Shown: piece after piece, positions 1-64,000 of the stretch
Numbering within the stretch: the first letter of the stretch is position 1
Layout: each line of letters begins with the position of its first letter
Source of the DNA: Siphonodentalium dalli
Taxonomy: Eukaryota; Mollusca; Scaphopoda; Gadilida; Siphonodentaliidae
DNA: 64,000 nt
NCBI GenBank assembly: GCA_032622095.1
Contig: CP136066.1
Span: 90,541,319 to 90,605,318 of the forward strand
Direction: 5' to 3'
Translations under genes and position numbers: made by a program
Notes under the pieces: generated by a model
Told to the model about the DNA's origin: nothing
Database searches by the model: none
Seen by the model: only the letters and a program-made list of their open reading frames with translations

Positions 1-3000
1 TACTAAAGCTCTATTGCTAATTCCCCACATTTTATAAATCAACAATCCAAATTCATATATAGAGTAAATTCGAGTTCGTGATAGATATATGACAGACCAA
101 ATTTGATAGTAAATAGCTGTTTTCTAAAAAGGTTATTTACTATCAGAATTAAAGTAGAAATATGGCCAGATGTCATTTAGAGGCAACATTATACAAAATA
201 ATAATTAAATCACTCCTTTGTTCATTAAGTCACAGTAACAATACAGCTAGTACTCCAACCACTTCTTAATTACATGTACATGGCCTACAGGCTCAGACCA
301 CTTTAACCTGTTAATTAATGAATGGCACACAGAGGTGATAAAAGAACCCCTGCCAATTAACCACAAAGGACTCAATTAACTTGATTATCAAATGAGCCTC
401 TGGCATGAGGAGGTGACATAATGATTTATATATTGACCAACCACTGCCTTCTTAAAAAGAAATAAATACTTATATTTTACAATGATGAGCACACTTAGTG
501 GCAGCTAGGATATACACTTGGATGCAAGGAGTGCAGCAGACAATTCAACATGGAACTAGAGAGCTATAATTTGAAGTTAAGTAATATAGACATATTCAAT
601 ACTTATCACCTATTCAAGAATGTTGCTATAACATGATGGTTTAATTGTTACCTAGTATATATATTAACATTAGTGCTAGTTGCAGGTTTTTATCATATAT
701 ATTACCTATCTCAATCTCATTCCAATATGTATGAATTATTACTCCAGATTGATTATTATTTCACATTATCTAGCTTGGTCGAGATGTATCGCATGTGAAC
801 ATTAGAATGAAGCATTGTATAATGTCCTACTACTAAAAGGGGTCCCCAGGATGATGTTTCTAAACATGATATTTCATATATGTCTCATATGAGTAGGATA
901 AGATGGAGCCAAGTACATGGCCCAATGCCTCTGGGAAGAACAGTGATTCCCACCATGATATAGCGTGAAACCACATACTTGGCAATACAAGTATTTGCCA
1001 AAATGGGGCAGTATAAATCATCATTTATATCTCAATAATGTTAGCCATTCATGGCGGTGTTCAATATGCTACTTCAGCAAATCTAGCCACATGCGGCGGT
1101 GTGTAATATGAATTACATTTTCATGATTCTAGCCAAATATACATGACTACATAAAGTATTCCACTTCGATCAACCTAACTAGTCGACAGTGACACTTCAA
1201 TAAGTAAACTTATACATTGCTAATAATCATGATCATCTGCGTCATACATACTACTACTCATGTTATTTCATATATATATTGCTCGATGCTTAAAAGGAAT
1301 AACGTAGGTGAATTATACCATTCTTATGCATGTTATATTGATGCCCTGTTACTTTAATTTATTGTTCATGTTCATCCCATCATAACATATGCATCAGGGT
1401 ACATATTATACATATCAGAATATAGAAGTGAATTCAGACCAGGTGTTGTTAGTATTACTTTCTGAAGGTCCCCGGTCCTCTCATAGTTTACTAAAGCTCT
1501 ATTGCTAATTCCCCACATTTTATAAATCAACAATCCAAATTCATATATAGAGTAAATTCGAGTTCGTGATAGATATATGACAGACCAAATTTGATAGTAA
1601 ATAGCTGTTTTCTAAAAAGGTTATTTACTATCAGAATTAAAGTAGAAATATGGCCAGATGTCATTTAGAGGCAACATTATACAAAATAATAATTAAATCA
1701 CTCCTTTGTTCATTAAGTCACAGTAACAATACAGCTAGTACTCCAACCACTTCTTAATTACATGTACATGGCCTACAGGCTCAGACCACTTTAACCTGTT
1801 AATTAATGAATGGCACACAGAGGTGATAAAAGAACCCCTGCCAATTAACCACAAAGGACTCAATTAACTTGATTATCAAATGAGCCTCTGGCATGAGGAG
1901 GTGACATAATGATTTATATATTGACCAACCACTGCCTTCTTAAAAAGAAATAAATACTTATATTTTACAATGATGAGCACACTTAGTGGCAGCTAGGATA
2001 TACACTTGGATGCAAGGAGTGCAGCAGACAATTCAACATGGAACTAGAGAGCTATAATTTGAAGTTAAGTAATATAGACATATTCAATACTTATCACCTA
2101 TTCAAGAATGTTGCTATAACATGATGGTTTTCAAGGAAAACACAAGGTTTCAAGGACAAAAACCAAGATGCAGGATTTGTGCGCGGATTAGACTCAAAAG
2201 TAAAAATGACATGGGACTCAAAAGAAGAGACAGGATTCAAGGATAAGCAGGAGGAAGCAGATGTTGAAAGAAGAGGATACAGGATTAAAGAGGAAGGATA
2301 CAGGATTAAAGAAGAGGATACATTGCTAATAATCATGATCATCTGCGTCATACATACTACTACTCATGTTATTTCATATATATATTGCTCGATGCTTAAA
2401 AGGAATAACGTAGGTGAATTATACCATTCTTATGCATGTTATATTGATGCCCTGTTACTTTAATTTATTGTTCATGTTCATCCCATCATAACATATGCAT
2501 CAGGGTACATATTATACATATCAGAATATAGAAGTGAATTCAGACCAGGTGTTGTTAGTATTACTTTCTGAAGGTCCCCGGTCCTCTCATAGTTTACTAA
2601 AGCTCTATTGCTAATTCCCCACATTTTATAAATCAACAATCCAAATTCATATATAGAGTAAATTCGAGTTCGTGATAGATATATGACAGACCAAATTTGA
2701 TAGTAAATAGCTGTTTTCTAAAAAGGTTATTTACTATCAGAATTAAAGTAGAAATATGGCCAGATGTCATTTAGAGGCAACATTATACAAAATAATAATT
2801 AAATCACTCCTTTGTTCATTAAGTCACAGTAACAATACAGCTAGTACTCCAACCACTTCTTAATTACATGTACATGGCCTACAGGCTCAGACCACTTTAA
2901 CCTGTTAATTAATGAATGGCACACAGAGGTGATAAAAGAACCCCTGCCAATTAACCACAAAGGACTCAATTAACTTATTATCAAATGAGCCTCTGGCATG

Positions 3001-4512
3001 AGGAGGTGACATAATGATTTATATATTGACCAACCAACAAAAACTCAAAAGAAGAGACAGGATTCAAGGATAAGCAGGAGGAAGCAGATGTTGAAAGAAG
3101 AGGATACAGGATTAAAGAGGAAGGATACAGGATTAAAGAAGAGGATACACGACTAAGGATTACGAGACATAGGATTAAAGAAGGATTACGAGACATAGGA
3201 CTAAAGAAGATAGTTACTACCAGATAAAAGGCGCTGCAGATACTAGGAGAAAATGAAACATTCATGGAGAAGACCTAAGGGGATGACAATCATGATAATT
3301 ATGGCATGGACTTGTACATAGACAAACTGGATCTACATCTGTTAACCCATACCCTGATGCATCATCATATTGTAAATTCATATCATTACTGTTCACCATT
3401 TATCAGTTAGCATGCATGTATATTGTTATTGACATTTATTAGTCACAATTGATTATCAGCTGCAATGCTGCACTCCGATTAATAAGAAAGTTGAGCCCGG
3501 AGGTCTCAACAAAGTGGACAGGGGCGTATATGACAGACCAAATTTGATAGTAAATAGCTGTTTTCTAAAAAGGTTATTTACTATCAGAATTAAAGTAGAA
3601 ATATGGCCAGATGTCATTTAGAGGCAACATTATACAAAATAATAATTAAATCACTCCTTTGTTCATTAAGTCACAGTAACAATACAGCTAGTACTCCAAC
3701 CACTTCTTAATTACATGTACATGGCCTACAGGCTCAGACCACTTTAACCTGTTAATTAATGAATGGCACACAGAGGTGATAAAAGAACCCCTGCCAATTA
3801 ACCACAAAGGACTCAATTAACTTGATTATCAAATGAGCCTCTGGCATGAGGAGGTGACATAATGATTTATATATTGACCAACCACTGCCTTCTTAAAAAG
3901 AAATAAATACTTATATTTTACAATGATGAGCACACTTAGTGGCAGCTAGGATATACACTTGGATGCAAGGAGTGCAGCAGACAATTCAACATGGAACTAG
4001 AGAGCTATAATTTGAAGTTAAGTAATATAGACATATTCAATACTTATCACCTATTCAAGAATGTTGCTATAACATGATGGTTTTCAAGGAAAACACAAGG
4101 TTTCAAGGACAAAAACCAAGATGCAGGATTTGTGCGCGGATTAGACTCAGTAAAAATGACATGGGACTCAAAAGAAGAGACAGGATTCAAGGATAAGCAG
4201 GAGGAAGCAGATGTTGAAAGAAGAGGATACAGGATTAAAGAGGAAGGATACAGGATTAAAGAAGAGGATACATTGCTAATAATCATGATCATCTGCGTCA
4301 TACATACTACTACTCATGTTATTTCATATATATATTGCTCGATGCTTAAAAGGAATAACGTAGGTGAATTATACCATTCTTATGCATGTTATATTGATGC
4401 CCTGTTACTTTAATTTATTGTTCATGTTCATCCCATCATAACATATGCATCAGGGTACATATTATACATATCAGAATATAGAAGTGAATTCAGACCAGGT
4501 GTTGTTAGTATT
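1..4512. repeat. Complex long tandem repeat, four units of unequal length
   Basis: The same sequence restarts at 1, 1489 and 2595, and a fourth copy without its first ~87 bases begins near 3527. Unit 1 is 1488 bp, unit 2 is 1106 bp, unit 3 is about 930 bp and unit 4 is cut at 4512, where a CG-rich block begins inside the shared word GTTAGTATT. Where the units align they look nearly identical, apart from single-base and very short indels. The length differences come from replacement of the middle part: unit 1 has a ~640-bp AT-rich middle (about 622-1230), while units 2 and 4 carry a ~190-bp purine-rich module. The array may continue to the left of the window. No transposase or reverse transcriptase is visible. 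Whether it is a satellite or tandem copies of a mobile element is open. Confidence 0.9.
2131..2322. repeat. Purine-rich module of tandem unit 2 (also at ~4080-4271 and ~3040-3225)
   Basis: This stretch replaces the AT-rich middle of unit 1. It is almost all A and G on the plus strand and is built from short repeats such as AGGATACAGGATTAAAGA. One frame stays open through it (low-complexity K/E/D/R-rich, 94 codons from 2179), but the openness is explained by the simple repeat and I do not call it a gene. Unit 3 has a rearranged, longer version that adds copies of AGGATTACGAGACAT. Confidence 0.75.
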
Positions 4513-5895
4513 TCGACAAAATATGGGGCATTAGTGCAATCGGCGCGGTGCGCCATTAGTGCATTCGGCGCGGTGCGCCATTAGCGCGGTGCGCCGAAAG
4601 CGACAAAATATGCGCCATTAGCGCATGTACAATTAAGTATGTGATCACCCCAGAAGGGGTGCCGGAAGAGGGGGCAGAGTGGGCAGCTGACCCAAGCTTC
4701 AGTTGAGGCCAGTCTAGATGCTAGGATTTGTGATTTTCTTGTACAGTTTTCAAAAACATTTATCACACTGCGTTGAACAACAATGGTCAGTCCGGTGTGT
4801 CCTGGTCTCTTGTCCATAGCCGTGTGCATTTGTCTGGATTTAGACCACTAGATGTTAGGATATTAGGCATGAGCACTAAGGTGCAAGGGGGGGGGGGGGA
4901 TGCAAATGGAATTATGTAAAATTTGTGTTTTGTCTGATTCTGATTCAAGGAGGTGCAGTTCGAATTTCACAAGGTGGACACCCCCAACGGAGACCCTCTA
5001 GCCACATCCCTGGGACCGTCTGATCGGATTGAGTACCTTTAACTACCCACAAAGGAGGGACCAGGACCACACGGCCACAATAATTTTAAATCTGAATAAT
5101 GACAAATTATATCATTTGGAGGTCTATCTACAGCAAAATTCAGCCCCTCCCTTTTAAAATTGATACATAGGCCTAGGCCTATACATTGTACATATGGCCA
5201 TGCCCGATCTGTGCAGGGGCACCGGAAGCATCCAAGGGCAGGGGGGGCAGAGCCTACAAAAAGGGCACTTTTCTGCAAAAAAAGGGGCATTTTCTCCGCA
5301 AACTCGGAAAAATAACCATAAATTCATTGTGGCAAAAATCCCTATTTTAAAGGTATTTGTCGGTTTTTATGGCCGTTTTGTGACAAAATTGACAAAAAAT
5401 TTATATTCCTTGTGAAATTGGTGGTAGGCCTATTTGGACAAAAAAAGTCACATTTTACTGTAAAAAACATGAGATTAAACACACAAAAAGCATTTTCTTT
5501 CTCCAGAAAAAGGGCAAGTCCTGCCCCCGCTCACCCCCTTGGTCAAGGGCAGGGGGTCAGCTGCCCCATCTGCCCCCTCTTCCGGCACCCCTGCTGGGGT
5601 GATCACATACTTAATTGTACGTGCGCTAATGGCGCATATTTTGTCGCTTTCGGCGCACCGCGCTAATGGCGCACCGCGCCGAATGCACTAATGGCGCACC
5701 GCGCCGATTGCACTAATGGCGCATATTTTGTCGCTTTCGGTGCGGTGCGCCGAAAGCGACAAAAAGTGCGCCGTAATGGCGCATGTTTTGTCGCTTTCGG
5801 CGCTTTCGGCGCGCGCCGAAACAACGCTAATGGCGCACATTTTGTCGCTTTCGGCGCATCGCGACAAAAAGTGCGCCGAAAGCGCCATTAGCAAG
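4513..5895. repeat. CG-rich inverted-repeat block with tandem GCGCCATTA / TTTGTCGCTTTCGG words
   Basis: The left arm (about 4513-4690) and the right arm (about 5550-5720) are inverted copies of each other; both contain GATCACCCCAG/CTGGGGTGATC and GTGCCGGAAGAGG/CCTCTTCCGGCAC. The outer parts are made of short CG-rich words (GGCGCGGTGCGCCATTAGTG, TTTTGTCGCTTTCGG) that repeat in both orientations up to 5895. The composition is unlike the AT-rich flanks. The left end interrupts the long tandem repeat. The centre contains a broken hAT end (4691-5012) and a 30-bp terminal piece of another inverted-repeat family (5013-5042). This looks like a foldback-type element that has received insertions; no coding capacity is seen. 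Confidence 0.7.
4691..5012 (-). mobile_element. Truncated copy of the hAT-like element seen whole at 38670-39824
   Basis: Read on the minus strand this matches the first ~470 bp of the element at 38670, with its long poly(G/C) tract at 4889-4898. It ends at 5012 in CCACATCCCTG, the complement of the CAGGGATGTGG terminus. The other end is missing: the match stops near 4690 at the arm of the CG-rich block. Downstream, 5013-5042 is the terminus of the TTAAAGGTACTC family, so the hAT copy appears to have landed at or near that end. Confidence 0.65.
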
Positions 5896-6152
5896 TGGCC
5901 GTAATAGGATTCCATAAACAATCAACAGTTTACTGTTTGTATTGATGGAGGTCTTGGCGGCATTTATTATTGGCGTCCAAATGGTGGCTCCGTTAAAAGT
6001 GAGTCTTCTGTTCTGCTGCTTTATGACTACAGTAATTCACGTTCATTAGTTATTGTATTTACCTTTTTTCTTTGTTATATTTTTGTTGTTCTTGCTTTTG
6101 TTCAGGTTTGCTTGTTCGTTTGTTATCTGTTTTGTTCTTGTTTTTTTTCAAT
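5896..6152. other. Unassigned AT-rich sequence
   Basis: No repeat partner, coding region or RNA gene recognised. Confidence 0.4.
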
Positions 6153-6535
6153 TAAGGTGATTTTGAATGGGGATTTCCATGCAAATCTCCCCAGTAAATG
6201 TTATATATGAAGCAGTTGTTTGGGAACTAAAACAGCCATATTATTAAACAAACTTTTTACAGAGATAACATTTAGCTGGCTTGGTAAATAGGCATTTTTT
6301 GCTATAAATTTATTTTTGATAATTTTTTTCTGGCATTACAACACTTGACCTAGTTTTGTAAATTCAATATAAAATACAAAAATAAATGCATCAACTTTTT
6401 TCGAATGGAGCAAATTCCAAGCCGACCCGCCAGGTAAATATGTATTGTTTTCAATACCGCACAACAAATATTTCCAACTCTGTAACTTTTGCTGCGGAGA
6501 TTTGCATGGAAATGTCCATTCAAATTTGGTCACTT
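6153..6535. mobile_element. MITE-like inverted-repeat element
   Basis: The ends are inverted repeats of about 40 bp: TTTCCATGCAAATCTCC at 6175-6191 is mirrored by GGAGATTTGCATGGAAA at about 6496-6512, with flanking TTGAATGG/CCATTCAA also paired. The ~380-bp size and non-coding interior are typical of a non-autonomous DNA transposon. I could not define a target duplication. Each arm contains an ATTTGCAT octamer, which may be chance. Confidence 0.6.
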
Positions 6536-8925
6536 GACCTCCTCCTTAACGTGTCATGACATGCACACCAATCATCAAATAATCGGAGTTTAATATATTA
6601 TGGTCATGGGGGTCGCACTATGGTTATAGCCCATCTTCCACTCATTGACTGTAGAAGATTTTATATCATGTAATTAATTTTCGCATCAACCTTTTGATTC
6701 AAAGGAGGTTTTTATGTATTGAAATTGTTACTATTTTTTGGAAATCTACCAGTAGGTACCTATACTACAAATGCATAAAACCTATGTAATCATTAAACTG
6801 TATTAAAAACTAATCTGTACAAATGGAATAACAGTAAATATACACTCTTTGTCTATTTACTTTTTTACCATTTGAAAGAACCGTCCATGTTGGACTTTCC
6901 AAAGACATGTTATTACCAATTATGGCACTAATCTTTACCTTCATAATCATTCTAGGCAATATATTATATTGCATATTTTTCAACTGTTGAACAAAATTTA
7001 CGATTTTTCGGAACAAATTCTTTGACAAAATGTTTGTACAATCGTTAATTGGACTTGGAGTTGGAATTTGACACAACACATTTATGACTTAACATGACGG
7101 TGTGCAATTTGGTAAACTTGAGTTATTCCTGTTTGTGCAACAATTTAGTGGAAATAAATTAGTCCAGTGTCATTCATCAGATGTTATAAAAAAAAACATT
7201 TAATATGGATACAAGCAAGTTCAATGTGGGTTTTTTTCAGGTAATCCTGAGTGCTTCAATTCATGGGACAGGGTAAACGGCGAAGTTCAACTCGTTATCA
7301 AGTCGACGGGCTATCCTTTCAACTCTGCAATCAGTTATTTCACCACACAGACCACATAAGGGGACTTTGTCGGAATGATCAATTTATAGTTGACGACTAC
7401 CCCCTCCCCTCGCACATTGAAAACCAAACTTATATCAGCTATGCATGGCGAAATTCCAAACTGATGACAATATTAGGCCTAACATTTTGTTCTGAACGAC
7501 ATATTGTCAGAGGGTTACTGTGGGTCCATTATACTTATAGTTATTAATGTCCTCGAGCCTTTGACATTACATTTATAAAGTTAGCTTTGGCAGTATGGGC
7601 TCTGTTCTCAAGAATTCTCAATCTGGTGGACAGGGTCTATAGAAAGTTCATATTACCTTTGTATGTCTTCATAGCATTTATTCATTCATCACAAGAATAT
7701 TATCATCATCTCCATCGACACACAAAATCGAACATCATCCACAGACTGGCATAGTCTGACAATACATCAACATAGATGTAGAATATAGAATATAGTAGGC
7801 CCTGCAACCAAATGCAAATATATTACCATTTGCATACATAATAAGCACGCATATGTGCATACACAAATATATGTTAAAGGAACTTGAGGAGTTCCTGAAA
7901 ATACTAGAGATGCCAAATAACTAATCTATCTAATTGAGATATCTACAAACTGGCATTTCAGGTTATCGGGAGATAACCTCACACAAGTAATCACATTAAA
8001 ATATAATTAAAATAGGAAATATACTTTATGTCAAAACGGGACAAACTCTACTCATTTACTTGAAGACAAAAGTTATTATAAAAACATTGGTTATAACGAT
8101 AAAATATAGAAACTGTGAACATACCAGTTCAATGAGACATAGGCCACTATGTCAGGATCTGTATACAACGATAGTCTAAACAACTTGACGACATCTTGAC
8201 GACAAAATAAACTAAGACTTTAAGACAATAACTTTCCGAAGACAACTTTACTTTCTGACCAACTAATCTAAAACCCCGCGAAACTGTTTAACCTTTGACA
8301 ACTTTACGCGCGACCATGTGTCATCCAATCAGCTGCGAGCTTACCTGTACTATTTGAAGTGGCAGTACTAGAGCGTTTAGCATTGGGCTAAAGTGACAGA
8401 GTAATAGTTACAGGGACGGATCGAAACAGCGAAGTAGAGAGGGTAAACGGGATGTCGTAAATACCGGTGATATGGATGAATATGTTAGCTGCTAGTTGTC
8501 AGTATTAACTTGTATTAGTTGAATATAAACTAGGGCTAAATTACACCGTCACAATATTTTACACTAATACTACATTTTGAATATCAGAACACATTTCAAC
8601 ATATTTTCGGTCTAAACCTCTCAACTGTTGAAAAATATGACAAACGTACCACACCCCCGTCGTTTTCGTGAATATGTCAAGCAGGCGCGGGGTCGGTCGA
8701 CGACACTTTTGAGATGATACAGCATGTTATGTACTTAATATCTTCGAAAAATAATAAAAGTATATCCAGAGCGCTAAACCAAATGGCATTGCGTTCATTA
8801 ATTGTCTTCCTTATTATCACGCTCCTATCTTATCACATACCGCGTGTACGTTTATATTGCCGAAAATAATAATTATCTACCTTGTAACGCTTAAAATGAC
8901 ATGGCTCGTTCGAAGCCCTAAATTA
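6536..8925. other. Unassigned AT-rich sequence
   Basis: About 2.4 kb with no recognisable coding region, RNA gene or repeat partner in this window. The longest open frames (<100 codons) have no recognisable motif. A relatively GC-richer stretch at 8270-8460 holds a CCAATCA box, but no gene follows that I can identify. Confidence 0.4.
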
Positions 8926-10164
8926 TCTATACATATAAAAGTAGGATCTGTCTGCCGTCCGTCTGTCTGTTCGCGATTGTTCTCCCAGACCCTGGACCGA
9001 TTTCAACCAAATATGGTATGGTGAGTCAGGGTATACCCCGGTGGACGTTATAACGGTGTTAGTATTTCAAAATATTAATACAAAAAAAAAACAATTTAAT
9101 AATTTATTTTGAATAACATTAAGTTTCTTTTGGTTAAATCGAGCGAGGAGTTCAATCTAAAAAAAAGAAAAGAAGACAGGACATATAACTGAATGTATAT
9201 AACGTTTTTAAAGTAAAGATTTTTTTTATTATTATTAAATCAAAATGTTTAAAACATCAATATGTGCGTGAAGTCCACAAAGGGGAACAATGATGGCAGC
9301 AAGCCGTATGTTCAGGAGCCTGTTTAAGCTATAGTGTACACATTATTTGGTAAGATGTATCTCAAAACATACCTATAAGCGGAAGATTTCAGAGCAAACT
9401 CGTCGATAAAGCGCTGAACAAACGTGTTTTGTTTCTGATATTTTTCGGTGATTTGAGATAATGTCGTTTCTTATGGTTAATGTTTTCTTTTAAGTAACGT
9501 TCGCGTAAAATTGCGCTTGTAGACCATGAGAGGAACATCGAGAGATAGTACTACATAAGTTTGATGATTAAAATGAAGAGAAAGCAGAGCGTGAAGTTAA
9601 AATAGTGTTTCAATTTAAGGAAACGCAATATACGTTATTCGGACAGTCGCGCATTATTCCGTTTCCCATTCCGTGACTTCAATGAACAAACATGGCTAAC
9701 CAAGTGATCGGTCCCCAACATTGTGTTTGACGTGATATGTTACAAGAAAACTAAGATGCATGCATCAGATCGCCCGTGAACTATTTATCATAGAATTCTT
9801 GTAGCTATCGATTATACATTTTGGAATATCTGTCTGTATGTATGTGTGTATGAATGCATGTATGTATGTGTGTTATAGACTCGCACACTGCTCGACCGAT
9901 CCGACTCGGATTTGGTATTTAACGTGTCAACCTGACCTCGCCCATAGGCATGTTTCTGGACCTTGACCGATCCGACTAAAATTTGTGTGTAGGACTACTT
10001 CGATCCCGGGAGCAATATGGACGGGTCCAATTTCACGTGCGACCATGTCATCGAACGTACTGATATAGTTTGTCCAGATGCTGTATATACCGGGTACTGC
10101 CCAGATGAAGGCGATCACAAAGAAATCCCTAAATAGCCCGAACGAAGTCGAGTACATCAGCTAG
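8926..10164 (+). mobile_element. Non-autonomous Helitron-like element 1
   Basis: The 5' end is TCTATACATATAAAAGTAGG directly after an A, and the 3' end is CTAG followed by T at 10165. This matches the TC...CTRR termini and A|T insertion site of Helitrons. A GCCCG...CG(G)G-type stem, here degenerate, lies just before the end at about 10136-10156, as the family requires. The interior is non-coding; it has (TG/TATG)n microsatellites at ~9830-9880. The segment from ~9735 to the 3' end recurs at 30462-30914. No Rep/helicase gene is present, so the element would depend on an autonomous relative. Confidence 0.7.
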
Positions 10165-11113
10165 TCTACTGTATAATGTGAGAACTCCGTATATATAAGG
10201 GTGTGTGTGTGGGTGGGGTGTGTGTGGGTACTTCATAGAATCGAAAACGGCTGGTCGGATCGAGCTCAAATTTCCTATCTAATGGTAAAAACCCACGGGA
10301 ATGGTCAACGTCGCGTTTTGGACAAGCTCTGAGCACTCATTCTCCACATCCAATCATCAAAATCACCGCAAACGGCACATCGGGGGTTAAGGCAGGCACG
10401 ATCTTAATATTGACCATATTTGGAGTTGTTAACCGACTAACGCTCTTTATTGTCATCGGCGTTGCTAAACGCTCGCATGTGCCTACGAAACTACGGACGC
10501 AAAACGCGAAATGCATTTATCTTGATTAAAAAGGCAGAATTAACTCATCGTTAAACAAAACATGCGTGTTGTGTGATTCTTATGTCTGTCGTTCCTAGGA
10601 ACGGGGGAAATTTTCAATCATACATCTTTTAGGGACGGGTACTGCGTGTTGTGTGAAAAAAAATGCGTGTTGTGTGATTCTTATGTCTGTCGTTCCTAGG
10701 AACGGGGGAATTTTTCATCTGGTCAGTTTTTCCGCCCGATGTACCTTAAATCATACCTCTTTTAGGGATGGGTACTGCGTGTTGTGTGATTCTTATGTCT
10801 TCTTCACCTTGAAACGGGTACCCACAAAATTAGATATATGTGTGTGTCCTTTATAGACTCGAACCGATTGAGCTCAAACTTGCTACCTACGGGAAGTGTC
10901 ATGGACGGGTTAAATTGTGACCCCGACCTGACCTTGACCTTGAAAATGATCAATTAACGCATGTTATAAACAAAAAATTAATATTAACTCATTGACAAAC
11001 AAAAAATAAAATTTAAAAATTAATTATAAAAATTAACTAAAAAAAAAAAAATTAAAAATTAAAAAATTGTCATGTTTCTGACGAACGCTGCCAGTGGCGG
11101 GCTAACCTGCTAG
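10165..11113 (+). mobile_element. Non-autonomous Helitron-like element 2
   Basis: It begins TCTACTGTATAATGTG at the very base after element 1 ends and finishes in GGCGGGCTAACCTGCTAG at 11113. A short GC stem (GCCAGTGGC) lies 12 bases before the CTAG end. The interior has three spaced copies of a module containing GTCGTTCCTAGGAACGGGG (about 10588, 10690 and a partial one near 10780) and a TGACCTTGACCTTGA near 10930. No protein-coding region. Confidence 0.7.
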
Positions 11114-12510
11114 TCTATACTATATATTTTGAGAACTCCGTATATATATATGTGTGTGTGTGTGTGTGTGGGGGGGGTACTTCATAGAATCCAAAACGCG
11201 TGTACAGATTGAGCTCAAATTTCGTATGTAAGTGTAAAATCCCACCGACACCGCCGTGGTCGCGTTTCGCGTTTTTGAGAAGCTCAGAGCACCCTTTATC
11301 CACTCCCAAATCACCGCAAAGGCGGGGGTTAATCAAGTGAGTATTTAATGAGCGTTTGTTTTTGACGCATCGCTATAAAGAGCGTCTGTTTCCCATTCAA
11401 CGTTATTAGCATCTGCAGAGTTATACGGGAAAATTGAGTGCATTTCCTATACGGGGAGATTTATTGGATGCCATACTCTTACAACATCATTGTTATAGTA
11501 TTATGACACTTAGGTCAGGGCTTAGGGGGGTAGTTATAGGCATAATGCTTCTCAGAAATCCCGGTTACAAACCAACACTCACAATTTCGTATCGCAATCG
11601 GCACTTCGGAGTTAATAGCGTTGATATATAAAGAGCGTTAGTTTTCCGCAGTCTCTATATAAAGAGCGTCGTTTTCGCTATCTAATTATCTGTATGACGG
11701 GCAATTCAATGCAATGTTATCGCTCGAAATATTATGCAGAGAGAGAAGCGTTTGTTTTCAGTGCAATACCGGATTCGACATCAAGCGTGAACGTTATCGC
11801 TCGAAATAGCTCGAAATATTATGCAGAGAGATTGCCTGTCGTTCCTAGGAACGGGGGACATGTTTACAATTCAACAAAACGTTACGGGATTCACGTTATC
11901 GCTCGAAATGTTTAGGACGGGTACCGTGAAATAACTCATTGAAAGTCGTTCCTAGGAAGGGGATTTCATTGACCCGCTCGAAATATTATGCAGAGAGATT
12001 TCACGACGGGATTCAAGAAAACGTTATCGCTCGAAATATTTAGGACGGGTACCATGAATTAACTCATTGAAAGTCGTTCCTAGGAAGGGGAATTCATCGG
12101 ATTTTTCCGCCAGAAACAAAACAAAAATAACAATAAAAAAAACAATTAAATTATAAAAAAGAATTAAATATTAAAAAATTTAAAAAATACATAAATTAAT
12201 ATTAAAATTTTAAAAATATATAAATAAAAACAAAATAATTAAAAAAATGTCATCTTTCTGTTATGTTTCGGAAAAAATTCAGAAAACAAATATATTACAT
12301 TTAGAAAACATTAAAATAATATTAAAATGTCTTGTTAAAATTAAAAAAATATATATAAATAAAAACAAAATAATTAAAAAAAATGTCATGTTTCTGTTAT
12401 GTTTCGGAAAAAAATTCAGAAAAAAAATATATTACATTTAAAAAACATTAAAATAATATAAAAATGTCATGTTTCGGACAAACGCCGCCGGTGGCGGGCT
12501 AACCTGCTAG
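11114..12510 (+). mobile_element. Non-autonomous Helitron-like element 3
   Basis: It begins TCTATACTATATATTTTGAG at the base after element 2 and ends at 12510 in CTAG, preceded by the hairpin GCCGCCGGTGGCGGGC. Its first ~180 bp and its 3' end resemble element 2, so both belong to one family. The interior carries repeated modules with CGTTATCGCTCGAAAT and TCGTTCCTAGGAA (11715-12100), then an extremely AT-rich tract (12110-12475) containing two copies of a ~135-bp unit. Confidence 0.75.
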
Positions 12511-12799
12511 TATTATATATTTCTAGATTTAGTTACAAATTTTATACCTGTATATTGTACAAAGAAATGTTTGACAAATGTATCTATATCAATATTACCA
12601 TAGGGGTCATTAAAAATTAGATACGACGAAACAAAATTTTGAAGGGTGCATGTGATTGTGAGGAATAATAGGATCATAGGTAAATTTAATTCATGGACTA
12701 CATGTATCAGGTAAATTTTTATATTTCAAATGATGACAGGAATGTGGAAAGTTGAACTACCCAAGTAATACTGGCTATCCGCACGAAGAGATATACATG

Positions 12800-13400
12800 T
12801 ATATAAAAAGCAAAATAGAAGATGGCTGCTGGCGACCATGTTTCCAAAAAAATTCAAATCATTCGATAGCTCCCATCTAGATCTAGTGGTCACCCCGAAG
12901 ATCAATATGAAGTTTGGTGACTATCAGATGAGGGATGTGGTCTGTAGAGGTGCTAAAGAAAAGAATTCAGTCATACAAAGAGTAAGATACAAAATTTCTG
13001 TCTGTGGTCATGTTTTTAACGAAATTCGGAAAAAAATAGATCACTCTCATCCTGGTTATCCAGAAGATCATTGTGGAATCTGGTGACGATCGGACAATGT
13101 ATGTCGTCTGTAGGATCAACCAAATTATTTAGCCATAAAAATAGTAAAACTCAAGATCACCGCTGGCAGTGATGTTTTCACAAGGAAATTTTGAGAAAAA
13201 ATATGGCTCCCATCCAGTGGTGACCCAAAATATCCACATGATAAACAGTTCTCCAATAAATGCTGGCTGCAGGGTGCGCCAATTGATTCAAATTTGAAAT
13301 TTGGCAGGGTGTACTGCTGATGGTCATGTTTTCCCCGCAAATTTGATAGACTAATGAACAAGACCACTGAATCCGTTGAATCAATATACATATACACATA
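12800..13400. repeat. Degenerate ~170-bp satellite-like repeats (copy A)
   Basis: Motifs of the form GGCTGCTGGCGACCATGTTT recur, in degenerate form, near 12822, 13000, 13160 and 13320, each followed by a run of A/T and a TGG(T/G)GAC(C/G)ATC-like word. The spacing is about 160-175 bp. Similar monomers occur at 31650-32100, 35530-35900 and singly near 20710. Confidence 0.6.
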
Positions 13401-13712
13401 TATATGTGCATTGTTATCCACACTACTGGTATATAAAGGTACTGAAAATAACTATATTATACTAGTATACACAAAATAAACCATATATTATGGCTATGGG
13501 TTCTAATATCCGAACATGACAGCTGAGAACTTGGTGTGAATTGAAGAGTATTGGGGTCTCCAGAATATCTACTCCTCCACGTTAAAAACATGCCATTAAA
13601 TAGCATAAGTATAATCTAGCTCGAAGACAGAAGTGATCCATCAAACCGCTCTTAATTCAACCAGGTCATCACACCCCATGTATGGTCGATCACATGATGA
13701 TCTAGGTGGAAT

Positions 13713-14865
13713 CGGGCTTCTCAATGTACCGCCGGTACCACACATACCGCTACCGGTATCGATACTTTGCTAGTACCGTGGTTCCTGTACCGGTACTGTC
13801 AAGCCATTTTATAGTTCTAGGAATATCTAGAGGTAATACAGTGCTGAAAATCACAAGCCACGAACTCTATTATTAACATAAACTAATGATAATTTGATAT
13901 CAGAATAAAGAAACTATTTTGGGATATTAGATACCATTTTGGAATATACTAACAAACTTTCCCGTAGAGTTTAGTGATGCGCAAATGACAACATAGACAA
14001 TTCAATCAACCAAAATAGAACTATTCGTTGCACACGTTTTGTGGTTTTAACTTATTGTTCTTCTGTGTGTGATAAACTGATAGAAAGTAACGCGACACAC
14101 GTCGGTGGTTTTCACTTCCCAATATTCAATCAGATTAAAAGTCGCGCGGTCGGCCATTTTAAATCTAAACAATAATGAGTCAAGTTAGGCAACAATTCTC
14201 TCCACGAGTTCCTATACCAAATATGAACTATCATGTCTATTCAGCAAATTACATGTACACTGTGCACGGTTCGTGGATATTCGTTCCCGATTTTATTATA
14301 TAACTGCATGTTCCATGAGACCCATTTAAATTCAAAATGGTCTACCTTATATATACAAACTGATACGACATGTGAACGGGTACGTGTGTATGTGATTAAT
14401 CAAAACGTGTGGGCCATACTTGTGGGTGGGGGCGTTGGTGAATAAAAGATAAGAAATTGTAACTGGGTTTAGTGTATAATTGCCACAACTGGGCAAAACG
14501 TAAGTTACAATCACAAGTTCCCAACACAAAATAATCTTTGAAGATTAAAACAATATCACAAGGCCGTGCTTTCAAAGAATTGGAATTCACCCATTGAAGA
14601 GTTATAATAGACACATACAAACCAGGAACCACCCTTCCGTGACCGACCTCTCGCGCCATGAATACAATCACGATCGATGTGCATCGCGTGTAGTTTAAAG
14701 AGCGAAACTTGATACTATTGTATTTTTCCAGACAGCCTGCTGATCTAGGAACGTGCATATATGCAACCACAGTACCGAGTACCGGTGGATCTGCACACCA
14801 GCACCGTTACCGCAAAAAAATGCCAGAGTACGCGGTACCGGTACTGCGTACCGTTGAGAAGCCTG
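13713..14865. mobile_element. hAT-like non-autonomous DNA transposon, 1153 bp
   Basis: The element is bounded by perfect 8-bp target duplications GGTGGAAT (13705-13712 and 14866-14873). Its inverted ends are CGGGCTTCTCAATG at the left and, read on the other strand, CAGGCTTCTCAACG at the right. An 8-bp duplication with CAGG-like termini is the signature of hAT elements. Further in, both ends are rich in GGTACC words. The homologous locus near 32450 lacks the insertion. The interior has no transposase; frames of up to 124 codons are unremarkable. Confidence 0.85.
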
Positions 14866-15310
14866 GGTGGAATTGTTGTATACAAAACAGCACTACATGT
14901 AAATATAAAATAATTACAGATTATTTCCACATATAATCAGTGACTACAGGCAGTCTAACAAAATAAAGTTTCAGTGACACTCGATCCGAAGAGGGGGGTA
15001 ATTTCAGCTGTTACAGTCAATGCACATGCCGTTCAAACGTAGTAGTCTATTTTCCCCATGTTAAACGACATCCGCAAATAACAAATAACGCTAACCTACT
15101 GCAAATGTTTTACACGACAACTGTTAACATATTTGGGCTGAATTCATCTGATGTGGTACGATTCCTCAAAATAAACAACAAACCATCGTTACTTGGAAAT
15201 GTTGTTTGTGCTAACATTTACACAAATCCTCCAGCTCCTCTATCCTGGCACATACGTCAGATGAGAAACAGCCATTAGAGAACCGCCCAAATTGGGCGAA
15301 ATGACTTCAA

Positions 15311-16510
15311 TCCATCTTTCTGGAACATATACTGTTTGTAGAAACTAGAAAGGCATTTCCGGTATTTATCGACCTATTTCGATGCCGGGACATATTCAAA
15401 AGCGGATATGATTATGTGTATATATGTTAAAGCGCAAATCGCCATGTCCACAGGCTGCAATCATTACAATCTGGTTCCGCTTTTATGTCAGGTTCAGTGT
15501 TATATCGGCGATTCGATAGCACCAAAAACGCTGTTTTCGAATGTCTTGGAGTGACTTCGAGATCGGCTGCATCCGGCGATGGGATCTCGAAGTTACAGAT
15601 CGCCAGGATATGTGACGTCACGTTTCCACCAAATCCTTAAAGAGAGCAGTCGTATTGCCGATCATTTCCAAGATGGCGGACAAAAATGAAAATGGCGGAT
15701 AATGCTGGAATTTGATTGAATTATACCTACAAATGAGATAAATCGGATAAGATATATTTTAATATTTGGACATTTACGAGTCTCTTATCCTCACATGGAA
15801 AAACAGTCGTAAATGTAAAATATAATATAAGTTCTGCCTCGATAAGGCTACTTTGGTGGACTATTGAATGAATGAAAAAAGTCAATGTGTGCCACATTCA
15901 TTCATTCAATCACCCTGTGGTTGATATATTTTTATCTTTCGATTCGATGGTTGTTTTATGAAATCATTTATCTAATCTCATGAAACTGTTTTGGAAACGT
16001 GGAGTTTATTGTTAATTCGATGATTAAATTAGAAGAATGCCTATTGTTTGTATTGGATACTAAAAGTGGCATTCGATGTGGCTACAGTCGCGGTTATCGC
16101 AGTTCCAGATTTTTCGGAAATGGACATGCGCAATAGTATTTCCGATATCGGCTGTAGCCGAAGCTGCAGCTGATCTCGAAGTCCATATTGTTTTACTTGG
16201 TGCATCAGAAATTCGAGCTCAGAAATTCAGGATAATCATTATTATGTCGATAACAATTTTAATTGTTTTAAATTGATATAAAATTACGACAATTTAATTA
16301 ATAGATATATTACGTACCGCACCGTCCTTCAAAATATTGATAGCATAATGTGCTGTAGGAATACGGTATTTTTTCACAGTGTATAATATGCAAATAATTA
16401 ACTGATTGACTCGATGTACTGAATGTTCCAACCCAGCGGGGGTGTAAATTGAATTTCGCGATCATGGGAATTTGGTCTAGTCTGACGTGCAGTTGAAAAT
16501 GTCAAGGATG
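15311..16510. other. Unassigned sequence
   Basis: No coding region or repeat partner recognised. A short palindromic stretch (GAATGAATG / CATTCATTC) lies at 15865-15905. Confidence 0.35.
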
Positions 16511-16554
16511 CCCCCCCCCCCCTTACCCACGGAGACCATCTATCCACGTTCCTG
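16511..16554. mobile_element. Relic of a hAT-like terminus
   Basis: A poly(C) run followed by CCACGGAGACCATCTATCC and a terminal CGTTCCTG resembles, with several mismatches, the end CGGAGACCCTCTAGCC...CATCCCTG at 4988-5012. Only this ~45-bp end is recognisable. Confidence 0.4.
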
Positions 16555-19089
16555 AATGGTGTATATGACAAATAAGTCAAATATTATATCTCTATAAAAG
16601 TGACACAAGAACGAACGGCAACTATATAATGCCAACTGAAGCTGCGTTCTGTTTAACTCACAGGCATAATGTATCCAAATCTGCTGAAACCATTGTTTAC
16701 AAGAAGATAAATGACGTGGTTAAAGAATATTATTGACGCAATTGTTGTTTGTTTGCTTGTTTGTTTGTTAGTTGACTGAACATAGACGCTACCGAATTGC
16801 GTATATATATGGGACTCGGCGTCAGAGCGCAAACCATCCCCCAGCTTTATCATAGAGTGATCTCCCATCGTTCACTGTACCGTACCTTGCAACAGTCTGG
16901 ACAGAATGTTTGTAAATCAAATTGAAGGGATTTATTGCAGGAATGCGTATGTTCTATAATTATGTTTAACTTTGATTTTTATTTAGATTTTTTTTTATTT
17001 GTACAATAACAAATGATATAACAACAAAATTATGAACAATTATATGATAAGTATTGTACAGGAGCAGCATGACCATTGTTGGTCGTCTTCCTGCTGCCCC
17101 TGAATGATATATAAACATAAGGATGGCGGATGTATTCAGGGACCACAGGGTTCGATACCTCTAGATACGGCACCAATATGTTTTATAAAGTCTATTTCTG
17201 GAAAGGCCACTAGCTTTGTTCCGATGAACAGTTTTACTATAAGCAGAGTCGACACATTTTCACAGGTTATAAAATTATCCAAAAAAATTTGTTCTGTCAA
17301 TTATATCTCTCAAGTATTCCATTAAATAACATTAATACTAGACTTGACTGATTAGACTTTTCATATATCGTTCCATTCCGGTCATGGTATGTGTACATGG
17401 ATAATTCACTTTATCGGAGTTAAGAACATTGTTCTATATGTAGCTACGTTCAGTGTCATGGGCAATTATGTCAGAGAGATGATGGTATTGCAGGAGGTTC
17501 ACTCATGTGAACGCTAGGGCATGTTCAGACTTCATTTGTCGAAGGATGAAGATGGTTCATTGAAATCACTGATACAGAATAAACAGACAATTTTCGCAAT
17601 ATGTAAGCGAGAACCTGTGTGCTTGCACCTGTGGTTCCAAGGTAAACATGCGTGTGGTTCAATTGTGCCAATAAACGTCTTCATTCTTCTATTTTTTGTT
17701 TTTAGTGCAACCTTTCGGATCAAATGTGATCTGGAATCCCTCACGATATGGTTCTGATTTGTCTCGCGGTCTTGGTCGTATTAAATTGGACTAGAAGTTG
17801 TGATTTTATAACATAATCTTTGAAGAGGCGGGCGTTTGGAAACGAAGACACCTACGTAAGTTCTCTGAAAGGTTGAAGTATTATAACAGGCGATATAGCC
17901 GAAAAATGGAGTCGACTCGGAACTAACTGCAACACAAATGCCTTTTGATATACTAGATAGCTGAGTGTCTACTGCAATAACATATTTATTTTAGGAAAAT
18001 CCATGCAGTTGGAAAAAATTTGGAGAAAAAAATTGTCCATGGCAACGACTGCTAATAATCGGTATTTGGACATTTTACATTAAAATTTGCATATCATGAA
18101 TAATTGAATAACTACCTAAAAGTTTACATTGGTTTATAGAATCACTTGTAGTGGCCGACGTTTCCACATATACATGGCGATTTTGAAATGTCAAGGTCAC
18201 GTATGAATATCAAGGTCATTGTTAAACATCTTGACTTCTTGACGGTGATTGATATGCTGACACCTCTTGAATTATTTGTTGTGCAAACTCAATGGATATA
18301 TACCGAACAACCAATGCGGTACCCACCCCGATTTTCACGCGGAGAAAATCTAGACCCACCGGCCCCGCCCAAACAAGTGTGACACCCCCACCCTACACAC
18401 CTTTTTGAAGCTTAATTCAGCCGCCCCTGTACAATTCTTTTTAATATTTATCATTGTATTTTAAGTTGAATATTTGTCACTACATTAAAACGAGCGTAAA
18501 ATACGTCATTTGGTTTTATTTTATTTTATTTTTTTATTGGCAATGGCATATGTGAATAAAAAACTTTATTAAATAATAACCACAAATAACTTCAAGTTGA
18601 ATATTAGATGGAATATTATTTGGGTTTGTGATGGCTAGTTGCCGTGAGTTGTTTTAAGTCTGCAGTAGGTTGAAAAATACGATGTTAATTCTATGATGAT
18701 ATATTTATATTCGATAATACTGTTCTGTACATTTTAAGCATTGCCTAGTAAGAACTCTCTTATTTCCATGATGTTTCTAAATATGTCTAAAATTTACAGA
18801 AGAGACCCTATTTTAAACGAAATTATTACTATTATATATTAGTATTCGATACTAAAACAAAAAAAGAAGATAACTTGTGTTGTATTGCCATTTAAAGATT
18901 TACTAGATTAAAATTAGGATTGTAGATTGGAAATCTGCATTTTATGGAATAGTTAGATAAAGTAATATATTCAATAAAATGCCTAAATAAAACGTCACCG
19001 CGCAGCCAGCAGTCGTGTGATCGAGACAACCGTTGACATATATTTACTGTTGATACCGTTGACAGGAAGATGTTCGAGCACTTTTCCGA
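16555..19089. other. Unassigned sequence with one possible retroposon 3' end
   Basis: Mostly featureless AT-rich DNA. A (GTTT)n-like microsatellite is at 16741-16772. On the minus strand, 17100-16985 has a stem-loop (GACCA/TGGTC core) followed by TTGTACAAATAAAAAAAAA, which looks like the 3' end of a retroposed transcript with a polyadenylation signal; no target duplication was found. Two TCAAGGTCA words lie near 18193 and 18212. Confidence 0.35.
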
Positions 19090-19500
19090 TTAAAGGTAAT
19101 CAATCAGATCAGACGCTCCTAAATTACTATTACTTTGGCTTCGGGGGTAAAACATATTTTATTCGAGTCGAGGAACCAACCCATCAAAGCTCAGAGTGAT
19201 CAGATATCGATTTTTGAAGTTCGTTATTTCTCGAGATGTGTATTAATATATGTGGTCCAGAAACACGTGGTCAAACGGAGGGTCTCGGACAAAATTGCGG
19301 ATGAAGATAGATAACTCTACAATCAAGTGATAATAGGGTCAAATTTCGTGATACTTTAGTGATAATACGGCCATATTTTGTTGAACAAAATGTTGATAAA
19401 TAAGTTTTGGAAAATTTTATACCACAGTTGACAGTGGTTAGCATTATTTTGTTGCAATAAATCGATTCTGATAACTAAAGCTGACTCGTTCACAAAATGT
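19090..19500 (+). mobile_element. Inverted-repeat element of the TTAAAGGTACTC family, right end lost
   Basis: It starts TTAAAGGTAATCAATCAG, followed by GACGCTCCTAAATTACTA and TTTGGCTTCGGGGGTAAA. Its interior matches, in the opposite orientation, the element at 24568-24935. The far terminus (GACGGTCCCC type) is not recognisable here. Confidence 0.6.
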
Positions 19501-19577
19501 TTTCATGAGCAACTTCCCGAATATCCAAACTCAACAGGATGCGTTTATCTCCTAAATGAGCCATCCAAAAAGTTTTG

Positions 19578-19792
19578 TACAGTAATGCCATAAATAATCG
19601 ACTCCTTAACCACAGCATAATTATGGGTAACTTCAGGATTTAGTCGGATATATGGCTTGTTGCCATTTATCGGAAAGTGCTCACTGAGAGCTTTCCGATG
19701 AATGGCAACAAGCCATATTTCCAATTAAATCCTGAAAAGTCACCCACAATTCTGCTGTGGTTAAGGAGTCGATTATTTAGGGCATTACTGTA
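19578..19792. mobile_element. MITE: near-perfect 215-bp hairpin
   Basis: TACAGTAATGCC at the left is the exact complement of GGCATTACTGTA at the right. The two arms continue for roughly 100 bp each (TAAATAATCGACTCCTTAACC mirrored, then GGCTTGTTGCCATT mirrored) with only a short centre near 19685. Non-coding. A transcript would fold into a single long stem. Confidence 0.8.
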
Positions 19793-20052
19793 TATCTGTA
19801 TTTTAGTTTTGAGTAACGTATCGTTAACATCAGTTCATATTTCTACCTATAAGGGTACGTTCATCCACTTGAAAATTTGCACGGCGTTACGGCGTTTGTT
19901 GCAGGCATTTTCTCAAAGAAACCCCTATATATATGGTGCCAGAATATGTATGGCAACATGCATATACAATACACATTTACCAGAACTAACGGCATGAGAA
20001 GTACAATTTCGGTAGTTCCACCTGTAACCGTGCAACTAACACATTGCCTTAA

Positions 20053-20302
20053 CCCTTTGAGTGCCAGGGGCCGATATTATCGGCCCTAAATCTACACAAT
20101 AAGTCTGTTAAAGAATAAAATAAAATATATTAAAATTGTCAAAAATTGTAAAAAAAAAAAAAACAAACAAACAAACAAATTGTTAAGCCAATGCATTCTC
20201 TTATATATGCGAGGCGACCTATGGTCGACTCGCATATATAAGAGAATGCATTGGCACAGGGTATATGGGTTGATACAAAAATCGGACCTGGCACTCAAAG
20301 GG
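20053..20302. mobile_element. piggyBac-like MITE, 250 bp
   Basis: The element lies between TTAA at 20049-20052 and TTAA at 20303-20306. Its inverted ends are CCCTTTGAGTGCCAGG and its complement CCTGGCACTCAAAGGG. TTAA target sites with CCC-starting ends are typical of piggyBac transposons. It is too short to code for a transposase. It contains a 69-bp palindrome (20187-20255). A second copy is at 48848-49080. Confidence 0.85.
20187..20255. repeat. 69-bp palindrome, copy 1 of 4
   Basis: Perfect 27-bp arms beginning GCCAATGCATTCTCTTATAT and their complement flank a near-palindromic centre with GCGACC/GGTCGA. The same 69 bp occurs at 48165-48233, 48452-48520 and 48895-48963, in either orientation. 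Confidence 0.9.
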
Positions 20303-20306
20303 TTAA

Positions 20307-21050
20307 AATACCTGTATGATTCATTGTTGCGGAAAAGTCTAGTTAGAGGCAAATGTCGATTGCATCACCACTAGTAGAACTAAATAGTTGTTACTTATCA
20401 ATTAGTTATCTGTGGTGCAGTCAGGGGGGGGGTCGGAAAAATATTTCAGGCACGTATGGCATTTTTCCCCTTTCGATATTTTGTTGTAAACCACCCACCC
20501 CCACCGCCAATTTTGTTTCCGTTTTCGGCAGTTTTTTCCGACCATTTTTTTACACCCACCCCCCCCCCCTTTTAACACTAAAACAGAGATTTGCGGGGGG
20601 GAATTCACTGTAAACAGCTGTATATGAATTTCTGTGCATACTATTTATCATGGATGTTAACATGGACATGTAAATAGGAATGAGTCATTTTTAGGTCATT
20701 CGGCCAAAAATACATGGCTGCCAGCGGCCATCTTGGATTTCAAAATTTGCAACAAAATACAACACGATAACTGCCTGCAGTCAGTTTACCAGTTAGAATT
20801 ACATGATTTCTCTCATTCAAAGTGGTTTTGAAGCCCAACTCATTGCCAAAACACTAAAAAAACAAGCGTTTTTCACTCGGTTTATGGCACATTGTAGCTA
20901 TCTATACCGAAATTCCTACCAATTAATTCCTGGCAAATTTGTGAGTGTTAAGGTGTATTGCTAATCAGGTGTCAAGTCTAAAGTTTATTTTTATCATAAT
21001 CAGAATATTTCGACAGACGGATAATAAGAGATGATCAGAAAAGCACATCG
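20307..21050. other. Unassigned sequence with G- and C-rich runs
   Basis: G/C runs occur at 20424-20432, 20490-20510 and 20556-20572. One satellite-like word ATGGCTGCCAGCGGCCATC lies at 20713. No gene seen. Confidence 0.35.
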
Positions 21051-21350
21051 GCTCTGCTGTGCCACGGCGGGATGCCTGGACCGATCGGGCCCCGCTCTAT
21101 ACGGCATGTGCAGCAGCTCTGCTGTGCCACGGCGGGATGCCTGGACCGATCGGCCCCGCTCTATACGGCATGTGCATCAGCTCTGCTGTGCCGCGGCGGA
21201 ATGCCTGGGTCGATCGGGCCCCGCTCTATACGGCATGTGCATCAGCTCTGCTGTGCCGCGGCGGGATGCCTGGGTCGATCGGGCCCCGCTCTGCTGTGCC
21301 GCGGCGGAATGCCTGGGTCGATCGGGCCCCGCTCTATACGGCACATTTAT
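21051..21350. repeat. GC-rich minisatellite, ~65-bp unit, about 4.6 copies
   Basis: Units start with GCTCTGCTGTGCC at 21051, 21116, 21180, 21245 and 21288; the fourth is truncated to 43 bp. Each contains GGATGCCTGG(A/G)(C/T)CGATCGG and CCCGCTCTATACGGCA. Because 65 is not a multiple of three, several overlapping frames stay open through the array; I treat them as by-products. The GC content is far above the flanks. Confidence 0.9.
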
Positions 21351-21483
21351 CTGGTGTGGAGCGGGGTGTTCTCGGCCATGGTACCCGGTGAAGCGGTATC
21401 GCAGGGATGGTGGGAGTGATGGTGTACCACAGTGGTTGGTAGTTGTAGATACAGGCGCATGCATTGTTCGGATCTCAAAGTAA

Positions 21484-24400
21484 TGTGTGTAGCTGTAGAT
21501 TGCTCCTGTCTGGTATACTGTGGATGAAAATATTGCTACGCACTGTGCATATAATCTGTAAGTTTTATGTAGGCATACATATGTTAATTAATGTAGTCTA
21601 AATGGCATTACTTGATTTAGTAGACAACAAACTTGATTGATTGAAGTTTGGATTGTTCCTATAAATATTCGGAAATTTCGGCCATAGACAACACAATTAA
21701 CTTACCAAATTAAAATAAATTACAGCGACCATGCACTAAGCGCCCCGTAACTTATAATATATGTAGTCAATTATACATGATATATATACGAGAAGCTCGA
21801 TTACCTCTATATATGTTCCGAAATCTAGGCATTGACATTGTGTATACTGACAGTGTCACAAAATTTGCATGATGTACAGTACATCACGCATCCAGTTGGA
21901 TTTTTGGGTTTGTTGTGAGAATAAAAGATCGCAAAATTCCCCAAAGAATCGTGTTATCAGCACCCCGGATACATTGCAACATAACTACCCTTTCCGCTGC
22001 ACAGTATATGAATTGTCGTCCTGACTTGTTAGTAAAAATAATAATGTAATCCCTTTTTAGTCGAAGTCGAAAGTAATTCAAACAACATTGAATGATAGTC
22101 ATTTTATTAGCGATGCGGATATGGTACAAGAATAAAACAATAAATAAAACAAGGTTACCCTTCGTGTTATCAAAGACAAAATGCAATGAATATGCACTGC
22201 AGAAGACACTGTTGGTGACATACACATGTATAATATTACAATATCACTTTGATAACAGTCACGTTTCGCATAACGAACGACGACATAATTATTTCGAATA
22301 GGGTACTACGTCACTAGAATTTGTGTTCTTTCTTTTCGTTGTCGTTTTCCCCTATTCGTTGTTACGATTACGGTTTCGGATGTTCAACAACGCTCACGAA
22401 ATTGACACGAATACATCATATAGTAATAATTTCGCGATCGTTTATCAGCTCCTCAATGATGATTCTGAGCTTATGTCCTAAAATTGTGATCGCCATGTGG
22501 CCTTAATTTGTATTTATCCATTAGTGATAATCAAATCGTTCGTCGTCTTGAAACTGGAGAACCTGGCAATTGTAATTCGTTAAAGGCACGGGAGGTCTTC
22601 GTTGTCGAAATATTCATATTTGTTCCAACCGCCACAAACAGACAGAATATTAAAATGTACATAGTTGTGTTCATATATACCACAGTCATCGCGTAAATAG
22701 CATGCTATCATCAAGATATACTATGTATTACCTAAACAAGAACCTGATTGCGTTACAGAGGACAGCGCAATTCTATTGGATAATCACACAAAAAAATGAT
22801 ATAAACGCTCTTTATTATTTCCATATCAGGAATACACTAACAAATAACGCTCTTTATGTGTATCATCATAATATAGACAAACGCCAGGAACAGTAACGTT
22901 TTGTGCATTTGTTTACACAACAATGGGTAACATCTGACAATAACATAATGTTTATGCGATATTTCTAATTGCTATACGAACAAAGTCTGTCTATATTTTG
23001 AATATTCTTCGGTTTATGGCGGTTTTCGACGGAAGTGAGTATTTTACCAGCATACCCACCACCAAGGCCTCCCATGCCTTTAATCTCAATAAACATGGTA
23101 TGTGAGATATACAACTTTAAATAAAAATACATGACAAAAGCACATTTAACAGGTACATAATGATATAATAGTATATGCAATATTAATGTATGCATTGAAG
23201 GCACATCCGCCCGAATCTTATGTTCTGAAACCTTTAAGTGCGAATGAGACTCTTCCCTGAGAACGGGAACCTATTCGACAGCACCAACCCGAAACAGGAC
23301 AATTCCTATTCCAAGTGTGTTCACTGTGAATATCGCAACGTTATTGATATGGGATCATTGGACATAATATCAAAAATAGAAAAAAGAATCATTGTGGATG
23401 TGCCCGTTACTACATACAGACTGTCTATTTATTTGATACACTCGCGTCATTCACACGGGAATACTGTCATAGCGACATGCATACACATAAATGTATCAAT
23501 GTTGACTTGAGACGATGGGGCACATGAGCTACAGAAACACAAAGCGCTAAGCTATGACATGATAACAAAATAATTACTGCGAGTGATAAGCCCGATTGTA
23601 TCACAAACAGACTAGTTATCGTCAATTCTGCGAAAAGGTTTTTGGACCGTGTGAAACATTACGACTACAAATAGCTATACGTAATAATTATCTGTCGTCA
23701 TTCATTATGCGAAAAGTGTCCAATATAACGCATCGTTGATAAAATCATTAAAAATACTTGGGGTGATTGTGCAGCTCTGTACTTTTCGTCGAATATGGCG
23801 AATCGGATGTGGGAGAAGGTAACGTCTCCTAGGGTTCATGCTGTCAATGACCAATTATTTTTCTAAAATGGCCAAAGCGAAAAATTTCATTTGGCCAAAC
23901 TTTTTGTCCAAAAAGTTACATGGCAATATAGTCAGCAATTTCACTGAAACCTTTAATTCGTTAACAGGCGATCAGCATATACTCGCCCGTGTATGGATAA
24001 CAGTTCTACCAAAGGTCACACAACTTATATGTCAAAACAAAGATTATATGCCACCAGCATGGTGTCTTTTCTGGAGCATTTCTTAATCAAGTGACAATTC
24101 TTTACTGCTTCTTGGTCTTAAAATAAGACAATTTTGAGACCAATTTGAGATAATTGGTGCTATCGTATGTTGATATACCACATGTTACCACGCTGGTCAT
24201 CCTACAATCCCCGCCGGGGGGGGGGTGGGGGAGGGGGGTATTGAGTAAACCGTGTTTCGGGCACGAGTGAAAACTACAGGTATGTTTGTTTTGAGGGGAA
24301 TTTTGTTATTAATTGTTTTTATTTGGACACAACTCCGGATCCGCGAGGAGCTTGATGAACCCAGCTTCAACCAAATGCCAACAGTTCGACGAATAAAGCT

Positions 24401-24567
24401 TTATCAAGTGACGAAATGCTTGATGAATTGAGAGAATAAGTTTCTATTTTCAATTCTGTGTGTTTTCAGCTTCAAGATGAGTGCGTTCATTGTGATACAG
24501 TTGGACAATGTTGTCAACTTGCCATTGATATGGATAGTTATGGAAACTATTGGAATTAGCTGCATTT
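21484..24567. other. Unassigned AT-rich sequence
   Basis: No supported gene. A short dispersed similarity links 22060-22110 and 25705-25760 (AAGT(T)CAAACAACA(C/T)TG). ATAACGCTCTTTAT words near 22805 and 22845 resemble words inside Helitron 2. A G-rich run (24210-24238) could form a quadruplex on the plus strand. Confidence 0.35.
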
Positions 24568-24935
24568 ATAGGTACTCAATCCGATCAGACGGTCCCCATA
24601 TCATCAAGTTACAACAACAACATCATTTCTTCAAAATACGCTTTAGTTATCAGAATCGTTTAAGTACAACAAAATGATCCGGGTAAAAAATTTAACAAAA
24701 ACCTGTTATTTATCAACAAAATATGGCCGTATTATCACTTGATTATCACGAAATTTTGACGTATTACCACTTGATTTTAAAGTTATCCATCTTCGTCCGC
24801 AATTTTGTCCGAGACCGTCGCCTTGACGATTTTTTTCTATATCTATATATCTGATCACTCGGATCATTCCGGATTTACCCCCGAAGCCAAAGAAATAGTA
24901 ATTTGCGAGCGTTAATTCGGATTATGCATCTTTAA
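24568..24935 (-). mobile_element. Inverted-repeat element of the TTAAAGGTACTC family
   Basis: One end reads GGTACTCAATCCGATCAGAC at 24571. The other end (24906-24935) is a diverged complement finishing TTTAA. Inside are TTACCCCCGAAGCCAAAG and ATAATACGGCCATATTTTG words shared with 19090-19500. About 370 bp, no coding capacity. Confidence 0.65.
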
Positions 24936-26418
24936 GTTTGGACACTCAACGCTGTCGGAGTAAATCCCAACGCGCGGACACGAATTTTACCCGCTTCGCG
25001 GTTTACTCCTGCCCGCATTTCGTTTTACTTTATCCATGTACGGTATGTTTGGAAAGATGTCTTTATTCGAGTTACTGTATAGGGATTTGGGTTTTATAGC
25101 ATAAAACACGTCACTGGTAGAGTGTCCCATATTATATGGATTGCTCCACGGTTTCAAAAAATATGCTCGAGAAGTGTCTACAGTGAAAGTGTTGCTGCAT
25201 GAAACTTAAATTTACCCCGAAATTCCGAATGCGCTCGACTAAGATTGTGTTTTTTCTCGAGAACTGAACTCATGACACCGCATAAATATGCATTGCCTAT
25301 ACGTCTTCCACTGGTTGGTATAACTTATAAATTTACTACTTTTGACTAATAAGACTAACCCTGGTATGAAAAACTGTTATAGCCTTATGTGCGGCTTACT
25401 GCATGGTTTACGACCCACAGTGGGGATAATAGGAAGACTAGCGTTATTACCGGATGGACGTATATACATGTATTTTAGTTGCTGAGGTCCCTATTTCTGT
25501 TCACAGTTCCATTGTCATCTTCGTGCAACTCTTCAGTTATCAGTAATTTTGTTTATATTATAGTTTAGCATGTTCTCAATAATCCCTTATTTATTTATTT
25601 TTGCAATGTGGCCAAAGTTTTTTTTTTTTAAATTGAGAATTGGTGAAAAAAAAATGGCCAAACGAATTTTATGGTCCGCGTGAACGATACGCACCCTTCC
25701 CCAATTGTAATCGAAGCTGAAAGTTCAAACAACACTGCATGATTGTTTGTCATTTTGACCGACGATGACGTATATTCACATAAGAAAATAACATAACTCA
25801 ATCGAAATCAAATTTGATATTCAGCTTGCTCCATTGTAGCCAAAGGGTGGAGAATTCGTTGTCACGCAAAGCTACATTCTACTATATCCATAACCGCGGT
25901 TGTATATATACGGATGGAATCCGGTGCTGCCAATGTTTTGGCGAGTTTGATTACAGTAACAACTAAAATGTCGTCTAAGACTGAAATAAAATCGGATTTA
26001 TCGCAGACGAAGGAGCACATCCGCTACACGAAGTAGGTTATAACGCCCTGATGTGTGCTATAATTTGACGACGAAATTAGACAACGCATCGTTAAGTCAC
26101 TTGTTTTGAGAGACCAGTTTTATAACCGAACCAAGTTTGTTTTCTTTCGCTTGAAAGTCTTCACTGCTCAAATTGTTGCTTTTAGTTCTCTGCATGGTTA
26201 TCACAATAAAAAGACATGGTCACATACTTCATTGCATCTACCCTGTCCTTATTATATCATACTGGTGCAAGCTATATATTTTGAAGAAAATATACAGGCT
26301 GTGCGGTATACTTTTAACAAAGACAATAGGGGGCAGCTCACACGCCCGACTTCCAGTTTTTGCCGCTATGGAGCAACCTGGGGAGGCCTGAATATATATA
26401 ACAATTTGAATCAGATGT
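24936..26418. other. Unassigned sequence 3' of the GPCR stop codon
   Basis: This lies downstream of the receptor stop codon on the minus strand, so its right part should be 3' UTR. A minus-strand AATAAA (TTTATT on plus near 25588) is a possible polyadenylation signal about 830 bp past the stop; other positions are possible. No other gene recognised. Confidence 0.35.
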
Positions 26419-26646
26419 TCACACGACGCTGGATGATGTTCTGTCCTTTTTGGAAGATGATGACGAGTCAGAGAAGCTTCCGTAACCTCTCTTCAGTTGG
26501 ATGCCGCAAGTCCCGTCTAACATACTCATGAGTTCGTTGCGGAATCGGCGGGCTGACAGGCAGTACAGCACGAAGTTGATCGACGAGTTTAGCACAATCC
26601 CCAGTTTCGCTATGGCATACGCTTCATTTACGACAGTACCGTCGAC
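26419..26646 (-). CDS. GPCR exon 3: TM7 and C-terminal tail, stop
   Basis: The exon encodes residues 267-341 and stop TGA at 26421-26419. The acceptor is a pyrimidine tract ending TTTTTTTAAG|GTCGAC, phase 0, matching the exon 2 donor. TM7 reads AKLGIVLNSSINFVLYCLSA, followed by helix-8-like RRFRNELMSML and a cysteine (TCGIQ) that could be palmitoylated. The short tail is serine-rich (FSDSSSSSKKDRTSSSVV), offering kinase sites for desensitisation. The frame is open from acceptor to stop with exactly 76 codons. Confidence 0.85.
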   Translation of the reverse strand, partial: VDGTVVNEAYAIAKLGIVLNSSINFVLYCLSARRFRNELMSMLDGTCGIQLKRGYGSFSDSSSSSKKDRTSSSVV

Positions 26647-29600
26647 CTTAAAAAAACGAAAAATGTCAATAATTCACGTTCTAGAGATCAAAATAGGTCG
26701 CCAAATACACGATATGCATTTATTACATGATCCTACCCTTAATCCATTCAATAAACCCATTCTAGACATTGTGATGTTAAACGTTCGTTTAATAACAGGA
26801 AATAGTGCCATATGTGACCTTTGACTACCGGTTTGTCGTCTGCTTACATTATGTACCTCTCAAAATACTATGGCTCCAATGTTTTTTCAGCAAACTATAA
26901 TGAATGAAGAGTTTAACAAGTTATGTTATTAAATATACACCATTAAATGCGCAAAAGAGTCTTTTTTTAGCTGGAACCATTTCTCTGCGCGGGCAAACTA
27001 TACGCATAGTTATGTGAAACGTCATCGCATGCCTTATAGAAGCCGATGTTAGTTTTGCGTCCCATTTGTTGATTTAAGTATGTTTTGTCGAGGTTTAGGG
27101 TCATGTAATAAATATAATCTACAACTCCTCCCCATTTTATAGCGGGATTTACAAAACTCGTCCAGTAAATTAGGTCTGGATCTCGCCAAAGGCTCGGTCC
27201 AGACCTAATGTACTGGACTCGGTTTATAAACCGGAGACTCGTTGTAGATCCTATATATATATAATTTCCAGTTGATATATCATCTTGAGAACAGCAGTAT
27301 AATTTGTTCAAAGAAAATTGTTTGCAGAATAAATTAAGTATTATGGCATTTCATATATATAAGAACTATTTGTCTTGGGAAAGAACCTATTGAATCGTTG
27401 GAGATTATCGTTTCAGTGTAGAGCGGAGGAAGATACACGTTTCTAAGCAAGGTAAACATGTATGCCGCACAGTATGCGCATTGATGGATCTTAGAAATAT
27501 CCTATTTTAACTGAATTGAGTAAAACTAGTAGTAGACATACAATACAAATTCATGTTTTATGTACGTTTAACCGCTATATCATGTTAGATTGACCCCCCC
27601 CCCCCCCATGCACCGAAAACACTGGTCGAAAATTGGTCCAGTTTGAAATGTGTTCCGTAGCTTGACAAATAGGAATAAATATGAACCAGGACAAGGTTGC
27701 CAGTTACTAACTGGCGGTATACTTATGTTGTTTCAAAGTGCAGTGGCGTACAGTAATATACCGGTTTATATTTCAAAGCTTCAGCCTTTGGTCGCTAAAA
27801 TTGGACAGCTGATTCGTGTGATCTCCTTCTACTTTGCAGCAAGCGCGATAACTCTATTAATATACTTAGTCGTACACATCGAAATGAAATGTGATCAGAC
27901 CTGTATAAATTTGATGTTTATAATATAACATTTTGAAGTAATATATTGTAATACTGGTCCAAAACAACATAATTTACATTAACAATTGGTTAATTGGAAA
28001 TTCAAATTATCTGAGCAACTTCAATCTGTTGTCACTCTGAAATAAAATACCCAACTGTTGAAATTTGTTACCATTGTTGATTTAAAACATATTTTATTGT
28101 ATATATATATTATATACATGGGGATTGGGAAACAAGTTTTGTCAACTTAGTGACGTCCCTCTCCCGCAAAAAAGGTGTAACATAACATTTAAACAAGATG
28201 ACAGGATGAAATATGTGTGATAAAGCAAAGAAACAGATGTGAATATGTGTACAGAGTGTGCTATGACTCATAGCCTATGAGTGGGGTTTTATTGTGTCCA
28301 GATTTTTTCTCTCGCGTTCTCATACGTTGTGTCTAAAAAGGCCGGGCATTTAAATTTTTAATTGTTTTCAATGACAGGTTGTCGTAATAGAGAAAAATAT
28401 ATGATGTTACCCAAAACGTTTGGTTGCAGTAATGTAGGACTGTGTAATATGAAATTGTCTGTGATCATTTTCAGTGATTCATTTTCAGAGAAGATGATTA
28501 GTATTTTCTATATGAAAGTTATTAGTTTCAAGATTGTGGTAAAATATTCTTCTCTGGTTGGTGAACAATGGACGGTGGAAGAAGAAATCAATAGCATCCT
28601 CCTTCGGGAAACCACATTGACATTTATGACTATCTGCTATGTGATTACTGTGCATGTCATCTTTAGGTCGCTACAATTGTTACCATGGTTGGGGGGTGAG
28701 ACAACTCCAAACCACATGTCGCCTCATCCTTGCGGAACCTATACAGGGTACACTTACTGACTCAGGCTGCAGCATGAAGAAACATTGGACAATGCACTGT
28801 AAGCCAATTAAAACCAAGAAACTGAAGGTGACCACAAGTAACAGAACAGTTATCTGCCTTTCTGCTTTCTTCTGTTTTTGTCTGGCCTCTTCTGATTTCT
28901 TGTCGCTGACCCTTTTGTTGGCGCGGCCGATTGCTCTCACGATGAGCCCATTCAGGATGGCTATTGTCAACCATGGAACCAGTACCAGGAACATGCAGTG
29001 GATCCAGAACTCGTACAAGTCGCTTCCCTTTCCGCCTCCGAAGTCGGTTTTTACGAAAGCTGTCTCGTTGGCGTTTCTCTCATGGTCTCCGATTGGTTGG
29101 AATGTTGCGAAGTGCGGCAAGTTGATAACGAAGCAGAGGCCGGAGATGATTGCGACCCCGACCATAGCTCTTTTCTCGGTACACATTCCCTGCAATTTAA
29201 AGTGTCAAATACACTAAATTTTGACCTTTAAACATTTGCGAGTGTAACCCCCTAAAATATGTCATGAAGATCATATGTTTCGCACTTCAGTATACAGTGC
29301 CATCTATTTTTGACCTTTTTTCTAAATAGTAAACTGCCAAACTGTACCACATATATAAAGAGAAAAAACGTCCTGATCGCTACACATTACTCTATTTACC
29401 GACAGTGATGAACGGTTGCGACGCGGTTGATATATGGGCATGAATATCCGTGACCTGCAAGCTATTGCCCGGTTATATAACGAGACATCGGAAAGAATTT
29501 TAAAAATAACTAAAATGAACAGTCTGGCTATCAAATACCACACTGTGTCGCCATCAATGACTCGAACCAGCTTTTACTTGAATCCCGAATATACCTTAAC

Positions 29601-32600
29601 CAAGCCTGAGTTTATTGTGCCTGTCATTTGCAGAATTATATCCCCAGAGGGTGAATTTAGTGACGCTATCTCACACAGCTAGCATCACTATATTCACCCT
29701 TCTGTGGACCTCATTTTGCTGAGGCCTCGTCCTCTGGAAAGTTTCTTTATAGTCAAATTTCTATAGAAATTTCTTCACATATAGATTTGATTTCTTTTTT
29801 AGTTAAGTTTCTCTATATCCCCAAATTGACAGACCACACATTGCATAATCGAGGTTCCCAATGGGTGTACATCACAATATTCACCATTTGGGAACAATCA
29901 ATCTGTTCATGTCTCCCATAGCAGATGAGACCATGCAGAATGAGGTCACCGGATGGTAAGTTGGCGATGCTAGCCCGCTGTGCGGGGAGAGCGTCACTAA
30001 ATTCACTCTCTGGGTACCCCATTCTGCAAATGGCAGACACACTAAACTCACGCTTGCTTTTAACATGGGGTAAAAATCCCGGAAGCAGGCTAACTGACGG
30101 GGTATGAATCCCGCGCATACCGCGTGAAAATTGGCTGAATCCCGCGTACCAACGGGAGGTGAAACTCTTCTGAAAATTCAGGAGGTGCACATCAGACAGA
30201 GTTCGAGGTCTGGATTTAAAAATATGCAAATTGTGTTAAATAATAGCAAACGTCAACTCATCGCGTGATCGAATGCGTTCCGTATATTTATGTGATACGT
30301 TTTTAACAAAGTTATCATGAATCATGATCAGTATTCATTTAACAGAACATATCATCGCGAAATAAACATATGAGCGTGGTTCCGAATCCCGGTGTACGTG
30401 GTTCAAACTTATTCAGCTGATAACACGCCGTGTGAGTTCCCGACGATCACAAACCCACAGTGTACAAGAAAACTAAGATGCATGCATCAGGTCGGCCGTG
30501 AACTATCTACCATAGAATTGTTGTAGCTATCGATTATACATTTTGAAACACCTGTCTGTATGTATGTATGTATGTGTGTATGCGTGAATGCATGTGTGTA
30601 TGTGTTATAGACTCTAACACTGCTCGAATTTGGTATTTAACGTGTCAACTTGACCTCGCTCATAGGCATGTTTCTGGACCTTGACCGATCCGACTAAAAA
30701 TTTGTGAGTATAGGACTACTTCGATCCCGGGAGCAATATGGACGGGTCCAATTTCACGTGGGACCATGTTCTCGAACGTGCTGATATAGGCATGTTTCTG
30801 GACCAATTGAACAATAGTTTGGCCAGACGCTGTATATACTGGGTACTGTCCAGATGGAGGCGATCACAAAAAAAATCCCTAACTAGCCCGAACGAAGTCG
30901 AGTACATCAGCTAGTTTAATATATATTTTGGACATTTGTCTGTCTGTTTGTCTGTTAGCTATGGCCGGGAAAACTGCCGGACAGATTTGACGAAATTTGT
31001 TACCTAGGGGAAATTATTTCCAGGGAGTATTTTGGACGGGTCAAATCTTGATCCCGACCTGACTTTGACATTCAAAAAGATCAATTCAAGGTCAAATCTG
31101 GTAAAACGGAAGTATTTCAACGAAATTTGATACCTACTGTTACTTTTGTCCCAGGAGTGTTTCGGGTGGGTCAAATCATGACCCTGACCTGATCTTGACA
31201 TTCAAAATTGTCAATTCAAGGTCAAATCGGGTATAAAGCCGGGCGGATTTCGACGGGTACTTTTGTCGTGACTTTTGTCCGGGGAGTGTTTTGGACGGGT
31301 CAAATCGTGACCCCGACATGACCTTCACCTTTAAAATAGTCAATTCAAGGTTAAATCGCGCATTTCTCCGAAAATCAGAGGGGAACATCCCGGACGAAGT
31401 GGGGTCCACGAGCTACTATTATATATTTCTAGATTTAGTTACAAACTAAATACCTGTATATTGTACAAAGAAATGTTTGACAAATATATCTGTATCAATA
31501 TTACCATACGGGTCATTAAAATAGATACGACGAAACAAATTTTGAAGGGTGCATGTATCAGGTAAATTTTTATATTTCAAATGATGACAGGAATGCAGAA
31601 AGTTGAAGTACCTACGTAATACTGGCTATCCGCATGAAGAGATATACATGTATATAAAAACCAGATGAGGGATATGTCTGTACAGTTGCTAAACAATTCA
31701 GTCATGCAAAAGAGGATCAAAGAGTAAGATACCAAATTGCTGCCTGTGGTAATGTTTTTTAACGAAATTCGGGAAAATTAGATTACTCTCACCCTGGTTA
31801 TCCAGAAGATAATTGTGGAATCTGATGACGATCGGACAAGGGGTCTCGTCTGTAGGATCAACCAAATTATTTAGCCATAAAAATAGTAAAATTGAAGATC
31901 ACCGCTGGCAGTGATGTCTTCACAAGGACAGTTTGAGAACAAAATATGGCTCACATCTAGCGGTGACCCAAAATATCCAAATAAGAAAAAGTTCTCCAAT
32001 AAAAGCTGGCTGCAGGGTGCGCCAATTGATTCAAATTCGAAATTTAGCAGGGTGTACTGCTTGTGGCCATGTTTTCCCCGCAAATTTGATAGACTGATGG
32101 ACAAAACCACTGAATCCGTTGAATCAATATACATGTATACATGGATTAATGTATATGCATTGTTATACACAGTACTGGTATATAAAGGTACTGAAAATAA
32201 CTATATTACTAGTATACACAAAATAAACCATATATCATGGCTATGGGTTCTAATATCCGAACATGACAGCTGAGAACTTGGTGTGAATTAAAGAGTGGTG
32301 GTTTCTCAAGCATATCTAACCCTCCACGTTAGTAACATGCCATTAAATGTCATAAGTATAATCTAGCTTGAGGACAGAAGTGATCCATAAAACCCCCTTA
32401 ATTCAACCAGGTCCTCGCGCGATGTATGATCGATCACATGATGATCTAGGGGGATTAGAATTGATGTATAAAAACAGCACTGCATGTAAATATAAAATAA
32501 AATAGTGCTACATCTTATTACAGATTATTGCCATATATAATCAGTGATTATACAGACAGTCTGACAAAATAAAGTTTCAGTGACACTCTATCCGAAGAGG

Positions 32601-35600
32601 GGAATAATTTCATCTGTTACAGTCAATGGAGCAATTATGAATCTGGAAAGGTGAAATTTCTAAGTAATACTAGATATCGACATGACGCGATAAAATATAA
32701 CGTAAATGCAATATGGCCGCTGGCGACCATTTTTTCCTATGAAATTAAAACAATATTTGATAGCTCTCATCTGATAGATCAATATCAAGATAAATATGAA
32801 GTTTGGTGATGATCGGATGAGTGAAGTGGACTGTGGTCTGTGCTAAACAGTTTAGTAATGCTTAAAAAGATTCTTACCTTAATATTTTTATGTTCACTTT
32901 ATAAACTTCACTGAGTCATCTTTGTCATGTATTGAGTTTGATATCTTTTGTTAACAGTTTATTAATCATGTATGTCTCATGTTTGTTATTTTAATTTATG
33001 TGTTTATTATCATTAAATAAAGTTGCATTCCTTAAAAAGATTCTTACCTCAATGTTTTTATGTTCACTTTATAAACTCCACTGAGTCATCTTTGTCATGT
33101 ATTGAATTTGATATCTTTTGTTAACAGTTTATAAATTATGTATGTCTCGTGTTCGTTATTATATTATATACACTTTATAGTGTGTTTTCAGAACGAAAAC
33201 AAATTGAATAAAATCAACAAATTTGTAAATTTAAAAACAATTCAAACGTTGTTGTATTCCATGTCCCAGCCCGGACATATACACCAAATTTCAATAATAT
33301 TCATTGAGAAACAACGGACCAAACGCTATATAACACCCGTATACATCTTTTATTCCGTATCGGACTCGGGTACATGTTATAGTAGGTACCGAATTGACAC
33401 ACGTCGACTGGGCGAGTTGGCCCTGGGGCGATTAGGCCGATTCCGGCACATTCTAGAATTTACCGTATGTATCCGTTTACGCGTAGTTTACTTTAGAAAG
33501 TTCCGCAATTAATACCGTAAATAGAGCGACCTTATTTGACAGAGAATGCCTCTGTTATTGATTATCAAGTTGCTGTACATTAAAAACGACAAATTCACAT
33601 GCTCGTTCAAGCGCAGTTAGTCTATTTTCCCCATGTTAAAGGACATCCACAAATACTAAATAACGCTAACCTACTGCCGAATGTTTGACACGACAACTGT
33701 TAACATATTTGGGCTGAATTCATCTGACGCGGTATTATTCCTCAAAATAAACAACAAAACCATCGTTACTTGGAAATGTAGTTTGGGCTAACATTTACAT
33801 AAATCCTCCAGATCAATTATCCGACACACACGTCAGATGAAAAAGTCACATGAAGTAACCGGCCAAATTGGCCGAAATAAACCGTACAAACATTAAATCG
33901 GAAGTTGTTTTCGAAAAGACGAAAAATGCTATTTTTAGAACGTAAATGTGACAGAAATATCACAACAACACCACAAAATCCAGGTTTCAGACGGAAACAC
34001 GGTCGCACCACATCTATAAACGTAATTATAAATTGTACATACACATTTGCCGATCGTACGCGGGCTCCATTTGGGCGAAAGACTCTGTTTAATAGACAAA
34101 AGCGGCCTTTGATCACTTCATAAAAAAACATTCTCGCAAAAATTCCCTCTTCAAATGTCATTTTAACACATATCCAGCATATGTCGGAAACCCCACTATA
34201 TTGCAACAGAAAGGGCGTTATGTGTGCAACATATATCGATATGCCCTTGGCTCGAGTGTATTCACAATTTAAAAGTAGAGAGTATTTATTTGGACAACCC
34301 ACTCGTCAGTCTATGTACGCCTAGTTGTGTACGACGACAATACTAGTTGCGATGTTATACAGGAATCGTACAGTAATGATATGTTCCTTTCGATCCACTT
34401 AAACATAACTATGTCTTCGAAATGTCACGTCATTGAACTTATAGACTCTGCATGAATCAAACAAGGTATTCCGATACTATTTAGCTACTTTTATTCGACT
34501 CCGCATGTAACAAAGCTGTATTTGGGGGTTGAGGAAATATGTTGTATTGTGATGAAATTGTGTATAGGTCAGGGGTGGGGTCTGCAATTGTTTTCCGAAC
34601 ACTAGGCGGGGCGGTGGTTGGTTCTGCAGCCCTGCTTACACATTTTTCCTGGCCCTGTAATTTTTTTCCAAGAGTCATTTTTCTTCAAAATAATGGGACA
34701 GAAGGTTTTAAGAATGTTTTTATTATGTAACATGTATGCACTTAACCCTTGGTATGGGGGTTTGAGTTCACCAGCAGTTAATAATGGGGAATGACACCAA
34801 GGGGTAATAAAAATGTCAGCTTGCTAAATGCTCAAGGATCTATCAATGCACATTGGCATGGAAAGGCTCATATTTAAATAGTTCTATTAAAAATCATTTA
34901 TTCAACCTGGTGTAAATGAAAGCATAACACAATAATAGATTCTTGAAATAAATGTAAACTCTTCACGTGAATGTACTCAATTCGATTCGATGGTTCCCAT
35001 ATCATCAGATTCCAACAACAACATTTTGTTTTTAAATGCCGCGACAGTTATATAAGAATCGCGTAATTGCCCAAAACTAATGTTAATCACAGTCAAATAT
35101 AGTATAAAATTTCCCTAAACATGTTATTGTCAAATATCTGACACAAAAAAATCACTTGTTTTTAGAGTTATCCATCTTCATCCGCAATTTGTTCAGAGAA
35201 GTCTTCTCGTCGACTATTTACTGGGCCTTTTAAAATTAAAATAATAGAATTCAAACATCGAGATGTGATCACTCTGAGCTTTGACGGATCGGTTCCGCGA
35301 CTCGAATCAAATATCTTTTACCGCCGATGCCAAGGAAATAGTAATTTGCGCAGAATTGCGAGCGACATTTCGGATTGAGTACTTTTAACTCTTCAAATAA
35401 AAATAGACTATTAAAAAACTGTAATAAAATAAAACAAATGTGTTAAAACAAACTTTGACCGATTTCAACGTTATTCGGTATATGGGTCGAGGATCACCTA
35501 TAGATGGGAGCTGTCAAATTTGAATGATTTTTTATGAAAAATATGGCCACTAGCAGCCATCTTGGATTTTTGCTCTTTGCATCACTAAATCCTTTAACAC

Positions 35601-38600
35601 AAAATGCAGAGCTTATCCCTCATCCGATCATCACCAATCTGTATATGGATCTTCGTTGTGACCTCTCGGTGGGTGCCTTCGATTTTTTCCCAAATTTTGT
35701 AAAACAAATGGCTGCCATTTTGGCCATCTTGGATTTTACTCTTTGTATGACCAAATCCTTTAGCACACCTTACAGGTCACATTTCTCATCCAATCGTCAC
35801 CGAGCTCCATATGGATCTTCGACGTGGCCTCTAGATGGGAGCCTCCATTGTTCAGCAAAATTTGTTTAAAACAAACATGGGCACCTGAAGCCATATTGGA
35901 TTAAAAATGTCGATCCATCAGCATACCGTACAGCCCACATTTATTGGAGAATTGTTTTTGAAACTTTACAGTGCTGTTGGTATATAAAAGTGGGAATGCT
36001 TCTATAATCATGATACGGAACATTGATAAGAAAAGATAGATCAGGAAAACTGAGTAAAATAGTCATTTGAAGCAGTTTGGATAGGGTGGGTCCCTATCCC
36101 AGATTCGGAAAACGGATGTGGAGCGGAACAGTGCCTTTCTCTTGTGATTGAAGGTTAATAATGACCATCGGGAGGCCGAGTATCTCTAATATGGAAACCT
36201 AATTCATGGGTTCGTCTTTTCACATAAATCCCATTATCACAACTTGGCGTACATATTTTTGGCAACTAGTGATCATCAACTTAAACAACTAGGCGTACAT
36301 AGACTGAGAGCGGGGTGTCCAAATCAATACTCTCTACGTTCAAATTGTGAATACACTCGAGCCAAGGGCATGTCCATATATGTTACACACGTAACGGCCT
36401 TTCCGTTGCAATATAGTGGGATTTCCGACAGATGCTGGATATGTGTTGAAATGACATTTGAAGAGGGAATTTTTGCGAGAAAATTCTTTTCTGAAGTGAT
36501 CAAAGTCCGTTTTTATCTATTAACCAGAGTCCTTCGCTCAAATGCCCCCCGCTTACGATCGGCAAATGTGTATGTACAATTTATAATTACGTTTATAGAT
36601 GTGGTGCGATCGTGTGTCCGTCTGAAACCTGGATTTTGTGGTGTTGTTGTGATATTTATGTCACATTTACGTTCTAAAAATAGCATTTTTCGTCTTTTCG
36701 AAAACAACTTCTGATTTAATGTGTGTACGGTTTATACACTGTGAAACCGGGTTCTTGTGGGATAACCTGTTTCACAGAGTGTGCTGTTCGTGCGCATATC
36801 ATGGGCGATATTTGTGCCGTATGATGAACGTGGCAGGTTGCATCAATGTCAACAGATGCATCGCTGCATGGAGACCAATTCAACTAGAACATTTACACAT
36901 GCTTTGGACATATTTGTTACCTATCACACCATGATACTAACTGCTTTAAGTAAGGGTGGATACACACGTGCATGTAATCTCTGTAATTATCGTGTATTTG
37001 GCGTTTTACATGGATCATACAGACAATGTAATACGTGTCCATTGCCAACCCAATCATTGCCGACGTGTTGACCGCACTGAGTTCTAGTTCCAATTAAATC
37101 GGAATGTACAGAAACCGCTATCTTGTACCGAGTCGCCAGGCCACTTAAAATAATTGTTCGTGGGATAACCCAAATGGTGGACGTTCTATTAAAATAATTA
37201 CCAGTCCTCTCTTGATTTTTATAGCAGTGGTGGATCAGGATTTCCCAGACGCAGGGGCTATATATGATCCCCGACTTGGGGCTATATATATATATGATCC
37301 CGAAAGATACCGGGCGGGGTGGCTAACTCTGAGCTATTTAAGTAAAACATATTATATTGTACCTTCTTGTCCAGATTATTCCGGCCGATACATTCAACTA
37401 AGTCCCTTGGCGATTTGAAGCTTTCGAGACCCCACGCCAAACAAACATCATGGTCGAAAATGTTCCATATCAAGCCAGTATATGCCAGACGTGTCGCGTC
37501 TGGTGTTCGTGCATTAATAAAATGCCAAATATCACACAGACTTGACTAATTTCCGCATCCGTAAGAGAAGACATGTTTTGGACTGGCCTTAAATGTCCTG
37601 ATAGCAGACAGTTTGACTTCGCTTATCACTACTCACTTGTCTGGCCTGTTAACAATGAACCGCTCGCGCGCAGGTGATTAATGTTATCAATGGTGTGGTC
37701 ATCAATGGTGTGGTAAGATACATGTATCAATGGTGTGGTAAGATACATGTATTTTACATACATAGATTACATGCATGTGTGTATCCACTATCCACCCTAA
37801 GTGCCGACGTTTTCGCTATTGTTTACTAGAAACGTAATCAATCTACAATATGAGCTCGCAATCTATCTGAAAAGTAGTAATTGGTATGGGTATATATATG
37901 GAAATGTTTTCACCTATACCCTCTGTCATCGTGTCCCGCTGTGCAACGTCCGCACCCGGTGTGAGTTCACGTATGACCAGCGTGGTACTATCGGAGGAAA
38001 TCTATTGTAATTATTAGTATTACAGAATACACATAATGAATGCATGTTTAATACAAATGAAAAACCTGTCGGTCGGTACATATGAAGGAACGCGATTGGT
38101 TTGAAGGATCGGGTGTTTATGGTTTTGCTTGTAACTAGCGCTCCGAGATAACGTGGTAATTAAATATTGATGAAACAGAAGGTAGACTACAACCAGAAAG
38201 AAATTTGGTTTGATGTCATTTAATACGCAGCGCAATATCTGCGAGCCAGATATTTGAATTACCTCAATTATTTACCGAAATTAAGATGGAGCTGCACGTT
38301 TTGCATAAATAGAGCCAAATATGGCAAGAGATTTTCAACAAAGTATTTCTCTGGATCTATCTGTCGAAAAATCTTGAATTTCACATATCATCAACTTCAT
38401 TATTTGTAGAATCTGAACAATTATTAAGAGGTGACAAAAACAATGAATTATAATACATTTGGGAGGTTGAAAATGGTATTTTCTTTGTTGTCCCTTCCGG
38501 TACCAAGAGCTGCTATAATAATTAATAATTTTACACAACGAACAATCATCAAACAGCTTATTGTCTTGGCTCCATGAGAGGGGCTTCATTTGTATCGTTA

Positions 38601-41600
38601 TGTGGAGTTAGATTTTTAATTGCACAATATAGTGTCATACCCCCATATATTATAACTAGCTGGTGGACCCAGGGATGTGGCTAGAGGGTCTCCGCTGGGG
38701 GGGGGGTGTCCACCTTGGGAATTTCCAACTGCACCCCTCCCCCTTGAGTCGCAATCACACCAACACAACTTTTTGCATAATTCCATTTGCACACCCCCCC
38801 CCCCCCCCCCCTTGAGTCGGAATCGTGCCAACCCAACTTTTTGCATATTTCCATTTGCACCCCCCCCCCCTTGTACCTCATGCTCAGGCCTAATTTCCTA
38901 TATATTTATAAGCCATGCTTCTATTTTCCCAGTATGATAACATTAAGATATTTTAATCTGAAAATTGCCCCCAAAAAAACAACTAGTGATCTAATTCCAG
39001 ACAAATGCACACAGCTACCGACAACAGACCAGGAAACACCGGGCCGACCATGGTTGTTCGGCCCGGTGTGAGAAAATTTTGAAAACTATACAAGAAAATC
39101 GCAAATCCTAGCATCAAGACTGGCCTCAACTGAAGCTTTCCTAGTGTTGGAAATTTCAAACCTCATATTCCCCCTCAGGTTGGAAAATTCTTCAACTGAT
39201 GACCATTTATGTCTACAAGTTTGACCAAATGTAGTAAAATATTGTTTTGCTAAACTAATTAGCAGTTTTGTAATTGGCCATGTGAATGGGGCAATGACAC
39301 ACCGGGCCGACCATGGTTCGGCCCGGTGTGTGAAAATTTTGAAATCTGAACAAGAAAATCGCAAAATCCTAACATCTAGACTAGCCTCAAGCCTTCCTAC
39401 TGTTCGAAATTTCAAACCCTACACCCCCACTTAGGTTGGAAATTGACCAATTGTATGACAATATTGTTTTCTTAAATTAACTAGAAGTTTTTGACTGGCC
39501 ACGGGGGAGAGACCAGGACACAAGCTTTCCAAGTGTTGGAAATTTCCAACCTGTCACCCCCCTAAGGTTGGAAAATTTCCAACTGATGACCATTTCTGTC
39601 AAAAAATTTGACCAAAAATAGGAACATATGCAAATATTGGTCGAAAAACAATAAATTCCCCCAATAAATTGTTTTATAATCAAACTACAAGAACATTTTC
39701 AACCTATTGTTGGTGTGAAATTTCGTTGTGGCAGGTATGAAATTTCCAACTATTGAAAATATAGCTCTCTGCTGGGGGGTGAGACACCCCCCACACCCCC
39801 CCCCCCCCTCTAGCCACATCCGTGGGTGGACCCGACTTCGCCCGGGCTGTTTCCCCTCTGCTTTTCGGCGAATTGCGCGATTTGACCTTGAATTGTCCAT
39901 TTTGAAGGTCAAGGTGAGGTGGGGTCACGATTTGACCCGTCCAAACCACTGCCCGGACAAAAGTACCCGACAAAAGTACCCGTCGAAATCCATCCGGTTT
40001 TACCCGATTTGACCTCGAATTAATCATTTTGAAGGTCAAGGTCAGGTCGGGGTTACGAGTGGACAAAAGTAACCATATGTATCAAATTTCGTGGAAATCC
40101 CATCAAAATTCGCGATTTGACCTTGAATTGACCAGATTTTAAGGTCAATGTCACGTCGCACGGGCAAATGAATAGGCTTATGCCATTCCCCGGTCGAAAG
40201 TATCCCCACATACCAAGTTTCATCAAAATCCCGTGATATTCGGGCGTTTTACCTTGAAATGACCCGATTTCAAGGTCAGGGTCACGTCGCACGGGCAAAT
40301 TAATATGCCCATGTCACTCCCCGGCCAAAAATGCCCCCACATACCAAGTTTCATCGAAATCGGCTCGGCTGTTTTCGAGTCCATCGATTACAGACAGACA
40401 CACAGACAGACAGACAGACAGACAGATCTTCCAAAATATATAATAGATTAGAAGGTGACCCGACTTCGTCCAGGCTTTGACCTTGAATTGTCCATTTTGA
40501 AGGTTAAGGTCAAGTGGGGTCACGGTTTGACCCATACAAAACACTGCCCGGACAAAAGTACCCGACAAAAGTACCTGTCGAAATGCATCCGGTTTTACCC
40601 GATTTGACCTTGAATTGATCATTTTGAAGGTTAAGGTTAGGTCGGGCTCACGACTCGACCCGTCCAAAACACCCAGTGGACAAAAGTAACCCCATGTATC
40701 AAATATCGTCGAAATCCCTTCAAAATTGGCGATTTGACCTTGTATTGACCCGACTTCAAGGTCACGTCACACGGGCAAATGAATAGGCTTATGAGACTCC
40801 CCATACGAAAGTACCCCCACATACCACGTTTCATCGAAATCCCGTGATATTCGGGCGTTTGACCTTGAAATGACCCGATTTCAAGGTCAAGGTCACGTCG
40901 CACGGGCAAATTGATAGGTTTATGCCACTCCCCGGCCGAAGGTATCCCCACATACCAAGTTTCATCGAAATCCCGTGATATTCGGGCGTTTGACCTTGAA
41001 ATGACCCGATTTCAAGGTCAAGGTCACGTCGCACGGGCAAATTAATAAGTTTATGCCACTCCCCGGCCGAAGGTATCCCCACATACCAAGTTTCATCGAA
41101 ATCCCGTGATATTCGGGCGTTTGACCTTGAAATGACCCGATTTCAAGGTCAAGGTCACGTCGCACGGGCAAATTAATAAGTTTATGCCAATCCCCGGCCG
41201 AAAATATACCCACATACCAAGTTTCATCGAAATCCCGTGATATTCGGGCGTTTGACCTTGAAATGATCCGATGTCAAGGTCACGTCGCACGGGCAAATCA
41301 ATAGGCCTATGTCACCCCCGGCCAAAATATACCCTCACATACCAAGTTTCATCGAAATCGGCTCGGCCGTTTTCGAGTTCATCGATTACACACACACACA
41401 CACCCACACACACACACACCCTCACACACACACCCACACACACACAAACAGATCTTCCAAAATATATAATAGACTAGCCGATGAGCCCGACGTTGTCCGG
41501 GCTATTCCAAACCCAAATTTCAAGTCGATAGCTCTACCCGTTTCCGAGATCTGGTCTGCGCATGCGCACGGGCTCGGCGACCCGATAAAATTCGTATCCG

Positions 41601-44600
41601 GGGCAAGATACATTCACATACCAAATTTCAAGTCGATAGCTCCACCGTTTCCGAGATCTGGTCTGATTTGCGGATACCTCGGCCGGTGATGAGTTAACGC
41701 GACATCGGCCGGTTAAGAGTTAAACGCGATCACGTCACGATCTCTTGACGGCGAAATAGATTGCACGGAATGTTTTTCGATGACCGAAGCATGGTCCTGC
41801 GTTCTTCCCGATAATTAAGGTAGAAACTTTAAACGGACACAGGCGTGTGATATATCGTTGGAAAGAGGAAGCGCCACAGATTCTAACCATGCAAATTATA
41901 TGACTGGCAATTTATTATTCGCGCTATATCGAATCGATTTGTGAGCACCGAACTGAAATATATTAGCGCAAAACGGCGTAAAAACAGATTTGACCTCGGC
42001 ACGTGAAAAGTTGATCTCGGATCTGAAATCTGATGAGCTGATATTGACCGCCTGGTCAGACTACACACACGTACCAAGTTTCGTCCCGATCGCGCCACCC
42101 GTTTCCGAGATCTCGTCTGCGCATGCGCTGCCCGGGCGTCGCACGGGCTCGCCAATGCGACAACGACGACCGCCTGGTCAAACTACACACACGTACCAAG
42201 TTTCGTCCTGATCGGTCGAGAATCGTAGATTTGTATTAATGACAGACAAACAGACAAACAGACAGACAGACAGAGGTCTTCAAAATATATATGAGATAAT
42301 AAAGCAGTAACAAATATTCCAGCCCAATGAAAACAACTGGTTGATATGCAGTGTGGTCCACTCAAGCATCAAGCAATCAAAAGAAATTAGGCCACAGTGT
42401 TAAGAGATATGGTGGTCAGCTTCAACTTGGTTATGAAGCCATGAGAATTCATCTCAGCCCAATTTTTCATTGAACAACATAAATGACATGAAACTTATCA
42501 AATATAGAAAAATATGTGAGGGTAGTTGTCTTTCTAAGTGAAAATAATCATAAAATTTCATGAATCAAGAAAAATTAAGTCTCCTCTCATGATCTTCAGA
42601 TATGATATCATGGATATATGATCTGCACTATTGAAACAAATCTAATTTACATAAGTTCTTGGTACCTGAAAATGGTGAAATTTTAAATATTTGACATGCC
42701 ATAAAAGTGAATTAAATGAGATTATGATAATCAATTGTTCGATGGTTCTTAAATATTGTATTACAATAAACGGGTGTACCAAATTTCACAAATAAATTCC
42801 TGGCAGATTTTTAGAAAATCCATTTAGAAATACCAGAAAATTTTGGCCAAACGTGCATCTGACCCTTAAAATAAAACGCTAGAAATGGTATAAAGTATAT
42901 TCCGAATTAATGTCTGACGTTGCATATATGATATCCATGTATACCGTATCTCATATATATTTTTGAAGACCTCTGTTTGTCTGTTTGTTTGTATGTTTGT
43001 TTGTCTGTCATTTATACAAATCTACGATTCTCGACCGATCGGGACGAAACTTGGTACGTGTGTGTAGTTTGACCAGGCGATCGTCGTTGTCGTATTGGCG
43101 AGCACGTGCGGCGCCCGCTTCGCGCATGCGCAGACGAGATCTCGGAAACGGGTGGAGCTATCGACTTGAAATTTGCTATGTGAATGTATCTTGCCCCGGA
43201 TACGAATTTCATCGGGTCGCCGAGCCCGTGCGACGCCAGCTTCGCACATGCGCAGAACAGATCTCGGAAACGGGTGGAGCTATCGACTTGAAATTTGGTA
43301 TGTGAATGTATCTTGCCCCGGATACGAATTTTGTCGGATCGCCGAGCCCGTGCGACGCCAGCTTCGCGCATGCGCAGACGAGATCTCGGAAACGGGTGGA
43401 GCTATCGACTTGAAATTTGGTATGTGAATGTATCTTGCCCCGGATACGAATTTTATCGGGTCGCCGAGTCCGTGCGACGCCAGCTTCGCGCATGCGCAGA
43501 CCAGATCTCGGAAACGGGTAGAGCTATCGACTTGAAATTTGGTTTTTGAATAGCCCGGACAACGTCGGGCTCATCGGCTAGTAATAATATATAATAATCA
43601 AATAGTAACATATATAATAAATGTATATATTGTATTTTTATTAACTGTTTTATGTTTGTGTATTCGTTACTTGTGTTCTTTTGTAGAAATAAAATTTATA
43701 AATAAAAAAAAAATCCGAATTAATGCTGAAATATGTGAAGATAGATAGATTTATTTCCTCAAGCCATCAGATAATGGCGCAGAGAAACTAAACACAAAAC
43801 AATACATTTTACAATATCTGTCAACAATGTGAGAAGGAACAACATACAAATTAATATATAAAATTAGACACGAAAACAACATGAGTTAGCTATGCGGATA
43901 TAATTCGGAGTTCTTTACATACATATTGTATGAATTCACATAATTTCATGTTAATTGACATTTTAGTATTTGAAAGTAAAATTCTGAGTTTAGACATGCT
44001 CGGGCATTGTCGATATGATCGATGTATCAGCCTATCTCTTTCTTTGTCAAAATATGGGCACTGGAATATATAATGATATTCGTCTCCTAAACGGTCATGT
44101 TGGCACAATAAACAAATTCGGTTATTTCTAACTGTGCCATTCCACCGACCGGTTTCAATAGGCAAAGGGTGATTACTTGTTCTAAATCGAATTAGATTTA
44201 TTACACACGAATTATCGCACTTGGATATGTAGCTTTCTTTTTCAAATTCCCGTTTCAGAAGTTTGTACAAATTTCCTCTGGTTGATCTGTCAATACACGC
44301 ATGCCACTCCTGGATATATTGGTCTTTTAACTTCCTGGTCAGGGCTGTTTCTACATTTTTAATATCTATTTCGCAATTTTGATTTAGCCAGATGTACGAC
44401 ATCCCACACTTATCAAGTGTACTTTTGATACTTTTAATCCAGAAAGACTCGAAGAAAGATTCTTCGTGTAGGGTGAATATGTAGATGCATTATATATTAC
44501 ATCGTCATCTGGCGGATCATGGTTTTCGCCACGATTACTTTCTCTGATGCAGTGAGTGTTTTTGTCTGGATTGCCTGTCAAGGGATGGATGGTCTGTTCC

Positions 44601-47600
44601 GGATCCTCTTAACTGAATGGGATGACAGTACTATAGAACTCTCACTATTTCCTTTTATTAATCACACGCATCAGATATAACACTGGCGTGCGAGGCAAGT
44701 CTATCGTAAATAGCTATATTGGTATTTAGTTTAAAGTGTCTTCTGCGTGTGCACTATTTATACCACTTGCTGTATTGGTTGTTGACATTAGCCATACATA
44801 TCAAAGATGTACAATATATGTCGAATACGGTTCAAAACACTCGGCACTGTCATGACATCGAATAGCTCTCGATCATGACTAGCCCTCATATATAAGGCTC
44901 AGCCGGTGAGGTGCGTTGTGCGTTAGTCTGTACTATAAGCCGCCAATATGTTTCGATTCCCGATAAGGGCCAATTGGTGTTTTACGCACAGTAGAGTTTG
45001 ATATTAACACTTACTGAGGTCTTTCCACGACCGATATCAAACTTACACATTCGCGATGATGATGATGGTGAAGATGATGACGATGATGATGATGGCGATG
45101 ATGATGATGATGATGATGATGATGTATCACTATACGAGTCTGTTTGTGAGAAAATCGTGGCGTTCAAATTTCTTGCCACTCGCAATAAGTTGATATGGTT
45201 TTGTTTGACGTGATAATTTTGTTCTTAAATATCCGCATCGAAAAACACAAATGTTATTATGATGGCAATGGCGACATGGAAGTGTAAGAGGTAGGGGTAT
45301 ATGTATATGTATATGAAGGTGATGTTAGTAATGTGATTCACGATTCTACTGTAGTTGAGTCCTGATACATGTACTTCAGTCGGTATTCGCGAAAAGATGT
45401 CAATTATATATACCAGTCTGGGATTCGAGGAGTTGAAGATATTGGAGCATGGTAGTTCATGTATAGATGCATGCATATAAGCTGTAATGTTCAGAAGTAC
45501 ATGCACGTGTATGATGACAAAAACCGTCAAATTCTAAAATTCTCTTGGAAATGGGGAAGGTTCATCTGTGCATACGGCAGCAGCAATTTAATAGCCTGGT
45601 TTAAGAACCCATCCTACAACTTTTTTCTCCAAACAGTGTTTTACTTCATTGGTTTATGTTGATCGTGATTAAAATATGAAGAATGTGGTCGCATAAGAAA
45701 ATAGTTGAAGTCATAGTCTTTATGTGTTTTCGCCTTAATCTTTTCCGATATTTATAGTTTTATGGGGGAAAATACCTTAAATTTATATTTTTATAATTTG
45801 TGTAAAATGTATCAAATGTATCGCATTCAAAAATCTTGTGAAATTCATTTAAAGTTCCGAAATTTCTCCCCCCCCCCCCCCCCAGTGCATCTACTTTTTC
45901 TCAACCCAAATGTTCGTAAATCGGGCTATTTTACTGTTGTGGCATAAAGATTTAGTACATTCATCACCTCCTGTAGACGGGAGTTCTTTTTCACATTTAC
46001 GTACGAAACATGCCGTTGAGTAGTGTGGCGGGTTGGTATATCCAATTTCTTTATTCCGCCCAATTATGGGACAATGCATTCATGTATTTTATCTTTCAAT
46101 CAACAAAAATGACATAACCATGCAGTGGTTTAAACATATTTATTCGCCATATATGCATAAAAATACATACATTTGGCAACGGGATTGAAGAACAAGTGCG
46201 GGCCACTTATATGATACTTCTCTCCCGATCATCAGACAATCAAGTGAAAGAAAAACATGAACATGCATGGCATTGAACAATTATATATGGTATTAAAGTG
46301 TATAATGTTAAAGTTTGATTGTTGCTAGTCTCTCACAACTTGTTCGAAAGTATCTGGTTGCTATATAGTGTACTGTGCTCATCTATCCTTAACAATGGTA
46401 AGGTGGCAGGACAGTGCAATATGTTCTTATAGAGCATTTATGACTATACTCAGAAATATTATTTTTATTATTTTGTTTTTTCTTTCTTCCCTAATAGTCG
46501 TCTGCTGTTGAACTTCGTGAACCATGCAGTGCACATTGAAGTCTTGCTATAGTTTGCCGTGAGCCTGTAATAGTACGATTCCCCCTCCCCCCCCCCCCCC
46601 ACCCCAAGTACGAAACCCGCGTGTTCAATTAATACTGGCCAATCGCCGATACTGTTTAGTCGCCTAATTTCAGCACTGTCGATCAATTCAACGAGTTTGA
46701 AATAGATTTCCGTCTCCATTTGGGGTGAACAAACAAATTGACCATTTTCGAAAAAGAAAATGGCCATTGGCCACCGACAGCGTTATCGCTGGTCTTAACT
46801 ATGCAAAGCTATAAAGCGTCGTTGATCCTATTTCTAGAAAAATATTGATTTTACCACACGCATACAGCTGTATATGCACAATATTGTGTAAGTGCAATTT
46901 ACAAATCTGTCTATATAGGCTGGCATTACATGGTAAAGTAATTTCCCGTCGAACTGATGATCAATGTGCAATCAGTTTATTATCAACAATTGTTGTTTTG
47001 GCAGCTGACTTAGTATATCGATAGCTGAAATTGATAAGGAAAAAAGTTATTTCAAAACACGAGAAGGGCGGTGTAATAAGAAGCAACAGCGAAACATCGA
47101 ACCCGGTCAAATGATAAGCTCGATCAACTGTCAAGATATATTTACGCCCGGTCGTTAAAATGCGAGAGATTTCTGACGCATCTGTGTCGACCATACGATC
47201 TGACATGTTATTTCAGTCGACATCATTTGCAATATTATCCATCGATTTACCTATAGGAAGGTTGTTCTTATGAGTGGTTTTATTTTTATTACACGATCCT
47301 ACCCTTATTCCATTCTATAAACCCATTCTAAAAAATGTGATATGCAACGTTCGTAGCATAACAGGAAATAGTGCCAAGTGACCTTTGACTTCCGGCTTGT
47401 CGTCTGTTTACAATACGCACGCTATGTCTCAAAATACTATGGCCTCCGATATTTCTCCAACAAAACATAGCAGGAAATAGTGCCAAGTGACCTTTGACTT
47501 CCGGCTTGTCGTATGTTTACAATACTATATCTCAAAATACGATGGCTTCCGATATTTTTCCAACAAACTCTAATGAATGAAGAGTTTGAAATGTTATTTC

Positions 47601-49986
47601 ATTTAATACACGCCATTAAATGCGAGTCTTTATTTATCTGGGACTTTTTTTTTGACGCGGGCAAGCAACGCATCGTTATGTGAAACGTCACCGCATGCCT
47701 TATAGAAGCCTATGTCAGTTTTTACGTCCTATTTGTTGATTTAAAAGTGTTTTGGATCATGTATAAATAAAATCTACAACTCGTCACCAGTTTATAGCGG
47801 AATTTACAAAACTCGTCCAGTAAATTAGGGCTGGTCCTCACCAAAGGATCGGCCAGACCTAATTTACTGGACTCGTTTATAAATTCCGCTATAAACTCGG
47901 TACTCGTTGTAGATTCTCTATATATTACATTGACGAAAATCAACTCCTTCGCTCAGGAGCAAGTAGGTCAGTTGACTAACCTCTTACCTTCACATTCGAC
48001 TCGGCGGGGTGTTCTAATTCGACAGGGTATCGGTATACTTAGATATATAACTTTGAATCGAGCGCATCACTAATCGACCACAAACACGTGGGAAGTTCCC
48101 CTGAATGCATATATGTGACCCGCCATATCAAATCCAGTCGGAAGTCGGGATTTTTTTACCCTGTGCCAATGCATTCTCTTATATATGCGAGTCGACCATA
48201 GGTCGCCTCGCATATATAAGAGAATGCATTGGCCTAACAATTTTTTACAATTTTAATAATTTGTTCTTGTATTCTTTAACAATTTTATAATTTCACCCAT
48301 ACAGAGCCCCAGACATACATGAGCAGACGACACTCTTCTATATGCTTCTATATATGTGTGGGGCTCCCTGCAGGGTAATGGATGTTTTTTATTTTATGTC
48401 CTAAAAATTGTAAGAAACATTTATTTTTAAAAAATGATAAAAAATTGTTAGGCCAATGCATTCTCTTATATATGCGAGGCGACCTATGGTCGACTCGCAT
48501 ATATAAGAGAATGCATTGGCACAGGGTAAAAAAATCCCGACTTCCGACTGGATTTGATATGGCGGGTCACATATATACAACATATATGGAGTTTATATTC
48601 AACTGCGAATTGGTATACCGTAGCTGCAAGTGTAATGTCCAGGACATTATGTCCTTGATTCTAATCGATGGGATCAATCATCAAGTGCTATTCGTATTCA
48701 TGCCAGTGACGGGGACGTTTATGTTAGAACACGCACTTCAAGACATTGATAGACTATAACTCTCTAAACTGTAAAATATTTCCAATGACAGCTGAAATAT
48801 AATATATCGATAATACCACAATGAGAGCGAGCATTGAGTACTCTTAACCCTTTGAGTGCCAGGTCCGATTTTTGTATCGACCCATATACCCTGTGCCAAT
48901 GCATTCTCTTATATATGCGAGTCGACCATAGGTCGCCTCGCATATATAAGAGAATGCATTGGCCTAACCCAAAAAATATATATAAAAAACAAAAACAAAT
49001 CATTTTTTTTATTTTTTTTAGGGCACTCTGCAGACCATAAATTAGGGCCGATGAGATCGGCCCCTGGCACTAAAAGGGTGTTAATAGTCGCATACAATAC
49101 GGACTATACGACACAAGTTTGTTAGGTTACTGGCCGTCAGTTTATGGCACGAGTGCGAGAGCGTAAGGACAGCATGAGAAGACAGAGGCCTCGATTGTTA
49201 TCCTTCCGCGTTATCAAGATTACCATAAACCATCGGCAAGTAACACGCATGTGCTGTTTTGTGTTTATTACACGCCCGACCAACATCTGCTAACTGATGT
49301 TATCTGACATGGTGTTTCTTATCTTGTTATTTGTCACAATGATTTTGTTTTTATTTTAAGTTCCAGCTTCAACTCAATTAACGTCGTGTAACGTCAACAT
49401 TGATCCATTTCACAAACACGTGTGGAGTGGCTATTAAAATACGACACGGGCTGAGACGGGGGTCGGCGCGTTTTTTCTGGAACATGCGTTTAATTATAGT
49501 CTTCTGCTGTGTGTGCTTGGACGTGCGACGTTCGCGTTCTCTAATATATACGTTTTTGTGTAAAGCTACAAAATGAGGCATATACATCCTAGAATTCGGT
49601 CGTGTATAGCAAATACTAACCTTTGCGTGATTGATGACGCAAACCATGATGTAACGATCGACGGTAACGCCGACTGTGTACCATATGCTGCAGATAACCG
49701 ACAAATACAGGAACGGGTAGCCGATATACGAATGGAACACACCATATGCGTAGTCAAGGTTGATTTCCGGGGCAATCACTTTCAATGAGTCCATCAGGAA
49801 GAATAAAACCAGCACGGCAATATCTGCGATCGACTGAGCAATCAAGTATGCCCCAGTTGATGACCTCATCTTTTGTCGCCGCCATATCGCGATGGACAGC
49901 GCGTTTCCAAGTATACCTATGACGACAAAGATCGGCGCAACAATGGCGCTACATGCCCAGTGCATCACATCTCCTGTGCCACCCAT
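26419..49986 (-). CDS. FMRFamide-receptor-like rhodopsin-family GPCR, three coding exons, 341 aa
   Basis: Joined coding exons are 49986-49621, 29189-28758 and 26646-26419. The predicted product is a plasma-membrane peptide-type GPCR signalling through heterotrimeric G proteins; the ligand is not determined by sequence. Seen: GN at residues 27-28 (TM1), AQSIAD with D55 (TM2), DRY at 110-112 (TM3), TM4 ~131-152, sequon N163-E-T165 in loop 2, TM5 ~183-205 with P194, a basic loop 3 (~207-233), TM6 ~234-260, and LNSSINFVLY at 285-294 (TM7, NFxxY in place of NPxxY). The NSSxNF-type TM7 and a TM3 start without the usual disulfide cysteine fit FMRFamide-receptor-like proteins. All three exons join in phase 0 with GT/AG sites. 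An in-frame TAA at 50019-50017 precedes the ATG. The intron 1 of 20.4 kb is inferred, not proven. Confidence 0.82.
26721..27250. repeat. Dispersed repeat copy 1 (partner 47287-47915), in GPCR intron 2
   Basis: TATTACATGATCCTACCC, AACAGGAAATAGTGCCA, TGACCTTTGACT and TTATGTGAAACGTCA...GCATGCCTTATAGAAGCC occur in the same order here and at 47287-47915. The repeat ends in a hairpin MITE (27116-27250). It begins only 75 bp from the exon 3 acceptor. Confidence 0.8.
27116..27250. mobile_element. Hairpin MITE, copy 1
   Basis: The ends AATCTACAAC and GTTGTAGAT(C) are complementary, as are CCAGTAAATTAGGTCTGG and CCAGACCTAATGTACTGG nearer the centre. About 135 bp, non-coding. Copy 2 is at 47771-47915. 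Confidence 0.75.
27251..28757. other. Rest of GPCR intron 2, unassigned
   Basis: A poly(C) run lies at 27594-27607 and an AT dinucleotide tract near 28100. No coding region or repeat partner recognised. The open frame at 28362-28760 only touches the exon 2 donor on the opposite strand. Confidence 0.4.
28758..29189 (-). CDS. GPCR exon 2: TM4 to TM6
   Basis: The exon encodes residues 123-266. The acceptor is AAATTGCAG|GGAATG and the donor is GAGTCA|GTAAGT, both phase 0. TM4 contains the LPHF turn, TM5 contains the LVPWL proline, and loop 3 is highly charged (RVSDKKSEEARQKQKKAER). TM6 follows as QITVLLLVVTFSFLVLIG and lacks the CWxP motif of many rhodopsin-type receptors. The open frame beyond the donor to 28680 is read-through. 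Confidence 0.85.
29600..30060. repeat. Imperfect inverted repeat, arms ~130 bp
   Basis: GAGTTTATTGTGCCTGTC, ATTTGCAGAAT and GTGAATTTAGTGACGCT in the left arm (29600-29730) pair with diverged complements in the right arm (29930-30060). The spacer is about 200 bp. Probably a decayed foldback or MITE pair. Confidence 0.6.
30462..30914 (+). mobile_element. Helitron-like element 4, 3' part
   Basis: This repeats the 3' ~430 bp of element 1 (ACAAGAAAACTAAGATGCAT onward) with small indels and ends ACATCAGCTAG at 30914, followed by T. A TATG microsatellite is at 30550-30605. The true 5' end is not certain. Confidence 0.6.
30915..31416 (+). mobile_element. Helitron-like element 5
   Basis: It starts directly at the CTAG end of element 4 with TTTAATATATATTTTGGAC and a TCTG/TTTG-rich 5' region typical of the family. 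It ends GGGTCCACGAGCTAC at 31416, a one-base variant of CTAG, after CCCGGACGAAGTGGGG. The interior has imperfect ~115-125-bp repeats with GACGGGTCAAATC and CAATTCAAGGTCAAATC. Non-coding. Confidence 0.6.
31650..32100. repeat. Degenerate ~170-bp satellite-like repeats (copy B)
   Basis: Counterpart of 12900-13340: CTGCCTGTGGTAATG, CCGCTGGCAGTGATG and CTGCTTGTGGCCATG words are spaced ~165 bp. It has lost part of the first monomers relative to copy A. Confidence 0.55.
32861..33200. repeat. Two tandem copies of a 170-bp unit
   Basis: CTTAAAAAGATTCTTACC starts at 32861 and again at 33031. The copies share CACTGAGTCATCTTTGTC and GATATCTTTTGTTAACAG with few differences. An AATAAAG word lies just before the second copy. 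Confidence 0.8.
33817..34302 (-). other. Open frame in left inverted arm, 161 codons, function unknown
   Basis: This frame and its partner in the right arm (36244-36714) encode ~132 alignable residues with about 85% identity by eye, including EYTRAKG, MTFEEGIFAR, ANVYVQFIITFIDVV and LKPGFCGVV. The region has hydrophobic stretches, but no domain I know. Conservation can come simply from recent duplication of the arms. It may be a remnant of an element protein or chance. No start context or neighbouring exon supports a host gene. Confidence 0.3.
34971..35388. mobile_element. TTAAAGGTACTC-family inverted-repeat element
   Basis: It begins GTACTCAATTCGATTCGATG and ends GGATTGAGTACTTTTAA. The interior words CCATATCATCAGATTCCAAC, GAGTTATCCATCTTCATCCG and GAGCTTTGACGG match the copies at 19090, 24568 and 51198. 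It sits in the spacer of the long inverted-repeat element. Confidence 0.65.
35530..35900. repeat. Satellite-like ~170-bp monomers
   Basis: AGCAGCCATCTTGGATTTT, GGCCATCTTGGATTTTACT and GAAGCCATATTGGATT mark three monomers, each with a TATGGATCTTCG(A/T)(C/T)GTG(A/G)CCTCT word. The period is ~170 bp. Confidence 0.65.
36244..36714 (+). other. Open frame in right inverted arm, 156 codons, function unknown
   Basis: Counterpart of 33817-34302 on the opposite strand. The open frame runs through the whole arm without stops despite numerous substitutions relative to the left arm. No recognised domain; see the note in the left-arm entry. Confidence 0.3.
36734..38655. other. Unassigned intron sequence
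   Basis: A perfect 9-bp stem CTGTGAAAC/GTTTCACAG lies at 36738-36776. Short tandem copies of ATCAATGGTGTGGTAAGATA are at 37685-37750. Otherwise no coding region or partner repeat recognised. Confidence 0.4.
38656..40447 (-). mobile_element. Helitron-like element 7, split by a hAT-like insertion
   Basis: On the minus strand the element starts at 40447 with TCTATTATATATTTTGG and ends at 38656 in CAGCTAG, shortly after a CCCG...CGGG stem. A hAT-like element and its 8-bp duplication (38662-39832) interrupt it only ~13 bases from the 3' end. Without that it is about 630 bp. The interior has GACCTTGAA/TTCAAGGTC words and a (CAGA)n tract at 40390-40430. Confidence 0.75.
38670..39824. mobile_element. 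hAT-like non-autonomous element, 1155 bp
   Basis: Perfect 8-bp target duplications GGTGGACC flank it (38662-38669, 39825-39832). The inverted ends are CAGGGATGTGGCTAGAGG and, complemented, CACGGATGTGGCTAGAGG. Near the left end are two ~68-bp repeats with poly(C) and TTGAGTCG(C/G)AATC. In the middle are two copies of a block beginning with a strong hairpin, CACCGGGCCGACCATGG...CGGCCCGGTG (39037-39072 and 39299-39330). No transposase frame. Confidence 0.9.
40448..41473 (-). mobile_element. Helitron-like element 6
   Basis: On the minus strand it starts at 41473 with TCTATTATATATTTTGGAAG and ends at 40448 in TTCTAA (CTRR type), right where element 7 begins. A CCTGGACGAAGTCGGG stem precedes the end. 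It holds the 131-bp tandem array and a CA-rich microsatellite (41390-41450). Elements 6 and 7 share 5' and interior sequence, so they are one family. Confidence 0.75.
40740..41290. repeat. 131-bp tandem array rich in TCAAGGTCA
   Basis: The unit (for example 40858-40988, 40989-41119, 41120-41250) contains TTTGACCTTGAAATGACC, TTTCAAGGTCAAGGTCACG, GCACGGGCAAATTAATA and CATACCAAGTTTCATCG. About four copies, with diverged ones further left to 40070. Each unit has three TCAAGGTCA/TGACCTTGA words. Confidence 0.9.
41474..42296 (-). mobile_element. Helitron-like element 8
   Basis: On the minus strand it starts at 42296 with TCTCATATATATTTTGAAG and ends at 41474 in CATCGGCTAG, 11 bases after the stem AGCCCG...CGGGCT. 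It abuts the start of element 6 exactly. It is an inverted relative of element 9 (42949-43581). Contains (CAGA)n at 42239-42274 and TGCGCATGCGCA at 41560. Confidence 0.8.
42297..42900. other. Unassigned AT-rich sequence
   Basis: No coding region or repeat partner recognised between the Helitron array and the retroposon. Confidence 0.35.
42949..43581 (+). mobile_element. Helitron-like element 9, 633 bp
   Basis: It starts TCTCATATATATTTTTGAAG after A and ends CATCGGCTAG before T. The 3' stem is AGCCCG...CGGGCT (about 43552-43571), 11 bases from the end. The interior is a 122-bp tandem array. All Helitron hallmarks are clear here. Confidence 0.9.
43119..43545. repeat. 122-bp tandem array with CGCGCATGCGCA motifs
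   Basis: About 3.5 units, each with GAGATCTCGGAAACGGGTGG, GCTATCGACTTGAAATTTG, CTTGCCCCGGATACGAAT and CTTCGCGCATGCGCAGAC. Single-base differences separate the units. Related single units lie in element 8 at 41530-41660 and 42080-42140. Confidence 0.9.
43735..44402 (-). pseudogene. 5'-truncated LINE: C-terminal zinc-knuckle region and 3' end
   Basis: The minus-strand frame (stop 43890) encodes LPIETGRW followed by C-x2-C...H...C (RICLLC...GDEYHYIFQC), the C-terminal motif of EEP-type non-LTR retrotransposons. It resembles the C-terminus at 62648-63169 in layout, but the residues differ much, so it is a different family. The 3' end has AATAAATCTATCTATC. Upstream RT and endonuclease are missing. 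The 170-codon frame from 44402 is intact, but its start is only where the fragment begins. Confidence 0.8.
44403..47286. other. Unassigned intron sequence with microsatellites
   Basis: A (GAT)n-like trinucleotide array is at 45053-45124. Poly(C) runs are at 45868-45883 and ~46574-46600. No coding region recognised; frames of up to ~100 codons have no motif. Confidence 0.4.
45053..45124. repeat. (GAT)n microsatellite
   Basis: Interrupted GATGAT repeats with GGT, GAA and GAC variants over ~72 bp. In the open frames through it the result is poly-Asp or poly-Ser, which I do not take as coding. Confidence 0.95.
47287..47915. repeat. Dispersed repeat copy 2 with terminal hairpin MITE (47771-47915)
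   Basis: Partner of 26721-27250. It has an extra tandem copy of the block containing GGAAATAGTGCCAAGTGACC (near 47364 and 47471). The terminal MITE has complementary AATCTACAAC/GTTGTAGATT ends and CCAGTAAATTAG/CTAATTTACTGG inner arms. Confidence 0.8.
48114..48571. mobile_element. 458-bp element with ~120-bp inverted ends containing the 69-bp palindrome twice
   Basis: The ends TGTGACCCGCCATATCAAAT and complement run inward through TCGGAAGTCGGG and TACCCTGTGCCAATGC, so each arm includes one palindrome (48165-48233, 48452-48520). The centre has GAGCCCC/GGGGCTC complementary words. Flanking bases are ATATA on both sides; the target duplication is ambiguous (TA or longer). Confidence 0.75.
48848..49080. 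mobile_element. piggyBac-like MITE, copy 2
   Basis: It lies between TTAA at 48844-48847 and TTAA at 49081-49084. The left end is CCCTTTGAGTGCCAGG; the right end is CCTGGCACTAAAAGGGTG, with two differences from the other copy. It contains the 69-bp palindrome at 48895-48963. Orientation is opposite to the copy at 20053. Confidence 0.85.
49621..49986 (-). CDS. GPCR exon 1: start, TM1 to TM3 and DRY motif
   Basis: The exon encodes residues 1-122. The ATG at 49986 is the first in frame after TAA at 50019-50017, and only about a dozen residues precede TM1, so the extracellular N-terminus is very short and has no glycosylation sequon. TM1 holds GILGNALS, TM2 holds AQSIAD, TM3 ends in VTVDRYIMVC. 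The exon ends after codon AAG with donor AAG|GTTAGT, phase 0. The open frame continues to 49378, but those residues look unlike a receptor and are intron read-through. Confidence 0.85.
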
Positions 49987-50460
49987 AGTCGCTGGTTGCG
50001 GTGTTTTGTTATAGATTTAGCGGCTTATCTGAAAAATGAAATCACTACTATTATTCATTATAAGTGCACATTTAGGCGCCAATTGGACCACGTTTGACAG
50101 GGGTTGATCAAATTGTGATTTTAAAAGATACCCATGCACAGAATACATGTATAATTTCTCCATTTTACGGTGTTATTACTCTAATTTATGCCGTCAGGGG
50201 AAAAAATTCCACATATTGTAATAATGAACCTAGGGAGATTCTAATCTCAGGTATTGCATAACTTAGTATTCTGAAAGCATAGCTATGGATGATATAACTT
50301 ATTTCGTTGTTATATTAAGAAAATGGTATTTTATTTTTCAGGATTGCGATATTCCAAATTCTTCAGTTTTTAGTATTTTTCTACAACACACAGCGTGCAT
50401 GTATGTTACATTAAAGCTATCAATTATAAAGTATAGTAAGCCTGAACTATAAAGTTATTA
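49987..50460. other. Sequence upstream of the GPCR start codon
   Basis: Probably 5' UTR and possibly promoter or an upstream intron. No TATA box can be assigned. In-frame TAA at 50019-50017. No other gene. Confidence 0.3.
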
Positions 50461-50615
50461 TACAATGTTGTGTACAGTATGTGTTTTTCGTGTACGAATC
50501 CAGGTTGTTGTGAAAAGCAATATTGGACCAGACACGCAGTGTCGAGTCCGATATGACTTTTTTCACCACAACCTGGACGAGTACAAGAAAAACACATACT
50601 GTACACAACATTGTA
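50461..50615. mobile_element. MITE hairpin, ~155 bp
   Basis: TACAATGTTGTGTACAGTAT at the left is mirrored by ATACTGTACACAACATTGTA at the right, and TCCAGGTTGTTGTGAAAA is mirrored with few mismatches inside. Arms ~57 bp. The loop word GAGTCCGATATGACTTTT resembles a 21-bp direct repeat at 50902-50942 (GGGAGTCCAATATGACTTT). Confidence 0.8.
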
Positions 50616-50988
50616 AAATGACATTTTTAATATCCATCTGTATGTTTATCCAAATTTTGGGAAAACAACTTTTGTGGTTATTTTTGGTAAATTTGTCGGC
50701 ACTTAATTCTCTATAAAAGCCTGTATTTGATCATCAGAAAGCATGATTTGGAACAGTAAACACGGAAGTGAAAAAACTCAGTGCGGAAGTGAAACGCCTG
50801 CTAAATCCACCAGTGTTGCGCGCGCATCACAATTTCACCGATTCATTTCGCAATAGAGTTAATTCGTGACGTCCCGATAAAAAAGTCATATTGAACACTT
50901 GGGAGTCCAATATGACTTTCGGGAGTCCAATATGACTTTTCACCGGATTATCACGTGACGACTTTTTCCCAATCAGAAATAGTGTTAG

Positions 50989-51485
50989 TTAAAGGTACTC
51001 AAACCGATCAGACGCTCCTAATTGACTATTTATTTGGCTTCGGGGGTAAAAAATATGTGATTCTAGTCGAGGAACCCACCCATCAAAGCTCAGAGTGACT
51101 AGATATCGATGTTTTAAGTGTGCGATTTCTATTGTTTGTGGGACAGAACTTGCCGGTCAAACGGACGGTTGATAGAATCCATTTAGTATAGAAAGTGTTA
51201 AAGGTACTCAATCCGATCAGTCGCTCCTAATTTACTATTTCTTTGGCTTCGGTGGTAAAAAATTATTACCACTTGATTTTAGAGTTATCCATCTGTATCT
51301 GCAAGACCGTCCGTTTGACCGGCAAGTTCTGTCCCACAAACAATAGAAATCGCAAACTTCAAACATCGATATCTAGTCACTCTGAGCTTTGATGGGTAGG
51401 TTCCTCGACTCGAATCATATATTTTTACCCCCGAAGCCAAAAAAGTAGTAATTTAGGAGCGTCTGATCGGATTGAGTACCTTTAA
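50989..51485. mobile_element. TTAAAGGTACTC-family pair: half element plus complete short element
   Basis: Three family ends are present: + at 50989, + at 51198 and - at 51485. The second and third bound a ~288-bp element with TTTGGCTTCGG and its complement CCGAAGCCAAA. The first belongs to a left half (50989-~51175) whose CAAACGGACGG end matches the inside of the second in inverted orientation. Together they form a large imperfect palindrome. Confidence 0.75.
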
Positions 51486-52422
51486 GGGATGGATACTAAT
51501 ATGGCTTATATATAGGTGTTATTTGGTTGGAATAATGTTATAAAAATTACAACGAAATCTGGGAAATACATGGCGGGGCGTCGCCATGATCAAGGATTCT
51601 AACATTTACGTGCACCTTAATCTTATTTAGCTAAAACACAAGTGTTGAGTGTCGTTCCTTCTGTTTTGTTGAATCATATCATTCGAACTTGTATCACGCA
51701 ATAATATGTATAACTCTGGTGTATACATACACATTACACATACATTTGAGTAGAAATGTACCTTCGTCCTCGGTACTCCCTGATATGTAAACATTCCTCA
51801 GCAAAATCAAAGTCTAGACGCTGGCTCTATATATGATGTCCTTGGTAACCGGATCGTGTTATAGCGACGGTCGGACCATAGAGTAACGACGTTTCATAGT
51901 CACAGCTATCTGATGAGATGAAATGATCTAACGTTACTGAGACGTGTATGTAGATACCACCAAATGCGTCAGTCGTGCTCTGGTAAAAGGTTCTGGGTGT
52001 ATTCTGGGTCACAGAATCGCACAACATGTGTAGAAATTGGCGGTTTAGGTGTTTCAAAAATATTTTCATATGAATATGATAGGCACCAGTGTTGCGATGA
52101 GGCTGAACACATTTTAATGGACGAGAAATGTACCGAGGGAAATAAATTGTTGGATGTGTGGGCTATATATTTTAAATTATGTTTGTGGTTTACCAAGAGA
52201 TGCGTGAACACACGTCTATTTTGGGTGGTTCTCTATAAGCCGCTCCTCCGGCCGCTATAATCCGTCCCGCCGCTATAACCCGGTCCGGTTACCTGGGTGA
52301 TGACGCTCCGACAATATTATCAGTAATGTTCACCGCCATGACAGCGTACAATGTGAACAAAGTAAACTCATATATTAGTCTATGGGTAAATGTGAGCCCG
52401 CTGGTATCGAACTTGCGGGCAA
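51486..52422. other. Unassigned sequence
   Basis: No coding region or repeat partner recognised. Frames of 80-98 codons near 51827-52260 overlap on opposite strands and have no motif. Confidence 0.35.
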
Positions 52423-52725
52423 ATTAAAATTAAACGAGCCTTTCCTTGCGGAAGGCGAAGTTTGATTGTGATTCTATAAGATATATAGAGTCACTGGAGG
52501 ATATCAAATGAGATATCACCACATGCGTGCGCCAATCACCATTTAAAGCCAAAATTTGGAGTGAAAACTACACTACCAAGTTGAAAAACAAGTAGAATTA
52601 GTTCCAACCCATGAAAAGCAGGGAGGGAGGGAGGCATTTGATATCCTCCAGTGACTCTATATATCTTATAGAATCACAATTCAACTTCGCCTTCCGCAAG
52701 GAAAGGCTCGTTTAATTTTTTAATT
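52423..52725. mobile_element. MITE with ~90-bp inverted arms
   Basis: The left arm (AAACGAGCCTTTCCTTGCGG ... GAGTCACTGGAGGATATC) is complementary to the right arm (GATATCCTCCAGTGACTC ... CCGCAAGGAAAGGCTCGTTT) with very few mismatches over ~90 bp. The loop is ~120 bp and contains GGGAGGGAGGGAGG. Confidence 0.85.
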
Positions 52726-52820
52726 CTATTACGCCATATGACGTCACTTCCGTCATATCAAATGAGACTTTTAAAGCAAAAACGACAAATTTTGCAACCA
52801 TATTTCAATCAGAGCCAAAT

Positions 52821-53609
52821 TCATGATAAAGGTACAGAACGCAAAACATTTGATGCAAATGCATTAACAGTGACAATTGGTTTGATATAAAACCTAGCAA
52901 AAGTCCTGGACGATGACCAACCGGCCTGCTCCAAAATAATGTCAATGGGTACATTTAACATACAGGCACGTGAAACAGCGGCACCCCGCACACTGTGTGC
53001 TTTGAACGTAGACAAATCGATACCGGCAATGGACAATACGGCCCGCAGCCATCGAGCCACAGTACTGGCAGACACCCGACCATGGGGTCGCACATAACGC
53101 AATAACAGTTCGGAACCTTTACGAAGGCTGTCCGTCCTAGAAATATATTCTTGCAAAGTACGATAAACACACAAGGATTCCTCCTCATACCGAATAAGCC
53201 GTACAGGTGGAGGCAACGCTCCTGGTCGACTAGTTTTGAGAACAGATGTGGAGACAAACACAAACTCCGAATCAGTCTGTGACATAGCGTCTAACCGAAG
53301 GCCACAAACAGTCTGTACACGAGTAGCACACGTCAAGGAAATAAGCATAACCAGCTTGTATGAAAGTAGCCTTAAATTAAGCTTGTCAACCGGCATAAGA
53401 GTACGTAAATATGCCAACACAACAGAAACATCCCATGTATGCACATAACGTGGCACAGAAGGTCGTTGATTAAACACACCCCGCAGAAAACGGACCAACA
53501 GCGGATGCTGGCTGATGAGGAACCCGTCGATGAGAATGTCCATAGCTCCGAGAGCAGATCTAGCTGTGTTAATAGTCAAATCGATATCGATCGACACCCA
53601 CATGTGCAT
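52821..53609 (-). CDS. DIRS-type tyrosine recombinase, 5'-truncated
   Basis: The frame encodes a tyrosine recombinase domain, which in DIRS-order retrotransposons integrates the circular DNA copy. Seen in order: TINTARSAL, SQHPLLVRFLRGVFNQRPS, RYVHTWDVSVVLAYLRTL, then the catalytic residues: arginine in CATRVQT, HSVR (His and second Arg), GWSS, and the nucleophile tyrosine in TFARFYIK. All four key residues are present and the 262-codon frame is open, ending at stop 52821. The first ~10 codons read antisense through the start of the neighbouring LINE, so the true N-terminus is lost and the natural start cannot be set; recognisable homology begins near 53575. No RT/RNase H of a DIRS element is beside it. 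Could be a solo fragment or, less likely, a Crypton. Confidence 0.8.
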   Translation of the reverse strand: MHMWVSIDIDLTINTARSALGAMDILIDGFLISQHPLLVRFLRGVFNQRPSVPRYVHTWDVSVVLAYLRTLMPVDKLNLRLLSYKLVMLISLTCATRVQTVCGLRLDAMSQTDSEFVFVSTSVLKTSRPGALPPPVRLIRYEEESLCVYRTLQEYISRTDSLRKGSELLLRYVRPHGRVSASTVARWLRAVLSIAGIDLSTFKAHSVRGAAVSRACMLNVPIDIILEQAGWSSSRTFARFYIKPIVTVNAFASNVLRSVPLS

Positions 53610-53611
53610 TC

Positions 53612-54000
53612 AGTTGAAAACTCGGAGATTACCATTATAGCAACGAATGTTCCATATACAGAAAACGAGGATATTCTGCTGGAATCTATGAAGTTGATTC
53701 GTTGTCTCGGTTCCGATCATAGTGATGATGAGGTTATAGCAGCCAAGCGACTCCTAAGTCGAAGACAAGGCCAACCAGGGCTAGTTAAAATCGCATTTCG
53801 TTCACTGGAAGATAAAATTCGTGTCCTACGAGGAAAGTTAACTTTGAAAGAAACTGCCGAATACAAAGACGTTTATCTGCGATCTTGTAAATCACACGTG
53901 GAGAGACTAATATAGAATTGAATGCCCGTACGTTATTACAAGTTTCCTGAAGGCAATCTATTTCGCATAACCGGTGGTGGACGTATTGTGAAGAAGGGGT
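53612..54000 (+). pseudogene. LINE ORF1, C-terminal part
   Basis: The frame up to stop 53915 encodes NVPYTENEDILLESMKLIRC..., QPGLVKIAFRSLEDKIRVLR and KDVYLRSCKSHVERLI, a layout typical of ORF1 C-terminal (RNA-binding) domains in invertebrate LINEs. In a shifted frame it continues with NLFRITGGGRIVKKGSQ-like residues to ~53990. The N-terminal part is missing. Confidence 0.6.
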
Positions 54001-54235
54001 CTCAAAACAATGAGCGACAACGTGATAACGACAGTAGTAATTAGCATTATAAATTAGTACAACTCAATGTGTGTGGTTGGACAACAGCTAATAGTGAACT
54101 AAGATCAGAGATTATACAGTGTGCGAACTGTGATGTGATAGCGGTTTCTGAGACACACTTGCGAGGAGACGATGAACTGAGTATCACTCCAAATGACTAC
54201 CGTTGGATAGGCTTTAATAGACGAGGAATTCATAG

Positions 54236-55499
54236 CTCTGGCCTGAGAGTGGAGCGAAACGGTCGTGATTGCTTCGATCCTTATTAGTTCCTCTTCGGTC
54301 AGAGCGTCGGTACGAGTGATTTGAGCGGTCTGTAACCTTAATTGGAAGCAACCGCCCTCGTGCTGATGCCGGCGAGTGAGACGGTTTTGGATTAGGCTTA
54401 GTGCGACGGACAATGGAGCTAATCCCTGACGCCGCGTTAGCAGCGATAGAGAGATCTCAAATTGCGGATATTGTTAGCTGGAATCTCCAGTCTAACAGAG
54501 GCTATTTGACTCTCTGCGTTGAATTCAGGACGGGAGATGCTGGAAACCAGAGATCTTCCACCTGGAGCAAGGCCAAGACCAGCCGTACCATGAAAAATGA
54601 GCCTCCTAAGAAAAAGACACCAGCTCGAAGGAGAAGGGACGCAGCCAGACGGGCGAAATGGAAGAAGAAGATGGGGGCGACCGTTGATCGACCGGTCACC
54701 CCTCCCCGTGTGGCTCAGCCGTCCAAAGTCATAGCCGGCGGGTCGAAGTTGTCTGAGAGACGCCCAGACGACTCGACCTGCGTGGAGACTGACGACATAG
54801 CACCAACTAGCAGGGATTCCGTGGATCTGCCGGAGGTCCCTGCTGTCGTCGTCGATGCTAGCGGAGACAGGGACGTGGATACCACCCCAGATGTTCCTGC
54901 CGCCAGCTTCGACGTGGAACTGGCGAACTTCGAGATGGGGTTGGATTCAACACCACCACCCCAGATCGAAGATTCGTTCACAGTTCCGGAGACGCCGAAG
55001 TACCCGGAGTCTCCATCCAGGGAGAGAAAAACATCTGACAAAATAAAGCAGCTCGATGCACTCGTCGACGATTTGAGGAGCCGGGTACTCGCAGCTACAG
55101 AACAAAAAGAAATGTACACCTTCACCAGAGCAGACAACGAATTGGTTAACAACGACATCGTTTATACTGAAGCAGACGCTGGGGACCCGACTGACGTAGA
55201 AGGCAAGATCGACCAAAATGGAATCCTCGTATATCGACGGGTATATCGACAGACCAATACCAGCAGCACGAGCATCACCTCTCCCTCGGATGCCTCTTCG
55301 TCCGCACCACCACCGGCGAAGAGGCACAAGAAGAAAAAGTCAAAGAAAAGATAAAGAATCCAAAAATTGCTTTTTTTTACTTTTTTTTTTATGTTTATCT
55401 AAATTAAAGGCCCAAAACATGAGGGGTTAAGGAAAGGGCCTTTCGGCCCTTTCGAGAATCCCGGGGTTAGCCCCCCCAAATCACATTCCCAAAAAAAAA
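54236..55499 (+). mobile_element. 1264-bp poly(A) retroposon inserted in the LINE endonuclease
   Basis: Perfect 11-bp target duplications GGAATTCATAG flank it (54225-54235 and 55500-55510). The right end is a run of nine A. Near the 3' end is a stem GGGCCTTTCGGCCC. These features show target-primed insertion by a LINE machinery. It contains one long ORF (54413-55354) and no reverse transcriptase. Confidence 0.9.
54413..55354 (+). CDS. Retroposon ORF, 313 aa, basic-acidic-basic, ORF1-like
   Basis: ATG at 54413 is preceded in frame only by non-ATG codons. The product starts with a short folded-looking part (AIERSQIADIVSWNLQSNR, LTLCVEFRTGD), then a strongly basic stretch (~residues 56-85: KKKTPARRRRDAARRAKWK), a long Pro/Asp/Ser-rich acidic middle (~100-215), a possible coiled segment (DKIKQLDALVDDLRSRVLAA), and a lysine-rich end (KRHKKKKSKKR). 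This charge pattern is like nucleic-acid-binding ORF1/gag-type proteins, but I do not recognise a named domain. GC and codon use differ from the AT-rich surroundings. The frame is intact and uninterrupted, which suggests a young insertion. Alternatives: a retrocopy of a host mRNA. Confidence 0.6.
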   Translation: MELIPDAALAAIERSQIADIVSWNLQSNRGYLTLCVEFRTGDAGNQRSSTWSKAKTSRTMKNEPPKKKTPARRRRDAARRAKWKKKMGATVDRPVTPPRVAQPSKVIAGGSKLSERRPDDSTCVETDDIAPTSRDSVDLPEVPAVVVDASGDRDVDTTPDVPAASFDVELANFEMGLDSTPPPQIEDSFTVPETPKYPESPSRERKTSDKIKQLDALVDDLRSRVLAATEQKEMYTFTRADNELVNNDIVYTEADAGDPTDVEGKIDQNGILVYRRVYRQTNTSSTSITSPSDASSSAPPPAKRHKKKKSKKR

Positions 55500-56335
55500 G
55501 GAATTCATAGGGACGCACCGAAAGGTTCAGGGGGTGTCGGACTTCTGGTTGTACGAACACTACACTATAACTGTATGTGACCAAAGTTACGAAGGGGTTA
55601 TCGGAGTTAAATTTTTCGATCCAGCCACTGATGCCTGTTTCGCGATCTACAGTTGTTACTTGCCACCGGAAACATCACCATGGTGACGCGACGCGACTGC
55701 TTTTTTTACGCACATATTTAGTGAAATCCATACCTTATCTGAACTTGACTGGGTTTTCTTATGTGTGGATTTTAATAGTCGTATCGGACATGGATGTGAC
55801 TTTAATTCTGATACCGATAACATACCCAAACGAGAAGTCATTGATAAAACGTACAACCAACACGGGCATATATGTTGTCTTGAATGGACGGTATGGTGAC
55901 GATTCTAACTTACACACGTTCCACTCTGGTCGAGGACAATCAGTGGTCGACTACATGTGTGTCCCTCAACATTCTTTATCAAACTTTTACAACTTTGAGA
56001 TAACAACATGTAAAAATGTTATAGATCACAATAACCTTCACGGTCTATTGGGCGAAAGAAGCAAAGTTCCAGATCATGCTATGCTAAGTGCAAAATACAA
56101 ACTCAGTCATCACTGTACGCAGACCACACCCAAGGAAAAGTCACATAAACATCGTCGTATTGATGTACGGAATCTTTCAAAAGCATTCATGTGCACAAAC
56201 TCATGTTCTCGCCAAATAATTGAACTGATAAACAAGATATAATCGAATGTAAACACGCAACACAATGTGGACACGATACATGCTGACTTTTGTAAACTGT
56301 TATTGTCTGACATGTGGACAGCCTAACCGAGTTGC

Positions 56336-57663
56336 AGTAAAAGATGTCGAAAACGACTTCGTGTTGATAAACCCTTCTGGAATGACGAACTGACGCAGCT
56401 GTGGAAATCGATGCGAACGAACGAGAAAATATACTGTGATATTCGTGGTAATACGCGCGCTAAACGAGAGGCTCGAATGCGATTCAAGGATAGCCAAAAT
56501 ACTTTAGATAAAAAGATTCGCTATTTCGAACGGAAGTATAAACGTGATTTGGCACTTCAAATGGAGACAGTAGCAACTTCTGATCCAAATATATTCTGGG
56601 ACCAGATCCGAAGTTTGAGCCCAAAGCGAAAGCAAAAAATTCCTACCGAATGTTATAATGAAGATGGAACTATCAGTAATGATCATGATGTGATACTTCA
56701 TAAGTGGAGAAGTGACTTCGCAAATCTTTACGATTTGTCGTCTGATACAACTTTTGATGATGCATTTAAAACATCTGTTCTTGCCACTAAACTTTACCTT
56801 GAAATTACGCGTAATGTTATTCCTCGTCCGCCGATTGATGACATCGACATGTTAAACAAGACTTTAACACGCACTGAGATACAACGAGCTGTTGACAGAT
56901 CAAAACAGGGAAAGGCGCCAGGAGTCGATCAAATACAATACGAACTTCTTAAAAACGAAGCATCCGTGAATATTCTACATAAATTGTTCTCTCTATGTTT
57001 TGAATGTAATATTATTCCTTCTACTTGGAAACAGTCCATAGTATTGCCGATCCCGACAGATCCTTCATCTGATCCGAGAATACCAATGAACTATCGTGGC
57101 ATCAGTCTTCAATCTGTTGTCGCAAAATTATATTGTTCGATACTGAATGATAGGATATCTGAATTTCTCTCGTGTAACGATATTCTGGTTGACGAACAGA
57201 ATGGGTTCTGGAAAGGACGTGCCTGTCTCGATCATGTGTACACACTGTCCAGTATAACTCGAAATAGAAAATCAACGTTTGTGGCATTCGTGAACCTAAA
57301 AAAGGCATTCGATTCTGTGGACCGCGATCTTCTTGAATATAAACTTTTACAGAATAACATCACGCAAAACATGTACTTCGCCATAAAAGAACTCTACAGA
57401 AATACGACTTCGTGTGTAAAAGTTGGCAGTGCACTAACAGAGTGGTTTCCGTGCATTTCTGGAGTAATCCAAGGAAATAACTTATCACCTACATTGTTCT
57501 CCGTGTATGTGAACGACCTCGCTTGTGATATAAAAACATTGAATAGAGGAGTTGAGGTTGGTAATACAAACATCAGTATTCTTATGTATGCGGATGACAT
57601 TGCTCTGATCAGTGACAATGAACGCAATATGCAATGTATACTCGATGTCCTTGACTCATGGTG
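56336..57663 (+). pseudogene. LINE reverse transcriptase, catalytically damaged
   Basis: The frame from 56411 (418 codons) covers most of the RT: KQGKAPGVDQIQYELLKN, WKQSIVLPIPT, NYRGISLQSVVAKLY, QNGFWKGRACLDH, motif A AFVNLKKAFDSVDRDLL, motif B GVIQGNNLSPTLF and motif C MYADDIALIS (YADD at ~393-396). In motif A the first catalytic Asp is replaced by Asn (residue ~295), and motif B has I and N where R and D are usual. It ends LDSWC, where the long-TIR element is inserted. Even without the insertion this RT would not be active. Confidence 0.85.
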
Positions 57664-60600
57664 TTAGTAGAGTCGCTTAATATGTACTTTCGTGGGAATT
57701 TTTTGAACAAATGTAGAGACTATGCTATTATGATAGTGTATCACTTACTTAGTCGGAAAAAGTTTGTTAGACTTCATGGATCCGCGACTGGAGATAATTA
57801 TGACGTCGTAAAGATGACGCCATTGTCAGTTCAGTTCAGATACAGGGTTGTCCCAAGAACTGACGAATTCTGCGCATATTTCTTAATTGTTATACATATT
57901 TTTAGTTAGGACAATTCATTAATAGTTGTTCTCAAAGTACAGTACCCAAATTCACGGGAAAATATTATTACAGTCAAAGATGGCTACCAAAATGGCACCA
58001 GAAAATCACCAATTTTGCGATTTTCAAGAATCTCATGCAAATGACCTTCCGTTCGGTACCGTTTGCGAATTCGGACAATTATGTGATTAATTATTGCTTC
58101 AGCAATGTATTGCTGCAATTCTATTGTACAAAACATGTTCGATCTGTCAAAAAAATCCTCTTTAGACAACCGAATTTATAGCATCTTGTCAAATATCAAT
58201 TCCAATATTGTAGCAATATATTTAAAGAAATGAGCGGACTCAGTGATGAGAAAGAAATATTCGTACCACAAACAGAATTATTATCACACTTCAACAGAAA
58301 TCTTCAGTTTCATCCAAGATGGGTACCAAAATGGCAGTCAAAATACAAAAGTCAGTGTACGTTATAACACCAAATTTCGCCCTGCCATTCCATCATGGGG
58401 AATTAGGTTAATCAGCCAATTTTAAGTACATGCGCATAGCCTAAATTTCTTATACAAATTGGCGATGTCATATATGGTATACGTGTCTTTTCTTCAAATG
58501 TCCTTATATTAAGTGAGGTGGGTGTTGGAGAGAAAATCCAACTCACTATGTGAAATTATAAAGTATCTTAGACCGCCATCTTAGCTTGGGGGACAAGTGT
58601 TACCATCCCAAACTCTAGCCTTCTGTGCTATACTCTATGACAGAGACTAATTGAGAAATATTGGTCGTTACCATATCAAATGGCAACTGATGCAGATAAG
58701 CATTGGTGTTAGTTCTTGTCATGACATATCAGTAGAAAATGCATAATTGTAGTGTATCATATAAGGTAGCAATACACAGTTGTTTATTGTGATAGCTATG
58801 AAGTGGGATTGTACTTCTCAGCTATACCATGAATCTTGGCAAGCAAGAAACAGAACCTTGTTTATCAACACAAATAATAGTAAAATTAAGTATTTGGCTG
58901 TCACTTGGCCTGCTTGTCTCACGGTTCTTTGCACTGTAACCTTTAATTCAATTTTCATGTCAACGTCATTTGAACCTTGTTTAGCTGAAGTTAGCAGGCT
59001 TCAATCGTATTGATGTCTACGGCGGATAAAAATAGAATAGACCCCATAGGTGGGTAATATATCCGTATATGGAGTAGCGTCCCGAATCAAGCTTAAAGTG
59101 ATAAATTGTGAATACCAGGTTCTGAAATGTGGATGAAGTTATTCAACAAATATAGCATATGTGGAGTTTTCTGTCTATATATAGGTTATTGACCTCCCAG
59201 TACATATTCATTCAGCTGAAATGAACATCATCATACAGCAGGCAAGATCCCCTGAAACTTGCAAAGTGGTATTGGCTTTCCTCTTGTTCAGTTAATTTGT
59301 GGTAGCCATACAAAATGATTCGCCCAATATATGAGCGGTGTCTTGGCACAATAGGCTGGTATGGACCATTGATAGTATACAGCAAATTAACATCCCATAT
59401 TGATTTCTATGATGTTGGCATGTGAATAGTTTAGCGAGACAATGCATTGCGTTTGTACATCAGTTCAATATGAAAGTGGTTCTTGACAATAGTTGTGATT
59501 TTGCAGGCGGTTGCACTTGATTTATACTAATTCCCTTGTTTTGGCGAACCGTTTCCCACAAGAATTCATTGGTAGTGATTGTCTTTTGGGCTCATATCAT
59601 CCGTTTGATTTATTATGTCCAATATACTCTGGAATCCAGGCTCTGGACACTCAATGAAATTATGGGGGAAAGCAGTCCACTAACGTCTTAAAACATAATG
59701 TGAAGTAATAGTCGGAGTTAATAACAGCTCGTGACGTGCCATGTTGACTCTGGTTAGAACGTTATCATGAACAAAAGGAAATGCGGAAATTGAGGAAGTG
59801 GAATTAGCACGCGTAACTACGGAGATGGCCATGGTTCACTATAATAATGGCATCTTTCAGATCATACTATATAGGCCGATCCATATATATCCTAATGCCT
59901 CAAAATGTTCTAATTCTATTCGACTAGGATTTATAACATCAGTCTGGTTATATTTCATACATTGTATATATCATGCTCCATTCATGCATCATGATAAATC
60001 TATACCAACCAAGTGGCATATATAGATTAACTTCAGCAGAACATGGTCATGGTGAGGCTACGAAGAGCTCCATACATTTCCACGTGATAAGTAATCCAGA
60101 TTGATCAGATAGACCTTGTTAATTTATACGATATTTATTCCATTTATAATACAGTAACAATAAGTATACGTTTAATCGTTGATCGGATTCGACATCGACT
60201 GTGCAGAAATATGGAAATGAAACCGGTACTTAGTATGAACTGGTGACAAGAAGGAGTTTAGGCATGAGGCAATCATCAACATTTATTCCTACGCATATAT
60301 GTTTGCTAGAATGGTAGAAGGGAGTGTCTGATCATTTTGTGTCGATTTTCCATTTTAATCACCCATACAAGTATTGATTTTACTAAGACTTTTATTGATA
60401 TTATGTCAGAGAACGTTCATGTAACTTCGACAGACTATCAAACTCGTTCATTTACCAAGCATATACCGGCGGTATGGTATCTGGAGAAGTCAGCCCCGCG
60501 CGAAGTCGGCTCCAGAGAAGTCGGCCCCATTAATTAGAAAGAATTAAATCGGCTTATTTTATTGAGATAGTGTTTATGTTGGCTAATTGTGAGGTCACCA

Positions 60601-62089
60601 ACTTAATTTGATTGATTTAATGAAGTGTTGGTAGGCTAATGTTTTCTTAGTTGTAATAACAATCTCCTTGTTTATATTTTCAATTTAGGCTTCAAAATAC
60701 AGTTATACAGTAATCTGATTGAGTCCGTCGCTATACCATTTAGTGTACGAGTAGATATAGTCAATCTGTATCGATATGCAAAAGCATATGGCGATCACAA
60801 GCACCATTTGAGCGTTGGTAGCTGACAGTGCCTGAAGTTGACAACTCTCACAATTCTCTCCACATACCATGTTGGTCTCTATTAAAATATTTATATAATA
60901 TCAGAATCGAGTTTGGCACAAATCCATATACTTAACGTGCTTGAACATATATTTTGGTTTTATATAGTGAATGGTATGTTCTCATCGAAAACCCATGTAT
61001 GATAATGATATTCATATGTGTAATTCTTACACGCTGGGATATATTGCGGAAATATATGTATTTTAATGTCAAATTTAGACATTTCCGCCCCATTGGCGGT
61101 CATCTCGATTACAATGAGGTATTAGTAACTCCGGATTATCTAAATCGGAGTACATTCATTAATACATCTAACACGGAGATAGCTTTCTCATATGATGCAC
61201 ATGTTAATTTACGTATAAAATATGTTTGGCGATTTTCACGATGCTTATTTGGACAATAATTGTCATATGAACTCGCATTTTTGAGTCATTGTGGTAAGAC
61301 AACTAATAGGAATGTGTTATAACATGGCGATTATTTATTTGGAAGAAATAAATTAGTCTAATGCACACCTTCTACATGACAGAAATGTAATTGAGTGAAA
61401 GAGGGTAAAATGTGCGTATTATCGTATTTTGGCCGCCATCTTGGAAGCCATCTTGGATTAATTTGACAGTTTCTGGACCCAATTAGGTGTAAATATCTTA
61501 TGTAATGATCTTACTCATTTCCATCACCGAAATAGTTCGAAAATAAAAATATATTTTGGCGAAAATTCATACCATTTCCTTTAAATCATCGCATTTGGAG
61601 AAGATAATCAAGGTTATGATTCAAGAAATCAACTATTGTGATGCCTAAGTGATTTGTCATCAAGATTGGAGAGAAGTATTTTCCTAATCGTCACCAGTTC
61701 GATACAATCGGAAATGATGTAGGCGACATGTATGGAAAACCATCAATTTTCCCACTTCCGGTTACCAATTTGGCGGCCATCTTTGATCGATATTACAATT
61801 ATTTATATATAATTATAACATGGCGTCACGTCATGCACTGTGCAAAAGGATTGTCATATATTTTACATCACAATTATATTTTAATCATGTAATCCAACAA
61901 TAGCGAACTTGAGAAAATGAGCATGGCGGCCATCTTTGTGACGTCATAAGACCACCCAGTCGCGACCCGAGGGTGTCTAACAAATTTTGTTCTGAAGTAG
62001 AGACCATATACTGGCTCATGAACATGGTCTCTATATGTGTTCATGAATTTCCCACGGGAGCCCAAAATCGGACATAAGCGACTCTACAA
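57664..62089. mobile_element. 4.4-kb DNA element with ~190-bp imperfect terminal inverted repeats
   Basis: The left end TTAGTAGAGTCGCTTA and complemented right end TTGTAGAGTCGCTTA are inverted. Similarity continues inward (CGTGGGAA, TAGAGAC, TTTGTTAGAC, CGCGACTGG, ATGACGTC) for ~190 bp. The target duplication is TG or TGT (57662-57664, 62090-62092). Removing it restores the LINE frame (Ser-Trp-Cys-Arg-Lys-Trp). The 4-kb interior is AT-rich and has no recognisable transposase; the longest frames are ~100 codons and lack motifs. Superfamily unknown; a large non-autonomous element. Confidence 0.75.
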
Positions 62090-62091
62090 TG

Positions 62092-63169
62092 TAGAAAATG
62101 GAGACTCCATGTGAACAATTCTACATTTCCGCAAACCTCAGCGCAAACGAAGTGATATTGTGTTTTCAATTGGAAATGGCGTGGTAGAATACACCGATAA
62201 CTACAAATACCTAGGAGTGGTTTTTAACGAAACGAACAAGATTAGTGCAGCCGCCGAGACCCTGTCGCATTCTGGAGGTCGCGCACTGGGAGCTGTAATA
62301 TCGAGAATTCATTCATTCAAAGACATAGGCATAGATACATATGAAAAACTATTTAATAATTGCGTCGTTCCTATTCTGGACTACTGTAGTGGTGTATGGG
62401 GTTTAAATCCTTCCATAGTATTGATATGGTACAAAACCGTGCGCTACGATATTTTCTCGGCGTGCACCGATTCACAGCTATACCATCACTCAACGGGGAG
62501 ATTGGATAGATATCTTCAACACACCGACGGTGGTTAAGCATGGCAAGACTTTGGAATCGGCTGATAAGAATGGACAATGGTCGAATTGCGAAAACTGTGT
62601 TTTTATAGGAACTCAAGACATGTTCAAAAGACAGTTGGGTATCGGCTGTGAGATCTGTACTAATTTCCAGTGACCAATTTCACGTATTTGCTAACAGGTT
62701 GGTTTGTGACCTAAGTGAATGCGAAATTAACTTGAAAAAGTGTAACCAGACCAATTGGCAAGCTGATGTAAATAGACTTGATAAATTAAGACTGTATAAA
62801 GACCTCAAAACGGAATATCTCACAGAAACATACGTAAAACTGAACATTAGTAAACGAGAACGTTCAGTTGTTGCCCGATTTCGGTGCGGTATCCTGCCGC
62901 TACGTGTAGAGACCGGTCGATGGCGAAATGAAGACTTGGTCGACCGAATATGTGTGTTCTGCCAATCAATGTCTGTGGAAGACGAGCTCCATCTTTTTCT
63001 TCAGTGCAACGCATATGACAATTTACGGACGGATTTTTTTCGTAGTGCCAATTTCCACATCAATGGTGTGAATTCTCTGACTTATATGGCCAAACATTTA
63101 TTCGATAACTTTCCGTGCAGTTGGAGAAAGACAGACATTAATAACGACGCCGCGAAATTAATTAATTAA
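62092..63169 (+). pseudogene. LINE C-terminal region with zinc knuckle
   Basis: After the insertion the frame resumes with KWRLHVN, shifts, and continues NYKYLGVVFNE...YEKLFNNCVVPILDYCSGVWG (thumb/connection region), shifts again through a RFTAIPSLNG-like part, and finishes in the frame 62648-63169 with LRVETGRW, C-x2-C (CVFC), H and C (HLFLQC). At least two frameshifts. Stop at 63169, then 3' UTR to ~63306. Confidence 0.8.
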
Positions 63170-63306
63170 TAATTATATTTATTTTGAAATAGAGTGACTT
63201 ATAGGCCCTATGGGCCGGGTGTAATTGTCGATTATTGTTGTGTGTGTATACGCATTTATATATGTAACACAATGTCACTATAATAAACAAATATTCAATT
63301 CAATTC

Positions 63307-64000
63307 AATAATAGTACTGTAGCTCAGACCATTGTGAAATAACAATGTCAGAAAATCAAGAAAAACATTTAAAGTCGGTGAAAGCGGATTAACCGTCCTT
63401 CCACGACAGTAACACAACCACCTCCTTTGTAATGTAGACTGCATGGTTACTGTTACTACGCACCACAAGCCATTTCAATTTCGCTATCTCTTCAGTGCTA
63501 AAATGGCTTCCGATGAGAAAGGACTGTGTTGTTAAACGCCATGTAACACGATATATAGCTTCATTCTGAATATCACGATTTTCAAGATAACTTTGTGTGT
63601 ATATATGCATCTTGTAAAAGTGACTACCGTTAGATATAAACAAAAATAGAACCAGTTTTTAAACAAAAAACCAGGTGTGATTGTTAGGCCACTTCCGATA
63701 ACCAACAAAGATGGATGTTTAATTACGATGAATCAAACAGTGTAAATGAAGCCATTATGAAACTTCAATATCAAATAGCAAATTTAATATCGAAGCTATG
63801 CTAATGGTTCACACCTTGATGAAATGAACCAAACGGAGGTGTACATGTGGTAATTAATCTATAATCCCTCTTTTGTCGAAATAAATATAACGATATCAGT
63901 TTACCATACCACGAGCGCCCTAAATGAACCCTGATGACATCAGGCCGGATGCAAAGGATTATCAAATAATGGCCTTTTAAAATACCACATCCTATTTTGT
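63307..64000. other. Unassigned sequence at the window end
   Basis: No coding region, RNA gene or repeat partner recognised. Confidence 0.35.

Follow-up and report, generated by a model that had tools for sequence, protein, structure and literature searches.

The question raised by this locus is whether three open frames, spread across 23.6 kb of the minus strand in a 64-kb stretch of Siphonodentalium dalli DNA (the whole of which was analyzed and is here called the window), encode a single G protein-coupled receptor (GPCR). Our results indicate that they very probably do. We hold with high confidence both to the gene model, in which splicing is deduced from the DNA, and to the membership of its product in class A. 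The coding part of exon 1 (49621–49986, minus strand), read and translated directly, runs from the ATG through TM1–TM3 and the DRY motif to the start of ICL2 (residues 1–122). It is followed by a repeat-rich intron of 20431 nt (29190–49620), by exon 2 (28758–29189, minus strand), which supplies the end of ICL2 and TM4–TM6 (residues 123–266), by a second intron of 2111 nt (26647–28757), and by exon 3 (26419–26646, minus strand), which carries ECL3, TM7, the start of the tail, a Ser-rich C-terminus and a TGA stop (residues 267–341). Both introns are in phase 0, and the joined exons (49986–49621, 29189–28758 and 26646–26419) comprise 1026 nt, or 341 residues and a stop, with no internal stop or frameshift in the translation of the 341 codons. 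The coordinates, terminal dinucleotides, phases and total length given by an earlier sequence-only reading of this DNA were thus all reproduced.

Exon 1 ends in AAG/GTTAGT and exon 2 in TCA/GTAAGT, while exon 2 begins at TTGCAG/GGA and exon 3 at TTTAAG/GTC. When the exon ends were shifted by one base in either direction the GT or AG left the edge, and the single shifted join that was translated was out of frame. With a generic splice matrix, the two donors ranked 19th and 195th among 3794 minus-strand GT dinucleotides, and the two acceptors 194th and 22nd among 2870 minus-strand AG dinucleotides. These scores are good, not outstanding; the pyrimidine tract of the exon 2 acceptor is weak, and the exon 3 acceptor is AAG. 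Base composition also distinguishes the exons (GC 0.49–0.50) from the introns (0.40 and 0.36), and the joined frame has GC contents of 0.47, 0.39 and 0.62 at the three codon positions. This signal is only mild, because the 92 stop-to-stop frames of at least 90 codons average 0.44.

Stronger evidence that the frames belong together was obtained from profile searches. The joined protein matched Pfam 7tm_1 with 75.4 bits (E = 6.4e-21; curated cut-off 30.5 bits), collinearly over profile positions 7–260 of 260. Exon 1 alone scored 23.8 bits (E = 3.7e-5, profile 7–88), under the cut-off, and exon 2 alone, tested and folded as 28759–29189 and so with 143 of the 144 residues that all joins contain, scored 31.0 bits (E = 2.3e-7, profile 97–228). 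Exon 3 had no Pfam match by itself, yet it extends the joined match to profile position 260. The controls for order and omission covered the three exon pairs, which scored 65.7 bits (exons 1 and 2), 41.5 bits (exons 2 and 3) and 26.6 bits (exons 1 and 3), and one wrong order, 2-1-3, which scored 49.3 bits with the match broken into two stretches. Since every omission lowers the score and the wrong order splits the match, the claim that these are pieces of one receptor in the correct order is well supported. The same results bear on whether the frames are open by chance and merely resemble pieces of a GPCR. Exon 2 alone does weakly match unrelated membrane families too, but chance would have to account for a collinear match of this significance that weakens with each exon omitted and with the order changed, and we regard its probability as practically negligible.

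Comparison with solved structures pointed in the same direction. A phmmer search of the PDB with the joined protein returned 158 distinct sequences at E ≤ 0.01, and the top receptors among the best 60 of these were GALR1 (6.5e-13), NMUR2 (1.5e-12) and, in third place, GPR139 (5.5e-11). Searched singly, exon 1 matched 54 sequences at E ≤ 0.01, the best being melatonin receptor 1A (1.8e-9), with GPR139 far down (0.00039). Exon 2 matched no GPCR at E up to 0.1, its one match being a designed protein (E = 0.013), and exon 3 had GPR139 as its best match (E = 0.044). The exon 1/2 junction is gap-free in the GALR1 and NMUR2 alignments and the exon 2/3 junction in that of GPR139. Elsewhere the GPR139 alignment has a few small gaps in ICL2, close to the exon 1/2 junction, the NMUR2 alignment a two-residue gap in ECL3, and the GALR1 alignment a gap of several residues before TM7. 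The better overall scores of GALR1 and NMUR2, the single-exon results for exons 1 and 2 and the ICL2 gaps speak against a special tie to GPR139. Kyte-Doolittle analysis gave seven peaks above the 1.2 threshold, the lowest at 1.58, and AlphaFold, run on single sequences, gave a three-helix model for exon 1 and another for exon 2 (mean pLDDT 66.5 and 68.1, respectively). Foldseek returned 53 matches at E ≤ 10 for the exon 2 model and 6 for the exon 1 model, none of them at E ≤ 0.001, with one GPCR (GPR4, E = 6.7) among the best 50 of the 53. These null results are weak evidence, because the models are fragments of low confidence.

A tblastn search of the window with the protein recovered only its own three exons, the next match having an E value of 2.2, at which distant pieces may escape. 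We therefore set aside the possibility of alternative exons or additional GPCR pieces within the window. The single match to NCBIfam, a prokaryote library, had an E value of 0.064 and fell under its cut-off, and a search of viral contigs gave one pattern match and no confirmed one. Taken as a whole, the locus looks like an ordinary animal gene, a three-exon class A GPCR that would be a distant relative of GPR139, a receptor of the human brain, and of the invertebrate neuropeptide receptors.

At the 5' end, the ATG at 49986 is flanked by A at -3 and G at +4. An in-frame TAA precedes it 31–33 nt upstream, and about 15 residues lie ahead of the TM1 hydropathy window, which agrees with the very short N-terminus described earlier. 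A candidate acceptor on the minus strand, TTTTTCAG/A, with 50028 as its first exon base, would add a likely 5'UTR part to exon 1 (49987–50028, minus strand). The upstream stop and this candidate acceptor suggest that the short N-terminus is probably real, and a non-coding first exon upstream of 50028 is likely. Past the stop codon, the closest minus-strand AATAAA in the stretch scanned (23500–26430) is at 25599.

The repeats within its introns account for the 23.6-kb span of the gene, and introns of this kind, long and full of repeats, are normal among animals. Intron 1 contains tandem arrays with units of 131 nt (40756–41359) and 122 nt (43099–43551), as well as an inverted pair that is 91% identical (33877–34350 and 36262–36735). 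Each of the two introns carries a copy of a diverged repeat of about 0.5 kb (26719–27260 and 47285–47925, about 80% identity). The copies point the same way and flank exon 2, and a repeat edge lies 73 nt away from the exon 3 acceptor. Intron 1 also encloses a minus-strand frame (43890–44489) that is related to a plus-strand frame at 62609–63169 (identical residues in 46 of 145 aligned columns). No Pfam family matched either frame, and we take both to resemble LINE C-terminal regions.

Further repeats and putative mobile elements were observed in the window. Inverted arms at 48106–48254 and 48431–48579 are 98% complementary, and palindromic units of these arms recur at 48887–48968 and 20182–20306; the structure looks like a MITE-type element. 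A tyrosine recombinase-like frame (52821–53609, minus strand; Pfam Phage_integrase, E = 8.1e-9) perhaps derives from a DIRS- or Crypton-type element, and a reverse transcriptase frame (56327–57667, plus strand; Pfam RVT_1, E = 2.6e-25) is likely to belong to a putative non-LTR element. Direct repeats at 1–4512, which are 99.7–100% identical over up to 989 aligned nt, either arose by a recent duplication in tandem or are an artefact of the assembly.

With residues numbered from the PDB alignments and residue indices, many class A signatures were found in the joined protein, including N1.50 (N28), D2.50 (D55), D110-R111-Y112, P5.50 (P194), E6.30 (E232), F6.44 (F246) and, at TM7, N290-F-V-L-Y294 (N7.49 and Y7.53). 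The TM3–ECL2 disulfide (C3.25, C45.50) and the CWxP motif of TM6 are common in class A, not universal, and both are lacking here. Position 3.25 is S86 and residues 141–187 contain no Cys; W4.50 is also absent, and F occupies 7.50. The sequence-only reading was correct in reporting NFxxY and the missing TM3 cysteine, neither of which is confined to this receptor. GPR139 shares both, which places them within a known receptor group and means that the missing disulfide does not disqualify the protein from class A, and we rejected them as oddities. In place of CWxP the protein has L249-I250-G251-L252, aligned without gaps to LWAP of GPR139 and CWAP of NMUR2, so that I250 (6.48) and L252 (6.50) stand where these receptors carry W6.48 and P6.50.

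These substitutions suggest that activation may be atypical or that the gene may be decaying. Together with the great length of intron 1, the loss of W6.48 and P6.50 could indicate a pseudogene, or a model that is wrong in part through inclusion of an exon from another paralog or omission of a further coding exon. Against this, the 341 codons carry no stop or frameshift, exon order and phase fit, the tblastn search of the window yielded no competing piece, and the junctions are gap-free against solved receptors, all of which makes such an explanation very improbable. It is conceivable, if quite unlikely, that the intact gene we favor represents a receptor lineage of the GPR139/FMRFamide neighborhood that lacks the disulfide, the TM6 toggle Trp and the kink Pro, with a different TM6 movement and perhaps belonging to a lineage-specific sensory expansion.

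Of the relatives in the PDB, GPR139 is the closest to share these motifs, and its placement in a published tree helps to locate the receptor described here. In that tree, GPR139/142 form the sister group to a protostome clade of FMRFamide type 1, myosuppressin, proctolin, MIP, NPY-4 and RGWamide receptors, and the name FMRFamide receptor spans two groups, type 1 and type 2 (PMC8557429). A review describes GPR139 as orthologous to invertebrate FMRFamide receptors (PMC12208981). From its sequence, the protein most likely belongs to the neighborhood of GPR139 and the protostome FMRFamide-type-1, myosuppressin, proctolin and MIP receptors. Its ICL2 motif may also resemble that of Drosophila FMRFaR. 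The putative FMRFamide-receptor-like identity proposed earlier is plausible.

The second-best Pfam family, 7TM_GPCR_Srw (PF10324; 51.5 bits, cut-off 22.2), raises another possibility, namely that the gene is a rapidly duplicating Srw-like chemosensory member that detects environmental cues, not an internal neuropeptide. Srv and Srx also scored above their own cut-offs, and altered TM6 switch residues would suit such a role. The Srw match would also fit a relative of the FMRFamide receptors, since a published account relates Srw to these and to the myosuppressin receptors (PMC2576165). On the other side, 7tm_1 outscores Srw, tblastn over the 64-kb window turned up no further copy, and the His residues and disulfide typical of Srw were not found, so that we consider a chemosensory role unlikely. 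This alternative concerns the ligand and would leave both the gene model and the assignment to class A intact.

We infer the following as the most likely activity of the receptor, with ligand class and coupling, in particular, carried over from its receptor neighborhood. A minus-strand pre-mRNA would be transcribed and spliced at two phase-0 introns, located in ICL2 and ECL3, to encode a seven-helix receptor of 341 residues, most likely residing in the plasma membrane. The helix bundle could bind either a small peptide whose end is aromatic or an aromatic metabolite, and the signal may pass through the DRY and NFxxY motifs to a heterotrimeric G protein. The value of the locus lies mainly in annotation, since the model is sound and the gene would be missed by plain ORF calling. 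In addition, a natural receptor without W6.48 and P6.50 could show which switch residues are dispensable in the GPR139 neighborhood.

Nematode Srw chemoreceptors resemble the receptor described here in that it passes their profile, but their hallmarks, given in the same study as near-invariant His residues in TM1 and TM7 and a conserved disulfide (PMC2576165), contrast with a protein that lacks both His residues (H9 precedes TM1) and has Cys neither at 3.25 nor in ECL2. Likeness to human GPR139, a class A receptor (PDB 7vug chain, a fusion construct), is remote overall, and GPR139 ranks first in the PDB for exon 3 and is absent for exon 2. The segments SIW.TV..T.DRYI.VC, WIHC....LVP....ILN..IV and LN..INF.LYC...RFR are common to both, and both lack C3.25, the ECL2 Cys and W4.50 and have F at 7.50. 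The absence of both disulfide cysteines from TM3 and ECL2 of GPR139 is also stated in the literature (PMC5430874). The two differ in TM6, where GPR139 has W6.48, P6.50 and R6.51 and the gene described here has I250, L252 and Q253. In GPR139, W241 (6x48) touches the agonist, while R244 (6x51) has a critical role (PMC8807744). Judged by this alignment, the departure from GPR139 is that of TM6, with W6.48 and P6.50 lost.
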